In this document: piece after piece, positions 1 to 64,000 of the stretch
Layout: each line of letters starts with the position of its first letter
Position numbering within the stretch: the stretch's first letter is position 1
Source: Lentzea indica
GTDB lineage: Bacteria > Actinomycetota > Actinomycetes > Mycobacteriales > Pseudonocardiaceae
Assembly: GCF_012184385.1 (NCBI RefSeq)
Contig: NZ_VSRL01000001.1
Location: 62,001 to 126,000 of the forward strand
Length of the DNA stretch: 64,000 nt
Direction of reading: 5' to 3'
The notes under the pieces: model-generated
The model's input: only the letters and a program-made list of their open reading frames with translations
Told to the model about the DNA's origin: nothing
The model's database searches: none
Program-made: the position numbers and the translations under genes

Positions 1-555
1 ATGCTGATTCTAGTCGCCACGGGCGCACTACTTGCAGTTGAGCTGTTCTGGATGTACGTCGCCTTCATGGGAGGAAATATTCTCTCGTTTGCCTTTGGCG
101 AGCGTGAGACCACCATCTTTTCGCTTGCCTTTGACAACGGCTCCGCCGACGTTGGCCCGCTTCAGCTCGACAACATTTCGGCGCTATACCTCGCGCTTGC
201 AGTCGTCTGCTTATTTCTTGCTAGTCGCGCCGAGCTTCGCCTAGACGACAAGATAGTTCCGTTTTATGGAACGCTTGCCGGTGCCCCTGCGCTCTACTGG
301 GGCGTACCGACAACCTTTGTGGTAGCTCTCGACACAGCGTCCATGCTGTGGCTTGACGGCAAGGAGTTCCTACCCGACGACATGATTGCACCAGCCATCA
401 TCGCAGGAACCTCGCTGGCCTACTTGCTGACCTGTTGGATCGCCGTCTATGCAGCTGTGCTACTCACTCGGCTTTGGCGATCCGCCAGGCAGCTTTACTC
501 GGGATCGCCAGGGGGAACGCTGCCAGATTCACCCTACTCAAATTGGACACCTTGA
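1..555 (+). CDS. hypothetical multi-pass membrane protein, possibly cut by the window edge
   Basis: The reading frame is open from the first base, so the true start may lie outside the window. The 184 visible residues contain a hydrophobic stretch at about residues 2-30 and further predicted membrane segments around 58-75, 85-110 and 130-158. An Arg-rich tail (about residues 158-165) probably faces the cytoplasm. No catalytic motif is visible and I do not recognise the family. It ends 520 bases before the next gene, so it is probably the last gene of a unit that begins to the left. Confidence 0.55.
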   Translation: MLILVATGALLAVELFWMYVAFMGGNILSFAFGERETTIFSLAFDNGSADVGPLQLDNISALYLALAVVCLFLASRAELRLDDKIVPFYGTLAGAPALYWGVPTTFVVALDTASMLWLDGKEFLPDDMIAPAIIAGTSLAYLLTCWIAVYAAVLLTRLWRSARQLYSGSPGGTLPDSPYSNWTP

Positions 556-1075
556 GTAGAGGAGATTCAGAGGGATGGGGTTAGCAGCCTCCAAGGAGAC
601 GCGATAGAACGGATCCAGCCCGACTTATGCTGCAAAAACAACAACGCGGCATCGAAAATTCCGCGTTGACATCTCGATTCGACACTGCCATAGTGGAACA
701 TATTCTACAAACAAGAAATAGCCAATAAAAGCCTGTCCGGCTAATTTGCGGTCACCGAGGCTCAAGCTGCAACTTGAGTCTCTTTTGTTTGCGCCGTTCT
801 CGCTGGTCACGACACCACAGACTCCAGGTGTGCAAAGAGCGTACATCGACGATTGCCCGAGCGGAGGCTTGATCGATGACCGGTAAGCGCTGAAGAGCCA
901 ACGCCCTCAGTCTCTGAGCTGCCACCGGCTTTGGCCACATGCTGCGATTTCCACCATATGCAATGTTGGCGCGCCCTGGCTAAATAGAACTATCGCATGA
1001 TCATCGACGCCCCGCCACAAGCTCCAGGTGCAGTGAGCGTGCGGCTTGGCGTGGATACGAACCCTCCCGCCAGGC
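556..1075. other. non-coding stretch with one weak hairpin
   Basis: I see no convincing coding region here. The arms CAACGCGG (642-649) and CCGCGTTG (661-668) form an 8-bp stem without a T-tract and could end transcription of the upstream membrane gene. A TTGACA hexamer follows at 666-671, but no good -10 element stands at the usual distance. Confidence 0.4.
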
Positions 1076-1945
1076 ATGGGTCATGTGGTTCCTAAGCGAG
1101 CACTAGTGGTGCAAGCCATCGTGGTCCCAGCGGACCTCTCCGAGCCAATCAGGCTGGAGCAACTCGACAAGCACGACGCCGGCGCGTTCCGCCGGATCGT
1201 AGGCGGCAGGTTGGAAGCGGTGCAGCTCACCGAGCCTGCCGCAGGTGTGTACTTCAACGACGAGGGCAAGCTCCAGGAACTGCCCATCAACCATCGACTC
1301 ACCATGCTGCTGTGGATGCACAACAAGCTGTTCCGCGGTGAGGACGTGATCATGGGCAGCGGTCTCATCGTGGGCCCTCCCGATCACGAAGGTGATGATC
1401 AGGACGCCCCCGCCGAGCTGGTAGAGCTGCTGTTCAATACTGCGGCGTACCGCGTGCAAGCTCGAAAGATTGACGGGCGGAGCTGGCACACAACCCTCGA
1501 CACCGTCCCTTGGTGGACTGACGCGTACAGGTTGGCGCTGAAGCTCGGATTGGAGTGGCGCAACGTGTTCGCAGACGTTCGAGTGGTTCCCGAGCTCCCC
1601 TCGGAGCTGCTCGACACCTGGTACGAGGTCGGCATTGCCACGCCACCGCTCCACGACGCCGTCGATCCGGCGTTCACGAGGGACAGCTTCTTGGGCTGCT
1701 TCAACCTTGCTGAACTTGAAGAACGAGTCGGAGAGTGCTGGTGGGTGCTCGGCACCGCCTTCTACTACCGCGACGCCTGCTTCATCTGCATGGAAGAGGG
1801 CGGAGACGACTGGCTCGTCGTCCGCCACGGCGTAGCAGTTGGCCGAACGGCGCTCTGGCCCCGCCTCAAGGCCGGCGAGTTCGGCGAGTTCGTTGCCCGG
1901 CTGCTGGCCGCTTCCAAGGAGCAGTGCTTGCGGATGGAGTACTGA
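1076..1945 (+). CDS. DUF3846-type protein of unknown function
   Basis: The N-terminal ~110 residues resemble the DUF3846 family often carried by actinobacterial mobile elements: a strand such as IVVPADLSEPIRL, an RRIVGGRLEAVQL segment, then a Leu/Asn segment before GSGLIVGP. The C-terminal ~180 residues are unassigned and end in LLAASKEQCLRMEY. The start is uncertain: a TTG at 1046, this ATG, and GTGs at 1106/1109 are all possible, and none has a strong ribosome site. A strong hairpin follows the stop. The last ~45 bases plus the hairpin recur as an orphan copy at 3935-4019. No function is proposed. Confidence 0.65.
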   Translation: MGHVVPKRALVVQAIVVPADLSEPIRLEQLDKHDAGAFRRIVGGRLEAVQLTEPAAGVYFNDEGKLQELPINHRLTMLLWMHNKLFRGEDVIMGSGLIVGPPDHEGDDQDAPAELVELLFNTAAYRVQARKIDGRSWHTTLDTVPWWTDAYRLALKLGLEWRNVFADVRVVPELPSELLDTWYEVGIATPPLHDAVDPAFTRDSFLGCFNLAELEERVGECWWVLGTAFYYRDACFICMEEGGDDWLVVRHGVAVGRTALWPRLKAGEFGEFVARLLAASKEQCLRMEY

Positions 1946-1953
1946 CCCGTCAG

Positions 1954-1982
1954 GCCCGTTGCGCCCACATGGCGCAACGGGC
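1954..1982 (+). terminator. hairpin terminator after the DUF3846 gene
   Basis: GCCCGTTGCGCC and GGCGCAACGGGC form a perfect 12-bp stem with a 5-base loop, 9 bases after the stop codon. There is no T-tract, which is common for actinobacterial terminators. It is also placed to stop the converging TIR gene on the other strand. Confidence 0.7.
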
Positions 1983-2010
1983 TCATCAACCACCCAACTG
2001 GGCACACAAG

Positions 2011-2877
2011 CTAGTTGTCGCAGCCCGAAACATCCTTTAACTTCTCTGCCTTCACATATCCCGAAAGGGCAGAACCCTCAACCCTTACGTACAGACGGTC
2101 TTTGAAGGGCGGACGAGAGAAATCAACAACGACAATCTGCCCAGGGACGACAGCGCCGATACCAGTACCGTTCGCATCGACGACGTTGCCGCTCACCGTC
2201 ACCTCATGCTTGCGGGCCGGTTGACAAGTGGCAGATGGCTGGGCACTAGGCACAACTTGCGGCGGCAACGAAACCTTCGTCGAACCATCATAGAGTCCAT
2301 AGGACCCGATCCATACGCCAATAGGCATGGCGGCCACAATGCCAGCCGCTAGGTAGAACACCGAGCGTCTTGCAACGCCACGGCCATCCTCGTGCCGCCG
2401 GGCGATCTTACTCAGCCGCTGATCAAGCTTAGTGAGCTTGTCGACCAAGTGGTTCAGGTCTTCATCGGCGTGGCGCCGCCGAAGCGTGACATATTGGTGC
2501 CGACTCAGCTTGGCGAGCTCCGGCGGCAGGTCGGTCTCGGCGGGCATTCCCACCCCGTCCAGCAAGATCGGGATCACCCGCACATCCCGCGCAAGCGCCT
2601 CGATGATCTCACGGCGAACCCAGTCAGTCGGGTCGTCCACACGTCTCCGGCCGGCTTCGTCGGTAAGCGTCAACCAGTGCGGGCCGATCACAACCAGCAG
2701 CACGCTGCTGGTGCGCAGTCGCCCCAGCAGCTCCTCGACGAAATCAGCCCCCGGCTCGATGGACTGGCTGTCCAAGAACACCATGTCCCGCCCGAACCGC
2801 CCTGCCAGCTCCCGGTCGATCAATGCCGCCGTGGTCAGGCTGTCGTCTCCGCGGTAGCTGATGAACACCCCGGCCAC
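2011..2877 (-). CDS. TIR-domain protein with a membrane anchor
   Basis: The N-terminus VAGVFISYRGDDS is the classic opening strand of a prokaryotic TIR domain (about residues 1-150); VFLD and SVLLVVIGPHW look like later TIR strands. A single membrane segment lies near residues 180-200, followed by a Pro/Ser linker and a C-terminal SH3-like beta domain with Cys residues, probably outside the membrane. TIR domains in bacteria commonly cleave NAD or signal in immunity; I did not verify a catalytic Glu. The GTG start at 2877 is preferred because AAGGGGG lies 8 bases upstream; an ATG at 2904 is an alternative. The gene lies 71 bases after an unknown gene on the same strand. Confidence 0.8.
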   Translation of the reverse strand: MAGVFISYRGDDSLTTAALIDRELAGRFGRDMVFLDSQSIEPGADFVEELLGRLRTSSVLLVVIGPHWLTLTDEAGRRRVDDPTDWVRREIIEALARDVRVIPILLDGVGMPAETDLPPELAKLSRHQYVTLRRRHADEDLNHLVDKLTKLDQRLSKIARRHEDGRGVARRSVFYLAAGIVAAMPIGVWIGSYGLYDGSTKVSLPPQVVPSAQPSATCQPARKHEVTVSGNVVDANGTGIGAVVPGQIVVVDFSRPPFKDRLYVRVEGSALSGYVKAEKLKDVSGCDN

Positions 2878-2948
2878 TAAATCTGCCCCCTTGCTTGATC
2901 TCATTGTCGTGCCAGCGTAGCGCCCAAACGGAGCACAACGGCGATTGT

Positions 2949-3779
2949 CTACCACAGCTCAGATTGCAGCCTTCGCACCTCCTCATTGAGTGCTTCTTCG
3001 ATTGTTCTGCCGTCCCTGCGGTCGAGTAGGCCGTACGCCATGAAGCAACCAAGTAGGCCCAGCAATGACTTATTGTTCGTTTCATCAACTGCGGGGACGC
3101 GAGGATCAATCAGCACGCGCTTGGTGAGCCCCTCGTCGCCAGCAGTCATGATGTAGGTGAAATGCTCCAGCGAGACACGCTCCGCTAGACCACGCATCTC
3201 AAGCACTTGACGATAAGTGCTCTTCCATACTTCGTCGATCTCACTGTACGTTTCCAGCAGCGCTTCGCGGATCCTTCGGTTTCCAACGACGTACGGGGTC
3301 AAGAGAAACTGAAGTTGACACATGTATGGCCGTTGCTCCAGCGCGGCCCGAATGTTGGCCAATGCCACATCATGGATAGCTTGCGCGAGATCGTCGTCCT
3401 GCGTGAGCCGCTTCACCACGTCTGCGGGATCGTGACGCAATGCCCAGTGGTTTCGCCGCACTGCCTCGGAGCAGAGTTCTGCGAGGAACTTGTCGTGCTG
3501 CGGCCATAGGTGTTGGAAGCGCCCGCGATTGAGCCATGGCCATTTCGCCTTCGCCTTGTTAATCACTTCTTTGCGTCCCGGCAGAGGCGAGTGCAGGCCG
3601 ACACCACTGATGCCACCAGTGATACTGCCAGTTTCTTCGTCTATGGAACCATGTGCCGGTTCATCCAGCTTCCACGGTCTCACTCGCTTATCGATGCACT
3701 CTAGTCCGATCTCGATGAACTTGCTTTTGTCATTCGTGTCTTCGGCGTCATTGCCTGGCGATGGCGGCATGCGGGGCAT
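2949..3779 (-). CDS. hypothetical protein upstream of the TIR gene
   Basis: 276 residues, soluble, with a low-complexity acidic N-terminus (MPRMPPSPGNDAEDTND) and a mostly helical C-terminal half. Helices from about residue 130 (LAQAIHDVALANIRAALEQ onwards) are faintly reminiscent of a TetR ligand domain, but I cannot see a DNA-binding helix-turn-helix and would not assign it. It is probably co-transcribed with the TIR gene 71 bases downstream, so it may be a partner or regulator of it. The start could also be the Met three codons downstream. Confidence 0.6.
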   Translation of the reverse strand: MPRMPPSPGNDAEDTNDKSKFIEIGLECIDKRVRPWKLDEPAHGSIDEETGSITGGISGVGLHSPLPGRKEVINKAKAKWPWLNRGRFQHLWPQHDKFLAELCSEAVRRNHWALRHDPADVVKRLTQDDDLAQAIHDVALANIRAALEQRPYMCQLQFLLTPYVVGNRRIREALLETYSEIDEVWKSTYRQVLEMRGLAERVSLEHFTYIMTAGDEGLTKRVLIDPRVPAVDETNNKSLLGLLGCFMAYGLLDRRDGRTIEEALNEEVRRLQSELW

Positions 3780-3934
3780 CCTGCACTATCCGGAGTGACT
3801 GGCACCACATGCTGGAGCATGCTGGGAGCAGAACTTCTGTCTCGCATGGCATCGCGACCACCCGTCGGGCTGCTCTACAGCGGCGGACGCCCGTACTGCG
3901 GCAAGTAGCTCACCAACTCCGTGCGTCGGATGCG

Positions 3935-3980
3935 CGGCTGCTGGCGGCTACCAAGGAGCAGTGCTTGTGGTTGGAGTACT
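3935..3980 (+). pseudogene. orphan 3' end of a DUF3846-gene paralog
   Basis: This stretch encodes LLAATKEQCLWLEY and then loses its stop codon. It matches the last codons of the complete gene ending at 1945 (LLAASKEQCLRMEY) and is followed, as there, by the same type of GC-rich hairpin. Nothing upstream resembles the rest of that gene, so only the gene end survives. The frame lies opposite the convergent 2.0-5.5 kb minus-strand genes. Confidence 0.6.
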
Positions 3981-3989
3981 CAACCAAAA

Positions 3990-4019
3990 GGCCCGTTGCG
4001 CTTGCGAGCGCAACGGGCC
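3990..4019. terminator. bidirectional hairpin terminator
   Basis: GGCCCGTTGCGCT and AGCGCAACGGGCC form a perfect 13-bp stem with a TGCG loop. It is the duplicated counterpart of the hairpin at 1954-1982. On the minus strand it lies about 40 bases beyond the SecB-like gene and probably ends that operon. Confidence 0.65.
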
Positions 4020-4060
4020 ATCTCAATGTCCGGAGAACCGTCCACCTGAAAAACTGCCGC

Positions 4061-4564
4061 TCAACCCTTGTCCGGATCGTAGTCAAGCTGAAGCACGTTG
4101 ATCGTCAGCGGCGGCAGACCCAAACGCCCAGTGATGTTCGAGACGTACTCACGGGCATAAGGATGCAAGGCAAAATTCCCCATGCTCCATGCGTAAGCAG
4201 TCAGTTCACCTTCTTGTGGAGTGTCATCACCATCTCGCATGCGCAGCTCAAAAAGGCCTGCCAGCTTGAATTCGACCTTCGCGACGATGTTCTCTCCGCC
4301 ATCCTCGATACGAGGCGGCTCGTGCGCAGGCTCGTTCTCCGCCTCAGCAATCAAGAGAGAGTAATACGAGGTGACGACAAAGAACCCATCGCCCTCGCTG
4401 TACTCAACTTGAGGGTCCTTCTCAAGCTTGTACGCCATGTGGTCACCGGCCGGCATCCGGTTCAGCTTGGCGTTGCTCTCCAAGAGGCGAACGTCGCGGA
4501 TTTCCGCCCGCGCGGCGATCCGCGCCGCATCACGACGCGCTTCTTGAAGATCATGACCCGTCAT
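4061..4564 (-). CDS. SecB-like chaperone of a toxin-antitoxin-chaperone operon
   Basis: 167 residues. The C-terminal part has the SecB signature: a strand pattern like KVEFKLAGLFELR, then NFALHPYAREYVSNITGRLG and LPPLTINVLQLDYD, closely paralleling the SecB segment with PYARE and GxPPL. Actinobacteria generally lack canonical SecB, but M. tuberculosis has a SecB-like chaperone (Rv1957) that protects the HigA1 antitoxin. Here the gene starts with a 4-bp ATGA overlap after the HTH antitoxin gene, giving the same toxin-antitoxin-chaperone order. The inferred role is binding the antitoxin C-terminal tail and keeping it folded. A hairpin at 3990-4019 follows. Confidence 0.8.
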   Translation of the reverse strand: MTGHDLQEARRDAARIAARAEIRDVRLLESNAKLNRMPAGDHMAYKLEKDPQVEYSEGDGFFVVTSYYSLLIAEAENEPAHEPPRIEDGGENIVAKVEFKLAGLFELRMRDGDDTPQEGELTAYAWSMGNFALHPYAREYVSNITGRLGLPPLTINVLQLDYDPDKG

Positions 4565-5034
4565 GCCGCCTTCTCGTAATCATGCCGCGAATCGCGCTTG
4601 GCGTTTTCAGCCCACGCACGCGCAAGGCCGCTCTTGTGCATCTCGGGCCGCTTCGGCGTTACCCGCTCACCCTTCCCGTAGGTAGTCATCCCCTGCGATA
4701 CCCAATCACTGAGTGCAGGCATTTCCACCTTGATCAGCAGCCGCGCTTCGACCGCCCGCGCGTATCGCTGAAGGGTCGACAGCTTCGGATCGCTCGACTC
4801 CTTCTCGAAGCCCGAGACCGTCGGCTGACCGATGCCCATGCGCTTGGCCACTTCCTTCTGGGAGAGACCGAGCACCTGCCGCAGCGTCACGAGAGCATCG
4901 ATCAGACGCTGACGGTCGTCAGCGTCCTCGTACTCAGCGCGGAAGACAGGGCTCTGCTTCGCCTCTTCCAGGTACGCGCCGAACTCGTCCTCGAATTCGT
5001 CCACAACGAACTTCTGCTCGTCGTTTGCGCTCAT
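4561..5034 (-). CDS. HTH antitoxin with C-terminal chaperone-dependence tail
   Basis: 157 residues, longer than a plain HigA antitoxin. Residues ~40-100 carry an XRE-type helix-turn-helix (RQVLGLSQKEVAKRMGIGQ, then PTVSGFEKESSDPKLSTLQR). The ~50-residue tail after the HTH includes aromatic residues (LSDWVSQGMTTYGKG, RAWAENAKR). In chaperone-controlled HigA antitoxins such a tail, called ChAD, makes the antitoxin need the SecB-like protein; assigning it here is inference from position and length. GGGAGCTTGAT precedes the ATG. It sits 65 bases after the toxin gene and overlaps the chaperone gene by 4 bp. Confidence 0.8.
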   Translation of the reverse strand: MSANDEQKFVVDEFEDEFGAYLEEAKQSPVFRAEYEDADDRQRLIDALVTLRQVLGLSQKEVAKRMGIGQPTVSGFEKESSDPKLSTLQRYARAVEARLLIKVEMPALSDWVSQGMTTYGKGERVTPKRPEMHKSGLARAWAENAKRDSRHDYEKAA

Positions 5035-5099
5035 ATCAAGCTCCCACGTCAGCTTGGCCCCAGCCTCTGTTCCACGGCCCGGAGGGGGATCTTAGCGCT

Positions 5100-5519
5100 C
5101 TACCCGCTCGCGGGCTCATCACCGTTAGCATCGCGCCACCGCCGCGCCCGATCAATAGCCCGTTCGAAGTCAGGCTTCGGTGTCTTCTGCTGGTTCTTGT
5201 AGAACGCAGTCAGCGCAAGGCAGTACGGGCCCCACGGCGTGAAGAGGAGGCGGTGGTGATTGTTAGAGTACCGATGGCGAATCTCGTAGATTCCGCGGCC
5301 GAGCGAATCTACATCGCCACGTCGAGACTGTCCGGTCAGGTAGCGCTCTAGCGCGTTCGACAATCCGGCCTGAGCCCTTACAGGCAGGGCGCGGAACTCT
5401 TCAAGCGCCTTCGGGCGACCTGAATCGGTGCGGTACCACAACAACTTGCGGCGGGCGGCTTGGGCAGACTTTGGTTGGTCATTCTCGTCTTCAGATGCCT
5501 GCCGGGCACCGCTGACCAT
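5100..5519 (-). CDS. RelE/HigB-type (Gp49-like) toxin
   Basis: 139 residues. The core resembles the Gp49-like HigB family: GIYEIRHRYSNNHHRLLFT, then CLALTAFYKNQQKTPKP followed by a helix with RAIDRARRWRD. KNQQKTP corresponds to the conserved KKTQKTP of these ribosome-dependent mRNA interferases. The N-terminal ~30 residues are an extra, Ser/Ala-rich segment. GGAG lies 7 bases before the ATG. As first gene of the operon it follows the usual HigB-HigA order and precedes the antitoxin and chaperone genes. Confidence 0.8.
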   Translation of the reverse strand: MVSGARQASEDENDQPKSAQAARRKLLWYRTDSGRPKALEEFRALPVRAQAGLSNALERYLTGQSRRGDVDSLGRGIYEIRHRYSNNHHRLLFTPWGPYCLALTAFYKNQQKTPKPDFERAIDRARRWRDANGDEPASG

Positions 5520-5655
5520 AGAGGCTCCGTTCGCCTTCCAACCAGGATGGTTGCACTACTTGCCGTGCATCTTCCCGTGCACGCCGAAGCAGTAGCCAGC
5601 TAGCCACAGCAAGCCCGAGGGCTGGAATCCGGGCGTGGACTCCAGCCTCGGATCA

Positions 5656-5832
5656 TCAGCCCTTGCCGCTCTTGTTCTTGGTCGGGTCGACGTTCACCCA
5701 GGTCTGCCCCGGCTTCGGGGTGGGCGGGAGACGGTGCCCCTTCGGGACCGTCACCTCGTTGCCACCACCCTTCGGGCGGTACTGACCGGAGGTCGGCGCG
5801 GGCGTACCCGGCCGAACAGCCTTTCCAGCCAT
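5656..5832 (-). CDS. YjzC-like small protein
   Basis: A 58-residue gene read from the minus strand, MAGKAVRPGTPAPTSGQ at the start and DPTKNKSGKG at the end. The pattern of a PGTxAPxSGQYR opening, a Gly-rich bend, EVTVPKGHRLPPTP and a final VDPTKNKSG tail is shared by small YjzC-type proteins I know from Gram-positive bacteria; their function is unknown. GAGG lies about 10 bases upstream of the ATG. It has no obvious partner. Confidence 0.7.
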   Translation of the reverse strand: MAGKAVRPGTPAPTSGQYRPKGGGNEVTVPKGHRLPPTPKPGQTWVNVDPTKNKSGKG

Positions 5833-5962
5833 AACTATGCACCTCGCTTCCCGAAGCGCTACGGCTCCGAGTCACGAAAATGCATCGACCAACGCCCGGC
5901 CGAGCCTCGTCCAGTAGAGTCAGAAGAGCGTCCTACCGCACTCAAGACCCCGTCTCGGAGCC

Positions 5963-5982
5963 AGACCCCGAGGGCGGGGTCT
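5963..5982. terminator. short GC-rich hairpin
   Basis: AGACCCCG and CGGGGTCT pair perfectly around a 4-base loop. It lies between the membrane gene ending at 6055 and the YjzC-like gene, both on the minus strand. Without a T-tract it is only a likely terminator. Confidence 0.4.
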
Positions 5983-6014
5983 TTGGCTTCTAAGACACAG
6001 AGTACACCAGCGGA

Positions 6015-6056
6015 TATCGGTTGCAACCGATACTCTCAACTTACTCTTAGTAAGTT
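6015..6056. promoter_or_regulatory. two adjacent perfect palindromes
   Basis: TATCGGTTGCAACCGATA (6015-6032) is an 18-bp perfect palindrome with no spacer, typical of a dimeric repressor operator. Six bases away, AACTTACT-CTT-AGTAAGTT (6038-6056) is an 8-bp hairpin that overlaps the stop codon of the minus-strand gene ending at 6055. The second may act as a terminator; the first looks like a protein-binding site for the YjzC-like gene or an unannotated transcript. Confidence 0.5.
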
Positions 6057-7212
6057 AGGGTGAGGCGGCTGAGGACCTGTCTAGACGCCTATCGCGCGTT
6101 CTAGCGTTTCGCGGAGCCGCGAGCTCGTCATCCAGGACCCACACGAACGCCACCCCAGCCCGCGGCAACGTCCACCCGTCGAAGCTGATGTTCACTGTCT
6201 TCGCCTTGTCCGCACGGCGCGACTGCTCCACGCGGGTCGACTGACTGCTGGAGATGTAGTCCACCGTGTTCATGCGCCGGATGCCTGCAGCGGTGTAGTC
6301 GAGCTGCACATGCAACTTCTTCGCCGGCCGCGGCAAGTCGAGGTAGAGCATGTGACCGTGGCGCTGCACGAGAACCTTGTAGGTGTAGGCGACAGTGATC
6401 TCCTCGGCTGTTGACGCACGCTCACCCATGCCAGCCGCGTAGAGCTGCGCACCACCTCGCGAGGTTCGCCGGATCTTCCGTTCCTTGCCGTCCACAGAGA
6501 GGCTCACGAGTTCAAAGACCTCAGGATCTTCGGCAGCAAGCCCACCTGAGAGATCAAAGTGCCAAACTGCAGTGACCGCCGGGTCGCGCAGCATCTCCCG
6601 GTACTCGCGCTCGTCAGCTACGCACGCGAAGCGCAAGGTGGGGCTCGCAGACCGCACCTTGTATTCCCACCGCACCGTTGCCACGAACATCGAGCCGTGA
6701 CCAGAGGCCGGGCCACCTGCCCACGGCTGCAGTGAAACCGCCACGTCGACATCACGCCACCGCTCCACGGCGTTGATCACCTGATCACGCACATCGGCGT
6801 AGAGATCGTGCGCCAGCTCCTCGTCCTTGAGCCGCAGCGCCAGGGCGTTGGCAGCAACGCGGTCGAGGAGCTCGTCAGACGCCGCGATGCCCTGCAGCAT
6901 CTCGGGCCTGAAGGCCAGGCTGTCGATCACGGCGTCACGGAACGCGGGGGCTTCATGGCGAAGCGCTCGGTGGATCCGCTTCTCCAGACGCTTGTCTCCG
7001 GCGGCGCGATCGAGGATCTGGAAGTAGATGCCCAGCACCCCGAAGCCGAAGAAGCCCGCACCGAGTTCTCCCAGCGGGACAGGGAAGGTCGACAGCAACT
7101 CGATGGCCGGCGGCCACCTGTTCAGCATCAGCAAGCCGATGCCGATAACCGTCGAGAGCACTGCGATGAGCTGTGCCTTGGTTTCATAAAGCTGATCGAG
7201 TGTGTCCTTCAT
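6055..7212 (-). CDS. hypothetical membrane-anchored protein
   Basis: 385 residues. Two N-terminal membrane helices (about 15-32 and 48-66) are followed by a charged helical region (AAGDKRLEKRIHRALRHEA) and a C-terminal beta-rich cytoplasmic domain. I see no catalytic signature. The ATG has GAAGGA-like context only weakly, and an operator-like inverted repeat lies directly upstream (7220-7246), so expression is probably controlled by a repressor. The protein ends in the 6038-6056 hairpin. Function unknown. Confidence 0.65.
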   Translation of the reverse strand: MKDTLDQLYETKAQLIAVLSTVIGIGLLMLNRWPPAIELLSTFPVPLGELGAGFFGFGVLGIYFQILDRAAGDKRLEKRIHRALRHEAPAFRDAVIDSLAFRPEMLQGIAASDELLDRVAANALALRLKDEELAHDLYADVRDQVINAVERWRDVDVAVSLQPWAGGPASGHGSMFVATVRWEYKVRSASPTLRFACVADEREYREMLRDPAVTAVWHFDLSGGLAAEDPEVFELVSLSVDGKERKIRRTSRGGAQLYAAGMGERASTAEEITVAYTYKVLVQRHGHMLYLDLPRPAKKLHVQLDYTAAGIRRMNTVDYISSSQSTRVEQSRRADKAKTVNISFDGWTLPRAGVAFVWVLDDELAAPRNARTRDRRLDRSSAASP

Positions 7213-7219
7213 TCACCAT

Positions 7220-7246
7220 CAATTGTAGCAAGCATTGTTACAATTG
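7220..7246. promoter_or_regulatory. inverted-repeat operator upstream of the membrane gene
   Basis: CAATTGTA (7220-7227) and TACAATTG (7239-7246) are perfect 8-bp arms 11 bases apart, in an AT-rich patch just 8 bases before the start codon of the minus-strand gene. This geometry fits a dimeric HTH repressor overlapping the promoter. The cognate regulator is not known. Confidence 0.5.
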
Positions 7247-8230
7247 TTAATACGCGGAAGTTCTTCGCGTGTGCGGCTACCGCAGAGGAATTGGCCCAGA
7301 CCACCAGAGCGCGCCGCTTCGCCAGGCTCGCCACATGACCCCGCGTAGCCGATGCGGGCGTAACACACGTGAGCCCACTTCCGACGTACCAAGCATGACG
7401 TGTCGCCTAGCTGCGACGAGCGGCCTCCGAGCGCCGCTCGCCGTTCGGTCCGGCTGATCCAGTTTTCGCAGCCGAACGACTACGCAGCGTCAGAATTCTT
7501 CGTTTTCGAGAATATTGGCCATTAATTGGCCGCGATTTGACGCACCGCGAGCAGTCGACAAGGGTCGTCGCCCAAACCGTACGGACGGTACCTACTTCGA
7601 GTTCCTGCGACACGCCGTGTCGACTTGCGTTGCGCTTATCAGCTCGACGACACTCAGCCTCCAGCTAACCGGCAAAACCTGCCGCTCGGCGCAGAGCATC
7701 GAACCGAACGAGAACACCCTCGTTCACTTGAGGCATGATTGATCACGTTCGGGTTACGCTACGCTTGCCCGAACAAAAAACGCGACCCCCTGCGTCAACA
7801 GGAGGCCGCGTGAAGCTCCACCCCATCCGCCTGGCCTAGCAACCAGCATGTCTTTCGGAGGAAGCGCGTTGAGTCTAGGGCTGATGCCCGCGTTCCACTA
7901 GAGCCACGGCCGAGTGAATCGGCCGCTCAGGTGTTCGCTTGCGCACAAGCCAGCTGAGGTCGATCGACCTTCTCCCTCTTCACAGTCGCGTTTGGTGACG
8001 CTCCTGCGCATCCGAAGACGTCGGACACGACGTCTTCGCTAGCAGCGCTTGCGCCGCGGCGGTTGCTGGTTCTTGCTCTGTCTCGAAGCCAGCAACCGTT
8101 GGCACACAAGCCTTCGCGCAGTCGGCGATCTCACTTGCAAGTACGGCCGCGTCCGTACACATCAGACTCAACGTCACGACGCGCGCGCTCATCGCTGCGC
8201 TCGTTGTTTGCAAGGCAAGGACGACTTCAC
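7247..8230. other. 984-base gap with an orphan minus-strand terminator
   Basis: No well-supported gene. The main feature is a strong minus-strand terminator at 7775-7809. Two short minus-strand frames (7927-8109 and 7980-8213) are open between that terminator and the next gene, but neither has a good ribosome site. The stretch may hold a small RNA on the minus strand or the promoter region of the gene starting at 8231. Confidence 0.4.
7775..7809 (-). terminator. rho-independent terminator with T-tract
   Basis: Read on the minus strand, an 11-bp stem (GCGGCCTCCTG / CAGGGGGTCGC, two G-T pairs, loop TTGACG) is followed by GTTTTTTG. It is the most canonical terminator of the window, yet no recognised gene lies upstream of it on that strand. 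Confidence 0.7.
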
Positions 8231-9922
8231 TTGACAGGCAAGCTTCTCCCCACCGGTCCCGCGACGATCTACCGATTCCGGGCCGGCCTTCCCCTTACTG
8301 ACTACATCAAGCTCGCCGACGGCGCAGAGGTCGAGTTCGACGGCGCCATGGAGATCGCGAACGCATCCGCGCACGTGCTCGCAGGCATGCGCATCGCCGA
8401 CGAGGCAGCGTGGGCGCGACACCCGCAGCAGGTGACTGGCCTCGGACTCACGTTGTCGGCGATGACCCCGTTCACCGTGGTTCTTGTCGAGATTGATGTG
8501 AACTGGGTGGTCGCCGCATGCTGGGGCGCCAGCGCGCGGCATCTGCTCGACGACGTTCTGCTCGATGAGAGCTTCGGGCTGAAGTTCGGCATCCGCCGCC
8601 TCGACCCGATGAAGCTGCGCACGTTGAACAGCAGCTCGCTGGACACCACCTCCCGCAGCAAACAGACCTCGTTCCCGTTGGGCCACCCGCTCTCAGGTTT
8701 CGGCCTTGAGCCTGCGGGCGAGTTGGTCACCCGGCTGGCCGGCTCGGCGAGCTTGGAAGGTCTCACCTACCACACCGCCACAGACGGCAAGGCCTGGCAG
8801 ATCAGGTGCGGGAACTCGCTGCACATCCAGCTGGGCCGCTCACCGGAAGACTTCGTCGCGGATCTGCGTGCCATTTCGGCCATCGTGGACTCGAGCGACG
8901 CGGACTCCCCGCTGCGGTTCCTGAACGAGGTACGACCGGTCAGCTCCAACCACCCGCTGAAGGCCGAGCTCGATGCTCGACTCGCGGTGGCACTGGGCGG
9001 CGACGAGCGCTTCGGTCCGATCGGGATCTGCTGGCCCACCGCGGTGCACGGCGTGGTGGAAGAGGCTGACTTCTTCATCACCACGAGCATCTGGGATTTC
9101 GGCTCGCTAATGCTCACCGCCGACTTCGACATCGACGAGATCACCACCCGGTTCGCTCGCATCCCTGAGGGAGCCCGCCTAGTGGAACTGCAAGCGGTGC
9201 GTCTCGTGCCCTGCGAGGACGACCAGGGGCAGGTTGAGTTGGCTCGTCCGATCTCGATGTTGAAGTGGATCGCCTTCGAGACCAGCATCGGCGACAAAAC
9301 CTTCTGCCTGCAACAGGGACGGTGGTACGAGCTCAGCAAGGACTCCATTGACAGGGTCAACGAGCAGCTGGCCGAGCTCATCGCGAACAAGAGTTCACTG
9401 CTGTTCCCCGTGTGGGAGCGGCAGAAGGGCAAGGACGATGAGCACCGCTACTGCGAAGACGAGCTGGCGAAGCAGCCGGGGTTCCTTTGCCTGGATCAGG
9501 ACTTCGCGAAGACGCCGATGCATCCGAAGCTGGAGCTCGCGGACGGGATCGGCCCCGGTGACGAACTGATCCACATCAAGTGGCCATCGCGCGCCGCTGA
9601 ACTCGGGCATCTGTTCAACCAGGCGCAGGCGTCGGCCTGGTCGCAGCGTCTTGAGCCTGAGGCGCTGCAGCAGCTCCGGGAGAAGGTGAAAGCACTCGAC
9701 AGCACTCGCACGCTCACCGACCGGCCGCGGACGGTGGTGCTGGCGCTCGGCGGTCGCCCGTGGGAGGTCAAGAAGATCTTTCCTCTCACGAGGGTCAGCC
9801 TGCTGCGCTTGAACCAGGAGCTCACGTACCTCGGCATCAAGCTGGAGTTCGCTGACATCCCGTCCGTGGCGAAGCCGAAGAACACGACGGTCGCAGGGCC
9901 GTCGAACGGACAGGCGGCCTAA
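8231..9922 (+). CDS. hypothetical 563-residue cytoplasmic protein
   Basis: A long soluble protein without membrane segments or motifs I recognise; alternating hydrophobic strands (MTPFTVVLVEIDVNWVVAAC) and acidic loops suggest a mixed alpha/beta fold. The frame is open further upstream, but that part is Arg/Ser-rich and looks non-coding. The TTG at 8231 has AAGGACG about 12 bases before it and precedes the first protein-like sequence (TGKLLPTGPATIYRF), so I chose it; the start remains uncertain. A 16-bp hairpin terminates the gene. It appears to be a single-gene unit. Confidence 0.6.
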   Translation: MTGKLLPTGPATIYRFRAGLPLTDYIKLADGAEVEFDGAMEIANASAHVLAGMRIADEAAWARHPQQVTGLGLTLSAMTPFTVVLVEIDVNWVVAACWGASARHLLDDVLLDESFGLKFGIRRLDPMKLRTLNSSSLDTTSRSKQTSFPLGHPLSGFGLEPAGELVTRLAGSASLEGLTYHTATDGKAWQIRCGNSLHIQLGRSPEDFVADLRAISAIVDSSDADSPLRFLNEVRPVSSNHPLKAELDARLAVALGGDERFGPIGICWPTAVHGVVEEADFFITTSIWDFGSLMLTADFDIDEITTRFARIPEGARLVELQAVRLVPCEDDQGQVELARPISMLKWIAFETSIGDKTFCLQQGRWYELSKDSIDRVNEQLAELIANKSSLLFPVWERQKGKDDEHRYCEDELAKQPGFLCLDQDFAKTPMHPKLELADGIGPGDELIHIKWPSRAAELGHLFNQAQASAWSQRLEPEALQQLREKVKALDSTRTLTDRPRTVVLALGGRPWEVKKIFPLTRVSLLRLNQELTYLGIKLEFADIPSVAKPKNTTVAGPSNGQAA

Positions 9923-9966
9923 GCCCGGCGCAAGCCGGCCGCCGGCCGCTTCGGGTTCAATACAAG

Positions 9967-10005
9967 GCGAGAGCCCTGGGTGTTAGAGGCACCCAGGGCT
10001 CTCGC
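9967..10005 (+). terminator. strong 16-bp hairpin terminator
   Basis: GCGAGAGCCCTGGGTG and CACCCAGGGCTCTCGC pair perfectly around a 7-base loop, 45 bases after the stop of the preceding gene. There is no T-tract. Confidence 0.7.
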
Positions 10006-10114
10006 GTGTGCTGGCGGGCTATCAGGTGCCGCCTCCACCGCCGCTCATCGCGATACGCATCTCGCCACCCCCTCAGGGAATCCGGTGAAGATGGCCGAAC
10101 GGCCACTCGCGACG

Positions 10115-10133
10115 ATATCCGATTTTGGGATAT
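10115..10133. promoter_or_regulatory. putative operator of the small XRE gene
   Basis: ATATCC (10115-10120) and GGATAT (10128-10133) are inverted with a 7-base spacer, 28 bases before the XRE start. The position suits autoregulation, but the arms are short. Confidence 0.35.
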
Positions 10134-10160
10134 TTGCAACGGCGGTTGTGCCCTTTGCAG

Positions 10161-10403
10161 ATGGATAAGTCGATCTACTCGGCGGCGTACCAGCGACTTT
10201 GCGCGCTTCTCCGGGAGATCCGCACCGAGGCAGGTCTCACCCAGGTGCAGGTAGCGGAACGCCTCGACGAGCCACAGTCGTTCGTGAGCAAGTACGAGTC
10301 CGGGGAGCGCCGGCTCGATGTGGTGGAGCTAGGTCTGGTGGCCGAGGCACTAGGGACGACGCTCGGCGTTGTGATCACGCAATTCGAAGCAACGAAGGGC
10401 TGA
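10161..10403 (+). CDS. small XRE-family DNA-binding protein
   Basis: 80 residues that are little more than one helix-turn-helix: LLREIRTEAGLTQVQVAERL, then EPQSFVSKYESGERRLDVVE. This is the Cro/CI-type fold of short actinobacterial and phage regulators, acting as a dimer on operator DNA. The ATG at 10161 begins MDKSIYSAAYQR; an upstream TTG at 10125 is less likely. It stands alone, and the inverted repeat at 10115-10133 could be its own operator. Confidence 0.75.
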   Translation: MDKSIYSAAYQRLCALLREIRTEAGLTQVQVAERLDEPQSFVSKYESGERRLDVVELGLVAEALGTTLGVVITQFEATKG

Positions 10404-10476
10404 GCGGGGCGTCATCGCCGTCTACGGATCAAAACATCGCACGCTCGAATCCTGACAACGCACAGAGGTCAGAGTC

Positions 10477-11349
10477 TCAATGACCAGGACCGGTGCCTGG
10501 AGCCCAAGTGTTAGCCGGGTACGTCAGATCCCAGTTCATGGGGCGCCAGGGTGGGCGCGAATATCCGCCAGCCGATTGACGTGTTTTTTCGAAATTCACA
10601 GTGGCGCGAGCAGAGACGGACGCTTGGCGCTGTGCTGCTCTTTCCCGCTCACGCTCCGCAACGCCTACGGCGAAGTTTCGTGCGATCGTAAACAGCACGG
10701 CACTTCGACTGAAGTCGGGCTGGTAGCCAACATTTTCATTTCGCACGCGATGCCACCAAAAAGGAACAGCCTCTGGCAGCGGCTCATCTCCTGCGGGAAG
10801 CTCTTGCCACGCTTGCGTGACCCAACCCAGAACAGCATCAATATCTTTGGAGGTAGGGAAGGATAGTGCGCCGTCGACGTAGTGCCATCCGCAAGAGATT
10901 CCTGCTTCGATGTATACCCGTGCGGCATGTCGACTGAGCCGAACAGGCGTGAACGCAACGAAAGATGAAGCGTCTTTCTCCAGGTCAAATGCCCACTGAT
11001 CGAGAACAGGCCAATCGGGGTTGACCTGTTCTCGATTATGTCCCTGCCGAAAGCTGAGCCAGACGTTTCGATGCTTCTTTAGCATCTCACTGGCCAGGTT
11101 TGGCGACGACTGCAACTGCCGATATGCAGCCTGACTGTTAATTGCTGTTCGTTGCTCGCGCCACTGGTTCTTTTTGCTTCCTCGTCGCCACACCTCGCTA
11201 AGCCTCTTTGCGAGATCCATTTCTTGGACAAACGACGGCGCGGTTCCGATGACCGCTGCACGAAAACTGGCTACTTCTCTAACTAATCGCCAGTCGAGGT
11301 CTGCCCCGCCAAGTCCTCCTTTAGCTATGACCTGTGCATTCGTGGCCAT
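10477..11349 (-). CDS. hypothetical protein
   Basis: 290 residues, soluble, rich in Trp (WRLVREVASF, WPVLDQWAFDL, VPFWWHRVRNE). The N-terminal half is helical and basic, and the C-terminus ends in a Pro/Gly-rich tail (NTWAPGTGPGH). No family recognised, no neighbour on the same strand within 280 bases. Base composition is a little lower in GC than flanking genes, which fits horizontal acquisition. It converges on the XRE gene. Confidence 0.55.
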   Translation of the reverse strand: MATNAQVIAKGGLGGADLDWRLVREVASFRAAVIGTAPSFVQEMDLAKRLSEVWRRGSKKNQWREQRTAINSQAAYRQLQSSPNLASEMLKKHRNVWLSFRQGHNREQVNPDWPVLDQWAFDLEKDASSFVAFTPVRLSRHAARVYIEAGISCGWHYVDGALSFPTSKDIDAVLGWVTQAWQELPAGDEPLPEAVPFWWHRVRNENVGYQPDFSRSAVLFTIARNFAVGVAERERERAAQRQASVSARATVNFEKTRQSAGGYSRPPWRPMNWDLTYPANTWAPGTGPGH

Positions 11350-11629
11350 TGGCCCGCCTCCAAGGCTGTGTCGACACTTCCAAGGTGGCAGGGCGTGGAG
11401 CGTATCGGCAGAGGCGAAGTGCCCATGTGACTCGGTGTAGGCATACCCTTCTAGCCTGCTGTACTGAGCGGCGGCCTTGCAGAGCAGAGACGAGCGTCAG
11501 CTGCGCCGCCATCGAGTCGCAGAACCGAACTGGGCACGGCGACGCCCGCTGACGCTTCGTGCCAACCGCCAACGAGGCCCCGCTCCTAGCTGAGCGGTTC
11601 ACGTTGTCTACCCACGCTGAGGTGGCGAT

Positions 11630-11980
11630 CTACCGGTGCGCCTTCTCGAACTCTTCGATGATGCTGGTGGGGATGCGGCCTCGGTCGGAGATCTCGTGGC
11701 CGTTAGCCCTCGCCCAGTCCCGAATGGCCTTCGTCTGCTCCTTGGTGCGCGACTCAGCCACGATGGTGCGCGTGGTGGCCGGAGCCTTCCTCGCCCGACC
11801 ACGAGTCCGGCGAGCGCCGGCAACGAAGTCCGCCAGGCCATCGCGGAGCTTGGAAGCGTTGCCCGGCTTCAGATCGATCTCGTAGGTCACGCCGTCCAAG
11901 CCGAAGCTCACGGCTTCAACATCCTCAGCCGCCGTACCATCGAGATCATCGATGAGCTGAACAAGAACTTTCTGCGCCAT
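11630..11980 (-). CDS. lsr2: Lsr2 nucleoid-associated protein
   Basis: 116 residues beginning MAQKVLVQLIDDLDGTAAE, the hallmark of the Lsr2 dimerisation domain, with FGLDGVTYEIDLKPGNASKL and a C-terminal AT-rich DNA-binding module containing the RGR motif (SDRGRIPTSIIEEFEKA). Lsr2 bridges DNA and silences AT-rich, horizontally acquired genes, like H-NS. AAAGGAG lies 8 bases before the ATG. Mobile elements often carry their own Lsr2 copy, so this could be an element-borne paralog rather than the chromosomal gene. It is divergent from the small membrane gene at 12098. Confidence 0.92.
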   Translation of the reverse strand: MAQKVLVQLIDDLDGTAAEDVEAVSFGLDGVTYEIDLKPGNASKLRDGLADFVAGARRTRGRARKAPATTRTIVAESRTKEQTKAIRDWARANGHEISDRGRIPTSIIEEFEKAHR

Positions 11981-12097
11981 GCCTGAACTCCTTTGAGGTT
12001 TGGGCGGTGACTTTAGCAAGATCACTTTGGCGGAGAAGTCTGTCAGCAGGGGCTCGCTTGGAGTAACACCAAGATTCACCGAAACGACGGAGCGAAC

Positions 12098-12497
12098 ATG
12101 CACCGCCGTGGAGCCCGCGATGTCGACCGGCGCCGGCTTGGATTGCTGGCGGCGGTGTTCTTCGTCGTCACCCTGGTCGACGCGGTGGTAGCGGTTCAGA
12201 TGGCGAGTTGGTGGATGACCGCGGTGGGCACCAGCTGCGCGGCGGCGGCCAGCTCGTTGCTCTTACTCCGCCAACGCATCCCAAGCCACACTGCTTCGTA
12301 CCCCGACTGTCTCGGATGGGTTCGAGCGCCTGCGCCGAGAAAACATGCTGCAGCACAGCATCGAGGCGCTCGTACTGAACCCGCGCTACGCCGAACTGTT
12401 CGCCGAGTATGAGCTGGAGATCGCACGGAGGCGGCTTGAGGCCGTGGGCTTCGATGTTGAGGAGTACCTGCGGAAGCTCCCGCCGCGCGGTAGCTGA
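12098..12497 (+). pseudogene. small membrane protein gene, apparently frameshifted
   Basis: The first frame (12098-12412) encodes a basic N-terminus and two hydrophobic stretches (LGLLAAVFFVVTLVDAVVAV, then an Ala/Leu-rich one), and then turns into non-protein-like sequence. A second frame, clean from an ATG at 12345 to a stop at 12497, encodes LRRENMLQHSIEALVLNPRY and an acidic helical tail ending PPRGS, and reads well for some distance upstream of that ATG. A single indel near 12260-12300 would join the two into one membrane protein. Alternatively the second frame is a separate 50-residue gene. Function unknown. Confidence 0.4.
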
Positions 12498-12848
12498 TAG
12501 CCCGACTGCCTAGGGCACACCGGAACCACCACGATGCTTCATTTCCCACGGCGGCGGGCTACTGCCCCTTGAAGCCCGCCGTTGAGCGCCCTGATGATCG
12601 CTGGTCGTTCAGCTGGCGTGGTGCCTCTGAGCGCGATGGCCACGATGACCGTGCGGCACACCGCGAGGCCCAGCACTGCGAGCAGGCCGGTCAACCCGAT
12701 GCTCGACCACACAGTTACCTCCGAAGCAAGTCCATCTTCACTGCTTGCGGATTGTTGCAGCGACCCGCGAAGTGAAGTAGCGGCAAGCTAGGTGAAGGGG
12801 AATAGCACCTGGTGAAGATTCCGGCAGGGCGCTAAACGCCGAGTCGAG

Positions 12849-13090
12849 CTAGAGGGTTCGCGCACCCTCACCGCCACGGAGCAGCTCATCCGGGTCCGGG
12901 ATGTGGAATGTGAGCAGTCGCTTCACCAACCACTCGTCCTCGAAGGTCCCCCCGACCAGCTGCGCCACGAGCGCCAGGCATGCTGCTCGAAGCTCGTCCG
13001 GCCTGAGATCAAGTCCGGCTGCGCATGGCGGGATGACGTCGTTGGACACAGGAGGCTCCGTGCTAGCCGGCGGCTCCAGCAGGTAGCCCA
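12849..13090 (-). pseudogene. truncated DUF6461 gene (C-terminal half only)
   Basis: The translation VSNDVIPPCAAGLDLRP, ELRAACLALVAQ and FHIPDPDELLRGGEGA is clearly paralogous to the C-terminal half of the intact DUF6461 protein at 15105-15701 (PDDVIPAWAQGLGLQP, FRAACLALVQQ, FRIPDPDELLRGVDGA). The N-terminal half is missing: upstream of about 13090 the frame continues without similarity. So this is the 3' end of a lost gene. No function expected. Confidence 0.7.
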
Positions 13091-13202
13091 CGGCGCGGCC
13101 GATCAGTGAAGGACCGCAGCTTAAAGCTGCCGAGCGAGTGCATACAGCTAACCGCTCACCCAATGATCCCAAGTCTGTACAGAAGATTACGAGAGCCCAC
13201 AC

Positions 13203-13524
13203 GCGTGCAACTAAGGGCCTCGGTTAACTAAACCAAAAATTTAGCATTCATAGGCTCCTCCACATGCATTAGCAGTGTGAATAAGTCACCCGTACGGCCT
13301 ATGGCGCCCCACTGAGACTGATCAATATGGTCCTTCTCGGGGGTGAGCAGCCGGAAGGCTCAAACAAAGTCCCGCTATCCGCCGGGCGAGACATAGTCAT
13401 ACCTTGCCGTTGCCTCAGAATTCTCTCGGGTTACGGAAATTTGGCATGCTCTGCCACCAACACGGGTACGGCACTTAGCGACGGCGTCACAAGCATTCCG
13501 CCGTCGCATTGACTTAGGGGGGAC
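13203..13524. other. AT-richer intergenic region before the secreted-protein gene
   Basis: No gene seen. It is AT-rich at its left end and probably holds the promoter of the exported protein at 13525. A G-rich ribosome site (TAGGGGGGAC) is adjacent to the start codon. Confidence 0.4.
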
Positions 13525-14430
13525 ATGAAGAAGATATCAGCAGTGGCGGCAGCTGCAGCCATTGGACTCAGCTTGCTTACCGGTAGCGCACAGGCCGCCG
13601 ATCCGGTCAGTACGGCGGATCAGCTTTCGTTGCAGAACTTCACGCAGACCGCGAAGGCTCGCTACGGCGTCGATCTGAGTTCTGCGGACTACAGGGTGAG
13701 CAAGATCGAGGGTGTACGCGTCATCCATCGGAAGGATGTGCCGACCCCTGAAGCGTCCATCACCAAGATGCCGAACGGCAGCATGAGAGTAGGAGCGAAG
13801 GTTCAGCATACGTCCCCCACGGGCACTGATGTTGGGAAGCTGGCTGCGCTGGGGGAAGTGACCGCCCAGCAAGAGGCACAGTGGCGGCAGCCGTCTTGTT
13901 TCAGTGTCGGCGACGAAGACGACCCAGCAAACATCGGAGACATGCTGACATGTTCAGCATGGGCACGAATGTCTTACCCAGGAGAAACGCGCTACAACTG
14001 GGGCTACAAGGTCTACGGAACTTGCACCCATACGAACAACCTTAACACCTACGAGCTCGATGCCTGCGACGTAACGACCCAGCAGTGGGGCGATACCAAT
14101 TCCCCCAGGCTGCACTGGAACGATTGGCAGCCCAAGGGAAAGATCGATCTTCCGAACTGCCAGGACAAGCCGTTCAGCGTCGGCTGGGGCGGGGTAACGG
14201 CCGGCCACACGGCGAAGATCTGCGAGAAGTTGAACCCCGTCCCCACTCCGGACCAACCGGGGTCTATGGCCGCGCTGTGGTCTGGCGACGCCTGGGACGG
14301 AGAATCCCGCGAAGTCGCATTCGTCGAGGCGTTTGGTGCTGAAAGCACGCTCGCAATTACCATGTACAACGAAGCTTACTACTATTACTCGACGTGCAGC
14401 CTCCTCCCAGGCTTCGACCAGTGCGGTTGA
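13525..14430 (+). CDS. secreted Cys-containing protein of unknown function
   Basis: 301 residues with a textbook signal peptide: basic MKK, hydrophobic core AVAAAAAIGLSLLTG, and a cleavage site after SAQA at about residue 24. The mature protein has at least eight Cys residues, probably in disulfides, and many aromatic residues (WARMSYPGETRYNWGYKVYG), suggesting a beta-rich extracellular domain. No enzyme motif recognised. A hairpin terminator at 14439-14484 separates it from the next gene, which encodes another exported protein and may be related in function. Confidence 0.75.
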   Translation: MKKISAVAAAAAIGLSLLTGSAQAADPVSTADQLSLQNFTQTAKARYGVDLSSADYRVSKIEGVRVIHRKDVPTPEASITKMPNGSMRVGAKVQHTSPTGTDVGKLAALGEVTAQQEAQWRQPSCFSVGDEDDPANIGDMLTCSAWARMSYPGETRYNWGYKVYGTCTHTNNLNTYELDACDVTTQQWGDTNSPRLHWNDWQPKGKIDLPNCQDKPFSVGWGGVTAGHTAKICEKLNPVPTPDQPGSMAALWSGDAWDGESREVAFVEAFGAESTLAITMYNEAYYYYSTCSLLPGFDQCG

Positions 14431-14438
14431 CCTGAATA

Positions 14439-14484
14439 GGTAGCTGGCCGCATACTGCACACTCTGCGGTAGCGGCCAGCTACC
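14439..14484 (+). terminator. 13-bp hairpin terminator
   Basis: GGTAGCTGGCCGC and GCGGCCAGCTACC pair perfectly around a 20-base loop just after the secreted-protein gene. There is no T-tract. Confidence 0.65.
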
Positions 14485-14501
14485 CACCGCGGGGGGTTGA
14501 G

Positions 14502-15050
14502 ATGAAGGGCGAACACCATCGATCCACCAGGATCCTATTTGTTGTCCTTGCGGTCTTTCTGCTCTCCGGCGCTGGCTTGGCCGTTTGGAAATTAACCAGT
14601 CAGCCGAGGGCTGGAGAGCCGGTAACACAAAAAGACGCCGAGATCCTCCTCGAAGAGACGGTTTCCTACGTGAAGGCAGGCGACTACAGCGGCCTCTGCC
14701 GTTCGGTGGCCACCGAACCCTCCGTGTGCCGACAGCTCACAGAGGATGCTCGCGCCCAAGCTCCATCAACCGATGCAGCTCGCCCGGTCGTAACTGGGTT
14801 CACGGCAGACGCTGGTCAGTTCAGCTTGAACCGGGTATCTGTTCTCCACCTTCAAGGCACACGCGCTGATGGAACGCAGTACACGAGCGATTTCGCAGTG
14901 GTACGCAAGCCGAGCGAAGGTGGTCGTCAGCTATCGAGCCTGACACCGGTGTACTGGTCTGGCGTCAAGTACACGCCTGGGCAGCCGTGCAAGGACAGCG
15001 AACATCAGGCAGATGCCTGTGGAGCGAACACTCGGACGGTAGCTCCGTAG
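14502..15050 (+). CDS. membrane-anchored extracytoplasmic protein
   Basis: 182 residues. One N-terminal membrane helix (RILFVVLAVFLLSGAGLAVW, about 10-30) acts as a signal anchor, followed by a soluble outer domain with a helix (DAEILLEETVSYVKAGDYSG) and paired Cys residues. The layout resembles small actinobacterial cell-surface proteins with NTF2-like or related folds, but I cannot assign one. A G-rich ribosome site (GGGGGGTTGAG) lies just upstream. It ends shortly before the converging DUF6461 gene. Confidence 0.65.
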   Translation: MKGEHHRSTRILFVVLAVFLLSGAGLAVWKLTSQPRAGEPVTQKDAEILLEETVSYVKAGDYSGLCRSVATEPSVCRQLTEDARAQAPSTDAARPVVTGFTADAGQFSLNRVSVLHLQGTRADGTQYTSDFAVVRKPSEGGRQLSSLTPVYWSGVKYTPGQPCKDSEHQADACGANTRTVAP

Positions 15051-15104
15051 AGCGGACACAACAGGCCGCCGCATGATGACGATGCCGATTCGTCTCCTCT
15101 CGCG

Positions 15105-15701
15105 CTACGGCGTTCGCGCGCCGTCAACGCCACGGAGCAACTCGTCCGGATCCGGGATGCGGAAGGTCGGGAGCTTCTTCACCAACCAGTCCTCCTCGAA
15201 GGACACGCTTGTCTGCTGCTGCACCAGCGCAAGGCAGGCGGCGCGGAATTCACCGGGCTGGAGCCCAAGCCCTTGCGCCCAAGCGGGGATGACGTCGTCG
15301 GGCGCGGCCAGCTCCGTGCCGAACGTCGGCTCGAAGTACGCCGTCACCTTGCCGCCGCGCGCCTCGGTGATGCGGAACATCCCATTGGCGTTCCAGTGCA
15401 CGGAGAAGAAGTGACCTTCGCCTTGGGAGGCACGGCGAGCGATCTCCGGCACCGTGCCACTCCAGCCGTTGTTCTCCAGCGCCACCACGGCGTCCTGGTG
15501 CTCGAACACCTGGAAGTAGAAGTCGTCGCCATCGTCGAGCCCGGCATCCTCGGCCTCGATGGTGGTCATGAGCTGGCGCTCCTCGGGGTCGCCCCCATAG
15601 ATGCGCACCACTTCGTCGACGCTGCGCCCCTGGATGACAGCGAAGGTCATCACCACGTCGAGCTGCTGCACCCACTGGTAGCGGTCGATCAGGTCCCGCA
15701 C
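15105..15701 (-). CDS. DUF6461 family protein
   Basis: 198 residues. The start MRDLIDRYQWVQQ, the middle FEHQDAVVALENNGWSGTVPEIA and the end ELLRG match the DUF6461 family of actinobacterial proteins of unknown function; the FFSVHWN...RITEA...VTAYFEP pattern is also typical. GTG start at 15701, overlapping the upstream nuclease gene by 13 bp, so the two are translationally coupled. Its position after an exported NucB-like nuclease would suit an immunity or control protein, but this is inference. A truncated paralog lies at 12849-13090. Confidence 0.75.
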   Translation of the reverse strand: MRDLIDRYQWVQQLDVVMTFAVIQGRSVDEVVRIYGGDPEERQLMTTIEAEDAGLDDGDDFYFQVFEHQDAVVALENNGWSGTVPEIARRASQGEGHFFSVHWNANGMFRITEARGGKVTAYFEPTFGTELAAPDDVIPAWAQGLGLQPGEFRAACLALVQQQTSVSFEEDWLVKKLPTFRIPDPDELLRGVDGARTP

Positions 15702-16309
15702 GACTGCTCCTTCGCGATATCCACGCCCGTGTAGGGCACGGTGGCGATCTTCTCCGGATTGGTGATCACCACGGTGAAGGCACTGCCCTCCACGATGCCA
15801 GCCCGGCGGTACTCCTGCCGAAGCGTGCCACCTTGGCAGTTCTGTTCACGGAGAGGCACCTCCATGATGCGCACGTTGGCGACAACGCCACCTTCGGCGC
15901 TCGAGGCGAAGGCGTACTCGTCGCAGCTGCCCTTCGCGAACTGCGCTTTGAAGTTGCCGCACACAGCGGCGCGCCGGCCTGCGTCTGAACCGGGCGCTCC
16001 CTTGTGCAGAGTGAACGGCTTGCCCTCCGCCCACGCCAGCGAGATGTTCTGTGCGATGAAGGGCATCTTGGCAGCGTCGACGAGCACGACCTTCAAGTCG
16101 TCGCACTGGCGCTGCTTCAGCAGCTGGTCCGCGGTGCACTTGTCGGTCTTGGGCTTGGCGCCGGGCGCCGCCTGGTAAGCGGCGGCGGTATCGGCGGTGA
16201 GGTCGCCAAGGAGATCCGGGAAGCCTGGCACCAGCTGCGGGCCGAGTACAACCACCGCACCACCGATCAGCAAAATCGGCAGGATCCCTAAGCTGGTCTT
16301 CGTCGCCAC
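15689..16309 (-). CDS. NucA/NucB-type nuclease-like exported protein
   Basis: 206 residues. A membrane helix at about residues 8-28 (LGILPILLIGGAVVVLGPQL) precedes an extracytoplasmic domain. CDEYAFASSAEGG followed by VRIMEVPLREQNCQGG and a GSAFTVVI strand corresponds to the NucA/NucB DNase motif, where CDEYPFAS and EN..QG are conserved. The family comprises sporulation and DNA-entry nucleases and polymorphic-toxin tips. I infer a membrane-tethered or released DNase; active-site residues were judged only from these motifs. It is coupled to DUF6461 downstream and overlaps a small frame upstream. Confidence 0.7.
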   Translation of the reverse strand: MATKTSLGILPILLIGGAVVVLGPQLVPGFPDLLGDLTADTAAAYQAAPGAKPKTDKCTADQLLKQRQCDDLKVVLVDAAKMPFIAQNISLAWAEGKPFTLHKGAPGSDAGRRAAVCGNFKAQFAKGSCDEYAFASSAEGGVVANVRIMEVPLREQNCQGGTLRQEYRRAGIVEGSAFTVVITNPEKIATVPYTGVDIAKEQSCGT

Positions 16310-16473
16310 TGCAGCGCCCCCTCAGGCATCCGTCTTCGTGGCTTGAAGTGATCGATCTCGACTTCAAGCGCGAAGGCCAGCGTCTCGGCTCGGAGATCCT
16401 CAGGAACAGGACGGTTTGCGGGCAGGAACCGGACATCACTGTGCTTGAGCTGCACAAACTCCGGAGCGCACAT
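16288..16473 (-). CDS. small protein upstream of the NucB-like gene
   Basis: 61 residues, MCAPEFVQLKHSDVRFLP at the start, then PEDLRAETLAFALEVEIDHF, with a basic C-terminus. It overlaps the nuclease gene by 22 bp on the same strand, which suggests translational coupling into a three-gene unit. The ribosome site is weak, so this may be a chance frame. No family recognised. Confidence 0.4.
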   Translation of the reverse strand: MCAPEFVQLKHSDVRFLPANRPVPEDLRAETLAFALEVEIDHFKPRRRMPEGALQWRRRPA

Positions 16474-16569
16474 CGAGATGCTTGGTGTTCTTCCCGCCTC
16501 ACCAGGTAGCTAGGTAGGGCCGCGAGTGGGAATCATGAAGAGGTCATCTTCGATCTTGAGGAGCCTCGG

Positions 16570-17385
16570 ATGAGCACCGGCAGCACCAGCACCACCGTGC
16601 GCACGCATGATGGCTTGAAGCTCGCGGGAACCTTCGACGCGCCTGATGCTCCGCCGCAGCACTCGGTGCTGTTGGTTCATGGTGCTGGCGTCACCCGCGA
16701 AGAGGGCGGCTTCTTTACGCGACTGGCTCGTGGTCTTGCCGAGGCCGGCGTCGCCTCGCTGCGGTTCGACCTTCCCGGCCACGGGGAAAGCGAAGGACGA
16801 CAAGAGGATCTGTCGCTCTCCGCGGTACTGAACGCCATCGATTCCGGCCTCGACCACTTGAACGAGCTCACGGGCGTGACGCCTCCGTCGATCATCGCCG
16901 CGAGCTTCTCTGGTGGCACGGCGGCGTACTACGCGGCGCAGCGACCCGAGGCGATCAGCCGCCTGGTGCTGTTCAACCCGCTCATCGACTACAAGAAGCG
17001 CTTCGTCGACGAGAAGAAGGCCTGGAAGGCGGGCTATATCAACGACAAGGGCGCCGAGCAGCTGCTCGAGCAGGGCTACCTCGGCCACTCGCCGACCTTC
17101 AAGCTCGGCAGGCCGATCCTGAACGAGGTGTTCTGGTTGCAGCCGCGGGCGGTGCTGGGCGAGATCGCGGCGCCCACCCTCATCGTGCACGGCACCGAAG
17201 ACACCTTTATCCCGGTGGAGTCATCTCGCGAGGCCAACCGCCAGCTCACTTGTAAGCACCAGCTGCTGGAGCTCGAAGGCTCCCAGCATGGCTTCGCCGT
17301 CCACGATGATCCGGAGTACGCACACCCGCAGAGCCAGAAGTGGCAGGCCGAGGTTATCGAAGCAGTTACCAGGTGGCTCGCATAG
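16570..17385 (+). CDS. alpha/beta hydrolase
   Basis: 271 residues with the full hydrolase pattern: oxyanion region LLVHGAG, the GHGESEG turn, nucleophile elbow ASFSGG (Ser near residue 116), acid in HGTEDTFIP (Asp near 220) and His in GSQHGFAV (near 245). This looks like an esterase or acyl-hydrolase of the serine-aminopeptidase S33/bromoperoxidase type; the substrate is unknown. It probably acts in the cytoplasm, as there is no signal peptide. GAGGAGC precedes the ATG. It appears monocistronic between two minus-strand units. Confidence 0.88.
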   Translation: MSTGSTSTTVRTHDGLKLAGTFDAPDAPPQHSVLLVHGAGVTREEGGFFTRLARGLAEAGVASLRFDLPGHGESEGRQEDLSLSAVLNAIDSGLDHLNELTGVTPPSIIAASFSGGTAAYYAAQRPEAISRLVLFNPLIDYKKRFVDEKKAWKAGYINDKGAEQLLEQGYLGHSPTFKLGRPILNEVFWLQPRAVLGEIAAPTLIVHGTEDTFIPVESSREANRQLTCKHQLLELEGSQHGFAVHDDPEYAHPQSQKWQAEVIEAVTRWLA

Positions 17386-17406
17386 CCGCCAGGTGAACGA
17401 GCCCAA

Positions 17407-18063
17407 TCACTCTGGCGGAACCGCTCCCTCTCTAACGACGATCGTCATAACCAAGCCAAAGCAGTACGAGTTGGGAAAATACCTTCGACCAAACATATCA
17501 ACCATCTTCCATCGCATCTGCGATGTTCCCTCCAGTGGCTGCGCCCTCACGGGAACGGCGATTTCTACCTCACACCCAGGCATAGTCTCTTCGATCTGAA
17601 CATAAGCAGGCGTGAAGGGAACGCCATAACCACCGGCTGCGCCATCACGCGCTAGTCGCCGCCCCACCCAGGGAACAGATCCCGCGTTGCGTATGCGCCA
17701 AATCTTCTCGAAGAAGTGTCCAGGAGGCATCACCGTCCCATCAGGAACGGTCACATCCGCAACGAAGGAAGACTCATCACCTGGAATTGGGTAGCTGAAC
17801 TCTTCGATGGCGCGCCGCTGAGGAGATCTCGGCGTTGTTTGAGCCTCCACGTACGCTGACCACAGAATCCCATCGCCGTTGAACATCTCTTCGTACAGAG
17901 CGATCAGCTGCCAACTCGCACTGTCCCGACCGGCTTCAACGTTGCTCAGATGCCCCACACTGCGCCCGAGGCGTGCAGCAAGCTCCTTGAGCTTCACTCC
18001 ATGCAACTGTCGCATCAGGCGGAGTTGCCGCCCGAGAGCCACACGTGCACTTGAGGTCGTCAT
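17407..18063 (-). CDS. HTH regulator with an NBR1-type Ig-like domain
   Basis: 218 residues. The N-terminal ~75 residues are an XRE-type HTH (LRLMRQLHGVKLKELAARLG, then SVGHLSNVEAGRDSASWQ). The rest is a beta-sandwich of the NBR1 Ig-like ('Four-Trp') type, with conserved pieces VTVPDGTVMPPG, FEKIWRIRNAGSVPW and the YFPNSYCFGLVM end strand. In eukaryotes this domain serves in autophagy receptors; the bacterial HTH-fused form is of unknown role, perhaps ligand or protein sensing. It is divergent from the lipid module at 18274 and may regulate it. The intergenic region has an 11-bp tandem repeat. Confidence 0.8.
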   Translation of the reverse strand: MTTSSARVALGRQLRLMRQLHGVKLKELAARLGRSVGHLSNVEAGRDSASWQLIALYEEMFNGDGILWSAYVEAQTTPRSPQRRAIEEFSYPIPGDESSFVADVTVPDGTVMPPGHFFEKIWRIRNAGSVPWVGRRLARDGAAGGYGVPFTPAYVQIEETMPGCEVEIAVPVRAQPLEGTSQMRWKMVDMFGRRYFPNSYCFGLVMTIVVREGAVPPE

Positions 18064-18160
18064 GCCTACATGCTGGTTTTGAGATCGCCAAAACTATAGA
18101 ACCGTTCGTACCATTCGCCGCGTTGGAGCGCAAAGGATTCTCGTACGGATGGTTTGGGGT

Positions 18161-18193
18161 GCCAGTTCGTGGCCAGTTCGTGGCCAGTTGGGA
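18161..18193. repeat. three tandem 11-bp repeats in a divergent promoter region
   Basis: The unit GCCAGTTCGTG occurs twice exactly and a third time as GCCAGTTGGGA. Lying between the HTH-NBR1 gene and the lipid module, it could be an array of regulator-binding half sites, spaced about one helical turn apart. Confidence 0.55.
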
Positions 18194-18273
18194 GCACATC
18201 TAAGCTCGCTGGCTCATTCGATCAAGGCTTCACAGCTCCATATGGGTGAACCAGCGCAGCCGAGGTAACAACC

Positions 18274-19545
18274 ATGCGTGAGCAGGAGATACGAACTTCA
18301 CACGCCGGGCGACCTTGGAGCAATTGGTTTTGGCCTCAACGAGGGGGAAGCGTGGTAGCGGAACTCGAGCCAGCAGCACTACTACCCGATGTAAACGCGC
18401 GAACCTTCAATGTTCACCTCTTCATCGGAGCACGGCCCAATATCCCAAAGGCCGCAACGGTGCAACGAGCATTTCGGCTCCACCCGCTTGCCAGCCATGC
18501 GCGGCTCACTACGGTTCACACGGGGCAACACAGCTCAAAAGCCATGGCATCTGCGCTCATCCGTGAGCTCGGCGTTGACGTTGACCACTATCTCAGGAGC
18601 CGTACAGCACAGACGGACCCAGGCCATCTAGCTCAACTCGTGCGAGCATTAGATCAGCACATGAAGCACCATGCGGGCAGAATCGATAGCTCAATTGTTG
18701 TGGGAGACGTAAATTCAACTGTCGCCGCTAGCATTGTCTCCGCACGGTATGGGATTCCTGTCGTACATGTGGAAGCCGGCCTTCGCTCGCACTTCCAGGA
18801 GCCAGAAGAGCTCAACCGGAAGCTCATAACCGCAGCCTCATCCTTCCATCTGCCAGCAAGTGCGACAGATGCCAGAAATCTCATCGCCGAGAGCGTCGAT
18901 GCCAGTGACATCTTCCTCGTCGGAAACGCGCATACTGAGACGCTGCTCACCGCGCGATCCAGAAGCGCCCGTAAAGGAATCGTGGCAAGACTGAAACTAA
19001 CCGATAAGCCGTACACAATTTTGTACGTTCACAAGCCAGCGACGATACGAAATGGCGACTGGGTTTCCGCGCTTTTCGCTAAGGTCCAGCAACTATCGGG
19101 CGACCTTGTGATCGCCCTCCATCCTGGCGCCAAGAGGCGACTACTAAAGCTGGCCCCTGAAGTTCTCTCCCTAGAAGGGGCGATCTACGTTCCCTCTTTG
19201 AGTCACGGAGAGTTTAGTGCGCTCATGCGCCATTCAGCTTGCGTCGTCACTGATTCTGCTGGCTTGCAAGAAGAATCGACGGTGCTCGGTACTAGCTGCA
19301 TCACCGTTGGCGCACCGACAGCCAGGCCGGTTACTTGCACAACAGGCTCAGCGACGTTCGTGGGCTTCGATTTGGAGCAGTGTAGCCACGCTCTGATTAA
19401 GGTGCGCGAGCCGCGTCAGCTTAACTATCCAATACCACCCTTATGGGACACGGAAGTCTCACAGAGAATCAGCAATGCAATCTCGGAGATATTGAGGCGT
19501 ACAGCCGATAATCAACAAGGACGGGCCGTCTTACGGGTCGTATGA
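18274..19545 (+). CDS. UDP-GlcNAc 2-epimerase-like protein (WecB family)
   Basis: 423 residues. The GT-B-type epimerase fold shows in FIGARPNIPKA (the usual GTRPE region, altered), VHTGQHSS, VVGDVNSTVAAS, VHVEAGLRS, PEELNRKL and DSAGLQEES. WecB interconverts UDP-GlcNAc and UDP-ManNAc. The normal GTRPE opening is changed, so activity on that exact substrate is uncertain. The N-terminal ~45 residues are extra; a GTG at 18355 with GAGGGGG upstream is an alternative start. Its ATGA overlap with the CDP-alcohol phosphatidyltransferase gene suggests that the sugar nucleotide product feeds a lipid head group or glycolipid. Codon use is less GC-rich than in flanking genes. Confidence 0.8.
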   Translation: MREQEIRTSHAGRPWSNWFWPQRGGSVVAELEPAALLPDVNARTFNVHLFIGARPNIPKAATVQRAFRLHPLASHARLTTVHTGQHSSKAMASALIRELGVDVDHYLRSRTAQTDPGHLAQLVRALDQHMKHHAGRIDSSIVVGDVNSTVAASIVSARYGIPVVHVEAGLRSHFQEPEELNRKLITAASSFHLPASATDARNLIAESVDASDIFLVGNAHTETLLTARSRSARKGIVARLKLTDKPYTILYVHKPATIRNGDWVSALFAKVQQLSGDLVIALHPGAKRRLLKLAPEVLSLEGAIYVPSLSHGEFSALMRHSACVVTDSAGLQEESTVLGTSCITVGAPTARPVTCTTGSATFVGFDLEQCSHALIKVREPRQLNYPIPPLWDTEVSQRISNAISEILRRTADNQQGRAVLRVV

Positions 19546-20183
19546 AGACAGGTGTCGAGATGACCACTGAGCAAACACCGCGAGTACCCGAGCTTCGGCG
19601 CCGAAGAGTGGACTTGCCAAACCTGATATCGCTCTTTCGATACCTCGGCGCTACTGGGTTTGCCATCGCGAGTCTTGCTCCCTCTCACCACTTCATCTCC
19701 GCCGCAATCCTTGCGCTGCTCATTTTCACGTACCTCAGCGATGTACTCGACGGGTATCTCGCCAGACGAGCCGCAGGCAGAATAGCCCCCGAAGGTCGTG
19801 TCATCGACAGCGCCGCCGATAGCTACACGTTTATCGTTGTGTTCCTTGCTCTCCTACGGCTCGATGCAACGTCAGAAGGTGTATTGCTAGGAATCATCGC
19901 AGCAAGGTCCATCTTTGACCTCACTCGCCTGATTGCGCTTTCCCGCGGACATGAATATGCCGCACCAACGTCACTCACGAAGGCGAAGGGGCTCGTGTAT
20001 GCACTAAGCTCAATTGCGCTCTACGCAGGGTTTGCCGTGCCGGGGCTTAGCTGGATGGTGGCTGGCCCCATGCCAGCTTTGATCAACGTGGCCATCATCG
20101 CTTTCACGATTCTCGCTGCGGGATCGTTTCTTCGGAGTCATGGCCACCACCTCGCTCATGCGATTTTTCGTCAGACTCCATGA
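19542..20183 (+). CDS. CDP-alcohol phosphatidyltransferase family membrane enzyme
   Basis: 213 residues with several membrane helices. The diagnostic motif is complete: DVLDGYLARRAAGRIAPEG followed by RVIDSAAD, that is D-x2-DG-x2-AR-x8-G-x3-D-x3-D, which binds metal and CDP. These enzymes join CDP-diacylglycerol or a CDP-alcohol to an alcohol, making phospholipids such as phosphatidylglycerophosphate or phosphatidylinositol. The acceptor here is unknown. The start overlaps the epimerase stop by 4 bp, indicating translational coupling. The 3' end overlaps the convergent VTT-domain gene by 80 bp. Confidence 0.88.
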   Translation: MKTGVEMTTEQTPRVPELRRRRVDLPNLISLFRYLGATGFAIASLAPSHHFISAAILALLIFTYLSDVLDGYLARRAAGRIAPEGRVIDSAADSYTFIVVFLALLRLDATSEGVLLGIIAARSIFDLTRLIALSRGHEYAAPTSLTKAKGLVYALSSIALYAGFAVPGLSWMVAGPMPALINVAIIAFTILAAGSFLRSHGHHLAHAIFRQTP

Positions 20184-20859
20184 AGCGCGACTTCTTCAAG
20201 ATTCGCCTCATGGCGATCACCAGGACGCCAGCAACCAGGCCCGCGACCCCAATCGCCACCGATACCCATCCCCCCAGCCATTCCGATATTGCCGCACCTA
20301 GAAGCGCCCAAGCGATACTCGCCGGAACGCCGCCAATAATTGAGGCTGCCACAAAACGAGAGAAGGAAACTCGCTTCGCACCGATCACGTAGCTGAGCAA
20401 ATCCCACGCAGGAGACAAGACGAACCTTGCCGCAATAAGTACGGCGAGCTTGTCGATCCTTCTGCCCGACAGAATCTCTGCGCCGGCGCGGGGATCCCGG
20501 CGTGCTATCAGCTGCACGCCGTACCGGCCAAGAAAATAGTTGGCGATACTACCAATTGTGTCACCTAGAACAATAACTACAAACCCGAGCTCCCACCCCA
20601 AAGTTCCGCCAGCAAGCACCTTAAGCCCAGCGCCGCCAAGCGGAGCTACAACGTAGGTAAGGATCTTTAGGGCAAGCAACGCGAAGAAGCTTCCAACCCT
20701 GTCGAGCGAGCCAGTTTCAACATACTGAGTAAGCTGCTGAGTAGCGATGAACCCAGCTGCAAGAACCACAATGAATACGCCGACAACTGCAGCGAGTCGC
20801 GGGGTTGCGTAGCCCTTGAGGCGACCCCAGAGAGAACTGATTGGCGGGCGTTTCGGCAT
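20104..20859 (-). CDS. TVP38/TMEM64 (VTT/DedA-like) membrane protein
   Basis: 251 residues with five to six membrane helices. The central region (GGAGLKVLAGGTLGWELGFV, then VLGDTIGSIANYFLGRYGV and ARFVLSPAWDLLSYVIG) is typical of the SNARE-associated/VTT domain, with the conserved G..LG...N..LGR and a proline-rich re-entrant loop. Homologs act as lipid scramblases or undecaprenyl-phosphate or phospholipid flippases. Among a phosphatidyltransferase and an acyltransferase, a lipid-translocating role is likely here. The start chosen is the internal ATG (MPKRPPISSLWG); a further upstream frame is open. Confidence 0.85.
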   Translation of the reverse strand: MPKRPPISSLWGRLKGYATPRLAAVVGVFIVVLAAGFIATQQLTQYVETGSLDRVGSFFALLALKILTYVVAPLGGAGLKVLAGGTLGWELGFVVIVLGDTIGSIANYFLGRYGVQLIARRDPRAGAEILSGRRIDKLAVLIAARFVLSPAWDLLSYVIGAKRVSFSRFVAASIIGGVPASIAWALLGAAISEWLGGWVSVAIGVAGLVAGVLVIAMRRILKKSRFMESDEKSHERGGGHDSEETIPQRES

Positions 20860-20894
20860 CGTGTTCCTATTATACCGCACGGGAGGCAACAGCT

Positions 20895-21728
20895 GTGAGC
20901 GCGAGCAGGCAAGTCATCCAACTGCTCTCTCCTTGGCAGATCGCGTTCGCTCAAGGGGCGCAACTGACTATCGAGCAGTTCACCTCACGACTCCTTCTGA
21001 GGTCTTTGCGCGGCGTTGAGGCGCTCCTGGAGACACGCTCTGGCGTTCTAGTGTCCAATCATCCCTCAATGCTCGATCACCTCGCGATCGGTACGGCCGT
21101 GAAACTTCTGCATGACCAGAAGGTTTACTTCCTGTCCAAGGAGAAGCTACATCAAAGCTGGCTAACCCGGCGCTTATGGCATGAGAGCATGGGGTCGATC
21201 TCAATCGGCGGACGTCGACTGACATCTACATCGTTGCGCGCGTGCCTTGAGGTTTTGGAGAGCGGCAACCTCCTTTGCATCTATCCCGAGGGAGGAAAGT
21301 TTCCGAACGGCACAACAGGTCAGTTCTTCTCCGGAGCTTTCCGGATCGCCCGCATGGCTAGGTGCCCGGTTACAGCTGTGACGATCGGGCAAAACACAAC
21401 GACATCTCAACTCGGCCGTTTTCCCGCTTTGCGGCAACCATACATCGATCTTGGTTTTCAGAAAGTTGCGTCCGCCGAGACCGTGCAGGGATGGTCTAAA
21501 GGAGAGATAGATCTGATTGCAGCGTCAGTGCAGGTAGATGTTCACAACTCTACGTCAACCTATACTGAAGTTACACCTGCGGATGTGAAGGCACTCCGAG
21601 AGGCGATTGACTCAATACGTGATCGTCGACGATGGAGTCAGCGACTCGGAGAACGAGCGACGCTATCCCGCCACGCACGATTGCTGGAGATGGTGGCCAG
21701 CCGAATGGATAGAGTAGCAGCGCCGTGA
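20895..21728 (+). CDS. PlsC-like 1-acylglycerol-3-phosphate acyltransferase
   Basis: 277 residues. Acyltransferase block I is NHPSMLDHL (the H-x4-D catalytic pair), block II lies around YFLSKEKL, and block III is YPEGGKFPNGT (substrate-binding Glu-Gly). PlsC transfers an acyl chain to lysophospholipids at the membrane. GTG start chosen because GGGAGG lies 8 bases before it; the longer upstream frame is not protein-like. It is divergent from the VTT gene with only 35 bases between starts, implying a shared bidirectional promoter. Together with the neighbouring enzymes it suggests synthesis of a special membrane lipid. Confidence 0.87.
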   Translation: MSASRQVIQLLSPWQIAFAQGAQLTIEQFTSRLLLRSLRGVEALLETRSGVLVSNHPSMLDHLAIGTAVKLLHDQKVYFLSKEKLHQSWLTRRLWHESMGSISIGGRRLTSTSLRACLEVLESGNLLCIYPEGGKFPNGTTGQFFSGAFRIARMARCPVTAVTIGQNTTTSQLGRFPALRQPYIDLGFQKVASAETVQGWSKGEIDLIAASVQVDVHNSTSTYTEVTPADVKALREAIDSIRDRRRWSQRLGERATLSRHARLLEMVASRMDRVAAP

Positions 21729-21740
21729 TTCTCTTCGTCT

Positions 21741-22127
21741 TCACCAGGTATTGCTGCTGCGCTGCTGTCGCTCGAACTCCTTCTCCTCCCGGCGCTGCCG
21801 AGTCATCTCCGCCATATCCAGCACGCCACCGGACTCCATGACATTGGCGATCAGCTGGTCGATCGCGGCTGCGGGCACCACGTAGCGCGTGCGCAGCCTG
21901 ACCGCAGGAAAAGCGTCTTCGCGGATCGAGCGGTAGACGGTGGCGACATCAACACGCAGCAGCTTGGCCGCCTCGGGGACAGTAAAGAAGAGTTTCTTCG
22001 GTTCCTCGGCTGAGTTGGTCACGTTGCCAGGCTGGAGGCGCTCGGCCTCATCTCGTTTGCAAGAAGCCAAGCGCCAGCTGACCGTCACGCCAACACTTGG
22101 AACCTTGAGCAAGCCCTCTACCTGCAC
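21741..22127 (-). CDS. excisionase-like HTH protein
   Basis: 128 residues. KKLFFTVPEAAKLLRVDVATVYR, split over its first helices, is the winged-HTH/MerR-like excisionase fold (HTH_17) that recognises direct repeats; VVPAAAIDQLI is the following beta-turn-helix. The C-terminal 40 residues are charged and probably coiled. Such proteins serve as recombination directionality factors or plain repressors. No tyrosine integrase stands nearby, so it may be an orphan from a lost element. It is 35 bases downstream of the XRE-TPR regulator on the same strand. Confidence 0.75.
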   Translation of the reverse strand: MQVEGLLKVPSVGVTVSWRLASCKRDEAERLQPGNVTNSAEEPKKLFFTVPEAAKLLRVDVATVYRSIREDAFPAVRLRTRYVVPAAAIDQLIANVMESGGVLDMAEMTRQRREEKEFERQQRSSNTW

Positions 22128-22161
22128 AAACCGCTAACTTCAGCGCCAATCGGGGGCAGTT

Positions 22162-23574
22162 TTAGCGGTCAACCGTGGCTTGTAGCTCCTTGACTGCCGG
22201 ACGGTTCTGCCACGGGGCCAAGGCGTCGACGACCCGCGTCAACTCCCTGTGCGTGCGCTGCGAGCTGACGCCAGCCGCGCGCCTGGCGGACTCCATCCCT
22301 GTCTTGGCCGCCTCGTCGGGCTCGCCGGCAAGTGCTAAGGAGCCCGCCATCCAGGAGAGGAAGAAGCCGTAGTCGCGCGGCGAGAAGCTGTCCTCTTTGA
22401 GGGACTGGCCATAGAGCTCAACGCCTCGACGCGGTTTGCCTGCTTCCGAGTAGCAGACGGCCATCTGCATGGTCAGCAGCGTGTCGTTGTAGTGCATGCC
22501 CATCGTGCAGTCGCTGCTCTCCTTGGTGCCGAGCAGTTGCCAGGCCTCGCTGAGCTTGCGCTCCACCGATCCAAGCGACGCACCGAGCATCGCTTCAGCG
22601 CGAGCTACTTGTTGCGCCGCTTCAGCTTGTACACGGTATGGAAGCGCCCACGAACCAGTCCGCACAGCGTGCGCCAGATCAAGCATCCGGTGCGGGTCAC
22701 GTTCGTCGTAGGCGAGCTGCGCCTTCTTCAACAGCACGTAGCCCTGCATGGCGCTGTCACCGGTCACCTGCGTCCACTCGATGGCCCTGTCGTGCCAGAA
22801 GAGCGCGCGTACCAAGTCACCAGCGTCGCGGTAGAGCCAGCCAGCGAACTCGGCACACTCCGCACCAAGTACGAGCAACTCACGCCGAACGGCCGGCTGC
22901 ACCTCACGCGCGGATTGTTCAATCGCACCAAGGATGCCAAGCACGATCGGAAGCGGCGGGGTCTTCAAGGCATCAGTGCTGCCGTCACCGGCCTTGCACC
23001 TACCGAGCTGGTTGCGCAGCTTCCCAACCAAGTCGCTATCGAGGTAGCGCCGGGCATCTTCCATCGCCGCGGCAACTTGCTGGTGTGCCTCAGGATCAAG
23101 CGCTGGCAGCGCTGAGGAGAGAACACTGAACTTCAGGAGCGAGCGTCGGCTAAGTGGACTCATCGCATCCTCTCCGGCGGCCGGGGCGAGGGCACCTGGA
23201 AGCGCGGGAAACCCTTTCGCTGCAAGCGTAGTTGCATCAACCGGCAGCAGCACCGGCTTCCCATCCACCAGTACAGGCAGCATCACCGCACCGGGTGGCA
23301 CCTGGGTAACTTCCGGCGAAACAACCTCGCCGTCGACCACGGCCGCCTGCTCATCTGGCTCGCCTGAGAGCAGCTCATCGAGTCGTTCAAGCGACACCTG
23401 CAGGTAGCGAGCGAGCTTGGGCCGGATCCATGGCTGAGGGCCCTTAACGAAATCGCCGCTATCCCAGCGGCGCACGGTGCGCACGTCGATGTTGAGGCGC
23501 TCCGCCAAAGCCTCCTGCGAGAGGCCCATCGCCGCACGCCTCCTGGCGAACGGACTTAGCTCCTCGTCCATCAT
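22162..23574 (-). CDS. large XRE-family regulator with a TPR-like C-terminal domain
   Basis: 470 residues. HTH at about 5-65 (RRAAMGLSQEALAERLNIDV, then RTVRRWDSGDF). A linker with a hydrophobic patch (RRSLLKFSVLSSALP) leads into helical repeats up to the C-terminus (for example ALFWHDRAIEWTQVTGDSA) typical of TPR sensors. Actinobacteria have many such regulators beside small acidic or ATPase-fold partner genes (the AbaA/WhiJ type). It is divergent from the 23744-27854 operon and probably controls it. Motifs GTCCGG and TTTGGCC are repeated in the 170-base gap. Confidence 0.85.
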   Translation of the reverse strand: MMDEELSPFARRRAAMGLSQEALAERLNIDVRTVRRWDSGDFVKGPQPWIRPKLARYLQVSLERLDELLSGEPDEQAAVVDGEVVSPEVTQVPPGAVMLPVLVDGKPVLLPVDATTLAAKGFPALPGALAPAAGEDAMSPLSRRSLLKFSVLSSALPALDPEAHQQVAAAMEDARRYLDSDLVGKLRNQLGRCKAGDGSTDALKTPPLPIVLGILGAIEQSAREVQPAVRRELLVLGAECAEFAGWLYRDAGDLVRALFWHDRAIEWTQVTGDSAMQGYVLLKKAQLAYDERDPHRMLDLAHAVRTGSWALPYRVQAEAAQQVARAEAMLGASLGSVERKLSEAWQLLGTKESSDCTMGMHYNDTLLTMQMAVCYSEAGKPRRGVELYGQSLKEDSFSPRDYGFFLSWMAGSLALAGEPDEAAKTGMESARRAAGVSSQRTHRELTRVVDALAPWQNRPAVKELQATVDR

Positions 23575-23743
23575 CGCCCACTCCCCTGTACGCCTGGCCT
23601 CCTATTTGGCCAGATCACCGCCCCGATGTCCGGGTTGTGTCCGGAAACCGCCGCTACGCACGCCCTGTGTTTGGCCCGTTACGACCGGTTCAGTGAGAGT
23701 ACGGCCACACCGGGCCGGACGGCAACGACGGCAAGGAGGGGCA

Positions 23744-23944
23744 TTGACCAGGCAAAAGACGCTGATCCCCGCTGGCGCCTCTGACCCGCTCCCCACGCTC
23801 GACCGGCTCGCTGAAGTCGCGATTGCGGTATTCGACGAGCACCTCAACTCCGCAGAGTGCTGCGCCATCTGCGGCACCGGCTGCGGCACCGGCTGGCCGT
23901 GCGAGCAAGTGGTGCTGGCTGACCACAACCTGGCGGTGCTCTAG
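23744..23944 (+). CDS. small Cys-rich protein
   Basis: 66 residues from a TTG start; AAGGAGGG lies just upstream with a short spacing. The core LAEVAIAVFDEHLNSAECCA is followed by CGTGCGTGWPCE, a Cys cluster that could bind zinc. Similar short proteins accompany XRE-TPR regulators in actinobacteria, where they may be regulatory partners. It is the first gene of a tightly packed operon; the next ATG follows its stop directly. Confidence 0.6.
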   Translation: MTRQKTLIPAGASDPLPTLDRLAEVAIAVFDEHLNSAECCAICGTGCGTGWPCEQVVLADHNLAVL

Positions 23945-24358
23945 ATGGTGCCGCCCACGAACCGGCAGGGTCGGGGATGCTGGTCCACCCCCGACGCCCA
24001 TCTCCGACCCTGCCACCCAGCAACAATTCGCCCGCTTCTCGGCTACATCCGGGTGCAGCCGCTTGTCACTGAGCGGCAAATCGAAGTGCTACGCCGCACG
24101 ATGGCGGCATACGCCAGCCTTGAAGGCTTCGTCCTCACGCGCGTCTTGGTGGACAGGAGCTTCGAGCACACCACCGCACTCGCTGAACTTCTCGCCGCTC
24201 TGGATGACGGCGAGGCTCGCCACGTTCTCGTGCCTGCACTGCACCACTTTGGACACTTCGAGGGCGTGCAACTGGCGATGAAGGAGCTGCTGGAGTCGCA
24301 GCACGGCGCTCGTGTGCTGGTGCTGTTCTCCGGACCAAGCGCAGGGGTGACGCCATGA
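23945..24358 (+). CDS. serine-less resolvase-fold protein
   Basis: 137 residues. LLGYIRVQPLVTERQ copies the opening strand of serine-recombinase catalytic domains (YxRVSxxxQ), followed by helix, strand and ELLAALDDGEARHVLVPAL in the place of the next helix and strand. The catalytic serine is replaced by Gln, and the DRLxR motif is replaced by ALHHFGH. It therefore cannot be an active recombinase but keeps the fold, perhaps for dimerisation or ligand binding. It starts directly after the upstream stop and overlaps the next gene by 4 bp. Two similar proteins occur in this window (29270 and 46980). Confidence 0.65.
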   Translation: MVPPTNRQGRGCWSTPDAHLRPCHPATIRPLLGYIRVQPLVTERQIEVLRRTMAAYASLEGFVLTRVLVDRSFEHTTALAELLAALDDGEARHVLVPALHHFGHFEGVQLAMKELLESQHGARVLVLFSGPSAGVTP

Positions 24359-24945
24359 CTGCTGTCCAGATCCACGAACTGCCTACTGCGGCACTGGCTA
24401 TTCCTCAGCCCCGCGGCGAGGTGCGCATGTACGAGTTGGGGCTCGTGGCCGTGCCGAGCGCGATCACCTGTGCCCGGCTGCTGGTGGCGTACGTGGCAAG
24501 GAGGTGGCGGCTCGACCGCACCTGCGAACGCGAGCTCGGCCGTGCCGCCGAAGCTCTTGTGCACTACGCCGTGGCTGCAGCTGGCGGCGAACGGGCTCAC
24601 AGCCGCCACGCGGAGGTACTGAACCTGATCGCCTTCCGCCTGGTGCTGACCCCGCGAGCCGTGATCGCCGAGGTTTGGGATTCCGGCATGGAACCACCGA
24701 AGCCCTTTCCCGTTACGACAGCAGCAGGTAGCGGCTGCGACCTCCCGCGCCCAGGGCTCCGTGTGGTGTGGTGCGCCATCTGCCTCGAGGGCACAGAGAA
24801 AGAAGTCGAGGCTCAAACCGCGGCCGGCTTCCCGCGGCGCCAGCGGCTGCAAGGCCCCGTTCAGGAGTGCGTTGCGATGCGCGACCCGGAGCTTCTCCAG
24901 CGAGTCCTTAGTGGACTCCGAGCCTTTGGCGCTGGTGAGGCCTGA
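24355..24945 (+). CDS. degenerate RsbW-like (GHKL) ATPase-fold protein
   Basis: 196 residues. The beginning of the fold (PSAITCARLLVAYVARRWRL, then RTCERELGRAAEALVHYAV) matches anti-sigma-factor ATPases of the RsbW family, and VIAEVWDSGMEPPKP matches the G1 box. The key Asn of the N box (usually ELVTNA) is missing: EALVHYAVA. So ATP binding is doubtful, and a regulatory protein-protein role is more likely. ATGA overlap with the resolvase-fold gene. There are 145 bases before the oxidoreductase gene. Confidence 0.6.
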   Translation: MTAVQIHELPTAALAIPQPRGEVRMYELGLVAVPSAITCARLLVAYVARRWRLDRTCERELGRAAEALVHYAVAAAGGERAHSRHAEVLNLIAFRLVLTPRAVIAEVWDSGMEPPKPFPVTTAAGSGCDLPRPGLRVVWCAICLEGTEKEVEAQTAAGFPRRQRLQGPVQECVAMRDPELLQRVLSGLRAFGAGEA

Positions 24946-25090
24946 GGACGCTCATCACCTTGAAGGCTATGACGATGCCGTCACGTTTCATGCGCTTCAC
25001 AGCCACACGACTCTCCGCATACCGCCGCCCTCGTGGACCGAGCAGCGGCCGTCGCTGGTTCAGCACATTCTGTAGAAGGGAACGCAGCTC

Positions 25091-26146
25091 ATGACCGAAG
25101 TGGTACAGCTGCCGCTCGCACATCGCCGCGGGCATCAAGCGCAGGAACGAGCCACCAAGCTTCGTGCGGGCGTGGTGGGGCTCGGTAAACAGGCGCTCGA
25201 AGACCACATACCGGGGCTGCTCAGCTCCGACGGCGCGGAACTCGTCGCCATCTGCGACTCGGCAGGAGACGTCGTCCGCGAGCAGCAGTTCAGGCTCGGC
25301 GTGCCCGGCTACACCGACGCCGAGGCGATGTTCATGGCGGAGGAGCTCGACCTCGTCGTGGTGTGCGTGCCGCACAGCGAGGGCAGGCGGATTGTCGAGC
25401 TGGCGGCGTCCAGCGGCATCCACGTGCTGAAGGAGAAGCCCTTCGCCACCACCGTGACCGAGGCGCGGGAGTTGGTGGAGCGCTGCGAGAAGGCCGGTAT
25501 CCACCTGATGGTCACCTTGCAGCGGCGTTTCAACCCGATCTACACCAGCTTCACGCAGCTGGCCGACCAGATCGGCACGCCGTTCATGGTGGATGCCGCC
25601 TACACGCTGCACATCGCCGATCCATCGGAAGGCTGGCGCGGCCGCACCGAGCAAGCCGGTGGCGGCTGCATTATCGACATGGGCTACCACCTGGTGGACA
25701 TGCTGCTCTGGTACTTCGGCCTGCCGGATCGGGTGCTGGCCGACATGTCGATGAGTGCCCGACCAGATCGCAACTACGACGCTGAGGACACGGCGCTCAT
25801 CCACTTCAGCTACGACAGCGGGCTGTATGGCTCCCTGTTGCTCTCGCGCTTCATCGGGCCGAAGTCGGAGCAGATCAGGCTCATCGGGAACAAGGGCATC
25901 GTCCACCTCGAGCGCGGCCGGATTCGCCGGCTGAGCAACGACGGCCAGGTAGTGGAGTCACTTTCCCGCGAGCAGGCGTGGCCCTCGGCCGCGGTGAGCC
26001 AGATCAACCACTTCTGCCGGGTCATCGAGGGCATGCGGGAGAACGTCAGCGGCCCCAGCGAGAACCTCGCGCACCTGGCCTTCATCCAGAGCTGTTACGA
26101 GTCCGCGCGCTCGCGGGCCCACGTCAACCCGAAGGAGCTGCTGTGA
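25091..26146 (+). CDS. Gfo/Idh/MocA family oxidoreductase
   Basis: 351 residues. The N-terminal Rossmann fold shows as RAGVVGLGKQALEDHIPGL, then LVAICDS; the family motif EKP occurs in HVLKEKPFATT (Lys about residue 117 in the active site). The C-terminal half has the mixed sheet with GGGCIIDMGYHLVDMLLW, where Asp and His are the usual catalytic pair. These NAD(P)-dependent enzymes oxidise sugars, often to 3-keto sugars. It lies 3' of regulatory-type genes and overlaps the aminotransferase gene by 4 bp, consistent with supplying a keto-sugar for amination. AAGGGAACG precedes the ATG. Confidence 0.9.
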   Translation: MTEVVQLPLAHRRGHQAQERATKLRAGVVGLGKQALEDHIPGLLSSDGAELVAICDSAGDVVREQQFRLGVPGYTDAEAMFMAEELDLVVVCVPHSEGRRIVELAASSGIHVLKEKPFATTVTEARELVERCEKAGIHLMVTLQRRFNPIYTSFTQLADQIGTPFMVDAAYTLHIADPSEGWRGRTEQAGGGCIIDMGYHLVDMLLWYFGLPDRVLADMSMSARPDRNYDAEDTALIHFSYDSGLYGSLLLSRFIGPKSEQIRLIGNKGIVHLERGRIRRLSNDGQVVESLSREQAWPSAAVSQINHFCRVIEGMRENVSGPSENLAHLAFIQSCYESARSRAHVNPKELL

Positions 26147-27402
26147 ACTCGCCCCTGGCACTGCTCGGTGGAGAACCGGTCATCCGCCAGCCCGGTCAGC
26201 ACTTCAGCTGGCCCCCGATCACGGAGCAGAGCAAGAAAGCGGTGGTCGAGCAGCTCGGCGAGAACATCTCCATCTACGACCGCTCCGGCGTGGTCGCGGA
26301 GCTAGAGGATGCGCTGGCCAACTACTTCGGGGTGAAGCACGCCGTCTCGATGAGCTCCGGCACTGCGGCGCTACACGCGGCTTACGCGGCCTGCCTCATC
26401 GAGCCGGGCGACGAGGTGATCGTGCCCGCGTACACCTTCTTCGCCACGGCTACGCCGCTGCTGCACCTCGGCGCGATTCCCGTGCTGGCCGACTGCGACG
26501 AGACCGGCAACATCTCCGTCACGGAGGTGGCCTCGAAGATCACGCCGAACACAGTTGCCATCGTGGCGACGCACATGTGGGGCATTCCAGCCAACCTCCC
26601 CGCACTGCGTGCCCTGGCCAACGAGCACCACCTGATCCTCCTTGAGGACGGTTCGCACGCCCACGGCGCCAGCCTCGACGGGCAAAAGGTCGGCAGCTTC
26701 GGCCAGGCGGCCGCCTTCTCGATGAACGGCCCGAAGCCGTTGTCGGCGGGCGAGGGCGGCTTCGTGCTCACCAGCGATGACGACACCTACTTCCGCCTCC
26801 TGCTGTTTGCTCACTACAACAAGCGCTGCCGCAGCGAGATCCCGTCCAGCCACACGCTGCACCGCTTCGCCGTGACCGGCATGGGCTTGAAGTTCCGCAT
26901 CCACCCGCTGGCTGCTGCCTTTGCCCTCGACCAGCTCACCCACCTAGATGAATATCTGGCCGGCCGTGCCCAGGTCGCCGCGCTCTTGTGCAACGAGCTC
27001 AAAGAGGTTGCTGGCATCTCGGTGCCACAGCTGCCGAGCAAGCACCAGGCCGCTTGGTACGGCTTGCCGCTCACCTACGTGCCCGACGAGCTTGGTGGCA
27101 TCACGGTGGAACGCTTCCACAAAGCGCTGCTAGCTGAAGGCCTGAGTGAGGTCGACCGACCCGACTCAACCTGCCCGCTGAACCAGCTGCCGCTGTTCCA
27201 ATGCCCAGCAGCCTTGTTCACGCACCAGCGGGAGTTCGCGAGGCTCCGCTACCAACCGGGCGGCTTCCCGGTGGCCGAGCTGGTGCACCACAACACCCTC
27301 AAGCTTCCGGTCTGGCACCGGGAGGAAGATGTGCCGCTTGCACGTGCCTACGTGAGGGGCATCCAGAAGGTGGTCGAGCACCACCACGACCTCAAGGGAT
27401 GA
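26143..27402 (+). CDS. DegT/DnrJ/EryC1/StrS-type PLP aminotransferase
   Basis: 419 residues with the family landmarks: PxLGGEPV-like start, SSGTAALHAAYAA (phosphate-binding turn), VIVPAYTFFATATPLLHLGA, ADCDETGNIS, VATHMWGIPAN, EDGSHAHGAS and the active-site region SFSMNGPKPLSAGEGG. The Schiff-base lysine is expected in that region and the K of GPKPLSAGEGG fits (about residue 201). Such enzymes aminate keto-sugars or cyclitols in antibiotic and glycan pathways. GTG start within the oxidoreductase stop; the other end overlaps the NUDIX gene by ATGA. Confidence 0.9.
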   Translation: MNSPLALLGGEPVIRQPGQHFSWPPITEQSKKAVVEQLGENISIYDRSGVVAELEDALANYFGVKHAVSMSSGTAALHAAYAACLIEPGDEVIVPAYTFFATATPLLHLGAIPVLADCDETGNISVTEVASKITPNTVAIVATHMWGIPANLPALRALANEHHLILLEDGSHAHGASLDGQKVGSFGQAAAFSMNGPKPLSAGEGGFVLTSDDDTYFRLLLFAHYNKRCRSEIPSSHTLHRFAVTGMGLKFRIHPLAAAFALDQLTHLDEYLAGRAQVAALLCNELKEVAGISVPQLPSKHQAAWYGLPLTYVPDELGGITVERFHKALLAEGLSEVDRPDSTCPLNQLPLFQCPAALFTHQREFARLRYQPGGFPVAELVHHNTLKLPVWHREEDVPLARAYVRGIQKVVEHHHDLKG

Positions 27403-27854
27403 AGATGATCGACTCCGCGCTGCTCGAACGGCTCACTGAAGAGGCCGCAGCCGATGACGTGGTGCAGCTCGTTGTAGGAGCCGTTGTTGAGAGCGACGAG
27501 AAGGTGCTGCTGCTCAAGCGTCCTGCGGACGACTTCATGGGCGGCATCTTCGAGCTGCCCAGCGGCAAGGTAGAGCGTGGCGAGGACTTGAAGACGGCGC
27601 TCACGCGCGAGGTCGAGGAGGAAACCGGACTCCAGGTCGCGGCCGCTACCGCGTATCTCGGGAGCTTCGACTACACCTCGGGCAGCGGCAAGAAGAGCAG
27701 GCAGTTCAACTTCGTGGTGGCCGTGGACACGCCTGGGCCAGTGGTGCTGCAGGAGCACGACGAGTTCCAGTGGGCGCCGATCGAAGAGGAGCTGCCGGTT
27801 ACGGATGCCGTGAAGAAGGTGTTCGAGGCGTATCGGGAGCTGCAGGCAAACTGA
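27399..27854 (+). CDS. NUDIX hydrolase
   Basis: 151 residues. The Nudix box is complete: GKVERGED, a 6-residue spacer, then LTREVEEETGL, that is G-x5-E-x7-REVxEExGL, which binds Mg2+ and hydrolyses nucleoside diphosphate derivatives. N-terminal strands VVGAVVESDEKVLLLKRP and FELPSGKV are standard. As the last gene of the operon it may clean or process a nucleotide-sugar intermediate. ATGA overlap with the aminotransferase gene. A 12-bp hairpin terminator follows. Confidence 0.9.
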   Translation: MKMIDSALLERLTEEAAADDVVQLVVGAVVESDEKVLLLKRPADDFMGGIFELPSGKVERGEDLKTALTREVEEETGLQVAAATAYLGSFDYTSGSGKKSRQFNFVVAVDTPGPVVLQEHDEFQWAPIEEELPVTDAVKKVFEAYRELQAN

Positions 27855-27865
27855 GCGTTCCTACG

Positions 27866-27898
27866 GCTGGTGTCCCTATCTACAGCAGGGACACCAGC
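27866..27898 (+). terminator. 12-bp hairpin terminator of the 23.7-27.9 kb operon
   Basis: GCTGGTGTCCCT and AGGGACACCAGC pair perfectly around a 9-base loop, 11 bases past the NUDIX stop. It also touches the end of the convergent small membrane gene, so it can act in both directions. Confidence 0.7.
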
Positions 27899-28080
27899 TA
27901 CGGGTGCCAGCTGATGTCTACGCGGATGTGCGGAATGACGTCGACGAGCAGCCACACAATAAGGCCGCCCGCGATGGAGTAGAACAGGGCGCCTTGGCGC
28001 GACACCGGATCCAGCAGGCGGGCACGCCATGAACGACGGACTTCAGGAGGCTGGGCGGAAGCCGCGTCGCCCGTGCTCAT
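27898..28080 (-). CDS. small membrane protein
   Basis: 60 residues: basic N-terminal half (RRSWRARLLDPVSRQG) and a single membrane helix (LFYSIAGGLIVWLLVDVIPH). Its ATG overlaps the upstream stop by 4 bp, so it is coupled to the 28077-28496 gene in a PadR-led unit. Function unknown. Confidence 0.6.
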   Translation of the reverse strand: MSTGDAASAQPPEVRRSWRARLLDPVSRQGALFYSIAGGLIVWLLVDVIPHIRVDISWHP

Positions 28081-28496
28081 GCCGACTCCTTCCTGCTGCC
28101 TGTACGAACCGTGTAGGCGTATCGCGGCATGGCAAGTAGCTGACACGTCGCCCACCACTGCTTGCGCAGGTCACCGGTCAAGTCGGCAAGGTAGGCACGG
28201 TTCTCTTCGATCCAGTCGCGACGCTCAGCCACGGGCAAAAGATGGGACGCAAACGAGAGGGTCATTGAGAGCTGCCCCTCCAATATTCCACTAATGAACC
28301 CATGAACACCTGCCCAAACAGAACGTTTCTCCCCCTCACTGAACATCTTCGGCGTAGCAAGCAATGATGGAGATTCCGAGGACTCGCAATCAGCACCCTG
28401 AGGCGACGATTCCACCTCCGACCTCCAAGCCAGCAGCATCGCATTAAGCTCATCATCAAGGATAGGTGCGTTTTCCGAAGAAGGTCGTGATTCCAC
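28077..28496 (-). CDS. PadR-associated protein with LPxxxRxxWxxE-type C-terminus
   Basis: 139 residues from GTG. The C-terminal half, SHLLPVAERRDWIEENRAYL and ADLTGDLRKQWWATCQLL, has the pattern seen in membrane partner proteins of actinobacterial PadR regulators (LP..xR..W..E....L..L...R). The related genes at 29628 and 31705 share this pattern. The ribosome site is weak. A different frame beginning at the PadR stop (28568) encodes MDPFEFEDGNESEGVSG and might be the original N-terminus if a frameshift lies between them. Confidence 0.5.
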   Translation of the reverse strand: MESRPSSENAPILDDELNAMLLAWRSEVESSPQGADCESSESPSLLATPKMFSEGEKRSVWAGVHGFISGILEGQLSMTLSFASHLLPVAERRDWIEENRAYLADLTGDLRKQWWATCQLLAMPRYAYTVRTGSRKESA

Positions 28497-28569
28497 CAGG
28501 AACGTTCCAGATCATGGAGTCCACTCACCCCCTCAGACTCATTTCCATCTTCGAACTCGAAAGGATCCA

Positions 28570-28944
28570 TCAGAATCCGCCCGCCAAACCAGGCCGGAGA
28601 GCATGACCGCCCTTAAACGATTCCCTGGCCAGAGCCTCTGCAAGCGCATGCGGCACTTCCTGCGCTCCCTTCTCGGAGAGCTTGAAGTACCGCCGCCGCG
28701 GCCGGCCTTCAGCTTCGGCAACCTCGTCCTGCTCCCAGTACCGCTCCACCCACCCCGCCTGCCGAAGCCGTTCGAGCGCGGGGAACAACGTCCCGTTGGG
28801 CAGCCCCGTGATCTTCGATAGTTCCAAGCCATAGAGACCACGCACCAGCACCTCGTGCCGCCGCCCCTCCTCGGTGCGGCGCCCCAGGAGCACGTGAAGC
28901 AACTCCTGGGTGTGCGCCGTCATCTTCGGCTCTGACATATCCAC
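28570..28944 (-). CDS. PadR-family transcriptional regulator
   Basis: 124 residues. Winged helix of the PadR type: ELLHVLLGRR, LYGLELSKITGLPNGTLFPA with the recognition helix, LERLRQAGWVERYWE, and the wing GRPRRRYFKLSEKGAQE. PadR proteins repress promoters, commonly of membrane or transport genes, and often respond to small hydrophobic compounds. Two CTACCTAGGTAG palindromes lie 4 and 28 bases upstream of the start and are very likely its operator. It leads the unit with the two minus-strand genes downstream. Confidence 0.92.
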   Translation of the reverse strand: MDMSEPKMTAHTQELLHVLLGRRTEEGRRHEVLVRGLYGLELSKITGLPNGTLFPALERLRQAGWVERYWEQDEVAEAEGRPRRRYFKLSEKGAQEVPHALAEALARESFKGGHALRPGLAGGF

Positions 28945-28947
28945 AAC

Positions 28948-28983
28948 CTACCTAGGTAGATGCTGGCTTGTCTACCTAGGTAG
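28948..28983. promoter_or_regulatory. tandem palindromic PadR operator
   Basis: The 12-bp palindrome CTACCTAGGTAG occurs at 28948-28959 and again at 28972-28983, with 24 bases between starts, about two helical turns. The position immediately before the PadR gene suits cooperative autorepression. Confidence 0.8.
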
Positions 28984-29269
28984 AGGGCGTACCGCTCATG
29001 CCTCGCGCACGTCCACCCAATGCCGCAGCCAATGTGCACCAGACGGCAGGCGGCCGAACGAGTGACGCCGCCACCATGGCGGCGTGACACCGTTGCGCGC
29101 TCAATGAAATCCTGTTGATCAACACGCCCAAAGGTGTGGTACGCGTCTGCCCGGATGGCGGATGGCGGATGGCGAACCATTGCCCACGGCGAAGCCGTAC
29201 AACCACACATAGGAACGCCGAGCGAACGGTGGCCAAGTTGGGCAGATGCAAGAGCGCGGTGGGACGAAG
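28984..29269. other. intergenic stretch with a hairpin and GGATGGC repeats
   Basis: No gene seen. ACGCCGCC and GGCGGCGT (about 29070-29088) form a short GC-rich hairpin. The heptamer GGATGGC occurs three times in a row near 29154-29174. Confidence 0.4.
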
Positions 29270-29638
29270 ATGACCGCGAACGGGGAGTCATCTGAACGTC
29301 CTCCACACCCGTTGGCCAGTGGCGAGCCACCGATCGCCTGCGGCTACTTGCGAAGAGGAGAAGGCAAGCGAGTCTCCGTGCCGCAGCTTCAGGACCGGAT
29401 CATCGCCCACGCCAAGGAACTTGGCTTCGCGCTCTATCACCCTATCTTCGTCGACACGCTCCCAGGCAGTCCCCTGGACCGTCCGGCGTTCCGGGTTCTT
29501 CTCGACGTCGTGTGGGAACTCCACATCACCACCGTGATCACGCCGAGCATCTGGCACCTGTCCCAGGAAGAAGCCGAAGCTAACCAGGTACGAAGGCGCC
29601 TTGCGGCCTACGACTGCCGCGTGATCTTCATGCGTTAG
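29270..29638 (+). CDS. serine-less resolvase-fold protein
   Basis: 122 residues. IACGYLRRGEGKRVSVPQLQ resembles the serine-recombinase opening strand and following helix, and FRVLLDVVWELHITTVIT the later helix and strand, but the catalytic serine is Gly and the DRLxR motif has become PSIWHLS. The fold is thus kept without recombinase chemistry. The chosen ATG follows GGTGGGACGAAG; an ATG eight codons upstream is possible. Its last 11 bases overlap the convergent membrane gene. It is the second of three such proteins in the window. Confidence 0.6.
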   Translation: MTANGESSERPPHPLASGEPPIACGYLRRGEGKRVSVPQLQDRIIAHAKELGFALYHPIFVDTLPGSPLDRPAFRVLLDVVWELHITTVITPSIWHLSQEEAEANQVRRRLAAYDCRVIFMR

Positions 29639-30446
29639 GTGTGGCCAACTCCCGCTCCATGCCCGTCACGAGCGAGGCTCGCAGCCGCAGGCTGAGGTCG
29701 AGCGCCTCATGACGGAGCCTGCCGAGTTCGTCGTAGCGCAACGAGTGCGGCAGTTGGCCGTGCCGCGGCCACACTCGAAGGTGCATCCGAAGCACGTCGC
29801 GGTTCAACAGGTACAGCCGCTCCCTGGTGTCGAGCAGTTTCCCGGCAAGCTCACGCGCCGCCTTGAAGTGTCGGCTTTCGGTCGCCAGCAACTGCTGCGC
29901 CAGCACCAGAGCCGGCACGTTGTGCGCCGCGCGCCGGTTCTGGAGGCGTGAGATTCCTACCGCATGCAGCAGGTCGAAGCTGGTGCTGCGCGTTCCATCA
30001 GGCGCAAGCACCATGACTAGGTGCTGGGCCAGCCTGAGTTCGTTTCCCCGAAACCGGCTCGCGCGAAGGTACTGCAGGCGGGCCCAGCTCAGCTCAGCCC
30101 AGTTGCGCGGAGCCGTCACGAACAGGTTGGTGAGGAACGCCTTCCGGCGTGGCCCGTCGAGCTCGTTGAGCTGCGCCTGCATCTCTTCGAGCCACACCGG
30201 AAAGTAGTGCTCGGGCATGCCGATCGCGACGAAGGTCAATACCCAATGGCGCGTCTCGCTCTGAAGGTCGCGAACGTACTGCCAAGACCAGAGAGCCATG
30301 GCGGCGCCGGCCCACATCGCCATCACGATCAGGCCCACGATCATCGAGACCACGAGCGAGAGATCGAGAGCCTGGCTCAGCGCGGTTCCAAGCGGAACCG
30401 CCGCGAGAAGCGCTAGCCAAAGGCAGCGCTCACCCGACTCCTTCAA
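29628..30446 (-). CDS. PadR-cluster membrane protein
   Basis: 272 residues. Two N-terminal membrane helices (ALLAAVPLGTALSQALDLSL and VVSMIVGLIVMAMWAG) precede a cytoplasmic helical domain with MPEHYFPVWLEEMQAQLNEL and DGPRRKAFLTNLFV, the same LP..WxxE...L..L..xR pattern as in the neighbours at 28077 and 31705. The C-terminal ~120 residues are charged helices. Its role is unknown; such proteins are typical targets of PadR regulators. Confidence 0.6.
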   Translation of the reverse strand: MKESGERCLWLALLAAVPLGTALSQALDLSLVVSMIVGLIVMAMWAGAAMALWSWQYVRDLQSETRHWVLTFVAIGMPEHYFPVWLEEMQAQLNELDGPRRKAFLTNLFVTAPRNWAELSWARLQYLRASRFRGNELRLAQHLVMVLAPDGTRSTSFDLLHAVGISRLQNRRAAHNVPALVLAQQLLATESRHFKAARELAGKLLDTRERLYLLNRDVLRMHLRVWPRHGQLPHSLRYDELGRLRHEALDLSLRLRASLVTGMERELATPNA

Positions 30447-30549
30447 GCACTCCTCCGGTCATCGGGAGTGCAAGGCACCCGCCAGCTCACACCAATATCC
30501 TCACCGAGATCATCTCGTGACGCTCCCGTTACCTTGGAGTACCACACCA

Positions 30550-30963
30550 TCAGGCGTTTCCCCGGCGGCGCTGTATCTGACGTTTTGGCTGCTTCTCCTT
30601 GTTTTCCAAGGGCTCCTTGACGCCTTCGAGTGAAGGAAGCGCGGACGGCGTGTCTCTCACGACGTGAGACTCGATCACGGTTGGAGGCGCGCTTGCCGGC
30701 TCGAACTCACCTTTCGCCAGGCGGGCCAGCTCGGTCACGCGGGCGAAGGGCTCGTTTCGTCGAGAGAAGACAGCCCAGAGCACTCCTCCCACGACGACCA
30801 GCGCGATGAACAGGAGCCCGCCAACCAGCCATGACATCCAGGAGGCGAAGAAGACGCTGGCGAGCGAACCCCCGCCACCAAGTACTGCAGCCACAGGCGT
30901 GAGACGCGCGCGGCGGCCGGCTTGTTGAACGGGTGCGCGACGACGACGGTGCCGCGGAGACAT
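30550..30963 (-). CDS. hypothetical membrane protein
   Basis: 137 residues from the ATG at 30963 (MSPRHRRRRAPVQQ). A basic N-terminus, one or two membrane helices (VLGGGGSLASVFFASW and LVGGLLFIALVVVGGVLWAV), then an acidic to basic cytoplasmic tail ending RQIQRRRGNA. It lies 100 bases upstream of the 29628 gene on the same strand, probably in one transcript, and is divergent from the PadR gene at 31391. Function unknown. Confidence 0.55.
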   Translation of the reverse strand: MSPRHRRRRAPVQQAGRRARLTPVAAVLGGGGSLASVFFASWMSWLVGGLLFIALVVVGGVLWAVFSRRNEPFARVTELARLAKGEFEPASAPPTVIESHVVRDTPSALPSLEGVKEPLENKEKQPKRQIQRRRGNA

Positions 30964-31196
30964 TGAACGAAGTACCTCACGTAGAAGCCAACCGAGATGA
31001 TGCACAACCTGCACACGCAATGTGCCCGCCGCGGCGGAGAGTCCGAAATTGTCAGGGGCGTGCGGTAAGCCTCGAGGCGCACGGAGCACCAGACGAGCAG
31101 GGGAACGCGGGCATGGACCTGTCGGCCAGGTCGGCGATGGCGGTGCGGGCTGGCCGCAGCTGCGTCATGTGCAGAACCTACACCCTATGAAGAGCT

Positions 31197-31204
31197 CTAT
31201 ATAG
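31197..31204. promoter_or_regulatory. CTATATAG palindrome between divergent genes
   Basis: CTATATAG, in the context GCTCTATATAGGTCC, lies in the gap between the membrane gene starting at 30963 and the PadR gene at 31391. The same core occurs before the PadR-like gene at 32804 (32840-32847), and a related AATATAGG precedes the 31391 start. This suggests a PadR-type operator shared by the cluster. Confidence 0.5.
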
Positions 31205-31390
31205 GTCCTTACGCGCCGCCACCCGATCGTGTACCGGTGGCCATGATCACTCAACATTCCGCAAGCCCCGGACGTTCACATCTGATGGTCTGATCGCGCC
31301 GTCCGGGTGCACTGAAGGGTGTTTCCAGGCACAGGCCCTGCAGGGTATCCAGAACTCAATATAGGGTGCTTCGTTGTGGGAGCGCTGCGG

Positions 31391-31708
31391 ATGACCGTCC
31401 AGACGCAGGCCGTCTTGCATGCTTTTTTGGCCGATCCAACTGCCGAGCTGTACGGCCTAGAGATCGCCGACCGAACCCACCTGATGCCTGGCACGACGTA
31501 CCCGATCCTGGTTCGCCTTCTTACAGCCGGCTGGATCACCGATCGCTGGGAAGACGTCGACCCGCGCGAGGAAGAACGGCCGCGGCGGCGCTACTTCAAA
31601 CTCACAGAAGAAGGTGCGGACAAGGCCCGCGAAGCGCTTCGCACTGCAGCCTCGAAGGGGTTCGTGCAGTCACTCGCCCAAGGGCGCCTCGCGAACGGAC
31701 TGGGCTAG
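31391..31708 (+). CDS. PadR-family transcriptional regulator
   Basis: 105 residues. MTVQTQAVLHAFLADP, LYGLEIADRTHLMPGTTYPI (recognition helix), LVRLLTAGWITDRWED and the wing RPRRRYFKLTEEGADKAREA are classic PadR features. The ATG at 31391 fits the family start; GGGAG lies about 12 bases upstream. It overlaps tail-to-tail with the membrane gene at 31705 by 4 bp. Probably it represses itself and a neighbouring membrane gene. Confidence 0.9.
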   Translation: MTVQTQAVLHAFLADPTAELYGLEIADRTHLMPGTTYPILVRLLTAGWITDRWEDVDPREEERPRRRYFKLTEEGADKAREALRTAASKGFVQSLAQGRLANGLG

Positions 31709-32499
31709 GCAGCCCCGTCGACCTTGCGCCTCCAGCTGCGCCGCGAGGTTGCCAGCTGCTCAACAAGCTCGGTGATCACTAGCGTCGTGTGGTTGATCTC
31801 CAGCATGTAGGCAACCTCAAGCGGGCACGGCAAGCGGTCTTCCGGTCGAGGCCGGTCAGTTCGCGCTTGCTCCGCAAGGAGTCCGCTGCAGCTCTTCGCC
31901 AGCCAGGCAGCGTTCGTGACGATCTTTGGGTGATGGCGCTCGCTGACGCACGACTCCAGCAGGCGGCCCCAGAACCGAAGCTTCCGCATCTGGCGCTGTC
32001 GTTGATGGCGCTGCTCCTCGTGCTTCGGCCATACCGGCATCTTGGAGCGCAGCAGCGCGTTCATCCTGCTGATTCGCGGCAGCATCCACATCGCCGTGAG
32101 CCAACTCGACAACTCACGCAGCACGTCGAGCTTCTTCGCAACCCATGCAGCCCATGTCGCGCGCAGCAGCACGACAAACGATCTCCCGATGTGCGACCGC
32201 ACCACATCACGCTGCTTCGGCTCCAGATCTCCGAGCTGCCCTTCGAAGTCTGCAATCCATGAACGAGCCTCTTCGAGCGGAAGCAAGGGAGCGATCAGGA
32301 GAAGCCATGCCGTCTCTCGTGGCCGAACCGGAAGCGACCGAATGACGAGGCAGTAGCGCACGGCGTAGAGCAGAGCTGCGGTACCAACCACAGCGCCCGG
32401 AACGACGGGAGAGCTCTGCTCCGCTTCAGCCAGCGCAGCGGCGAGCGCAAGCACTCTGTCATGACTCCCGGAAGCGACCGGCAGCCAGACGGCGCTCAC
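31705..32499 (-). CDS. PadR-cluster membrane protein
   Basis: 264 residues from GTG, overlapping the upstream PadR-like gene by 4 bp (GTGA). N-terminal membrane helices (VVPGAVVGTAALLYAVRY) are followed by LLPLEEARSWIADFEGQLGD and LEPKQRDVVRSHI, the shared LP..WxxE...L..L pattern of the cluster, then basic helical regions. The translational coupling with the regulator gene suggests regulation of the membrane protein by the PadR-like protein or signalling between them. Confidence 0.65.
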   Translation of the reverse strand: MSAVWLPVASGSHDRVLALAAALAEAEQSSPVVPGAVVGTAALLYAVRYCLVIRSLPVRPRETAWLLLIAPLLPLEEARSWIADFEGQLGDLEPKQRDVVRSHIGRSFVVLLRATWAAWVAKKLDVLRELSSWLTAMWMLPRISRMNALLRSKMPVWPKHEEQRHQRQRQMRKLRFWGRLLESCVSERHHPKIVTNAAWLAKSCSGLLAEQARTDRPRPEDRLPCPLEVAYMLEINHTTLVITELVEQLATSRRSWRRKVDGAA

Positions 32500-32804
32500 T
32501 CCGCGTTCTTCCCGCCTGCGGGCCACGAAGGGACGAACCGCGGACGGTTCTCGGCGGAAACCCAACGTCCGTAGACGGTTGCCCGGTGCAGCTGGCGGCC
32601 CTTGCGCCCAGGTGTTGACACCTCAGCCATATCCCAGCGCGTGGTGACCTGATTCAGCCGGCGCAGGCGCACCAGCACGGGATACAACCGTGCTGGGTTG
32701 AGGTCAGCCGCCTCCGCGAGTGCTGCCGTATCAAGCTCGATGTCGGGTCGTGCTGTCAGGGCTCGCAGCACGCGACCGGCGTGCCGCCGCCGTCGCCAAA
32801 ACAT
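32496..32804 (-). CDS. PadR-like winged-helix regulator
   Basis: 102 residues from the ATG at 32804 (MFWRRRRHAGRVLRALTARP). LDTAALAEAADLNPARLYPV and LVRLRRLNQVTTRWDMAEV form the HTH, and GRKGRQLHRATVYGRWV the wing, a divergent PadR. A CTATATAG palindrome lies 36 bases upstream. Its stop overlaps the GTG of the membrane gene, so the two form a two-gene unit. Confidence 0.75.
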   Translation of the reverse strand: MFWRRRRHAGRVLRALTARPDIELDTAALAEAADLNPARLYPVLVRLRRLNQVTTRWDMAEVSTPGRKGRQLHRATVYGRWVSAENRPRFVPSWPAGGKNAE

Positions 32805-32839
32805 GGCCGGACAGTACCCCGACCTGCCTGTTTTGTTCT

Positions 32840-32847
32840 CTATATAG
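32840..32847. promoter_or_regulatory. CTATATAG operator-like palindrome
   Basis: CTATATAG in the context TTCTCTATATAGGGGG, close upstream of the minus-strand PadR-like gene. It matches the site at 31197-31204. Confidence 0.5.
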
Positions 32848-33007
32848 GGGGTGCACTTCACCCCAAAGAGATCACGTAGGACTTACGACTTCACTCGTTT
32901 GGCCCATGGTTAGAGCCATCCCGTAGGTGCCGCACCTCAACGGATCACCCATCCGAGGCTCAGCGACTCAAACGTCACTGGGCATGCCTCGGGTGCCCGT
33001 AGCGGAG

Positions 33008-34738
33008 TCAGCACGGCTCCAACGCGCCATTAAGTTGAGTCAAGTCTGCAAGTTGAACGGAACCGGACTTCACGTGAACCTGCGCAGTCCAGGTCTTAAC
33101 ACAGAAGCTTGCTCCCTCATAGGAGATCCACCTCACACTGAATCTCCCTTCACCCCCTTCAATCTTCTCAACTGCAGCCTTAGCTGATGTCGTCACGTGC
33201 CCCAGGTTAATCTGTCCAACAATGGCAAGACTCTCGTCATATACCACGATACTTTCAGGCCACGAAACTCCACCCTGTGTGCACTCCAAAACCGCCGCCA
33301 CCTCATCCTTTCCATCGCCAGTGATATCCGCTACCGCAACCAGATCTCTATCGCGCTCCGGAGAGCGCACGGCAGCCAGACGAACAAATCCATACATCCC
33401 GTCAATCCCGGGAAGCTTCCCTCTAACGAGCTTTCCCTCTGGGTGCTGACACAGACTCGGAACACGAGCACCCTTTAGCTTGTCAATAGTGGCCATCCTG
33501 GAGCCGGGTGCGATTGTAGCCTCTTCGCGCCAAAGACTGACAGGGGGCGGCGCGTAAAGCATCAGGACACCATTGGCAATATCATAATGGTGCGAGCCTT
33601 CGAACAACTGAAGATTTCCGACGTTGCAGTATGTCTGCGGGTCAGGGTCTTCAACTTCACCATAACAATCGGGGATAGCCAGAACCGCACGACCATCTTT
33701 ACCTACGGGACGCACAACTGTAGCAGGGAAGTCACCCTCAGGAACCCATGTTCCCCGTTCTAGCTTCCATAACTTCGAAGTCGAGTGTACGACCTTCTTA
33801 TCATGATGATTCTGCTTGATGCCATCGCACGTCCACGAAGCAATCGTGGCATGGAGAGTTCTGCTTCCGTCCCACCATAGGTCATGTACCTCAATACCTT
33901 GAGCCTGGTTTGAAACAAATCCTGGAGGTGCCGCCACACCCCAATCAGTACGGGTCACCTCGCCGGCCGAGCTAATCAGGACGATCGGGAAATCAGATTG
34001 ACACAAACTTGGCCTATTTTGAAGCGCAACAGCGAATAATGAGTCTTCCTCACCCACGCTCATGATACCTGCAGCGGGAATATACGAATTGGACTCAAAT
34101 AGTCCAACATCCCAGCGCAGTCCACCATCGGATGAGAGAAGTTCAAGCTTCTCCTGCCCTACTTTCGCTTGCCCCGTAGTTAGAACGAGATGACGTGAGC
34201 CTGCCAAGAAAAGCCGCGCATAGTCATTGAGGATAGTGATCTTCGGCAGGCTTATCTCCTCTCCTTTACCAAGTGAACTTAGACTAAACTTGCGCGCGGT
34301 TAGGTACATCATCACGCCACTAGCCAGTATGTCGTCATTACCGACCGCCGCTATCCACTGGCAGTTTGGGCACGGGACACGCCGGGTTTCACCTGTCCGA
34401 ACATCGACCGAGATGAGCTGCTCATTTGCCCTCTTCTCACCCAAGAACCTAACACCAGCCAACAGAGCAATATGTCGACCATCGTTTGACCAGGCAACCT
34501 GATTGTTGTGCGGATCTGATCGATCAAATGGCCTTGAAACCCGTGCAACCACTTCACGCTCTCGCATCACGACAAGCTCTGTGAGGGTTGTATAGGCATA
34601 GGTAGAACTGTGGTCAGCGTTTACACTGTGCCAGCCTAACCAGTCAACTACATCCCGGATCCGCAATATAGCCATCGTGGTTGAGCCAGCGAACAAACAT
34701 ACGACTAGGGTGAGCAGAGCCAACTTCTTGGGTGACAC
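33008..34738 (-). CDS. anchored beta-propeller protein
   Basis: 576 residues. An N-terminal hydrophobic helix (KLALLTLVVCLFAGSTTMAI) anchors a large beta-rich domain. Blade-like repeats include VAWSNDGRHIALLAGV near the N-terminus and DITGDGKDEVAAVLEC near the C-terminus; the last has the FG-GAP calcium-binding pattern D-x-T-G-D-G. Several Cys pairs suggest oxidising surroundings, that is, outside the membrane. It is the last gene of a three-gene minus-strand unit with the 34749 membrane protein, 10 bases away. Function unknown. Its lower GC content hints at transfer. Confidence 0.7.
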   Translation of the reverse strand: MSPKKLALLTLVVCLFAGSTTMAILRIRDVVDWLGWHSVNADHSSTYAYTTLTELVVMREREVVARVSRPFDRSDPHNNQVAWSNDGRHIALLAGVRFLGEKRANEQLISVDVRTGETRRVPCPNCQWIAAVGNDDILASGVMMYLTARKFSLSSLGKGEEISLPKITILNDYARLFLAGSRHLVLTTGQAKVGQEKLELLSSDGGLRWDVGLFESNSYIPAAGIMSVGEEDSLFAVALQNRPSLCQSDFPIVLISSAGEVTRTDWGVAAPPGFVSNQAQGIEVHDLWWDGSRTLHATIASWTCDGIKQNHHDKKVVHSTSKLWKLERGTWVPEGDFPATVVRPVGKDGRAVLAIPDCYGEVEDPDPQTYCNVGNLQLFEGSHHYDIANGVLMLYAPPPVSLWREEATIAPGSRMATIDKLKGARVPSLCQHPEGKLVRGKLPGIDGMYGFVRLAAVRSPERDRDLVAVADITGDGKDEVAAVLECTQGGVSWPESIVVYDESLAIVGQINLGHVTTSAKAAVEKIEGGEGRFSVRWISYEGASFCVKTWTAQVHVKSGSVQLADLTQLNGALEPC

Positions 34739-34748
34739 GTGAGCACGC

Positions 34749-36263
34749 CTACCTCTCTATCGGCGTCTTCGGATCTACACTCTCCCAGGAAAGCGTCGGC
34801 CCTTGCCGATAAATCTTCTGGTATCCAGAGTAGGGAAGGCCATTTTCCTTTGCGGTAGCCATGCCAGTCACTTCAAACTTCTTACCCGACGAATCGATCT
34901 CCTGCAAGAACGATCCTTTTTCTGTTGCAACAACCAGCTTCAGCTTGAACTTGCAATGCTGCCGCTTCGTGTAAGCGCCTACAGTTAGGACTTCAGTCTC
35001 GCCTGATGCCAGCTCTATGGTCTGCCCGGCGAAGTAGTTGACGCCCGAACCCTGAAGACCATCGTTCAGCAGCGTCATCTGTTCTGGTATTGGGTTCGGG
35101 TTGTCGAGATTGAAACCAATCTTAATGGTTTCTCGACCGCCGCCCTGCGTGTACCCCATGAGAAAAGTTCCGGAGATGGGCGGCGAACATTCGGTAGCTA
35201 TCTTTATGTCCGTAATACGAACAGGCTTGGCGCTATTTCCTTGAACGGTGATGTTTGTGAAGCCCGACTCAAGGGCGGTACCGCCGTGCTTGTCGAACCA
35301 AGAGTGGAAGCCTTCGCCACCAGACGAGGGGACCTCATCACGCAGCGCAAGTACTCGGGGTGGCTCGGCTACGACATCGGAAAGCACGAACCTGTGGTCA
35401 CGAGCACTATTCCTAAAGGTTGTAATATCCTGAATCTTAATAGGCAGAGCGTCTGCTGAAGCGTCTTTCAGATCACCGCCCACACTACTACCAGAGCCAC
35501 CCTCGACAAGCTCGCTGATAAAGAGAGTTGCACCCACAGTGAGCACTGTCGCGGAAAGCAAAACTAGCGCAACCGTAGTAGGTCTCACCTGGCGACCACG
35601 CTGCTTGATCGCAACTCCACCGCCAGCTGACGGCAATTCTGAGAATGATTCGACTGGCGGTATGCCCTCCTCTGAATCCAGGTGAGCGTCGCCTGTAGAT
35701 AGCATGTTCGCCATCTCACTGATGCCATGGTCCAGCTCCCGCCGGCTTGTCCTGGTTGCCACACTAGAAATGCCATGGGAAACTGCGTGACGCCCAAAGG
35801 AATACGCCGAATCGACCAGAGCGCTGGCAAGCGATCGCCGAAGTCTTAAAACACGATCCCGAACCCTGTTATCACTTACGAACAACCCGGCAGACTTTGC
35901 AAGTCGATCAAAGAGGTAACTGTACTTCTTTTCATCTATTAGCTGCAGGTCAACGGAAGAAATTTCCGGAAAGCCGGGAGACCCATCCAGGTTGAAGAGC
36001 AGCAAGGCTGCTTCCTGAGCGCTGATCTTCTCAAAGCGCCCGTCAAGTTGCTCTATGCCGAAACGCAGAACACGTTCAAGCGTGGCTACGTCCCAACCTC
36101 CAGGCGCCAGATGGCTTGAGATCTCCCGAAGCTCCCGCAGTTCCAAGGCCCCTTGGCCGCCCAGCTTTACGAAGGCACGAGTGAGAACTCGCCGCGCCAA
36201 GCTGTCGAGCTCGATGGTGACGCGCCCAACGAGGTCATCCCTATCCACCGCATGAGTATGCAC
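34749..36263 (-). CDS. membrane protein with large cytoplasmic and outer domains
   Basis: 504 residues. About 235 cytoplasmic residues, including SLARRVLTRAFVKLGGQGAL and REISSHLAPGGWDVATLERV, are followed by one membrane helix (TVALVLLSATVLTVGATLFI, about 240-260), then an outer beta-rich domain with Gly-rich loops and two Cys residues. I do not recognise either domain. It lies between a helical-repeat-like gene and the propeller gene, suggesting a cross-membrane complex. Confidence 0.65.
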   Translation of the reverse strand: MHTHAVDRDDLVGRVTIELDSLARRVLTRAFVKLGGQGALELRELREISSHLAPGGWDVATLERVLRFGIEQLDGRFEKISAQEAALLLFNLDGSPGFPEISSVDLQLIDEKKYSYLFDRLAKSAGLFVSDNRVRDRVLRLRRSLASALVDSAYSFGRHAVSHGISSVATRTSRRELDHGISEMANMLSTGDAHLDSEEGIPPVESFSELPSAGGGVAIKQRGRQVRPTTVALVLLSATVLTVGATLFISELVEGGSGSSVGGDLKDASADALPIKIQDITTFRNSARDHRFVLSDVVAEPPRVLALRDEVPSSGGEGFHSWFDKHGGTALESGFTNITVQGNSAKPVRITDIKIATECSPPISGTFLMGYTQGGGRETIKIGFNLDNPNPIPEQMTLLNDGLQGSGVNYFAGQTIELASGETEVLTVGAYTKRQHCKFKLKLVVATEKGSFLQEIDSSGKKFEVTGMATAKENGLPYSGYQKIYRQGPTLSWESVDPKTPIER

Positions 36264-36302
36264 GCAGCAGCGGACTCAGGGCGAAGGATTCATCAGATCG
36301 TA

Positions 36303-36851
36303 CTATTCCATCCCGCCGAGCCTGCGGCGGACACTCCTGTTGGCTTCCTGCATCTTCTCCACGATAGCCACTTTCGCTGGATCATCAAAAAATTGATCTT
36401 CAATCAAGTCGTTCAATATTTCTCCGGCCACGCTTCGAACAAGCTCCTCCCTGTCTTCCAGCATACGAACGCAGGTATCGAGGATGTGTTGCCGCTTCTC
36501 GGGGTCAGCGCCGTAGTGCCAAACAAGAGGCGTTGCCATATGAAGCACGGCGGAAGACTTCGTCCACTTATTATCGGTGCCCACAAGCGTGAAGTAGACC
36601 TCTGCGGCCTTGTCGGGTAGTTGTTCGGCAAGCTGCTCAAGATCTCTACTCAGAATCAGGCCAAGCTCGCTAATTGCGGCTGCTGGCGTAGCAGTCTTTC
36701 GCTCTTCCCAGTCTGGGTCCGTCTCAGCCTCGTTGATGGCCTCTACCAGCCCTGCAATCTGTTGCGGTGATATCTTTTCGAGTCCGAATACGCCTGCGGG
36801 AAGTTCATGCCCTTGCTCCCGTTCGGGGGATGGCGGTCGTTCATGGTTCAT
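36303..36851 (-). CDS. hypothetical helical (HEAT-like) protein
   Basis: 182 residues from the ATG at 36851, with AAAGGACC 6 bases upstream. After a Pro/Glu-rich start the protein is a string of helices: KISPQQIAGLVEAINEAETD, then ISELGLILSRDLEQLAEQLP, and ERTRMLEDREELVRSVAGEI-like segments, with acidic character. The final region resembles HEAT-type repeats. It is the first gene of a unit with the membrane and propeller genes. Probably cytoplasmic. Function unknown. Confidence 0.6.
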   Translation of the reverse strand: MNHERPPSPEREQGHELPAGVFGLEKISPQQIAGLVEAINEAETDPDWEERKTATPAAAISELGLILSRDLEQLAEQLPDKAAEVYFTLVGTDNKWTKSSAVLHMATPLVWHYGADPEKRQHILDTCVRMLEDREELVRSVAGEILNDLIEDQFFDDPAKVAIVEKMQEANRSVRRRLGGME

Positions 36852-37108
36852 AGTTGGTCCTTTGTTTACAAGATCAACTATGGACTTTGGCAGAATTTTT
36901 TTCAAGCCCTTGAGAACCGGGGGTACTTAGCAACTCATCTAGAAGAGTTCAACGAGTTACCTCCCAACTTACCGCCCGACTTGCGCGTGACCAGCAAGTT
37001 CATCGCCAAGTCGAGCGGCAAGCCATATCCAGCTGCTCCTCCACTTCCTAAGTTTGGTTGCAGTCGGTAAATCCGCCGACAAGCCCAGAAGGAAGAGGAG
37101 TAGGAGCC

Positions 37109-37342
37109 ATGCCACACAACCGCCACACCAAGGAAGTTCACACCGAAGAGCGCCAGCTCATCGAAGTTCAACAAGTGCAGATGGAGAGGCTTTCTCGCGC
37201 ACTGCAAGACGAAGCACACGGCGCCGCGACGCCTTTTCTTCCCGTGGTCAATCCCAAGAAGACCCAGCGCAGCGAGCGCCGTGCTCAAGCCAGAAAGCAC
37301 AAGCCCGCCCGATATCGAAACGCCGGGACGCAGTCCTTCTAA
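37109..37342 (+). CDS. small basic helical protein
   Basis: 77 residues: HTKEVHTEERQLIEVQQVQM is an amphipathic helix, and the end (KKTQRSERRAQARKHKPARY) is strongly basic, suggesting nucleic-acid binding. AGAGGAGTAGGAG precedes the ATG. A perfect 11-bp hairpin terminator follows directly. Function unknown. Confidence 0.55.
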   Translation: MPHNRHTKEVHTEERQLIEVQQVQMERLSRALQDEAHGAATPFLPVVNPKKTQRSERRAQARKHKPARYRNAGTQSF

Positions 37343-37354
37343 CTAGGCAGTTCT

Positions 37355-37381
37355 CCGGGGCCGACCAAGCGTCGGCCCCGG
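37355..37381 (+). terminator. 11-bp GC-rich hairpin terminator
   Basis: CCGGGGCCGAC and GTCGGCCCCGG pair perfectly around CAAGC, 12 bases after the stop of the small basic gene. Confidence 0.7.
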
Positions 37382-37426
37382 ACTTCCTCAGCCCCTCGAA
37401 CCATCAAACTGAAAGGACACATCACC

Positions 37427-38230
37427 ATGTCTTCAAAGAGCAACGCCCACGCCCGCCGCATGCTCGCGGCAGCGGCCGTTATTGCTCTCGCCGCACTTGG
37501 GACCAGCTGCGCTTCCGAGTCGTCGCCCCGCGGCGAACTCGGCGCCAATCAGGAACTGCTCAAGACCTGTGACCCGGCGGCTCCGCCCGCGTCGCTCATC
37601 CAGATTGACGGCACCGGCTCCAGCGACTCGGACGCCATCACCGCCGAGCGCATGACGGCCGTCGAGGCCATCGTCCGCCGCACCGCTGTGTGTTCGGGCT
37701 ACCTGCGAGTGGTGGTTTTCAGTGTCTCGAGCGCGGCCACCATGGTGCTCTTCAACAGCGCGCTCAAGATGGACGGTGCCACGGAGAACGCGCGCCTGAA
37801 GCGAGTGCCGGACGCGGTCGCCGACGTCATGAACAAGGTGCGCTCCGCTTACGCGCCGGCAGTACAGGCATTGCCACAGTCAGGCTCCGACATCACCGCG
37901 CAGCTCCGGCTGGCGGCCGAGTGGAAGCTGCAGCTCGGCGGCAACCACCGCCTGGATCTGACAGTTCTCTCCGACGGTTTTCAGAACGTCGGGGTGGATC
38001 TCGGCGCCCGAGCTCTGAGCAAGCAGGAAGCTGAACGCCTGGCCGAACAGCCGGCCGTTCCGGAGCTTGCCGGAGCGTCCGTGGTTGTCGCGGGGCTGGG
38101 GCGTGTGGCTGAAGGTGCGCCGCCGTCCGCGGTCGTCGAAGGCCTGGTCAGCTACTACACCAAGCTGTGCCAGCGCACCGAGGCAAGCTCGTGCACGGCC
38201 GTCAGCGACTACGCCACCGCCACCCGCTGA
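37427..38230 (+). CDS. putative vWA-like lipoprotein
   Basis: 267 residues. A basic start and hydrophobic core (MLAAAAVIALAALGTSC) end in a Cys at about residue 28, so lipid attachment is likely although the lipobox LGTSC is imperfect. The following domain resembles von Willebrand A: IQIDGTGSSDSDA holds a D-x-T-x-S MIDAS-like motif, and LDLTVLSDGFQNVG is the usual central strand with SDG. This domain binds metal and protein ligands. AAAGGAC precedes the ATG. The next two genes encode a membrane protein and another vWA protein, so they probably work together. Confidence 0.7.
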   Translation: MSSKSNAHARRMLAAAAVIALAALGTSCASESSPRGELGANQELLKTCDPAAPPASLIQIDGTGSSDSDAITAERMTAVEAIVRRTAVCSGYLRVVVFSVSSAATMVLFNSALKMDGATENARLKRVPDAVADVMNKVRSAYAPAVQALPQSGSDITAQLRLAAEWKLQLGGNHRLDLTVLSDGFQNVGVDLGARALSKQEAERLAEQPAVPELAGASVVVAGLGRVAEGAPPSAVVEGLVSYYTKLCQRTEASSCTAVSDYATATR

Positions 38231-38235
38231 CGCCG

Positions 38236-39324
38236 ATGAAGCTGTCGACCACCCGCACCTCGACTCTGATGCAGTCCGTGGACGCCTGGACGGACGAGGC
38301 CGACCAGATCACGCTGCCGCGCCTCAACAACGTCGGCGCCCATACCCGGCCCACTCAGCTCGGCACCACCTACGCCGAGATCGAATACGCCGCACTCGCC
38401 GACGAACAGGAAGCGGCGTGGACGGCAAGCGGTGAGGACTCAGCACGACCACACACAAGCACCGCTGCAGCACTCGAGGCACCTGCTGTAGCAACGACCT
38501 TCGTTCTCGCCGAAGCGGGCAAGGAAGTTGTTGCCGCGCAAGCCGATCGCCAGCACGCCATGCAGGTGCTCGCCCCGTACGTGCGGCGGGAGCCTGGTGC
38601 GAAGCTCCGCTACTGGATCGCCTGGATCACGCTCGTACTCGGTGACACCGGCGGCGTGTGGTCGGCCGCGGTGGTGAACGGCGACGTCCCGATCATCGCA
38701 TTCTTCCAAGCTCTCGCCTCCGGCTTGGCTGCGGCCTGCTCGGGCTTGGTCGGTGCCGAGCTGAAGGACATGCGCATGGCCCAAGCCCGGCGTCGCGACC
38801 CTGAATCACTAAGCGAAGACGAACGGCGGTATCAGCGGTTCTTCACGATCTCCACCGACGGCACGTCGATCGTGAAGCTCATCGGCGCTCTGTCGCTTGT
38901 GGTGGTGGCGCTCGTGGCCGTGGGCATCTTCGCGCTCAGGGCCGCCATCGAGGGCAACATCTCCGGCCTGACCTTCGGCTTGCTCGCTGCGGCCACGGCG
39001 CTGGCATCAGGGTTGCTGGCGTACTCGGCGGCGGACGACGTGGCTGATCTGCTCTCCTCGATGGACAAGCGCGTCACCATCTCAGAGAAGCGCTATCTCG
39101 CGTTGGCAAACCACAAGGCGCTCACCGACAAGGCTGCGCACGAAGCTACCGCGAAGTCCATCCACACCGAGGCCCAGCTCCGCGGCGAAGCCGCCGCCAA
39201 GAGAGTCGAGTCGCTCGGGTGGCGCGTGCAGCGCAACAACCCCGGGGTGCTTGGACATGGCTTTGCACCAGGGGAATCCCACGGTGCCATCGGGTGGCGT
39301 GCGCGACGAGGCGACGCTCGATGA
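38236..39324 (+). CDS. four-helix membrane protein
   Basis: 362 residues from the ATG at 38236. About 115 cytoplasmic residues with helices (FVLAEAGKEVVAAQADRQHA), then membrane helices around AWITLVLGDTGGVWSAAVVN, IIAFFQALASGLAAACSGLV, GALSLVVVALVAVGIFALRA and LLAAATALASGLLAYSAADD, and a cytoplasmic helical C-terminus. The 38236 ATG follows the lipoprotein stop by 5 bases. It overlaps the next vWA gene by 4 bp. No transport or enzyme motif is evident. Confidence 0.65.
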   Translation: MKLSTTRTSTLMQSVDAWTDEADQITLPRLNNVGAHTRPTQLGTTYAEIEYAALADEQEAAWTASGEDSARPHTSTAAALEAPAVATTFVLAEAGKEVVAAQADRQHAMQVLAPYVRREPGAKLRYWIAWITLVLGDTGGVWSAAVVNGDVPIIAFFQALASGLAAACSGLVGAELKDMRMAQARRRDPESLSEDERRYQRFFTISTDGTSIVKLIGALSLVVVALVAVGIFALRAAIEGNISGLTFGLLAAATALASGLLAYSAADDVADLLSSMDKRVTISEKRYLALANHKALTDKAAHEATAKSIHTEAQLRGEAAAKRVESLGWRVQRNNPGVLGHGFAPGESHGAIGWRARRGDAR

Positions 39325-40025
39325 ACACCGAACAGCGACTCCACGCCTCGGCGCTCCTTGCTCCGCGCCTGCTTGGCACAGTGTCCTTGGGCAGGGAAAC
39401 TGCAGCGCATGCCACCAAAGTGGGCTACGACCTTGGCGACCCCGGCCGGCCTTCCTCGGTGCCAACCCTCCTGATCGCGGTGGCCGACGACTCGGCGTCG
39501 GTCACCGCCCCTGGAGGCACCGATCCGCTCGTCAACCGCTACGCCGAGATGGATCACGCCTTTAGGACCGTTGCCAGGCGGGGCTCGCGGCGCGAACTGG
39601 CAGCCGTGCTGCACTTCGATTCCCCCTGCGATGCCGACGTCGCCCCGCGGCCGCTCACCTTGCATACCGTGCGTGCACTCCGACAGGGGCTTCGGTTGCC
39701 AGGCAACGGCTTCGGGTCAAGCGAGCTCGGGCCAGCCTTGCGCCGAGCGGTTGTGCTCGCACAAGCGCACCCGGAACACGAAGCCACCCTGGTCGTCCTG
39801 AGCGACTTCGCATTGCTCGACTCCGACGTCGACGGCGTACTCGCCGAGTTCGCAGCGTTTCCCGGCCAGGTGCACGCAGTACTGCTCGGCAGCGATGCCA
39901 GCGAGCACCAGTTCGACGCCTCGATCACGGTCACGCCAGTTCACCGGAGCGACCCGCCAGGTTCGGTCGCCTGGGCGCTGTTCTCCAGCCTCATGACGCA
40001 CCGAGGCACGGCACAGCCTTCTTGA
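39321..40025 (+). CDS. cytosolic vWA-domain protein
   Basis: 234 residues. LLIAVADDSASVTAPGG carries the D-x-S-x-S MIDAS motif after a hydrophobic strand, and HEATLVVLSDFALLDSDV is the later strand. No signal peptide. The ATG lies in the upstream stop (ATGA). With the lipoprotein and membrane protein it forms a compact three-gene set with vWA domains on both membrane sides. Function unknown. Confidence 0.7.
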   Translation: MNTEQRLHASALLAPRLLGTVSLGRETAAHATKVGYDLGDPGRPSSVPTLLIAVADDSASVTAPGGTDPLVNRYAEMDHAFRTVARRGSRRELAAVLHFDSPCDADVAPRPLTLHTVRALRQGLRLPGNGFGSSELGPALRRAVVLAQAHPEHEATLVVLSDFALLDSDVDGVLAEFAAFPGQVHAVLLGSDASEHQFDASITVTPVHRSDPPGSVAWALFSSLMTHRGTAQPS

Positions 40026-40108
40026 TGAACGCAACGTTCAGCCACAGCAAGAGAAATCAGCAGCAGCTGCCCGCTGGAACCTCCACGGGCCGATGGAAGG
40101 AGGAAGCC

Positions 40109-40686
40109 GTGAACGAGCACATCATGCCGACCAGCTCCACACAGCAGTTCCGCACCGTTCTGGTGGATCCTCCATGGGACGTTCTCCAGGAGGAAACCGC
40201 GGCGCAAACCGGCACTACCCACTCCTGAGCTTGGAGCGCATCAAGGCGATGCCGGTGGCCGAGCTTGCCGAACCCAACAGTCACCTCTGGCTGTGGTGCA
40301 CGAACTCGACGCTTCGCGATGGCTATGACGTCGCAGCTGCATGGGGCTTCACCGTCAGGGCGCCGCTTACGTGGGTGAAGTTCCAGCTCGGACTCGGGCA
40401 CTACCTGCGCTGCGCCACGGAACACCTCCTGTTCGCCACCCGCGGCCGCGCGCCGGTGAACTTTCGCGCCCAGCCATCGTGGATCCAGGCGCCGAGGCAA
40501 GAACACTCACGCAAGCCTGATGAGCAGTACGCCGTAATCGAGCGTATTTCGGACGGCCCGTACCTTGAGATGTTCGCGCGGAGGCGCCCACCAAGCACAC
40601 ACTCGTGGGCGGTGTGGGGAAACGAGATCGACTCCGACATCACCATCCCCGGCTACCCCGTACCGAGCGATCGTCAGGTGTACTGA
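40109..40686 (+). pseudogene. MT-A70-type adenine methyltransferase gene with a frameshift
   Basis: A GTG at 40109 with GGAAGGAGG 6 bases upstream begins a frame that reaches the catalytic motif FRTVLVDPPWDVLQ, then stops at 40228. The continuation, GANRHYPLLSLERIKAMPVA through EHLLFATRGRAPV and RKPDEQYAVIERISDGPYLE to 40686, is in another frame. Adding one base near 40187-40192 (GAGG after CCAG) restores a normal MT-A70 protein of about 192 residues. MT-A70 enzymes make N6-methyladenine. So this is either inactivated, phase-variable, or a sequencing artefact. It lies at the left edge of the mobile element genes. Confidence 0.8.
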
Positions 40687-40688
40687 AG

Positions 40689-40883
40689 ATGAATGATAAG
40701 AAGTCACCGTTCACCGATCCTATCGGATACGTCCTCCGCCCCCTCCTTATCCTTTGCGCTGCAAGCGTGGTTCTGAAAATCACGGCCACCTACCTGCATA
40801 GCTACGCACCTTGGATCGGGCTCGCCGTGGCACTCTGGCTAGTGATCGCCGCAGTCCGTTGGACCTGGTCACGCAGGAAGTAG
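40689..40883 (+). CDS. small membrane protein
   Basis: 64 residues with two membrane helices (RPLLILCAASVVLKITATYL and APWIGLAVALWLVIAAVRW) and a basic C-terminus WSRRK. It follows the methyltransferase relic by 2 bases, so it was probably translated with it. Small bitopic proteins of this kind are frequent in actinobacterial conjugative elements. Function unknown. Confidence 0.6.
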   Translation: MNDKKSPFTDPIGYVLRPLLILCAASVVLKITATYLHSYAPWIGLAVALWLVIAAVRWTWSRRK

Positions 40884-41226
40884 GCGTGACATGGCCGTAC
40901 ATGAACCGCGTTTGGCTGCACCGCTTCCAGATGTCAGAGACCACCGATCGGTGTTGTCGAATACGCAAACTGTGTTCAAATCAGATAATTTCTAGCAGAT
41001 AATGAAACAGGACTGCGGGGCGCCACATGCGGCAACTCGTAGAGGAAAGTCTTGGCGGACACCTCCACGACGCACACGGCGGCGCAGAGCCCACGTCCAT
41101 ATCAGAACCCTCGAAAACGAGGATTACATTCCATTTACACACAGACTGCGCAGCTCCGTCAAGCGCAGAGCGTGTTGCTGGCGTGTGCTCCCACCTCGTT
41201 TCGAGCTATCGAAAGGAGGCAAAGTC
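40884..41226. other. upstream region of the mobilization operon
   Basis: No gene is supported. The AT-rich patch near 40970-41005 carries CAGATAAT twice and probably contains the promoter for the following operon. Near the right end, AAAGGAGG (41212-41219) is the ribosome site of the next gene. Confidence 0.45.
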
Positions 41227-41418
41227 ATGTCCGGGTCAGCCGAAGAACCCAATGTAGTAATTACAGCAAGTCCTCATGTGCAGCCGGCCGTTCTCACGCT
41301 GGCCCGCGCATGCATCGCCCTCGCCCGCCTGCAGCTGGCGGAGGAGAAGGTGTCCAAGAGCGCCACGCCGCGCCGCGGCCCTGATGGCGCTTCCGCCGAG
41401 GAGCCCAGCCATGAGTGA
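41227..41418 (+). CDS. small helical protein preceding the coupling ATPase gene
   Basis: 63 residues: LTLARACIALARLQLAEEKV is an amphipathic helix; both ends are low complexity. AAAGGAGG precedes the ATG by 7 bases, and the gene overlaps the ATPase start by 8 bp, so it is a true coupled gene although it has no recognisable family. Perhaps an accessory relaxosome or T4SS peptide. Confidence 0.6.
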   Translation: MSGSAEEPNVVITASPHVQPAVLTLARACIALARLQLAEEKVSKSATPRRGPDGASAEEPSHE

Positions 41419-43591
41419 ACTGATCTGGCGCGAAGTGATTCCGCCCAAGGGTCTCACCTTGGCTGCCGTTACCAGCCTCGTGCGCGCACTTGCTGGGAGG
41501 CCCCACTTCGGACTTGCAGGCCTGCAGCCCGTCGTCCTCTTCGAGTTGTGGCTGTCGAAGGAGTCTGCTCGTTGGCTCGTTGGCTACGACGAGCAACTCG
41601 GCCGCCACTTCGCCGGCGATTTAGCGGCTCAGGTTCCGAACCTGGCGTTGGTGACAATGCAGGACTCGCCCCGGAAGCTGCCCACTACTGCTCGCGAAGT
41701 GCGACCGACCAACATGGCGTACCCGCTGCGCCTTGACACCGCGGCGTCCGTCACGACGGGACTGCTCGGCCTTCGGCAACGGCTTGGGCAGGAAGAATCC
41801 GTTGTGCTGCAATGGATAGTCGGCCCGAGCCATGCACGGTCGATGCCACCTGCACGTCTCACGTTGCTCCAAGCGCTCGGGCTCAAGCCTGCGCCGAAGG
41901 CCGCCAGCGGTGACCAGGCGGCCTGGCGCACGAAGATCGCGGAACCGCTGTTCGGCATCCGCGGCCGTGTCGGCGCTGCGGCCAGCACCACTCATCGCGC
42001 TACCCAGCTCATCGGACCAGCTGTCAGCGCACTCGCACTCGCCTCCGGCCCCAATAACCGTGTGGTCGACAGCTGGCAGTCGAAGAACATCGCGAGACGC
42101 CTGTTCATGCCAGCTCGACGGCCCCGCAGCTGGAACGGCATGGTGAACGCTGCGGAGCTAGCCGTCCTCGTTGGCCTTCCCGTCGACGGGGTACAGCTCC
42201 ACGGTCAGGAATCAGCACTCGCGCCGCCACCGCGTTCACTCCTGTTGAGCGACCAGGACACCGAGCTCACAACAGAGCGCGTCGTTGGCACCAGCACCCA
42301 CCCGCGGACCGCAGACAGAGCCGTTCGTGTTCCAGCAAAGAGCCTCGCCTCGCACATACACCTCATCGCACCCACGGGCGCCGGCAAGTCCACCACCTTG
42401 GCCAGGTGGGTGCTTCAGGACATCAAGGCCGGTCGCTCGATCTTCCTAGTAGAGCCCAAGGATGATCTCGTGACAGATGTTCTGGCCCGCATGCCAAAGG
42501 AGCTCTGGCCGCAGGTTCGCCTCGTTGAGCCAGGTGCCTCGGGACCCGTCATCGGATTCAACCCGCTTGCCGGGCCCGTGGCCGACGCCGAACGCCGGGC
42601 GGACTCCTTGCTCGGCTTGTTCCGCGAACTGTTCGGCACAGCGCTCGGGCCACGCAGCAGCGACATTCTGCTGCACACCCTGATCATGGCTGCACGCCTC
42701 GAGGACGGCACGCTCACCGACATCCCCGCCATCCTCACCAACGACGGCTTCCGCCGCCAGGTGCTCGCGAAGGTGAGCGACCCGCTGACCATCGCGCCCT
42801 GGGCCGCCTGGTTCGACAGCCTCAGCGAGTTGGAGCGTTCCCGCGTCGCCATGCCAATCCTCAACAAGACGCGGGCGTGGACAGCCCGTGGACCACTTCG
42901 CCATCTGCTTGGGCAAGCCGCGCCAGCTCTCCGACTCGACGATCTCTTCAAGGACGAACAGCTCATTGTTCTGGTGAGCCTCAACACCGGCTCCGTTGGT
43001 CCGGAGACCGCCAAGCTCCTCGGGGCGCTGCTGCTTCGACAGCTCCGCGAAGCCATCCAGCGGCAGTCGATGGTGCCGCGGGACTCGCGTAGGCCGGTCT
43101 CCGTCATCGTGGACGAGTGGCAGAACTTCGTTGATGGCATGGATTTTGGCGACATGCTGGCCACAGCCCGTGCCCTTGAGAGCGGCTTCACGTTGGTGCA
43201 CCAGCTCTTGCCGCAGCTGACCCCTCGCCTCCGAGCTGATGTTTTGGCGAACGCTAGAAGTCGCATGATCTATCGACCTGCAGAAGCCGACGCCAAGGAA
43301 CTTGCCCGCGTGCTCGGCGGCGACACCACCGCCGAGGAACTCCTACGCCTTCCAGCTTTCCACGCAGCGGCGCAGGTGCTCGTCGACGGCGCCACGAGCC
43401 GCCCCTTCATCGTCAGCACCTCACCACTCAGCGAGCCAACCGAGGATCCTTCGGCGGCACGGCAGGCCATCCGGCAGCAATTCGGCGTGGCACCCGAGGA
43501 GATCGACGCGCGCCTCATTCAGAGGTGGCAGGACGGCGGCGGAAGCAACCCCGATGGAGGTGTTGGCTTCGTACGTAGGAGGACCTCATGA
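41411..43591 (+). CDS. VirD4/TraG-like coupling ATPase
   Basis: 726 residues. The Walker A motif IAPTGAGKSTTLARWV lies near residue 320, with VEPKDDLVTDVLA soon after, a Walker B-like SVIVDEWQNFVDGM near 570, and HQLLPQLTPRLRADVLANA in the sensor region. This is the TraG/VirD4 pattern with a C-terminal TraM-recognition-like part. It would hand single-stranded or relaxed DNA to a secretion pore during conjugation. The N-terminal ~250 residues lack obvious membrane helices and are atypical. It is followed by the replication-relaxation gene, consistent with mobilization. Confidence 0.85.
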   Translation: MSELIWREVIPPKGLTLAAVTSLVRALAGRPHFGLAGLQPVVLFELWLSKESARWLVGYDEQLGRHFAGDLAAQVPNLALVTMQDSPRKLPTTAREVRPTNMAYPLRLDTAASVTTGLLGLRQRLGQEESVVLQWIVGPSHARSMPPARLTLLQALGLKPAPKAASGDQAAWRTKIAEPLFGIRGRVGAAASTTHRATQLIGPAVSALALASGPNNRVVDSWQSKNIARRLFMPARRPRSWNGMVNAAELAVLVGLPVDGVQLHGQESALAPPPRSLLLSDQDTELTTERVVGTSTHPRTADRAVRVPAKSLASHIHLIAPTGAGKSTTLARWVLQDIKAGRSIFLVEPKDDLVTDVLARMPKELWPQVRLVEPGASGPVIGFNPLAGPVADAERRADSLLGLFRELFGTALGPRSSDILLHTLIMAARLEDGTLTDIPAILTNDGFRRQVLAKVSDPLTIAPWAAWFDSLSELERSRVAMPILNKTRAWTARGPLRHLLGQAAPALRLDDLFKDEQLIVLVSLNTGSVGPETAKLLGALLLRQLREAIQRQSMVPRDSRRPVSVIVDEWQNFVDGMDFGDMLATARALESGFTLVHQLLPQLTPRLRADVLANARSRMIYRPAEADAKELARVLGGDTTAEELLRLPAFHAAAQVLVDGATSRPFIVSTSPLSEPTEDPSAARQAIRQQFGVAPEEIDARLIQRWQDGGGSNPDGGVGFVRRRTS

Positions 43592-43707
43592 TGCGTCGTC
43601 CTCCTACCGCTCGCCCTACCTATCGCATCAAGCACGCAGCCACCTGGCCAGCAGCGATACCTAGTTCACGCCACCGACACTTCGCCCCCGCCGGAGGTGC
43701 CGTGTGA
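43588..43707 (+). CDS. 39-residue coupled mini-protein
   Basis: MMRRPPTARPTYRIKHAATW at the start, and a basic His-rich tail ending FAPAGGAV. AGGAGG lies 5 bases before the ATG; the start overlaps the ATPase stop and the stop overlaps the GTG of the replication-relaxation gene. Overlaps at both ends argue for real translation, perhaps to couple the two large genes. No homology visible. Confidence 0.5.
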   Translation: MMRRPPTARPTYRIKHAATWPAAIPSSRHRHFAPAGGAV

Positions 43708-44519
43708 GCGGCCGCGGGCGAGCCGCCCGGCTCCGTGAGCGGCTCTCCGAGCGCGACCTCGGCATGCTTCGAGATCTTGCTCGGCTTCGTCTGCTCACCG
43801 GGAAGCAGCTCCGCAGACTTCATTTCGCTGTTGGCGACCTGACGACGCAGGCACGCAAGGCGCGCAGTGCGATCGGGCGGCTCGCCGAACTCGATCTCGT
43901 CGTGCGGCTCTCGCGTCGGGTCGGTGGGATGAGGGCAGGAAGCGAGGGCTTCGTCATCGGCCTCAGTGGCTGGGGGCACGCCGTGCTCGCACTCGACTCG
44001 ACGGCTGAACCTCGGCGCCGGCGCCGGGTCATCGAAACCAAACCCGCCTTCCAGTCACACGTGTTGGCAGTCAGCGAGCTGTACGTGCAGCTGGTTGAGG
44101 CCAGCCGCCTGGACCTCGCGGAACTCATCGACTTCACCGGCGAGCCGGAGGCATGGCGCCGCTTCGGTGGCATCGGTGGTCAAGCCGTGGTGCTTAAACC
44201 CGATGCCTTCGTTCGCCTTGGCATCGGCGAGTTCGAGGTGCTGGCGTTCATCGAGCAGGACATGGACACCGAGTCCTTGCCGACGATTGTGCGCAAGTGC
44301 GAGGTGTACATCGCGCACTGGCGAAGCGGGCTGGAGCAGCGACAGCTCGGCGCCTATCCCAAGGTCTGGTGGCTCGTACCGTCTGTGCACCGCGCCAGGT
44401 CGATTCGCGGCGCACTCAAGCGCCTGGCCGGAGAAGCACAAGCGCTGTTCGAGGTTTGCCTCACCACAGAAGCCATTCCATTTCTCACTCAGCCACTACC
44501 CGAAGGAGGTGCGTCATGA
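43704..44519 (+). CDS. replication-relaxation family protein
   Basis: 271 residues. The N-terminal wHTH (LSERDLGMLRDLARLRLLTG, KQLRRLHF, then ARKARSAIGRLAELDLVVRL) and the following nuclease-like region (FEVLAFIEQDMDTESLPTI, RKCEVYIAHW) match the Replic_Relax family found on actinobacterial plasmids and conjugative elements, thought to open or relax the origin for replication or transfer. GTG start within the preceding mini-gene. It is followed with ATGA overlap by a methyltransferase gene. It is one of the strongest signs that this is a mobile element. Confidence 0.88.
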   Translation: MSGRGRAARLRERLSERDLGMLRDLARLRLLTGKQLRRLHFAVGDLTTQARKARSAIGRLAELDLVVRLSRRVGGMRAGSEGFVIGLSGWGHAVLALDSTAEPRRRRRVIETKPAFQSHVLAVSELYVQLVEASRLDLAELIDFTGEPEAWRRFGGIGGQAVVLKPDAFVRLGIGEFEVLAFIEQDMDTESLPTIVRKCEVYIAHWRSGLEQRQLGAYPKVWWLVPSVHRARSIRGALKRLAGEAQALFEVCLTTEAIPFLTQPLPEGGAS

Positions 44520-45568
44520 CCGCCATACCCGAACTCCCCCTCAACCACGTGCTGGTCGGAGACGCCCGAACTCGGCTAGCTGAGCTTCCTGACGGAGTGG
44601 CCGACTGCATCATCACGAGTCCGCCGTACTGGAGCCTCCGCGATTACGGCCACGAAAATCAGATTGGCAGCGAGTCCTCCGTGGACGACTGGGCCGACGA
44701 GATCGCCGCAGTGTGCAACCAGCTCGGCCGCGTGCTGGCGCCCTCCGGAGCACTGTGGCTCAACCTCGGCGACTCCTACGCCCGCGCACCACGCGATGGT
44801 GCCGCCAAGAAGAGTCTTCTACTTGCACCACAACGGGTTGCGGTGCAGCTCACCCGAGCGGGTTGGCTGCTGCGCAACCAGGTGGTGTGGGCGAAGAAGA
44901 ACCCGATGCCCTCCTCCGTTGGTGACCGCCTCACCACGACCCACGAGTTCATCTACCTGTTAACCAAGCAGGAGCGGTACCACTTCGACCTCGACGCCAT
45001 CCGCGAACCAGCAGTCACCACGATGACAGCCAGCAAGTTGGCACGCCCTGGCTATCCACCACGCTCGGCCGCACAGAACCTTGGCGGCGGAACAACTCCA
45101 CGTGTCGATCTGAACAGCGGGCTCGCCGAGATGAAGGCGCGTGGCGTGCAGAGTCACCCACTAGGCCGAAACCCAGGTGACGTCTGGCACTTCAGCACCG
45201 CCAGCTTTCGGGGTGCGCACTTCGCGACGTTTCCGCTCGACCTCGTGCGCCGCCCGTTGCTCAGCACCTGCCCGGAGCGAATCTGCACCACCTGCGCTAC
45301 GCCGTGGCGCAGGGCAACACAGGTGATCAACGGGCGCCGGCTCGCCGTTGGGCCACTCCGAGCGGGCTGCACACATGAGGCGTGGCGTCCCGGCCGAGTG
45401 CTCGATCCGTTTCTAGGTGCAGGCACCGTCGCCCTTGCCGCCGAACAACATCAGCGCGACTGGCTCGGGGTCGAGCTGAACCCGGACTACGCCGCGATGG
45501 CAGAGCGGCGGCTGGCGGAGTGGCGAACGTCGAAGCAAGTGACACCGTCCGAGAACACCAATGCATAG
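44516..45568 (+). CDS. site-specific DNA methyltransferase (N4-cytosine/N6-adenine class)
   Basis: 350 residues. Motif IV is ITSPPYWSLRDYG; the SPPYW form is typical of N4-methylcytosine and some N6-methyladenine enzymes. Motif I is LDPFLGAGTVALAAEQHQ near residue 310, followed by WLGVELNPDYAAMAERRL. A second zone VWAKKNPMPSSVGDR and HEFIYLLTKQ is usual for this beta-group order (IV before I). No restriction gene stands nearby, so it likely protects the element or acts with ArdA. AAGGAGG lies 6 bases before the start, which overlaps the previous stop. Confidence 0.9.
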   Translation: MTAIPELPLNHVLVGDARTRLAELPDGVADCIITSPPYWSLRDYGHENQIGSESSVDDWADEIAAVCNQLGRVLAPSGALWLNLGDSYARAPRDGAAKKSLLLAPQRVAVQLTRAGWLLRNQVVWAKKNPMPSSVGDRLTTTHEFIYLLTKQERYHFDLDAIREPAVTTMTASKLARPGYPPRSAAQNLGGGTTPRVDLNSGLAEMKARGVQSHPLGRNPGDVWHFSTASFRGAHFATFPLDLVRRPLLSTCPERICTTCATPWRRATQVINGRRLAVGPLRAGCTHEAWRPGRVLDPFLGAGTVALAAEQHQRDWLGVELNPDYAAMAERRLAEWRTSKQVTPSENTNA

Positions 45569-45587
45569 CGAAAGGAGGAAAGAAGCT

Positions 45588-46400
45588 ATGGAGAAGCAAC
45601 CACACCAACGAAAGGAGGCCGGACAGGGCCCAGAGGTCAACAGCTACGGCACCGACGATCCGGAAGTGCAGGCAAGAATCGAGCAGGCTCGCGCTGACGC
45701 TTCAAGGGAGCGCAAGCGCGATCGGGCGACACTGGAACACCTTGTCGAGAGCGGCATGAATCCGGACGATGCCGAGGCGGTCATCGAGTACGCGCACAGC
45801 ATCGGCAGGCCGCTCTCAGTGGAGTTCGCGGAGCCCAAGGCAGCCGACGCCATGCCTGAACGTGAGCGCCGTTACCGGCCGCAGGTGTACGCCGTTGACG
45901 TCGACAGCCGGGAGCGGGGCATCCAGTACGGGCTGTGGATCGAAGCCGAGCAGGACGCGGAAGGCATCGCCGCGGATGTCGTCGCCATGCTGGCGAGTTC
46001 ACCGACCGTCGACGCGTCCCGGTGGGAGGTCAGCGCGACGCAGAGCTTCGCGGGCCTCGACCTCGACGGCCTCAACGACCCGAAGCTCATCGCTCAGCTT
46101 GGCCGCGGCGTCCGCGAGCACGGCGCTGCGTACGCCGCATGGGCGGGGATTGCAGGCATCAGGGATGCCGAGGAGCTCGCGAAGTTCAACGACTTCTTCG
46201 TCGGCTCGTACGACTCGCCGGAGGCATGGGCACGCGAGGTCGGCAGTGACCTTGAGTGGGAGTCACACCTTGACGAGGTCGTGCAACCTGACCTTCGCAG
46301 CTACGTGGCGATCGACTACGCCAAGTTCGCACACGAAGCCATGCAGCAATGGGATGCCGTACAGGGGCACGACGGTCGGCTCCACGTATTTCTCAGATGA
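45588..46400 (+). CDS. ardA: ArdA-like antirestriction protein
   Basis: 270 residues. The C-terminal half carries the ArdA pattern: DFFVGSYDSPEAWAREVG, then RSYVAIDYAKFAHEAMQQW and a closing RLHVFLR strand; the middle repeats the acidic layout (GLDLDGLNDPKLIAQLGRG). ArdA is a DNA-mimicking protein that blocks type I restriction when an element enters a new host. The N-terminal ~90 residues are charged and variable. ATG at 45588 with AAAGGAGG 9 bases before it. It lies 19 bases after the methyltransferase gene, so both host-defence evasion genes are together. Confidence 0.85.
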   Translation: MEKQPHQRKEAGQGPEVNSYGTDDPEVQARIEQARADASRERKRDRATLEHLVESGMNPDDAEAVIEYAHSIGRPLSVEFAEPKAADAMPERERRYRPQVYAVDVDSRERGIQYGLWIEAEQDAEGIAADVVAMLASSPTVDASRWEVSATQSFAGLDLDGLNDPKLIAQLGRGVREHGAAYAAWAGIAGIRDAEELAKFNDFFVGSYDSPEAWAREVGSDLEWESHLDEVVQPDLRSYVAIDYAKFAHEAMQQWDAVQGHDGRLHVFLR

Positions 46401-46503
46401 GCACCAGCTCAGGCCATCGCTCCTCGGTGGCCTGTGGCCGCTCGCGCGCCTTGCACCAGGCAGGCGTGGGCGGTCACACCACACCGAGGAGAGGAACAGC
46501 GTC

Positions 46504-46815
46504 ATGACGGATCCCACCGGAAGGAACGGCGTGAAGACGCTCGGCATCAAGTTGCCGAGCGAACTGCACGCGCAGTTCGCGCTTGTGGCGCAGCTGGACG
46601 AGCTGAACTTGGGCGATGCCGTGCTTCGCGCAGTTGAGCTGTACGTGCAGACCAAGCGTTCGGAGCCGGACTTCGCCGCGAGGGCTGCGGCGGCACTCGA
46701 AGAGATCGAGCGTGAGGCGAAGAGTCGGCGCGACGCCATCGAAGGACTGTTCGGCGGCGAAGCCACACCCGGCAAGCCTGCGAGCCGCTCGAAGAAGGCG
46801 GAGCCGCAAGGCTAA
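46504..46815 (+). CDS. ribbon-helix-helix-like DNA-binding protein
   Basis: 103 residues. GVKTLGIKLPSELHAQFALV followed by AQLDELNLGDAVLRAVELYV is the ribbon (strand) and two helices of a MetJ/Arc-type fold, then a charged helical tail. Such proteins regulate transfer genes or bind oriT as accessory proteins. A hairpin terminator follows 12 bases after the stop. Confidence 0.75.
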   Translation: MTDPTGRNGVKTLGIKLPSELHAQFALVAQLDELNLGDAVLRAVELYVQTKRSEPDFAARAAAALEEIEREAKSRRDAIEGLFGGEATPGKPASRSKKAEPQG

Positions 46816-46827
46816 GCCCTCACTCGA

Positions 46828-46863
46828 AGGCGGTAGGTGGCAGATTTTCTCCACCTACCGCCT
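46828..46863 (+). terminator. 13-bp hairpin terminator
   Basis: AGGCGGTAGGTGG and CCACCTACCGCCT pair perfectly around a 10-base T-rich loop. It ends the mobilization operon. Confidence 0.75.
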
Positions 46864-46979
46864 GCTTAAAACACACGGCTGTCAATTCCACAGCACACGC
46901 CGTACAGATTAGGACAGGATTTCCTCTCTTGGCACATCGGGAGAGTACTGAGAAAATCCTGAAAGAAAGGATTAAAACA

Positions 46980-47396
46980 ATGAGAGAAACGGCAATTTTA
47001 ACGCGCACAAGGATCGCCCGCGCCAGGCTGCCAGCGTCCCGAAAACACCTTGCAGTGTCCTTCATTCGAGCAAACAACCGGGAATCGGCCGAGGCTCAAC
47101 GTGAGTTGTGCCGCCAGCACGCCGAAGCCATGACCCTGCACATCACTTACGAGTTTGCCGTGATCGGCGTGGGCTCCAGCCAAATGGCCACATTCGAGGC
47201 TCTCATTGGACTCTTCTATTACCTCAACAAGAACCCACAAATCAGCCATCTTATAACCGTGGACTGCAGCAGGCTGACTCGCCACGGCGAAGTTTTCGCC
47301 ATGATCACAGCCATGCTGGACGAGCTGGAAGTTGAACTCACGACTCGCGCCGAAATTATTCGGCTCATCCATAGATCAACCAACAAGGAGGCATGA
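46980..47396 (+). CDS. serine-less resolvase-fold protein next to the integrase
   Basis: 138 residues. HLAVSFIRANNRESAEAQRE corresponds to the opening YxRVSxxxQ of serine recombinases, and SHLITVDCSRLTRHGEVFAM to the DRLxR region, whose Arg residues remain. The catalytic serine is Asn, so cutting DNA is not expected. AAAGGA lies 8 bases before the ATG. Its stop is next to the start of the large recombinase, so both are made together. It may be a directionality factor or modulator by analogy to small partners of large serine integrases; this is inference. Confidence 0.65.
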   Translation: MRETAILTRTRIARARLPASRKHLAVSFIRANNRESAEAQRELCRQHAEAMTLHITYEFAVIGVGSSQMATFEALIGLFYYLNKNPQISHLITVDCSRLTRHGEVFAMITAMLDELEVELTTRAEIIRLIHRSTNKEA

Positions 47397-47397
47397 T

Positions 47398-49422
47398 GTG
47401 CGCATCAACGGCGAGAACGAAAAGTCAGAACTGATCGATCACTCCTCCCACGCAGAGGAGACCGAGCGCTCACCCAAGACCGTGGCAAGCCTGGCAAACA
47501 TTGCCCGCCGCAGGGAAGCGCGAGCCAACGTCATCGAGGAGCTTCGAGCCAAGCAGGTCCCCGAATCCGTCGAGGAAGTTGGCGATCTTTCTCCGAGGTT
47601 GGCAGCAGCCAGCAGTCGATCACAGCGAAAACCACGCCATGCAACTGAAGGCACGCGATCTGCGCCGATTGCCTTCATCTATCTGCGCGTGAGCACCAAG
47701 GAGCAAGCTCAGCGGGGAGGCAACGCTGAGGGCTACTCGATTCCTACCCAGCGCAGCGCCTGCTACCTGAAGTCTGAGCAGCTTGGCGCCACCGTCGCGA
47801 ACGAATACGTAGACGCCGGGGAATCTGCCCGTTCAGCAAAACGTGATGACCTCCAACGCATGCTTCGAGATGTAAAGCGCTTACGGCCAGATTTCGTCAT
47901 TATCCACAAGATCGATCGCCTCGCCCGCAACCGTGAAGATGACTTGGCAATTAATCTGCTGCTGCGCAGGTACGGCGTGAAGCTCGTGTCATGCATGGAG
48001 CACATCGACGATAGCCCGAGTGGACGCTTGCTTTACGGCGTCATGGCCGAGATCGCACAGTTCTACTCAGCGAACTTGGCCGAAGAGGTCATGAAGGGCC
48101 TCATTGCCAAAGCAGAAGAGGGCGGTACTCCATACCGTGCGCCAATTGGCTACACAAACCGACGAGAGATGCGCGGAGGCATCGAACGCTCGTGGGTCGA
48201 ACTGGATGAGGAGCGCTGGGATATCATCCGCTGGTGCTTTGACGAGTACGCCACAGGCGAGTGGTCGGGAATCGACCTGACACTTGCCGCACAAGCAAAG
48301 GGACTGACCACTCGCCCAACCCGCACTAAGCCAGCAGCACCCATCTCTCTAACAACGATCTACCACATCCTGCAGAACCCATACTACATCGGCATCGTGT
48401 CGTACCGAGGTATTCACTACGAAGGCAGACACAAGGCTATCGTCGAGCCAGAGAAGTGGCTGGCAGTGCAGGATATCCTAGCCGCCCACAACAACACAGG
48501 CGAGAAAGACCGCAAGCACAACCACTATCTCCGAAGCACCATCTACTGCTCTGCATGCGGCGGGCGCTTGGTGTACTCAGAGGCCAAGGGCAACGGCGGC
48601 AAGTACATCTACTTCATGTGCTCAAAGAAGAAGACCAAAGTGAATCACTGCCAGCGACCAGCTGTACGGGTGGAGCGCATCGAAGAGGGGATTCTTCGGT
48701 TCTACGAGGGCTTCCAAGTCAAGCCGGAGGCAGCAGCTCTGATCCAAGCCGGCGTTGAGTGGAGCCTGGAGGCTCAGCGCGAAGATGCTGAGCGAACGAC
48801 GAAACGAGCGAAGGCACGCCGAGCATCAGTCGAGGCAGAGCGCCAAGTACTACTTCGAGCGCACTACGCGGGCGCTGTGCCGCAGGATCTCCTTGCGAGT
48901 GAGATGCAGCGCTTCACGCGTGAGCTCGCGGAGGCCGACGGGCAGCTATGCGCTGCCCAGGTGGCCACGACCGATGTGCTGTCGACGCTGACACTGTCAC
49001 TGCGGGCAGCAACAAGATGTGAAGCGCAGTACACATGGGCACCGAACCAGATTCGGCGACAGATCAACCGCGGGTTCTTCAAGAGTCTGTGGATTGGCGA
49101 GGATGGCAGTGTCGAGCGCTACGAGCTGAACGAGCCGTTCAAGTCACTTCTGGCGGTTCAACGGCCGCTGACAGGCAGCACAGCTACCGCAGAGGCGGAA
49201 GCATGTATGCCAGCGGCTGAAGCCGTCGATGGCAGTACTGCTGACTCCACGACAGAACGAACCACACCCTCGGTGGTTCTACGAGCATCGTTCCCTGCGA
49301 ACAATGTAACAGATAGTAAAGAAAACAACACGCACCGTAGATGGTCCTCTACGGTGCGTGGTTTGAATGACGCATATCTGGTGGGCGCGACAGGGATCGA
49401 ACCTGCGACCGCTCGGGTGTAA
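47398..49422 (+). CDS. large serine recombinase (integrase) of the mobile element
   Basis: 674 residues as read. The catalytic domain begins at about residue 90 with FIYLRVSTKEQAQRGG (nucleophile Ser in YLRVST), GYSIPTQRSACYL, then FVIIHKIDRLARNRED and GRLLYGVMAEIAQFYSANLA; the recombinase domain follows (TIYHILQNPYYIGIVSYRG), then a zinc ribbon (STIYCSACGGRLVYS ... FMCSKKKTKVNHC) and coiled coil. Large serine integrases insert elements at short att sites. GTG with AAGGAGG 6 bases before it. The last ~40 residues are encoded by the 49330-49359 hairpin and a tRNA-Val 3' fragment, so the natural C-terminus of the free element may differ. Confidence 0.93.
   Translation: MRINGENEKSELIDHSSHAEETERSPKTVASLANIARRREARANVIEELRAKQVPESVEEVGDLSPRLAAASSRSQRKPRHATEGTRSAPIAFIYLRVSTKEQAQRGGNAEGYSIPTQRSACYLKSEQLGATVANEYVDAGESARSAKRDDLQRMLRDVKRLRPDFVIIHKIDRLARNREDDLAINLLLRRYGVKLVSCMEHIDDSPSGRLLYGVMAEIAQFYSANLAEEVMKGLIAKAEEGGTPYRAPIGYTNRREMRGGIERSWVELDEERWDIIRWCFDEYATGEWSGIDLTLAAQAKGLTTRPTRTKPAAPISLTTIYHILQNPYYIGIVSYRGIHYEGRHKAIVEPEKWLAVQDILAAHNNTGEKDRKHNHYLRSTIYCSACGGRLVYSEAKGNGGKYIYFMCSKKKTKVNHCQRPAVRVERIEEGILRFYEGFQVKPEAAALIQAGVEWSLEAQREDAERTTKRAKARRASVEAERQVLLRAHYAGAVPQDLLASEMQRFTRELAEADGQLCAAQVATTDVLSTLTLSLRAATRCEAQYTWAPNQIRRQINRGFFKSLWIGEDGSVERYELNEPFKSLLAVQRPLTGSTATAEAEACMPAAEAVDGSTADSTTERTTPSVVLRASFPANNVTDSKENNTHRRWSSTVRGLNDAYLVGATGIEPATARV
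49330..49359. terminator. 12-bp hairpin inside the end of the integrase frame
   Basis: ACGCACCGTAGA and TCTACGGTGCGT pair perfectly around 6 bases. An A-rich tract precedes it, giving T's on the other strand, so it could stop transcription in both directions. It lies before the tRNA fragment, and within the recombinase frame. Confidence 0.6.
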
Positions 49423-49423
49423 A
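49379..49423 (-). pseudogene. 3' fragment of a tRNA-Val(TAC) gene, likely attachment site
   Basis: Read on the minus strand this encodes half an anticodon loop with TAC, the 3' anticodon strand CCGAG, variable loop, a perfect T-arm (GCAGG-TTCGATC-CCTGT), the acceptor strand CGCGCCC, discriminator A and CCA. The tRNA 5' half is absent: the bases beyond 49424 do not pair. Such a 3' fragment is the standard trace of integration at a tRNA gene, here directly at the integrase end. Confidence 0.75.
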
Positions 49424-49560
49424 TCAGATGGTTTGCCTCGTTGACCTGCACGTTCCCCACGACGAACGCCGCCATGGGTTCGCTTCGTACCAGGTCAGTT
49501 CATAGCCGTTCACCGCCGTTGATGTCGCAAAATGATGTCAGGGGCCGACCTGGGTTTGGG

Positions 49561-49582
49561 CTGCGACCTCTTCGTCCCGAAC
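49561..49582. repeat. left copy of a 22-bp att-like direct repeat
   Basis: It begins CTGCGACCTCTTCGTCCCGA and is identical to 52461-52482, exactly 2,900 bases away. The sequence is part of tRNA-Pro (anticodon loop to T-stem), but here no tRNA acceptor end is attached. Confidence 0.75.
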
Positions 49583-49672
49583 GGGTACGGCATCTGTTAC
49601 AACCTGCACACGACCGGATAGATGCTGGTAGCGGCGTTGGTTGGCGTCGGTCCACATGAGCTTCCAGAGCGC

Positions 49673-51361
49673 TCAGTCGGTAGGCGTACTCCTGGGCTTC
49701 TCGCCAGTCATGTTGCCGGTTGGAACTGCGGTGTCCACAGCTTCGTCGTCACGGCCCTGCTCGGCCAGCACGGCGCCCAGCATGCCCGAGGCGTTGATGT
49801 CGCCGGCGTCGGCGGCACGGCGCAGGTAATCCACGGCTTCGTCGTCACGGCCCTGCTCCACCAGCAAGATGCCGAGGTTGACCAGCGCGCTGATGTTGGC
49901 GGTGGATGCGTGTTCCCAGGCTGCTTGAGCGATATCGAACTGGTCCGCGTGGTAGGCGGCGTTGCCGATAGGTAGAGCGTCGACGGCGGAGGTGGTGTCC
50001 AGCAACATAGGCCACAGGACATCATTGACACGTTCAGGTAGAGGAGACTGGCCGTTCTGCGCGCGGTCGAGAAGGTAATCAGAGGCCAGGGCTGTGTTCT
50101 GGGAGCGGGGTTGCAGACAGGAACTGGCTCCCAGTACGGGCTGGTGGGTCCAGCGCAGCGCTTCTGCAATCGTGGGCAGATCGTCGCGGTGGCGCCACGC
50201 CGGAGCCATGTAGTGACGGTGCAGCTCACCTAACAGCGTGGTGGGCACGGGCTTGTGGTAACCGGCGCGACGGCAGTCGACCGCGGCGCTGATCAAGGCC
50301 TGCCCCACCAGAAACAGCGGACCGTCGCCGATCGACCATCGGTCCATCATCGCCGTGCCTGCCGCCAAATACTCAGCGAACCCTTCCAGCGCCTGCACCG
50401 CACGCCGCACCCGACCGTCAAGCCCACCGACCTGCTGGGCGCGTCCTTGTTCGCTGGAAGAGAGGTCGGCGGCCACCTTAATTCGGCGCCGCCCTTGGAC
50501 CTGAGCGATCAAATCGACCGCTGCCCGCTCGATCGTCGCGCCTACTCTGTCGCTTTCGGTACTGGCGATGGTGTGGCGGGCCAATTCTTCGTCGCGCATC
50601 GTCGCCACCACAACGGTCCTGCTCGGCCTGCCGGACGGGCACAGCTGTTGCAGCAATGCCAGGTCCAGGCCGTCCGCGGCGAGGTAGAGCTCCAAGTCAT
50701 CCAGCCACACCACAGCGCCGTCCGGCACCGCGTCTGCTGCAACCAACTCGCGTAAGGCCGGGCCGTCGCGAGGTATCAGCAGCGGATCGTGCTGACGCAG
50801 CCGCCGGAGTGCCTCAATCCCGGCACGCGACTTCCCCACCGCTGCCCGGCCGTGTAGCAGCACCATCCCGCCGGCAGCGATCGCCCACTCCAGGTCCTCA
50901 TCCAGATCACGCCCCACATAAGGGGGCAAATCCGAACCGTCCTCGCTGTGAGTATCGATGGCGGGCTTGACTCGCATCTGCAACAACCCCACTTGCCCCA
51001 CTTCCGGCAGACGTCCATCCACCAAGTGCAGCGCCCGTCCCACCAGCGGATTCGCTGCGTCCAGCGTCGCCACCTGGTCGTGCACGACCGCGCCGGTACC
51101 TGGGGAAACCTGTGAGCCCGGCGCAAACCACCGTCGGACTGTTGGGCTCACGGCCAACCCCAGCGCCGCCACGGTCGCAGGCCAGCTCAAGCCCTCCATC
51201 ACGTTGCGCACCGTGCCGCCATCGGCTACCAGCCAATCCAACAGCCCCCACCGCACCGACAACGCGACCACAGCGACCGGCACCACCACAGCCAGAGCGA
51301 CCCGCCACCATCGGCGTTTCACAGCACCTCCCAGGCCCGATCCCCTACCCGCCACTGTCAC
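49673..51361 (-). CDS. membrane-anchored P-loop NTPase with TPR repeats
   Basis: 562 residues. Two N-terminal membrane helices (RVALAVVVPVAVVALSV, SWPATVAALGLAVSP) precede a P-loop: MVLLHGRAAVGKSRAGIEAL with VWLDDLELYL as Walker B-like. The C-terminus has TPR/Sel1-like repeats (NLGILLVEQGRDDEAVDYLR, AGDINASGMLGAVLAEQGRD) that break off abruptly, suggesting 3' truncation near the att-like repeat at 49561. The NTPase plus TPR layout recalls STAND-type signalling or conflict proteins, but I cannot assign a class. GTG start overlaps the previous small gene. Confidence 0.65.
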   Translation of the reverse strand: MTVAGRGSGLGGAVKRRWWRVALAVVVPVAVVALSVRWGLLDWLVADGGTVRNVMEGLSWPATVAALGLAVSPTVRRWFAPGSQVSPGTGAVVHDQVATLDAANPLVGRALHLVDGRLPEVGQVGLLQMRVKPAIDTHSEDGSDLPPYVGRDLDEDLEWAIAAGGMVLLHGRAAVGKSRAGIEALRRLRQHDPLLIPRDGPALRELVAADAVPDGAVVWLDDLELYLAADGLDLALLQQLCPSGRPSRTVVVATMRDEELARHTIASTESDRVGATIERAAVDLIAQVQGRRRIKVAADLSSSEQGRAQQVGGLDGRVRRAVQALEGFAEYLAAGTAMMDRWSIGDGPLFLVGQALISAAVDCRRAGYHKPVPTTLLGELHRHYMAPAWRHRDDLPTIAEALRWTHQPVLGASSCLQPRSQNTALASDYLLDRAQNGQSPLPERVNDVLWPMLLDTTSAVDALPIGNAAYHADQFDIAQAAWEHASTANISALVNLGILLVEQGRDDEAVDYLRRAADAGDINASGMLGAVLAEQGRDDEAVDTAVPTGNMTGEKPRSTPTD

Positions 51362-51549
51362 AGGTACCGAGGACTGTCGCGAAATCGGCCCCGCTCGCTA
51401 CACCAGCTGGCTCGGTTCCTCGCCTCTGCGGGGCCGAGCAGGTAGAGGGCGAGAACACCCAAACCGCCCAGCACCAGCGTTCCGGTTAGAGCGACCCGCG
51501 CAAGACCGCGGACAGTTGCATTCACGCCACAGGGTCGGGCCGGGTACAA
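51358..51549 (-). CDS. small membrane protein
   Basis: 63 residues at most: one helix (VALTGTLVLGGLGVLALYLL) and a polar tail with a Cys. The stop overlaps the GTG of the NTPase gene by 4 bp, the main evidence that it is real. The start could be the GTG at 51525 instead. Function unknown. Confidence 0.45.
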   Translation of the reverse strand: MYPARPCGVNATVRGLARVALTGTLVLGGLGVLALYLLGPAEARNRASWCSERGRFRDSPRYL

Positions 51550-51672
51550 CGCCCGTTACAGCTCTGAACGCGGCAGCAAGGTCGTCAAGGCCAAGGTTCG
51601 ACTAACGAGCTGAGAGCCATACTCGATACCTGTTACAGCGACAGGCCAGAAACGCCGTTCGTCTTGAGAGTG

Positions 51673-51903
51673 CTACGGCCGCCACTCGCTGCGGTAGCCA
51701 GGTCGCTTCTCGTAGATCGAGCCGAGCAGTTGAAGTACGCGCCGCGCAAGCTGGCCGGCCGCGGCCTCCGCATGTAGATGGCGGGCAAGCTCATCCAGGA
51801 TCGCGGCATGCGCTCGGCCCTGGCGATCGGCGGCAAGTTGACCGCGGAGCCAGGTGATCAGGGCGTCGATCTCGCCTCGGTCCAGGCGCAGTACGACAGG
51901 CAT
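51673..51903 (-). CDS. small helical protein
   Basis: 76 residues: VVLRLDRGEIDALITWLRGQ and AILDELARHLHAEAAAGQLA are amphipathic helices, ending in a basic tail. The ATG overlaps the previous stop (TGATG), so it is coupled with the 51903-52154 gene. Function unknown. Confidence 0.55.
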   Translation of the reverse strand: MPVVLRLDRGEIDALITWLRGQLAADRQGRAHAAILDELARHLHAEAAAGQLARRVLQLLGSIYEKRPGYRSEWRP

Positions 51904-52154
51904 CAGGTGATCTCAGCGTGTTGCCTGGCGTCCAGGTCGTACGGGTGGACCCACTTAAAGCCACGCTTGGTGACGTGCCAGTAGTGCCAGGTCGCACCAA
52001 GGTCTGGCCACACCTCGAAGTGAGGGTTCGTGGCGGCGATCTCGTCCATGCGAACCCAATCGGTGCCCCAGCTGACGGCTTTGCCATCTCGGCTGTTGTC
52101 GCGTACCACGTACATCCGGGCCTCCGATGCGGCTGCACTGGCAGTTGGAGTCAT
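51903..52154 (-). CDS. hypothetical 83-residue protein
   Basis: Aromatic-rich: MYVVRDNSRDGKAVSWGTDW, then PHFEVWPDLGATWHYWHVTK and DLDARQHAEIT. Compact beta-type fold likely. Coupled to the small helical gene downstream. No family recognised. It lies in the segment bounded by the two att-like repeats. Confidence 0.5.
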   Translation of the reverse strand: MTPTASAAASEARMYVVRDNSRDGKAVSWGTDWVRMDEIAATNPHFEVWPDLGATWHYWHVTKRGFKWVHPYDLDARQHAEIT

Positions 52155-52199
52155 CGTAAGCCCAGGTCGAGTGGAATGCTGCTGGTAGCAGGCCTCCTG

Positions 52200-52382
52200 C
52201 TAGTGCGACTTGCCGAAAACTTCGGCCGACACCACGCACCTGAAGCCTGCGTCGTCATCCCGCATGGTCGCTGCCGCATCGATGAAGGATGAAGGCGTGG
52301 CCCTGTTGAACGGACTGGTCCATGCGCCACCCTTCAACTCGTGGCGACCTGGCTTCGTCTCGGCAGAGCACCACTCCCAGAC
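52200..52382 (-). pseudogene. orphan 3' end of an FGE-sulfatase-type gene
   Basis: The translation VWEWCSAETKPGRHELKGGA, then SPFNRATPSSF and RDDDAGFRCVVSAE, is a close paralog of the C-terminal end of the complete gene at 62401-63339 (VWEWCSTETKPGRHELKGGA, KDDDTGFRCVVAAD). Everything upstream of the VWEW codon is absent; the homology breaks at 52382. It ends at a TAG stop at 52200-52202. So only a gene end is left, close to the tRNA-Pro fragment. Confidence 0.75.
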
Positions 52383-52439
52383 ATAAATCAGACCTGTCCA
52401 CGTCTACTGTGGACAAGGTTTGATCTGCATCTATTTCAG

Positions 52440-52482
52440 TCGGGGTGACAGGACTTGAACCTGCGACCTCTTCGTCCCGAAC
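52440..52482 (-). pseudogene. 3' fragment of a tRNA-Pro(CGG) gene, likely attachment site
   Basis: On the minus strand: anticodon loop TTCGGGA, stem CGAAG, variable loop AGGTC, perfect T-arm GCAGG-TTCAAGT-CCTGT, acceptor strand CACCCCG and discriminator A. The 5' half of the tRNA is missing; upstream bases resemble only the anticodon 5' strand (CTTAG for CTTCG). The first 22 bases (52461-52482) recur at 49561-49582. Confidence 0.75.
52461..52482. repeat. right copy of the 22-bp att-like direct repeat
   Basis: Identical to 49561-49582. In this copy the repeat is joined to the tRNA-Pro acceptor end, as expected for the core of a tRNA-type attachment site with cross-over at the anticodon loop. 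Confidence 0.75.
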
Positions 52483-52529
52483 TAAGTCCGACTGACTCAA
52501 TGAGCTGCCGAGCAGGCAATCTACGCAGG

Positions 52530-53411
52530 TCAACGCCTTGGTTCCTGTTGGTCTGTTTCGGTCATCGGAGGCGGTTGCGAGAGGTTTTTCTCCCAGTTTT
52601 CTCCCGCGCTCTGGAGTTGCTCGGTTGTCACTACCGCGTCCTGGAGCTGGGCGCCTCTCAGATTCGCGCCCTGAAGCTGGGCGCCCGTCAGGTCCGCGCC
52701 CTGGAGCTGGGCGTACAGCAGGTTCGCGCCTTGGAGCTGGGCGTACAGCAGGTTCGCACCCTGGAGCTGAGCATCGCTGAGCTGTGCGCCCATCAGATGA
52801 AGGTTTCCGAAGTTGATCCGGCCTCGTTCGCGCTCGGCACGGTCTGGCCGCTTGCCAAGCGCAGTGACCGCGGCTTGGACGTCTGACGCCAGCTCGTCAG
52901 GCAGAGCTGGTACCTCTGTTCCGATGGGCGGATGCATCCATGGTGGCTCATCCGCTGATTCGTCTGTCCGACGGTCGACCCGATCGCGTATGAAGGCGAC
53001 CAGCACCTCAACCACATCGCCGTGGTGGTCGGGAGAGTCTCGCATCACGTGCTCCAGTGCATGGATCCCACCAATGCGCACGTACAGCTCGTCCGAGCCA
53101 AGACGCTCAAGTGCCTTGGTGAACCGATCGGTGACCTGCCCACGGTGCGCCAACCGGTAGTTCCGCGCGGTGTAGAGCAGACCGGTGCCAACGACCAGTG
53201 CACCGCCTATAGAAATCACGATCAGGCGTGCATTGTGTTCGGCCGACAAGCGCTGTTCGGGCGCGGCCTTGCCCAGGACGTCCTGATTCACCAAGAGCTC
53301 AGGCGCTTGCCAGATCGCAAGCCCGTACAGGGTGAGGGCGAGCAGACCCCCGAGTACATATGCGATCGGTCGACCAATCGCCACGGCTCGGGTACGGACG
53401 GTGACAGCCAC
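52530..53411 (-). CDS. pentapeptide-repeat membrane protein
   Basis: 293 residues. Two N-terminal membrane helices (PIAYVLGGLLALTLYGLAIW and LIVISIGGALVVGTGLLYTA), a conserved linker VTDRFTKALERLGSDELYVR with IGGIHALEHVMRDSP, then pentapeptide repeats of the A(N/D)LxG type (AQLSDAQLQGANLLYAQLQG, and so on; about nine repeats). Such repeats form a square beta-helix that often mimics DNA or acts as a scaffold. It resembles the second protein at 56152-57762. No catalytic domain. It lies just right of the tRNA-Pro fragment. Confidence 0.85.
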   Translation of the reverse strand: MAVTVRTRAVAIGRPIAYVLGGLLALTLYGLAIWQAPELLVNQDVLGKAAPEQRLSAEHNARLIVISIGGALVVGTGLLYTARNYRLAHRGQVTDRFTKALERLGSDELYVRIGGIHALEHVMRDSPDHHGDVVEVLVAFIRDRVDRRTDESADEPPWMHPPIGTEVPALPDELASDVQAAVTALGKRPDRAERERGRINFGNLHLMGAQLSDAQLQGANLLYAQLQGANLLYAQLQGADLTGAQLQGANLRGAQLQDAVVTTEQLQSAGENWEKNLSQPPPMTETDQQEPRR

Positions 53412-53697
53412 GTCAGGAAGTCGACCCCCAGCCAGCGTCCGTTACGCAGCTAGCCTCACTTCACACGACGAGCACACTTTCGAGGTCTGCGAGTAGCCGA
53501 CCATGAGGGATCACTGACGGTGTTTCAGCTGGTCAGCAACGCTCGGTGACCACTGCCGGTCGACCGTGGACACGAGCGATTGCCACCGAGGCACATACCA
53601 CCACACGAGTGCGCTAGACGGTTGGTGAGCCACCGGGACATGGCCCAGACCAAACCGGCACCCGCACGCAAGTGAGCCAGATCTCATGCAGTCAGAT

Positions 53698-53713
53698 TGT
53701 GATCCAGGTCACG
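53698..53713. promoter_or_regulatory. CRP/FNR-type binding site
   Basis: TGTGATCCAGGTCACG matches the TGTGA-N6-TCACA consensus at 15 of 16 counted positions and is framed by longer arms GTCAGAT / ATCTGAC. It is the kind of site bound by actinobacterial CRP/GlxR regulators. Confidence 0.6.
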
Positions 53714-53755
53714 CATCTGACCTGCGATAACGCCGTGCGGCACGCACCGTAGTTA

Positions 53756-53773
53756 TTCCAGCTTGAGCTGGAA
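53756..53773. promoter_or_regulatory. perfect palindrome TTCCAGCT-TG-AGCTGGAA
   Basis: 8-bp arms with a 2-base centre, 43 bases after the CRP-type site; an operator is more likely than a terminator because of the short loop. Confidence 0.5.
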
Positions 53774-53920
53774 ACTTGTTCCCATCTGGCTTCTTTGGTC
53801 AAATACGCACATAGAAACTACATGAGTGTCCGCCAAACGGAGTACGTCGCAGCGACTTTGCGAATGCACATGCGCGTGAGCTTGCCAGGTGAGTCCACGC
53901 AGACTTGGCGGTACGCAAAA

Positions 53921-53957
53921 GGCCGGCCGGAGGTTGCCCCCTCCAACCGGCCTCGTG
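53921..53957. terminator. GC-rich hairpin
   Basis: AGGCCGG and CCGGCCT with inner GGAGG / CCTCC form an interrupted 12-bp stem. On the minus strand it is just beyond the small gene ending at 53967, so it likely terminates that gene. Confidence 0.55.
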
Positions 53958-53966
53958 GTTGACCTG

Positions 53967-54155
53967 CTAGCTAAGCAGGTGACCCACTGCGTCCCAGAGA
54001 CCCGAAAGCATCAGGACGCACTGCACGGACACGAGGATCGGGTGCTGGATCTTCAGGGTCAACCTGACGGTCCGGCATCCATCCTCCTGAGTCTCCCGCG
54101 GAACACTCAGGTCCTCAGACGGCTCGCGCCGCCTCTCATCGTCACAGGTACACAC
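53967..54155 (-). CDS. hypothetical small protein
   Basis: 62 residues from a GTG at 54155: charged start (CTCDDERRREPSEDLSVPRE) and a hydrophobic end (HPILVSVQCVLMLSGLWDAV). AAGGA is 12 bases before the start. The hairpin at 53921-53957 follows directly. Support is moderate; function unknown. Confidence 0.4.
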   Translation of the reverse strand: MCTCDDERRREPSEDLSVPRETQEDGCRTVRLTLKIQHPILVSVQCVLMLSGLWDAVGHLLS

Positions 54156-54878
54156 CGGTCGATCGATCCTTCCTAGTAGTAATCCCCCCGTACGGCGGGG
54201 ACCCATTACTGACCGGAAGGTCTGTCGATAGCGCCCTTTTGACCCCTGACTGGCAATCAGCAGGTGCGCTAAACATAGGGGTGTTCACGCCTGTCGTTCA
54301 AACTGTCAGCATTGTGACACGAATCACGGTAACGAACCGAACGTGCTGGTCAAACGCACTTCGCCCTGGTCAGCACGTGCGTTATCGGTCTGTTTCCACC
54401 CTGAGATCGACCGAGATCTATTACGGAAAATGAGAGCTGGCTCACGCGTTCTTGCAAGAGCGCGCAAAGATGCTTGCCTCGAACTAACTTTCAGCCAGCG
54501 ACAACCACTCAGTCCGTTCGCGCACACTGTCCAAAACGGACGTCCCGTTAGGGCGCGCACCTTGAGTGCCTATGCGCCCAGGCTGCAAAGGTGCGCGCTT
54601 GCCCTGCACATCGCCCGGAACGCGTTGTGCGGCCTCCGCAAACGCTCCCGAAGGTGAGCGAATGCCACCGCGGCACGCCCATCAGCGCGTAGGTCCACAA
54701 TGGAGCGGACTTGCCCTGGCCACGGCGGGGATGCACGATCGAACACATGGTCGATCCGAGCGAGCGTGAGCCGTCGCCACTCTGGTGTACGTGCGACTTA
54801 CCTGAACTCGTCTAGATCGACCTTCGCCAGGTCTACCGCCACGTACCAGCCAGCTCACCAGCCAACGCCCCGGCGACC
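54156..54878. other. intergenic region with hairpins and a LexA-like box
   Basis: No convincing gene. A GC-rich hairpin with a CCGTACGG core lies at about 54184-54202. A LexA-type box with one mismatch is at 54739-54754. The remaining short frames have no ribosome sites. Confidence 0.4.
54739..54754. promoter_or_regulatory. LexA/SOS-like box (one mismatch)
   Basis: TCGAACACATGGTCGA differs at one position from the actinobacterial SOS box TCGAAC-N4-GTTCGA. It lies about 125 bases upstream of the small plus-strand gene at 54879. Confidence 0.5.
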
Positions 54879-55088
54879 GTGGTGCGCACTCAAGGCCTCA
54901 ACCCTGAACGCCTCCCCCTGACCAAGGGCGAAGTGTCTGCCTGGAGCAGGGCACAGAACGGATCGTGGCTAGCGCTAACGACCTACACCGTCTCGGTTCC
55001 AGGGTTAGGTCACGTTCCCGTCCGACACTTCATCGCTCGGGATGCACTACACAAGCGAATGCCAGAGGAAGACGAACCGCCGTTCTAG
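54879..55088 (+). CDS. hypothetical small protein
   Basis: 69 residues: PLTKGEVSAWSRAQNGSWLA, then TTYTVSVPGLGHVPVRHFIA and an acidic tail. It reads like part of a real protein, and the frame extends upstream to 54813 without a start, so a 5' truncation is possible. No ribosome site before the GTG. It is followed 51 bases later by a small gene with good signals. Confidence 0.4.
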   Translation: MVRTQGLNPERLPLTKGEVSAWSRAQNGSWLALTTYTVSVPGLGHVPVRHFIARDALHKRMPEEDEPPF

Positions 55089-55139
55089 TCCAAAGCTGTC
55101 GCGCTCAGGCAACCACTCCCTTGCTTTCAAGGAGCTGGC

Positions 55140-55307
55140 ATGACAGCACCGGGGGGGTACGCGGGCGTTCTTCGCACTGGTCAGCACCTCTGCGTGGACG
55201 TGGATGAACGCCGTTGGACGACCACGTATGAGACTGCCCGTGAGACTGCGCTAGTCCACAATGGACTTCCCGAGCGGCTTGCTTACGTGCGGTACCGGCG
55301 AGGCTGA
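55140..55307 (+). CDS. hypothetical 55-residue protein
   Basis: MTAPGGYAGVLRTGQHLCVD, then ERRWTTTYETARETALVHNG and a basic end YVRYRRG. AAGGAG lies 6 bases before the ATG, a strong signal. A ~40-base part coding TTYETA-ETA (55218-55257) recurs with three changes at 57984-58023, where the frame is lost. Function unknown. Confidence 0.5.
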   Translation: MTAPGGYAGVLRTGQHLCVDVDERRWTTTYETARETALVHNGLPERLAYVRYRRG

Positions 55308-55402
55308 GCCCGCAAGTCAGATGCTGACGTGCCTGTCTGAGGCAGTCGCGTGGTCGCCTACTTGGCAAAGCGAGAACAGCCGCCTTCGGTCATACTCGAT
55401 AG

Positions 55403-55891
55403 ATGGCATGGGAATGGGTTCCACCTGTTGCGACAGTCATCGTCGGGTTAGCCGGGACAACGGGGACTGTGATTGTTGCTCGCATAGGCAGGAATCACGC
55501 AGAGCACATAACCGCACAAGGTGTTCAAGCTGGCATTAGAATCAAGCGAGCCGAGCGGCAAGAAGAATTCTTGACTCGGCTCGTAGATGACATGAACATG
55601 TATTCAACGCGGGCATGGGTACAGGCGTCTACGCATGACTCACCAAAGGGAATAATCCAGCCGTCTGATGACTTTTTTCGGCGCAGCGGCAGCCTCCGAA
55701 TCTACGGCAACGATACACTTCGAGAAATACTTGCGGACTGGTGTGACTCTCTCGCCGACATGTCAGATATGCTTCGATCAGTGCCCTCAGATGAAACCCG
55801 AAAGAACCTGAACGAGGTGATACTTAAGAACAAGAGCGAACTTGTTAAGTTCACCCAAGAGACGAGAAGGGTACTTGGCTTCGAGGGGTAG
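55403..55891 (+). CDS. hypothetical membrane-anchored protein
   Basis: 162 residues. A single N-terminal helix (VPPVATVIVGLAGTTGTVIV) then a cytoplasmic helical domain, including IKRAERQEEFLTRLVDDMNM and DETRKNLNEVILKNKSELVK. It is markedly less GC-rich than its neighbours, suggesting recent arrival. No known family. The start ATG (MAWEWVPPVAT) has only a weak ribosome site. Confidence 0.6.
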   Translation: MAWEWVPPVATVIVGLAGTTGTVIVARIGRNHAEHITAQGVQAGIRIKRAERQEEFLTRLVDDMNMYSTRAWVQASTHDSPKGIIQPSDDFFRRSGSLRIYGNDTLREILADWCDSLADMSDMLRSVPSDETRKNLNEVILKNKSELVKFTQETRRVLGFEG

Positions 55892-56151
55892 GAAAAAGCG
55901 CGCCAGGGCTGCATGTAAGCCGCGTTCGCGGGTGCAACGCCTTTTATAAAAAGCCATCTGATCACGGCAGCTTTTCTCTCCACGAGCTAGCGTGATCCTT
56001 TTAAGGGAAGTCGACTTTCCGGCGGCACGCCCGGCCTGACCTGCGTGTTCACAAGATCACCCTAGCTGGATGACGCATTCTGGGCGCGTATTGGGCGAAA
56101 GTTCAACCAGCGGCCCGGTCGTCCGGATCAAGATGTCGCCGCGATGTATCC

Positions 56152-57762
56152 CTAGAACCCGTCCGTCTTCATATCGCTGACGACATGCTGATCGAGGACC
56201 ATCGGTACCGGAACTAGCTGCCCCCATTGGACATCTTCGCTGTTCAACGGTTCAGGGATGACACACGTCCAGCCTACCGGCCACATGGCCTGTGACGTGA
56301 CCCCACCAACCGATACCCGAGCGTTACGACAGCGGGCTGTTGAATCGAACACGGCGCTGTCGAACCTGGCGTGGTCTTTGAAGGTCGCGTGGACGAACAA
56401 GGTGTTGGCGGCAAAGGCCGCGTCGTCGAACGTGACGCGGTTGAAGGTCGCGTGGACGAACGAGGTGTTGGCGGCAAAGGCCGCGTCGTCGAACGTGACG
56501 CGGTCGTTGAAGGCCGTGCGGTTGAATGTGGCAATGGCGGCAAAGGCCGCCATATCGAACGAGGCAACGCCAGCGAAGGTCACGCGGTTGAATCTGGCGG
56601 CTTCAGTAAAGGTCGCGCGGACGAACGTGCCGATGGCATTGAAGGTCGCGTCCTCGAACCTGGCATTGGCGTTGAACGTCGCACCATCGAACTGGGTCCT
56701 GGCATCGAAGGTCGCGCCGACGAACGTGGCTCTACCGATGAAGGTCGCGCCGTAGAACATGGCGGCGCCGTTGAAGGTCGCGTGGGCAAACTGGACTTGG
56801 TGGTTGAAGGTCGCGCCGTAGAACGTGGCTCTACCGGTGAAGGTTGCGCCGCCGAACGTGGTTCTGCCGATGAAGGTTGCGCGGTCCATGCGGATAGCGG
56901 GCAGGGCGCAGGAGCTCAGGTCGAGGTTGATCAGGGTTGCTCCGGTGAGGTCGAGATCGGGGATCTCCGGCCAGTAGTCGTGGTGGGGCTGGTCGTTGTT
57001 GTCTGTTCGTGGGCGGAGGTGCATGCCAAGGAGGCGTTGCACAGTGAGGCGGACGTCGCGCTCCAGCACGGCCTCAGCATGTGCTGCTGCGGGATTGGGG
57101 GATGTCAGGGTTGCTGGGTCTGGTCGCAGAATGCCGGTGCGTCGTCGGGGATTGCTGAGCAATGGGCGCGCAACGCCACCGGGTCGTCGGCCGACCGTCG
57201 GAGGCGGTGGGGTGTAGGGCATGCGGAGGTAGGCGCACCACAGGCTGGCGATGGTTCGCCGTTGGTCGGAGTTGTCCTGCCCGAGGCGTTCCAGCGCGTA
57301 CAGGCCGGCCAGTCGTACGGGTGCTTTATCAGAGCCGAGCTGATCAGCGGCTTTGGTGTAGAGCTCGGTTACCCGGCGGCGGGCGGCGTCGTCCTCGGTG
57401 GCCGCAGCGACGCGTTCAGCATGCTGCCTGTTGATCTCCGCGATGCGCACGGCGTGGGCGTGCTCGGCTTCCTGGGTGCGCTGGCGGCGTGCCGCGAGAT
57501 ACAGCGCGCCGATCCCACCAAGCATGACCGCGACGCTTGCCGTGGTCTTGAACACCTCCAGGTGAGCAGCCGTCTTCTGCTCCCCGGTCGCTGGTGTGCT
57601 GTTGATCCAGAACCACATCTCGACGAACACTGTGCACAGAACACCGAGCCCAAGCAGTGCGGCCGCGGCCAGTCGGCCACCCGACAGAGGCGGCCGTGCC
57701 TTCTCCGGCTCTGCGGCTGCGGGCGCATCAGATAGGGGCGTCGGATTCCTGGCGTCGACCAT
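56152..57762 (-). CDS. large pentapeptide-repeat membrane protein (ATF-type repeats)
   Basis: 536 residues. Two N-terminal membrane helices (LAAAALLGLGVLCTVFVEMW and ASVAVMLGGIGALYLAARR), a coiled segment, the linker RVTELYTKAADQLGSDKAPV with RLAGLYALERLGQDN, and about 30 pentapeptides of the ATFxx type (RATFYGATFNHQVQFAHATF). The same TM-linker-repeat order occurs at 52530-53411, so the two are paralogs. A 63-bp unit is duplicated in the repeat part. The linker with conserved LGSDxxxxRLAGLYALERL is shared by many actinobacterial membrane pentapeptide proteins of unknown function. Confidence 0.85.
   Translation of the reverse strand: MVDARNPTPLSDAPAAAEPEKARPPLSGGRLAAAALLGLGVLCTVFVEMWFWINSTPATGEQKTAAHLEVFKTTASVAVMLGGIGALYLAARRQRTQEAEHAHAVRIAEINRQHAERVAAATEDDAARRRVTELYTKAADQLGSDKAPVRLAGLYALERLGQDNSDQRRTIASLWCAYLRMPYTPPPPTVGRRPGGVARPLLSNPRRRTGILRPDPATLTSPNPAAAHAEAVLERDVRLTVQRLLGMHLRPRTDNNDQPHHDYWPEIPDLDLTGATLINLDLSSCALPAIRMDRATFIGRTTFGGATFTGRATFYGATFNHQVQFAHATFNGAAMFYGATFIGRATFVGATFDARTQFDGATFNANARFEDATFNAIGTFVRATFTEAARFNRVTFAGVASFDMAAFAAIATFNRTAFNDRVTFDDAAFAANTSFVHATFNRVTFDDAAFAANTLFVHATFKDHARFDSAVFDSTARCRNARVSVGGVTSQAMWPVGWTCVIPEPLNSEDVQWGQLVPVPMVLDQHVVSDMKTDGF
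56380..56505. repeat. 63-bp tandem duplication in the pentapeptide gene
   Basis: The unit starting GAAGGTCGCGTGGACGAAC at 56380 is repeated at 56443 almost identically (one or two changes), adding 21 residues. It is in frame, so the protein grows by about four pentapeptides; this indicates recent expansion. Confidence 0.75.
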
Positions 57763-57846
57763 GCTCGTACGTCGTCGGTCGCCCGATCCGTGCTACATCA
57801 GGGAGCGCCACGAATGCGCAGAGCCAGTGCTATCAGGCCTCAACCA

Positions 57847-57870
57847 GCGGATACGGAGGGACTCGAACTC
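57847..57870 (-). pseudogene. possible third tRNA 3' fragment
   Basis: On the minus strand GTTCGAGTCCCTCCGTATCC looks like the T-loop, T-stem 3' strand and acceptor 3' strand of a tRNA. The expected 5' T-stem strand does not pair well, so only a short remnant could be present. It lies in the same orientation as the Val and Pro fragments. Confidence 0.3.
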
Positions 57871-58070
57871 CGAACTGAGTGGGTCTCCCGCCTTCAAGGG
57901 ATTGGCCTGGCCGTTCAGGCATGTTCATGGAGGTTCTTTACGCTGGTCAGCGGCTCCATAGGGAAACGACTGAACCCTCGTGAACGACCACGTATGAGAC
58001 TGCCCTTGAGACTGCGGCAGTCCGCTATGGACTGTCGGCAAAGCGTCCGAGCAAGTCGCCTCATCCGCTA
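57871..58070. other. short gap with a diverged copy of the 55.2 kb small-gene segment
   Basis: 57984-58023 repeats the TTYETA-coding segment found at 55218-55257, but no intact frame or ribosome site is present. Otherwise empty. Confidence 0.45.
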
Positions 58071-58340
58071 CTACTTCCGCGCTGGCGAGTCGGTTCGCGG
58101 CTTAAGAGCGTCTTCCATCACCCACTGAGAGACTCGGACGCCACCCTGGTCACCGGCCTTCACGGCGAACTCGACGTAGCCGACCCAGTGGCCAGTGGTG
58201 GTCAGGTGCCACAGCCGTAGCTCACCGGGGACGGTGCCCTGCATGTCCAGTGCATCCGGAACGAACCGACGCGGCCGGCTGATGCGCCACACCGTGCCCA
58301 GGTCCACCCACACTGGTTGAGGTGGATGCACTCGACGCAA
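58071..58340 (-). CDS. small hypothetical protein with a LexA box upstream
   Basis: 89 residues from a TTG at 58340 preceded by AGGGG. Beginning RRVHPPQPVWVDLGTVWRIS, it continues RRFVPDALDMQGTVPGELRL and WHLTTTGHWVGYVEFAVKAG, a compact beta-rich protein. A longer frame reaches 58445 but would read through the LexA-type box at 58384-58399, so I favour the internal start. Function unknown. SOS control is inferred from the box. Confidence 0.5.
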   Translation of the reverse strand: MRRVHPPQPVWVDLGTVWRISRPRRFVPDALDMQGTVPGELRLWHLTTTGHWVGYVEFAVKAGDQGGVRVSQWVMEDALKPRTDSPARK

Positions 58341-58383
58341 GTAGCCCCTACCAGGCGGCTCTGCACCCTTGAGCCCGCGATCA

Positions 58384-58399
58384 CCGAACACATGTTCGA
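58384..58399. promoter_or_regulatory. LexA/SOS box
   Basis: CCGAACACATGTTCGA differs from the actinobacterial SOS box TCGAAC-N4-GTTCGA only in the first base. It lies 44 bases upstream of the TTG start of the minus-strand gene. Confidence 0.65.
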
Positions 58400-58503
58400 T
58401 TATGACACCCGACGAGGCATCCCGATTCCGCAACCATAGGGCCATTTATGCTGTTCAGGTGCCTTGTTGAGCACGTGTCCACACACCCGATCAATCGCGA
58501 GCC

Positions 58504-59292
58504 TTAGGGCGTCCAGAGGGTTCTTGCTTGGCAATACGCCCCAGCAACAGGGCATGACCAGGGATCGAAATCGCGAGTCAGGTGTGCCCCGATGAATTCC
58601 CTATTCTTTCCATAGTCAGGCACGAGCCACCTGCCCAGCAACCATGCAGTTACGTCGGCAGCACCAGCCCCGCGCAGTGTCAGCGCGGCTGACTGAATGC
58701 GCCCGCCTGACGTCCACGTGTCGTCGACGAGCAGCACATGTTTACCTCTGACATCAAGTGGATTCAGAAGGGCAAAGCGATCACGTCGTACCTCACGCCT
58801 GTCGCCACCTTGGTTCGGGCTGACCAAGAGCTTCGTAATCGGCAAGCCAAGATTGGCATTATCGACGACGGTTTCGAGTGGATGCTTTCCGACCCGGCCA
58901 GCCGTGGATGGAACGGTGGCCACGACCGACGGATAGGTGCCTGTACGCATTCTTAGACACTCAAGGTGGACCGCATAAGAGAAGTTGAGGACCAGGGAAA
59001 GAAGCTTCGCCTGCTCGTCGCTTGCAGATGGCGACTTATAGGTGTGTAGCAGGTATCCGGACTGATGCCCCTTGACGCCATAAAAAACCGGCGCGACGGT
59101 GGAGGCAAGGCCAACTCCGTACGCTCTACGGTCCTGGTTGCACCTAAGGCAGTGCTGATAGCCATCTACCGGAGTGAAACAGTTTGCACACGTCACATTC
59201 GGAATATGGACGGTATTCCGTAGATAACCACCTGCCCGCTGCACGATGTGCCTCGCGAGCCTTCTGGCGACTTCCCTGTTGTCCGATGTCAT
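58504..59292 (-). CDS. ComF-like phosphoribosyltransferase
   Basis: 262 residues. A Cys4-type zinc motif (VTCANCFTP, then YQHCLRCNQDR) is followed by the PRTase fold; the PRPP-binding loop is HVLLVDDTWTSGGRIQSAAL (VLLVDD-T-TSGG), and ATVPSTAGRVGKHPLETVVD is the earlier segment. ComF proteins are linked to DNA uptake and repair in bacteria, with an unclear reaction. It starts with a 4-bp overlap after the DprA-like gene, so the two are co-translated. It may be part of a nucleotide- or DNA-related defence or recombination module. Confidence 0.85.
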   Translation of the reverse strand: MTSDNREVARRLARHIVQRAGGYLRNTVHIPNVTCANCFTPVDGYQHCLRCNQDRRAYGVGLASTVAPVFYGVKGHQSGYLLHTYKSPSASDEQAKLLSLVLNFSYAVHLECLRMRTGTYPSVVATVPSTAGRVGKHPLETVVDNANLGLPITKLLVSPNQGGDRREVRRDRFALLNPLDVRGKHVLLVDDTWTSGGRIQSAALTLRGAGAADVTAWLLGRWLVPDYGKNREFIGAHLTRDFDPWSCPVAGAYCQARTLWTP

Positions 59293-60269
59293 CGACTAAC
59301 CGGCAGCAGCGAGCCGACGACGTCATCCAAGCTGCGGGTTACGTGGCGTACGACCTTCATGACGTCATCGGTACTGGAGGCGACATAGACGCCAGGACGG
59401 GCGGCTAGCGTCTGCGCCCACTCATTCTTTTCCACGACAAGATCGGTGAGGATTACGGGACGGCCATGTTCAACAGCCATACGCGCTTGAGCGCGCGCTC
59501 CGCTTGTTTCTCCTGCTTCTACCACGATTGTGGCCTTACCGTATCCGCTCATGGTCGCATTACGCATTAGGAACGTGTGCTTCTGAGGTGGGGCATCTGG
59601 CCAGAACTGCGACATAAGGAGTCCGCTGTCCGCAATTTCTGCCTGAAGCTTAGAGTTAGCTGCCGGGTAGTTCCTATTTATGCCAGTGCCGATCACTGCG
59701 ACTGCGCGCCCGCCCACCCTAAGCGTCTCGGTGTGGGCTGCGGCATCAATTCCAGCGGCAAGGCCCGAGATCACGGTAATACCGCTATCCGCCAAGGTGC
59801 GAGCGAGATTGGTTGCTATCTCAAGCCCTCGCTCCGATGCTTTCCTCGATCCGACCACCGATACCGCTTGACTGTCTGACTCAAGCTTTCCTTTGCAGAA
59901 CAGGAAAGGTGGCGCTTGGTGAATCTCGCGCAGCTGTGCGGGATACTCGGGGTCGAGGAACGTTAGAAACCTCAGGCCAGCGTTCTCCCAGGCTGAAATA
60001 TCGGCACTTGCCTGCGCAATGAATTCACTGTCGCTGGAGTCGAAGAGCGCCGGGGGCGAGTGGCGTTCCCATACAGTTCGCGCACTGCCAGCCTCGGCGA
60101 CCTCGAGAACTATCTCGGGCCACTTTATTCCGCCTGGTCGCGCCCGCAAGAGGGCCACCAGCGCAGCTCGCTCTGCTTCGTTCCAGGTCGTCACGCCGCA
60201 CAGCGTACGGCTACCACTGTCTCGCGGAGCGAGCACAGACGTACTTCTGTCGGGTTGAGTCGTGCCCAT
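59289..60269 (-). CDS. DprA/Smf-like DNA-processing protein
   Basis: 326 residues. The Rossmann SLOG core is clear: AVSVVGSRKASERGLEIATN, SGITVISGLAAGIDAAAHTE, VAVIGTGINRNYPAANSKLQ and TFLMRNATMSGYGKATIVVE with ETSGARAQARMAVE. An N-terminal helical region (LRARPGGIKWPEIVLEVAEA) resembles the SAM-like part. Classic DprA loads RecA on incoming single strands; this shorter version lacks an obvious C-terminal winged helix. ATG at 60269 with AAGGGG upstream. It leads a two-gene operon with the ComF-like PRTase, 54 bases from a perfect LexA box. Confidence 0.88.
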   Translation of the reverse strand: MGTTQPDRSTSVLAPRDSGSRTLCGVTTWNEAERAALVALLRARPGGIKWPEIVLEVAEAGSARTVWERHSPPALFDSSDSEFIAQASADISAWENAGLRFLTFLDPEYPAQLREIHQAPPFLFCKGKLESDSQAVSVVGSRKASERGLEIATNLARTLADSGITVISGLAAGIDAAAHTETLRVGGRAVAVIGTGINRNYPAANSKLQAEIADSGLLMSQFWPDAPPQKHTFLMRNATMSGYGKATIVVEAGETSGARAQARMAVEHGRPVILTDLVVEKNEWAQTLAARPGVYVASSTDDVMKVVRHVTRSLDDVVGSLLPVSR

Positions 60270-60319
60270 CACACCCCCTTGGAGCCTTGCCGGGCAGGTT
60301 ACGCTACGAACTCCTAGTC

Positions 60320-60341
60320 TAATCGAACACGTGTTCGATTA
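60320..60341. promoter_or_regulatory. perfect LexA/SOS box upstream of the DprA-like gene
   Basis: TCGAACACGTGTTCGA (60323-60338) is a perfect match to TCGAAC-N4-GTTCGA, and the palindrome extends to 22 bp. Its position 50 bases before the start codon suits repression by LexA and release on DNA damage. Confidence 0.8.
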
Positions 60342-60509
60342 TTTGCTATGTGGACTCCACAGTCCAGTAGCTCCGCTCGCAGACCCCCAAGCTCATTGAA
60401 CCGACACGGCCCGCCGCTACGCTGGACTCCGACATCCTCGCCGGATGCGCGCCCCCGGTTCGGCCACCGGGGGCATCGGCGGGGACACATCCGGCGATGA
60501 GGTGGACCT

Positions 60510-61742
60510 ATGGTGACCTCGGGTTTTCCCGACCCTGCGCACACCACGATCGGGCAACGCATCAAGTGGGCGCGCGAACGCGCCGGGATGTCGCGCCGTG
60601 TACTCGGTGACCTGGTCGGCAGAAGCGCGGAGTGGGTGAAGGCAGTCGAGAACGGTCGCCTACAAGCACCGCGGCTGCCGATGTTGCTTCGCATCGCGCA
60701 CGCTCTGGGCGTGCAAGACCTCGCCGACCTCACCGGCAACGGCCACGCGGTCCCCGTCACCGTGTTCGCTGGCGAACGACACGCCGCGCTCACAGCCGTG
60801 CAAGCCGCCCTCACCGACTATCACCTCATCACCGACGCCACACCTCCGAGCGTCCCGCACCTGGCGGTGCGGTTGGAGCAGGCGTGGCAGATCCGGCATG
60901 CCAGCCCTGACCACCGCACGCAGCTCGGTTCCCTACTGCCTGGCCTGATCCGGGACGCGCAACGAGCCGTTCGCACCATCCGTGGCGAGGAACGCCGCGA
61001 CGCCCGCCGGGTTCTGGCCGGCGTGTATCGCCTTGCTGACTTCTACTGCGCCTACCAGCCCGCTCCGGAGTTGGTGTGGCTGGTCGCGGACCGGGCGATG
61101 CATGAGGCGCTGGAGGCAGACGACCCACTCGCAATCGGCGGCGGAGCCTGGGCAAAAGTCCAGGCGCTACGTGACGCTGGTCGTTGGGACGAAGCCCTGG
61201 ACGTCGCCGCGTTTGGCACCCGTGAGCTTGAGCCGTACCTCAACTCGGGCGATGAATGGCGCGGGATGTGGGGCGCGCTGAATGCCGAGGTCGCTTATGT
61301 GCACGCTCGCCGTGGACGACACGGGCAGGCGTGGGAAGCGTGGGAGTTGGCGGACAGGGTCGCGCAGCAACTGCCGCTCGGATATCGGCACACGCAGTCT
61401 TCGTTCAGCCGCTCGGTGATGGGCGCGCACGCCACGACCCTCGGAGTGGAGTTGCGGCGACCAGCTGAGGCGCTGCGTGCGTCGGATCGAACCGATCCGG
61501 ACACGATCGTTTCGGTGCCTCGCCGTGCCCGGCACCTGATCGAGGTGGCACGCGCACACGACCAGCGTGGCGACAAGCACGCCGTGTGGGCGTTGCTCAA
61601 CCGTTCGGAACGCACCGCCCCGGAGACGATCAAATACAACGGTTTCGCGCGGGAAATGCTGCTCGAACTGCGCCGGAAACCGCCGACCGGGCTGCGGCAG
61701 GACGTCCTCGATCTGTGCGAGCGGGTGGGTATCGCGGCTTGA
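60510..61742 (+). CDS. XRE-family regulator with TPR-like sensor domain
   Basis: 410 residues. HTH at about 8-70: IGQRIKWARERAGMSRRVLG, then RSAEWVKAVENGRLQAPRLP. Helical repeats follow (ALDVAAFGTRELEPYLNSGD, RHGQAWEAWELADRVAQQLP) to the end. It is a common actinobacterial type that controls a neighbouring gene in response to an unknown signal. It faces away from the DprA unit; the small gene at 61850 follows. Confidence 0.85.
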   Translation: MVTSGFPDPAHTTIGQRIKWARERAGMSRRVLGDLVGRSAEWVKAVENGRLQAPRLPMLLRIAHALGVQDLADLTGNGHAVPVTVFAGERHAALTAVQAALTDYHLITDATPPSVPHLAVRLEQAWQIRHASPDHRTQLGSLLPGLIRDAQRAVRTIRGEERRDARRVLAGVYRLADFYCAYQPAPELVWLVADRAMHEALEADDPLAIGGGAWAKVQALRDAGRWDEALDVAAFGTRELEPYLNSGDEWRGMWGALNAEVAYVHARRGRHGQAWEAWELADRVAQQLPLGYRHTQSSFSRSVMGAHATTLGVELRRPAEALRASDRTDPDTIVSVPRRARHLIEVARAHDQRGDKHAVWALLNRSERTAPETIKYNGFAREMLLELRRKPPTGLRQDVLDLCERVGIAA

Positions 61743-61849
61743 CCTGATCGGGTGGGGGTACAGGTTGTACCCCTTGGCATGTTGTGCCGGTCCTACGTTC
61801 CGAGCATGCGGCCGATCATCAGTGCGGATGGCGTAGCGGTGAGTGGGTC

Positions 61850-62215
61850 ATGACCCCGCTCACCGATGTTGAGGCAGTGAAGCTATTTCCCAGCCTTCAA
61901 CACCTGATCCTCATCCGTGACGCGGGCTGGATATTCCTTCCGATCGACGATCCCGGCGACCCCAACGCCGTACTCGACGCCGCGAGGATCTGGCCGGCCG
62001 GATGGCGTGACTGCATCCGTGTCCGGGCCGAGACCGATGCTCTCGGCCTACGCATCCGTGTTCCTGCCGACCAGCACACCGCACCCGAGATCGTGTGGGA
62101 ACGAAGCGGCACTCTCGACGAGGTTGTCCACGAAGTGTTGGCTCTTCCTGCGCCGGGCTCGCAGCTCGCACCCAACCTGGTCATCGGCACAGCACCGAAG
62201 CTGTGGACGCCGTAG
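61850..62215 (+). CDS. hypothetical protein after the XRE-TPR regulator
   Basis: 121 residues: FPSLQHLILIRDAGWIFLPI, then DAARIWPAGWRDCIRVRAET and LGLRIRVPADQHTAPEIVWE. A mixed fold with aromatic-rich core, no recognised family. The start ATG has a weak ribosome site. It is probably the output partner of the regulator, 108 bases upstream. Confidence 0.55.
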   Translation: MTPLTDVEAVKLFPSLQHLILIRDAGWIFLPIDDPGDPNAVLDAARIWPAGWRDCIRVRAETDALGLRIRVPADQHTAPEIVWERSGTLDEVVHEVLALPAPGSQLAPNLVIGTAPKLWTP

Positions 62216-62400
62216 CTGAGCGCCAGTTCGGGGCGGGAGTCTTCCGACCACTCATGCACGTCATCGCCCCGGACGCGCCACATATCCTCTTCAACGGGAT
62301 ACCTCTGTGGTTCGCCGCGTGTGGTGCGGTTTGCGTGCCCGTTCCTCGACCTCTCGCGGGCCGTCAACTGTGCCAGAAGTGCTCGGCACCACAAGGGCTG

Positions 62401-63339
62401 TCAACGGCGGCGGAGCAGCTCGTCCATCGTGTCGGCGGCGACCACGCACCTGAAGCCCGTGTCGTCGTCCTTCATCGTTGCGTTGGCGTCGTTGAAAGAC
62501 GACGGAGTGGCCCGGTTGAACGGACTCGTCCAGGCGCCGCCCTTGAGTTCGTGGCGACCGGGCTTGGTTTCGGTCGAACACCACTCCCAGACGTTCCCGC
62601 ACATGTCGTACACGCCGTACGGGCTAACACCGCTCTGGTAGTTGTCGCGCGCCGTCGTCTGCCCAACGCCGTTCTCCCGGACGTTGCACTTGGCCGGCGT
62701 CGGCTGGTCGCCCCATGGGTAGACCGTCCCGCGTGTTCCTCGCGCGGCCTTCTCCCATTGCTGGCCCGTCGGCAGCGTCTTCCCCGCCCACGTGGCGTAG
62801 CTGTTCGCGTCGTCCCAAGTCACGAAGACCACTGGGTGGTCCTTGATATCGGGAGGGCACTGCCCATCCGGCCAGTGATCCGGCGCCTGATGTCCAGTTG
62901 CAGCAACAAATCGTGCGTAGTCCTCATTGGACACGGGGAACACGTCAATGTAGTAGCCGGGCAGCCAGGCGGGGGTGTTGCTAGGTCCACCGAGGAAGAC
63001 GCTTCCTTCCACCATGATCATGGCGCTTCCATCGGTTGGGTGGTGGACTTGGCCGCTCCCGATCGGCTCGACCTGCGCCTCTTGCTCTCCGGTGCTGACC
63101 ACCGAGTCGCCGACCAGGAAGGCAAACCGCGCATGGGTGTCGGGGTCGCTGCGGTTCAGGCAGGTATCCAGCGCTGCCTGATTCACGGGCCGCGGCTGGA
63201 TGTTCTCGCGGCCCGCCTCCCACTTCGAGACCATGCGCTCGCTCACGCCGAGGTGGGCAGCGAACTCGCGAAGACTCATGCGCATTGCATCGCGTAGGGC
63301 GCGAACCTCCACGCCAGTCCAGCGGTGCACTGTCGGCAT
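62401..63339 (-). CDS. HTH / FGE-sulfatase-fold fusion protein
   Basis: 312 residues. An N-terminal XRE HTH (VRALRDAMRMSLREFAAHLG, VSERMVSKWEAGREN) is joined to a SUMF1/FGE-type domain from about residue 105: IMVEGSVFLGG, YIDVFPVSNEDYARFVAATG, PVVFVTWDDANSYATWAGKT, LPTGQQWEKAARGTRG, PYGVYDMCGNVWEWCST and LKGGAWTSPFNRATPSS. This fold occurs in formylglycine-generating enzymes and EgtB-type iron enzymes, but such small HTH-linked forms may be regulatory. GAGGGGAAG precedes the ATG. A 3' relic of a paralog is at 52200-52382. Confidence 0.85.
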   Translation of the reverse strand: MPTVHRWTGVEVRALRDAMRMSLREFAAHLGVSERMVSKWEAGRENIQPRPVNQAALDTCLNRSDPDTHARFAFLVGDSVVSTGEQEAQVEPIGSGQVHHPTDGSAMIMVEGSVFLGGPSNTPAWLPGYYIDVFPVSNEDYARFVAATGHQAPDHWPDGQCPPDIKDHPVVFVTWDDANSYATWAGKTLPTGQQWEKAARGTRGTVYPWGDQPTPAKCNVRENGVGQTTARDNYQSGVSPYGVYDMCGNVWEWCSTETKPGRHELKGGAWTSPFNRATPSSFNDANATMKDDDTGFRCVVAADTMDELLRRR

Positions 63340-63394
63340 TGCACACTTCCCCTCGGAGAACCTCCGAGTGAGCCTAGCTCGCCGATAGCTTCTC

Positions 63395-64000
63395 CTATAC
63401 CGGTTCGGCCGGAATGTCGGCATACAGCTCCCTCAACTCCTTCAAGGCGGTGTGCGTCTCGGACGGCCACTCCGTCGCGTCGACCGCCGACACCGCTCGA
63501 ACGCCGGTTGCAGCGTTGGTTGCGAAGGCTGCGTCCATGCCCGGAAGGTCAGACAGCGTCAGTGGCTCCGTCACGATCTGCTCGTCCAATTCCTGGTTGA
63601 GCAGTGTCATCGTGATGCCAGTGAGGTACGCCGATCGAGGCCAAATAATGCGGCCCTCGCGGACAAAGCCGATGTTTGACGTGGCAATCTCGGAGATTGT
63701 GCCATCAGGGTTGAGAAAAAGAACGTCGTCAAAGCCTTCTCGCTGTGCCGCCCTGCGGCGCTGCATAGGACCCAAAAGCCCGACGTGCTTCACGGACGGC
63801 ATGTCACGTTGGTACGCAGCTGCTTGAAGTCGCCAGGGTGCTGGCGAGCCGCTCGCGGCCTGGCGGTGCGTGACCAGCACATGGGGGTGCGCGTCGCGTC
63901 CGATAGTCCCCAGGTCCAGGGCAGGATCGAAGACCGTAACCCGAACGACCACACGACCGCCCGTCTGCTCACCGAGGGCCTTCCGCACGTAACCGCGAAC
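63395..64000 (-). CDS. class-IV aminotransferase (partial, runs off the window)
   Basis: The N-terminus lies beyond the right end. The ~200 visible residues fit the aminotransferase class IV (BCAT/D-amino acid aminotransferase/ADC lyase) family: SVKHVGLLGPMQRRRAAQRE (K of the KH stretch is usually the PLP lysine area), DDVLFLNPDGTISEIATSNI (E in SEIATSNI is the family motif), and FVREGRIIWPRSAYLTGITM. The exact substrate cannot be given. It is in the same orientation as the HTH-FGE gene, 55 bases upstream of it. Confidence 0.85.
   Translation of the reverse strand, partial: VRGYVRKALGEQTGGRVVVRVTVFDPALDLGTIGRDAHPHVLVTHRQAASGSPAPWRLQAAAYQRDMPSVKHVGLLGPMQRRRAAQREGFDDVLFLNPDGTISEIATSNIGFVREGRIIWPRSAYLTGITMTLLNQELDEQIVTEPLTLSDLPGMDAAFATNAATGVRAVSAVDATEWPSETHTALKELRELYADIPAEPV

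Follow-up and report, generated by a model that had tools for sequence, protein, structure and literature searches.

A small operon of six genes in a soil-dwelling Lentzea, faced by a single local regulator gene, is fairly likely to constitute a stand-alone aminonucleotide module. It probably makes a nucleotide carrying an amino modification, not an amino sugar, as its three enzymes resemble three enzymes of the puromycin pathway. Coordinates refer to the window, the 64,000-nucleotide stretch of Lentzea indica DNA that was analysed. Searches of open PMC papers brought up no earlier description of the enzyme trio or its relatives, and PMC12648386, which reviews purine nucleoside antibiotics, mentions neither puromycin nor pur4 or pur10 in its main text.

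Operon layout and divergent regulator

The operon runs on the plus strand from a TTG codon at position 23744. An open reading frame (ORF) for a Cys-rich mini-protein (23744–23944) abuts that of a resolvase-like protein (23945–24358), which overlaps the ORF of an ATPase-like protein (24355–24945) by 4 bases. After a 145-base gap (24946–25090) come a Gfo/Idh/MocA oxidoreductase (25091–26146), a DegT-type PLP aminotransferase that starts with GTG and overlaps it by 4 bases (26143–27402), and a NUDIX hydrolase (27399–27854), whose start at 27399 lies in an ATGA overlap. The reading frames confirm the gene set, overlaps, gap and divergent XRE-TPR gene described in a first-pass annotation. Orthologues in conserved order occur in three other Lentzea genomes, so the layout exceeds chance. 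The six-gene order that the annotation proposed seeking in relatives is complete in two of these; the third (L015) retains the remaining genes in the same order, with no match to the Cys-rich gene.

The regulator (22162–23574, minus strand) matches NCBIfam NsdA_fam_reg (NsdA-family TPR-like regulator; 9e-41) and Pfam HTH_3 (8e-6). Like the NsdA-type XRE-TPR regulators of Streptomyces, its TPR part exceeds the NsdA_fam_reg cut-off (140.8 bits; cut-off 75). Unlike NsdA, it scores well short of the equivalog cut-off for NsdA itself (32.3 of 830), and it faces one small operon. An XRE-TPR-type gene lies opposite the enzyme trio in all 27 loci examined, as judged by an HMM that 24 of the 27 helped to build. 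The intergenic region (23575–23743, neither strand assigned) contains a block, GCCCTGTGTTTGGCCCGTTACGACCGGTT...TACGGCCACAC, that is conserved in Lentzea and partly beyond in a DNA alignment of eight loci, and is a probable promoter/operator. Inverted-repeat searches found no repeat common to all four Lentzea loci; a clear operator was accordingly rejected, and the conserved block alone stands.

The enzyme trio and its relatives

The three enzymes match Pfam GFO_IDH_MocA (4e-22), DegT (2e-75) and NUDIX (5e-19). EKP and DxGYH motifs are present in 28 of 28 oxidoreductases scanned, the Lys/GEGG motif in 29 of 29 DegT proteins and a complete NUDIX box in all 34 sequences scanned for it. We take these to be the catalytic motifs of the respective families, and on that reading they appear intact in all three enzymes. 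The pur-type and adg-type references used here are clusters named by gene content, in place of the original sequences from S. alboniger and Photorhabdus. Against the pur-type stand-ins, identity is modest, at 38–42% for DegT, 26–36% for the oxidoreductase and, where BLAST reports a match, 28–43% for NUDIX, with none for the window's own NUDIX at E 1e-6. PDB scans found no close characterised homologue, the best being 8gyh, presumably Fic25, for DegT (179 bits).

The trio was found in the order Gfo-DegT-NUDIX in 27 examined loci (the window, 19 further loci, plasmid L052 and six Streptomyces genomes), spanning eight named actinobacterial genera. The 37 loci of one search comprised 19 full ordered trios (the 19 further loci just named), 4 clostridial loci, 7 partial loci, 6 other DegT loci and 1 contig-end fragment; locus L099, identical to L032, was dropped. 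One of the 27, L102, may be frameshifted, with Gfo and DegT sharing a single frame but the final part of DegT in another. Four of 11 trio-level genome-search matches (G500, G532, G733, G739) were left out of the context counts, and the genome searches scored four candidates per genome, so their counts are lower bounds. The distribution is sporadic, covering the source genome and 6 of 98 other relatives. Phage origin or carriage was considered and rejected: an exact-peptide scan of viral contigs gave only two matches of 23–24%, and four phage records had matches, at 29–34%.

In the DegT tree, the trio proteins form one 29-row group (100/98), including one decayed locus and one duplicate, nested within a 51-row branch (100/100) that also contains 3 pur-type, 2 adg-type and 4 clostridial rows. 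This group lies apart from 8 rows of other same-genome DegT genes (of 11 such places, 8 entered the tree) and from 3 PDB chains. The oxidoreductase tree, which has very long branches, likewise unites trio, pur and adg rows (100/97), apart from 13 same-genome paralogues. Both enzymes thus group with the aminonucleoside types of pur and adg clusters rather than with sugar types, for which the few references are the 3 PDB chains and paralogues from the same genome, themselves uncharacterised. This grouping argues against the sugar or cyclitol substrate initially suggested for the operon.

The larger DegT branch is not purely nucleotide-linked, since its clusters include fructosamine kinases, glycosyltransferases and an epimerase (L053, L092), a formyltransferase (L056, L057, L093) and a carbamoyltransferase (L087). 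Other neighbours among the relatives point to nucleotides and favour the aminonucleotide reading: a thymidylate-kinase-like gene inserted between the small-gene cassette and the trio (L018, L021), thymidine phosphorylase adjoining DegT (L053), and, in the vicinity of the L086 DegT, a NUDIX gene, ribonucleotide reductase and a weak match to a kinase. With a single NUDIX HMM, 14 of the 22 larger-branch loci gave a NUDIX gene; 10 of these 14 had helped to build the HMM, and L056 has a further annotated NUDIX gene beyond these. The same HMM found none in nine stretches around other same-genome DegT genes, which are shorter and partly overlapping.

On four clostridial contigs, DegT and a radical SAM domain of MoaA/viperin-like type form one fusion protein. 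The domain, further nucleotide context, scores best against GTP 3',8-cyclase MoaA (135 bits), with prokaryotic viperin (72.5) among the models that follow. These contigs gave no oxidoreductase match. Two of the clostridial loci, L036 and L037, are nearly identical. The fused domain recalls prokaryotic viperins and MoaA, whereas no radical SAM gene is present in the operon of the window, and its proposed oxidation and amination differ from dehydration or cyclisation.

Optional small-gene cassette

Each of the three genes preceding the enzymes encodes a small protein. The Cys-rich mini-protein, with the pattern C..CG...WPC....LA.HNL in an alignment of six sequences, matches no Pfam family above cut-off. 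The resolvase-like protein falls below the cut-off of Pfam Resolvase (0.06), which a relative in L021 matches at 8e-8; its AlphaFold model (pLDDT 79) matches serine-recombinase catalytic domains (Foldseek E 3e-6). The alignment places RVQ at the position of the catalytic serine, where we take RVS to be canonical for serine resolvases, which supports a serine-resolvase fold lacking the catalytic serine. Similarly, the ATPase-like protein is below cut-off for HATPase_c_2 (0.045; a relative in L048, 1.5e-12), and its model (pLDDT 69) matches SpoIIAB/RsbW (Foldseek E 3e-5). Its alignment with L024 and L048, which keep both features, shows the GRGL box and N-box Asn to be absent; these are presumably the ATP-binding boxes of RsbW/SpoIIAB-type kinases, and the model supports a degenerate anti-sigma kinase fold of that type. 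Both fold assignments had been made in the first-pass annotation, and alignment, AlphaFold and Foldseek uphold them.

The annotation also cast the three small proteins as built-in regulators, a view that enzymes occurring apart from regulatory genes would count against. Of the 27 trio loci, 11 have at least one detected small gene and the other 16 gave none, so the enzymes do occur apart from them, and resolvase-like relatives are present in 6 relatives that lack the trio. The XRE-TPR gene, by contrast, accompanies the enzymes throughout. The small genes are therefore optional, and may form a regulatory cassette inserted in some lineages. Recurrence of the cassette within the same genome was looked for and rejected: the resolvase-like protein has no second match, and the ATPase-like protein a single weak relative.

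Proposed function and alternatives

From gene content, order, motifs and phylogenetic placement we infer a nucleotide substrate and the following reactions. The Pur10/AdgB-like oxidoreductase, a proposed nucleotide ribose dehydrogenase, would convert a ribose hydroxyl (3' in known relatives) to a ketone; the Pur4/AdgC-like DegT enzyme would turn the keto-nucleotide into an amino-nucleotide; and the Pur7/AdgD-like NUDIX enzyme would hydrolyse triphosphate to monophosphate as a pathway step, before or after amination. It may also provide self-protection against a chain-terminating nucleotide. The XRE-TPR protein would control the operon, and in some lineages the Cys-rich protein, dead resolvase fold and degenerate RsbW fold would have been added between promoter and enzymes. 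The initial suggestion of three locally regulated enzymes able to carry a nucleotide-linked substrate through oxidation, amination and processing fits their families and the XRE-TPR gene. Weighing against the aminonucleotide reading are the modest identities, the mixed larger DegT branch, the long branches of the oxidoreductase tree and, as set out below, the missing phosphatase match, the published place of the NUDIX step and the resemblance of RifL to Pur10.

The trio shares its three enzyme families with pur10-pur4-pur7 of the puromycin cluster (Streptomyces alboniger) and the cystocin and A201A counterparts, and joins pur-type clusters in both trees. In contrast with the pur-type order of Streptomyces contig L090 (NUDIX, Gfo, large ORF, DegT, IMP phosphatase), no gene intervenes within the trio. 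Trio loci also differ from a complete puromycin/ADG antibiotic cluster: in the stretches searched, none of the 27, the window's whole 64 kb included, matched a Pur3/AdgE-type phosphatase, and none matched the IMP-, Pur6-, NapH-, PAC- or MFS-like proteins of L090 at E 1e-5. The phosphatase search did find matches in L090 and L091, and a phosphatase is annotated in L054. The exporter search took L090 proteins as queries and would miss unrelated exporters. With no Pur3-type phosphatase, pur-type exporter or ligase detected alongside, the product may stay a nucleotide or be finished by household enzymes.

In Photorhabdus luminescens, according to PMC9239236, adgB, adgC and adgD belong to the same families and stand in the same order as the trio. 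Expression of adgB-E in E. coli yielded 3'-amino-3'-deoxyguanosine, as stated in PMC9239236 and PMC11641026. Symbiont plasmids L054 and L055 carry adg-like four-gene operons whose DegT is 39–41% identical to the window's. Unlike adgB-E, the trio has no AdgE-type phosphatase match, and the six genes include no AdgA-type exporter. In the scheme proposed by the authors of the AdgB-E work, NUDIX acts ahead of amination (PMC9239236), which weakens a self-protective role for NUDIX.

Gfo/Idh/MocA and DegT families act mostly on sugars, and the UDP-kanosamine branch of rifamycin biosynthesis (RifL/RifK) and WbpB/WbpE-type pathways offer a comparison in which a UDP- or dTDP-linked amino sugar is made and NUDIX would release the sugar phosphate. 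We regard this as unlikely here. In its favour, the NCBIfam models that come nearest describe sugar and inositol enzymes, among them inositol 2-dehydrogenase and PseC, although every one scores far under its cut-off, and the N terminus of RifL is 32% identical to Pur10 (PMC11641026). Against it, both trees part the trio from its same-genome paralogues, themselves uncharacterised, the NUDIX gene recurs across the larger DegT branch and not around other same-genome DegT genes, and the six genes include no glycosyltransferase.

A broader reading, of which we are quite doubtful, would be a family of switch-controlled aminonucleotide systems making intracellular chain-terminator weapons or alarm nucleotides, with oxidation by Pur10-like enzymes in actinobacteria or MoaA/viperin-derived radical SAM domains in Clostridia, NUDIX immunity and a trigger sensed by XRE-TPR. 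An inducible defence, in which an XRE-TPR switch turns on production of an amino-NTP that, in the manner of prokaryotic viperins, terminates phage nucleic acid and NUDIX is the off switch, seems improbable. The sporadic distribution, the lack of a pur-type exporter or PAC-like match, the kinase gene in two loci and the clostridial radical SAM domain are consistent with it, as is a match of the window NUDIX to PADLOC model PDC-S07 (69.8 bits; PDC presumably denoting phage-defence candidate). NUDIX is also intact in three of five internally decayed loci (L033, L039, L049; partial loci L038 and L040, at contig ends, were not counted). The other two, L041 and L050, have no NUDIX box in any frame above 100 codons and lie outside the 34-sequence set, and retention is also expected from front deletions because NUDIX is the last gene. 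However, none of the remaining six window proteins is hit by a PADLOC model, phage and viral collections hold no close relative (the viral scan using exact peptide patterns), and an NTP-destroying NUDIX is equally consistent with plain biosynthesis. It is very improbable that the product is an aminocyclitol or amino sugar, free or phosphorylated (of the scyllo-inosamine type or kanosamine-like, as with NtdA/NtdC), and that NUDIX is a bystander: NtdA is also a DegT enzyme, with a low PDB-scan score (70 bits), but NUDIX follows DegT in all 27 trio loci and four clostridial contigs, and cyclitol aminotransferase chain 5w71 falls outside the 51-row branch.

If the aminonucleotide reading is correct, puromycin/ADG chemistry would also exist in actinobacteria as a scattered operon that stands alone under local regulation, which cluster searches keyed on Pur6, PAC or phosphatase would miss. 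Uncharacterised aminonucleotides could be obtained directly from such operons, and in Clostridia the fusion of radical SAM and DegT might open a new route to a keto-nucleotide. The portable regulatory cassette of Cys-rich protein, dead resolvase and degenerate RsbW would be separated from the chemistry assumed to go with it.

Operon architecture and regulatory genes

Every operon feature described by the first-pass annotation was recovered in its place from the window sequence and profile searches; the NUDIX hydrolase gene starts at 27399, with a 4-base overlap with the aminotransferase stop. The genome measures 9.97 Mb and carries the window on contig C111. The two suggested folds are borne out by predicted structures: the AlphaFold model of the resolvase-like protein (pLDDT 79) matches serine-recombinase catalytic domains, and that of the ATPase-like protein (pLDDT 69) matches SpoIIAB/RsbW. 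Alignments revealed that the activity-defining residues are absent from both proteins. A second resolvase-fold ORF, also without the serine, lies at 29246–29638 (Pfam Resolvase 1e-4, just under the cut-off), and the region downstream of the operon (28077–32565) interleaves putative PadR-like regulator ORFs with unassigned ORFs.

In all 27 trio loci, the trio of Gfo/Idh/MocA oxidoreductase (Gfo), DegT aminotransferase and NUDIX hydrolase lies opposite a divergently oriented XRE-TPR-type gene, as detected with an HMM built from 24 of the 27 proteins, the independent matches being only those in L028, L098 and L101. Of the 24 HMM-building proteins, 19 have a Pfam HTH_3 match and seven a TPR_12 repeat. 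At least one of the Cys-rich, resolvase-like and ATPase-like genes occurs in 11 trio loci (the window, L015, L016, L018–L024 and L048); the full set occurs in five, one of which, L019, has a weak resolvase match (0.003). None of the three was found in the 14 Streptomyces trio loci, L017 or L025. The resolvase-like family also occurs without the trio in six relatives (G002, G003, G023, G064, G071 and G078); in several of these it adjoins an XRE-type gene, and in G023 it is accompanied by Cys-rich and ATPase-like partners. From these distributions, the XRE-TPR gene is the trio's constant partner, and the small genes therefore appear to be a portable regulatory cassette. The proposal that regulators are built into the pathway is thus compatible with the distribution of the XRE-TPR gene and unsupported for the three small genes, none of which was found in 16 of the 27 loci.

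G071 contains seven resolvase-like matches and no trio; at its locus L152 (2130–7801), an XRE/resolvase-like cassette lies ~2 kb from another DegT gene, 30–36% identical to the trio DegT. On plasmid pSGZL (L052, 3420–7765), the trio's XRE-TPR gene is adjoined by an alanyl-tRNA synthetase gene. The XRE gene is followed by a 5-formyltetrahydrofolate cyclo-ligase-like gene in four trio loci (L019, L021, L022 and L048), and L018 and L021 have a thymidylate-kinase-like gene inserted between the small-gene cassette and the enzymes (E 3e-11 and 2e-13).

Distribution of the enzyme trio

Orthologues of the aminotransferase and the oxidoreductase occur in the same 7 of 99 relatives' genomes, own genome counted, and the distribution is therefore patchy and accessory. 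A pattern scan of one genome per species (84,980 species) returned 37 loci, 19 of which carry the three enzyme genes adjacent and in window order. The 27 examined loci comprise the window, these 19, a Streptomyces plasmid and six more genomes from a Streptomyces genus search; in one, L102, the DegT gene may be frameshifted. Named genera with the trio are Lentzea, Amycolatopsis, Saccharomonospora, Actinoalloteichus, Glycomyces, Frankia, Nocardia and Streptomyces. With four candidates scored per genome, the Streptomyces search yielded trio-level aminotransferases in at least 11 of 392 genomes.

Similarity to aminonucleoside enzymes

In a 62-row aminotransferase tree, the 29 trio rows, including decayed L033 and duplicate L099, form one group (100/98) nested in a 51-row branch (100/100) with four clostridial rows and with three pur-type and two adg-type rows, which are stand-in clusters named by gene content and not authentic pur or adg sequences. 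Outside this branch fall eight rows of this genome's other DegT genes (drawn from 11 such places) and PDB chains 8gyh, 5w71 and 3bn1. In a 50-row oxidoreductase tree, whose many long branches call for caution, 28 trio rows form one group (95/99) joined by the pur-type and adg-type rows (100/97), and 13 own-genome paralogues stand apart. The two gene trees thus agree, and the sugar or cyclitol substrate first proposed is probably wrong, since both place the trio with these types and apart from the sampled own-genome paralogues.

The pur-type Streptomyces contig L090 carries NUDIX, Gfo, large ORF, DegT, IMP phosphatase and GNAT genes, presumably in pur order; L091 and L095 are similar contigs. 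The names NapH, Pur6 and PAC for L090 proteins are our assumption, and NCBIfam gave no name for the Pur6- and PAC-assigned proteins. Adg-type L054, a 6.3 kb plasmid of Candidatus Pantoea carbekii (1–6287), holds an adgB–E-like four-gene operon (Gfo, DegT, NUDIX and inositol monophosphatase) and, apart from repA, no other annotated gene; the operon of L055 (8004–11451; Plautia stali symbiont plasmid) is annotated as hypothetical and was assigned by match to L054. Both operons are thus carried on stink-bug symbiont plasmids. None of the trio loci, the window's full 64 kb included, gave a hit at E 1e-5 to L090's IMP-, Pur6-, NapH-, PAC- or MFS-like proteins; several of the stretches searched were short on one side, and exporters unrelated to L090's would escape detection. 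A plasmid-phosphatase search of the trio loci agreed.

In excerpts of the published accounts, puromycin biosynthesis employs Pur10 (NAD-dependent ATP dehydrogenase), Pur4 (aminotransferase) and Pur7 (NUDIX hydrolase) (PMC11641026), the same three families as the window trio. Photorhabdus adgB–E are homologues of pur10, pur4, pur7 and pur3, respectively, and E. coli expressing them produced 3′-amino-3′-deoxyguanosine (PMC9239236); adgB–D correspond to the trio's families, whereas the pur3-type adgE is not matched beside the trio.

Using one NUDIX HMM, NUDIX genes were detected in 14 of 22 larger-branch loci versus none of nine stretches around this genome's other DegT genes; the HMM contained 10 of the 14 matching loci and missed the annotated NUDIX of L056, and the control stretches were shorter and partly overlapping. 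The larger branch is chemically mixed, because L053, L056, L057, L087, L092 and L093 carry glycosyltransferase, formyltransferase, carbamoyltransferase, epimerase or fructosamine kinase genes; L053 also has a thymidine phosphorylase gene. L086 (5694–12776; Streptomyces-genus genome), where DegT lies close to genes for ribonucleotide reductase, flavin reductase and NUDIX, is possibly an unexplored nucleoside cluster.

Clues to the substrate and proposed chemistry

Four contigs from uncultured Clostridia, two of them near-duplicates, carry a MoaA/viperin-like radical SAM domain ahead of DegT (40–41% identical), within a single reading frame in L034, L036 and L037 and as two pieces in L035. A NUDIX protein of ~300 residues follows, shown as a tandem NUDIX for L036. 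The L036 radical SAM domain scored 135 bits against MoaA and then, among others, 72.5 against prokaryotic viperin (NCBIfam). MoaA attacks the 3′ position of GTP. Three Gfo queries found no match in the clostridial stretches even at E 1; another NAD-binding-looking ORF lies at L036 8823–9899. A radical SAM enzyme of a nucleotide-acting family in the dehydrogenase's place is, in our view, the most suggestive single clue to a nucleotide substrate.

Most likely, the Gfo-type oxidoreductase would oxidise a nucleotide ribose hydroxyl, the NUDIX enzyme would cleave the triphosphate form, and DegT would aminate before or after that step; the product may stay a nucleotide, and could serve as an antibiotic precursor, a signal or an intracellular chain terminator. 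The excerpted puromycin and adg schemes both place pyrophosphate loss before amination (PMC11641026, PMC9239236). The amino group may sit at 2′ or 3′, because 2′-aminonucleosides are also natural products, according to a reference title in PMC12648386. The window NUDIX matches PADLOC model PDC-S07, and an intact NUDIX gene is kept in three of five internally decayed loci, which is compatible with a protective role without proving it. Sequence comparison favours reading the module as a new variant of pur/adg aminonucleoside chemistry that stands alone under a regulator of its own.
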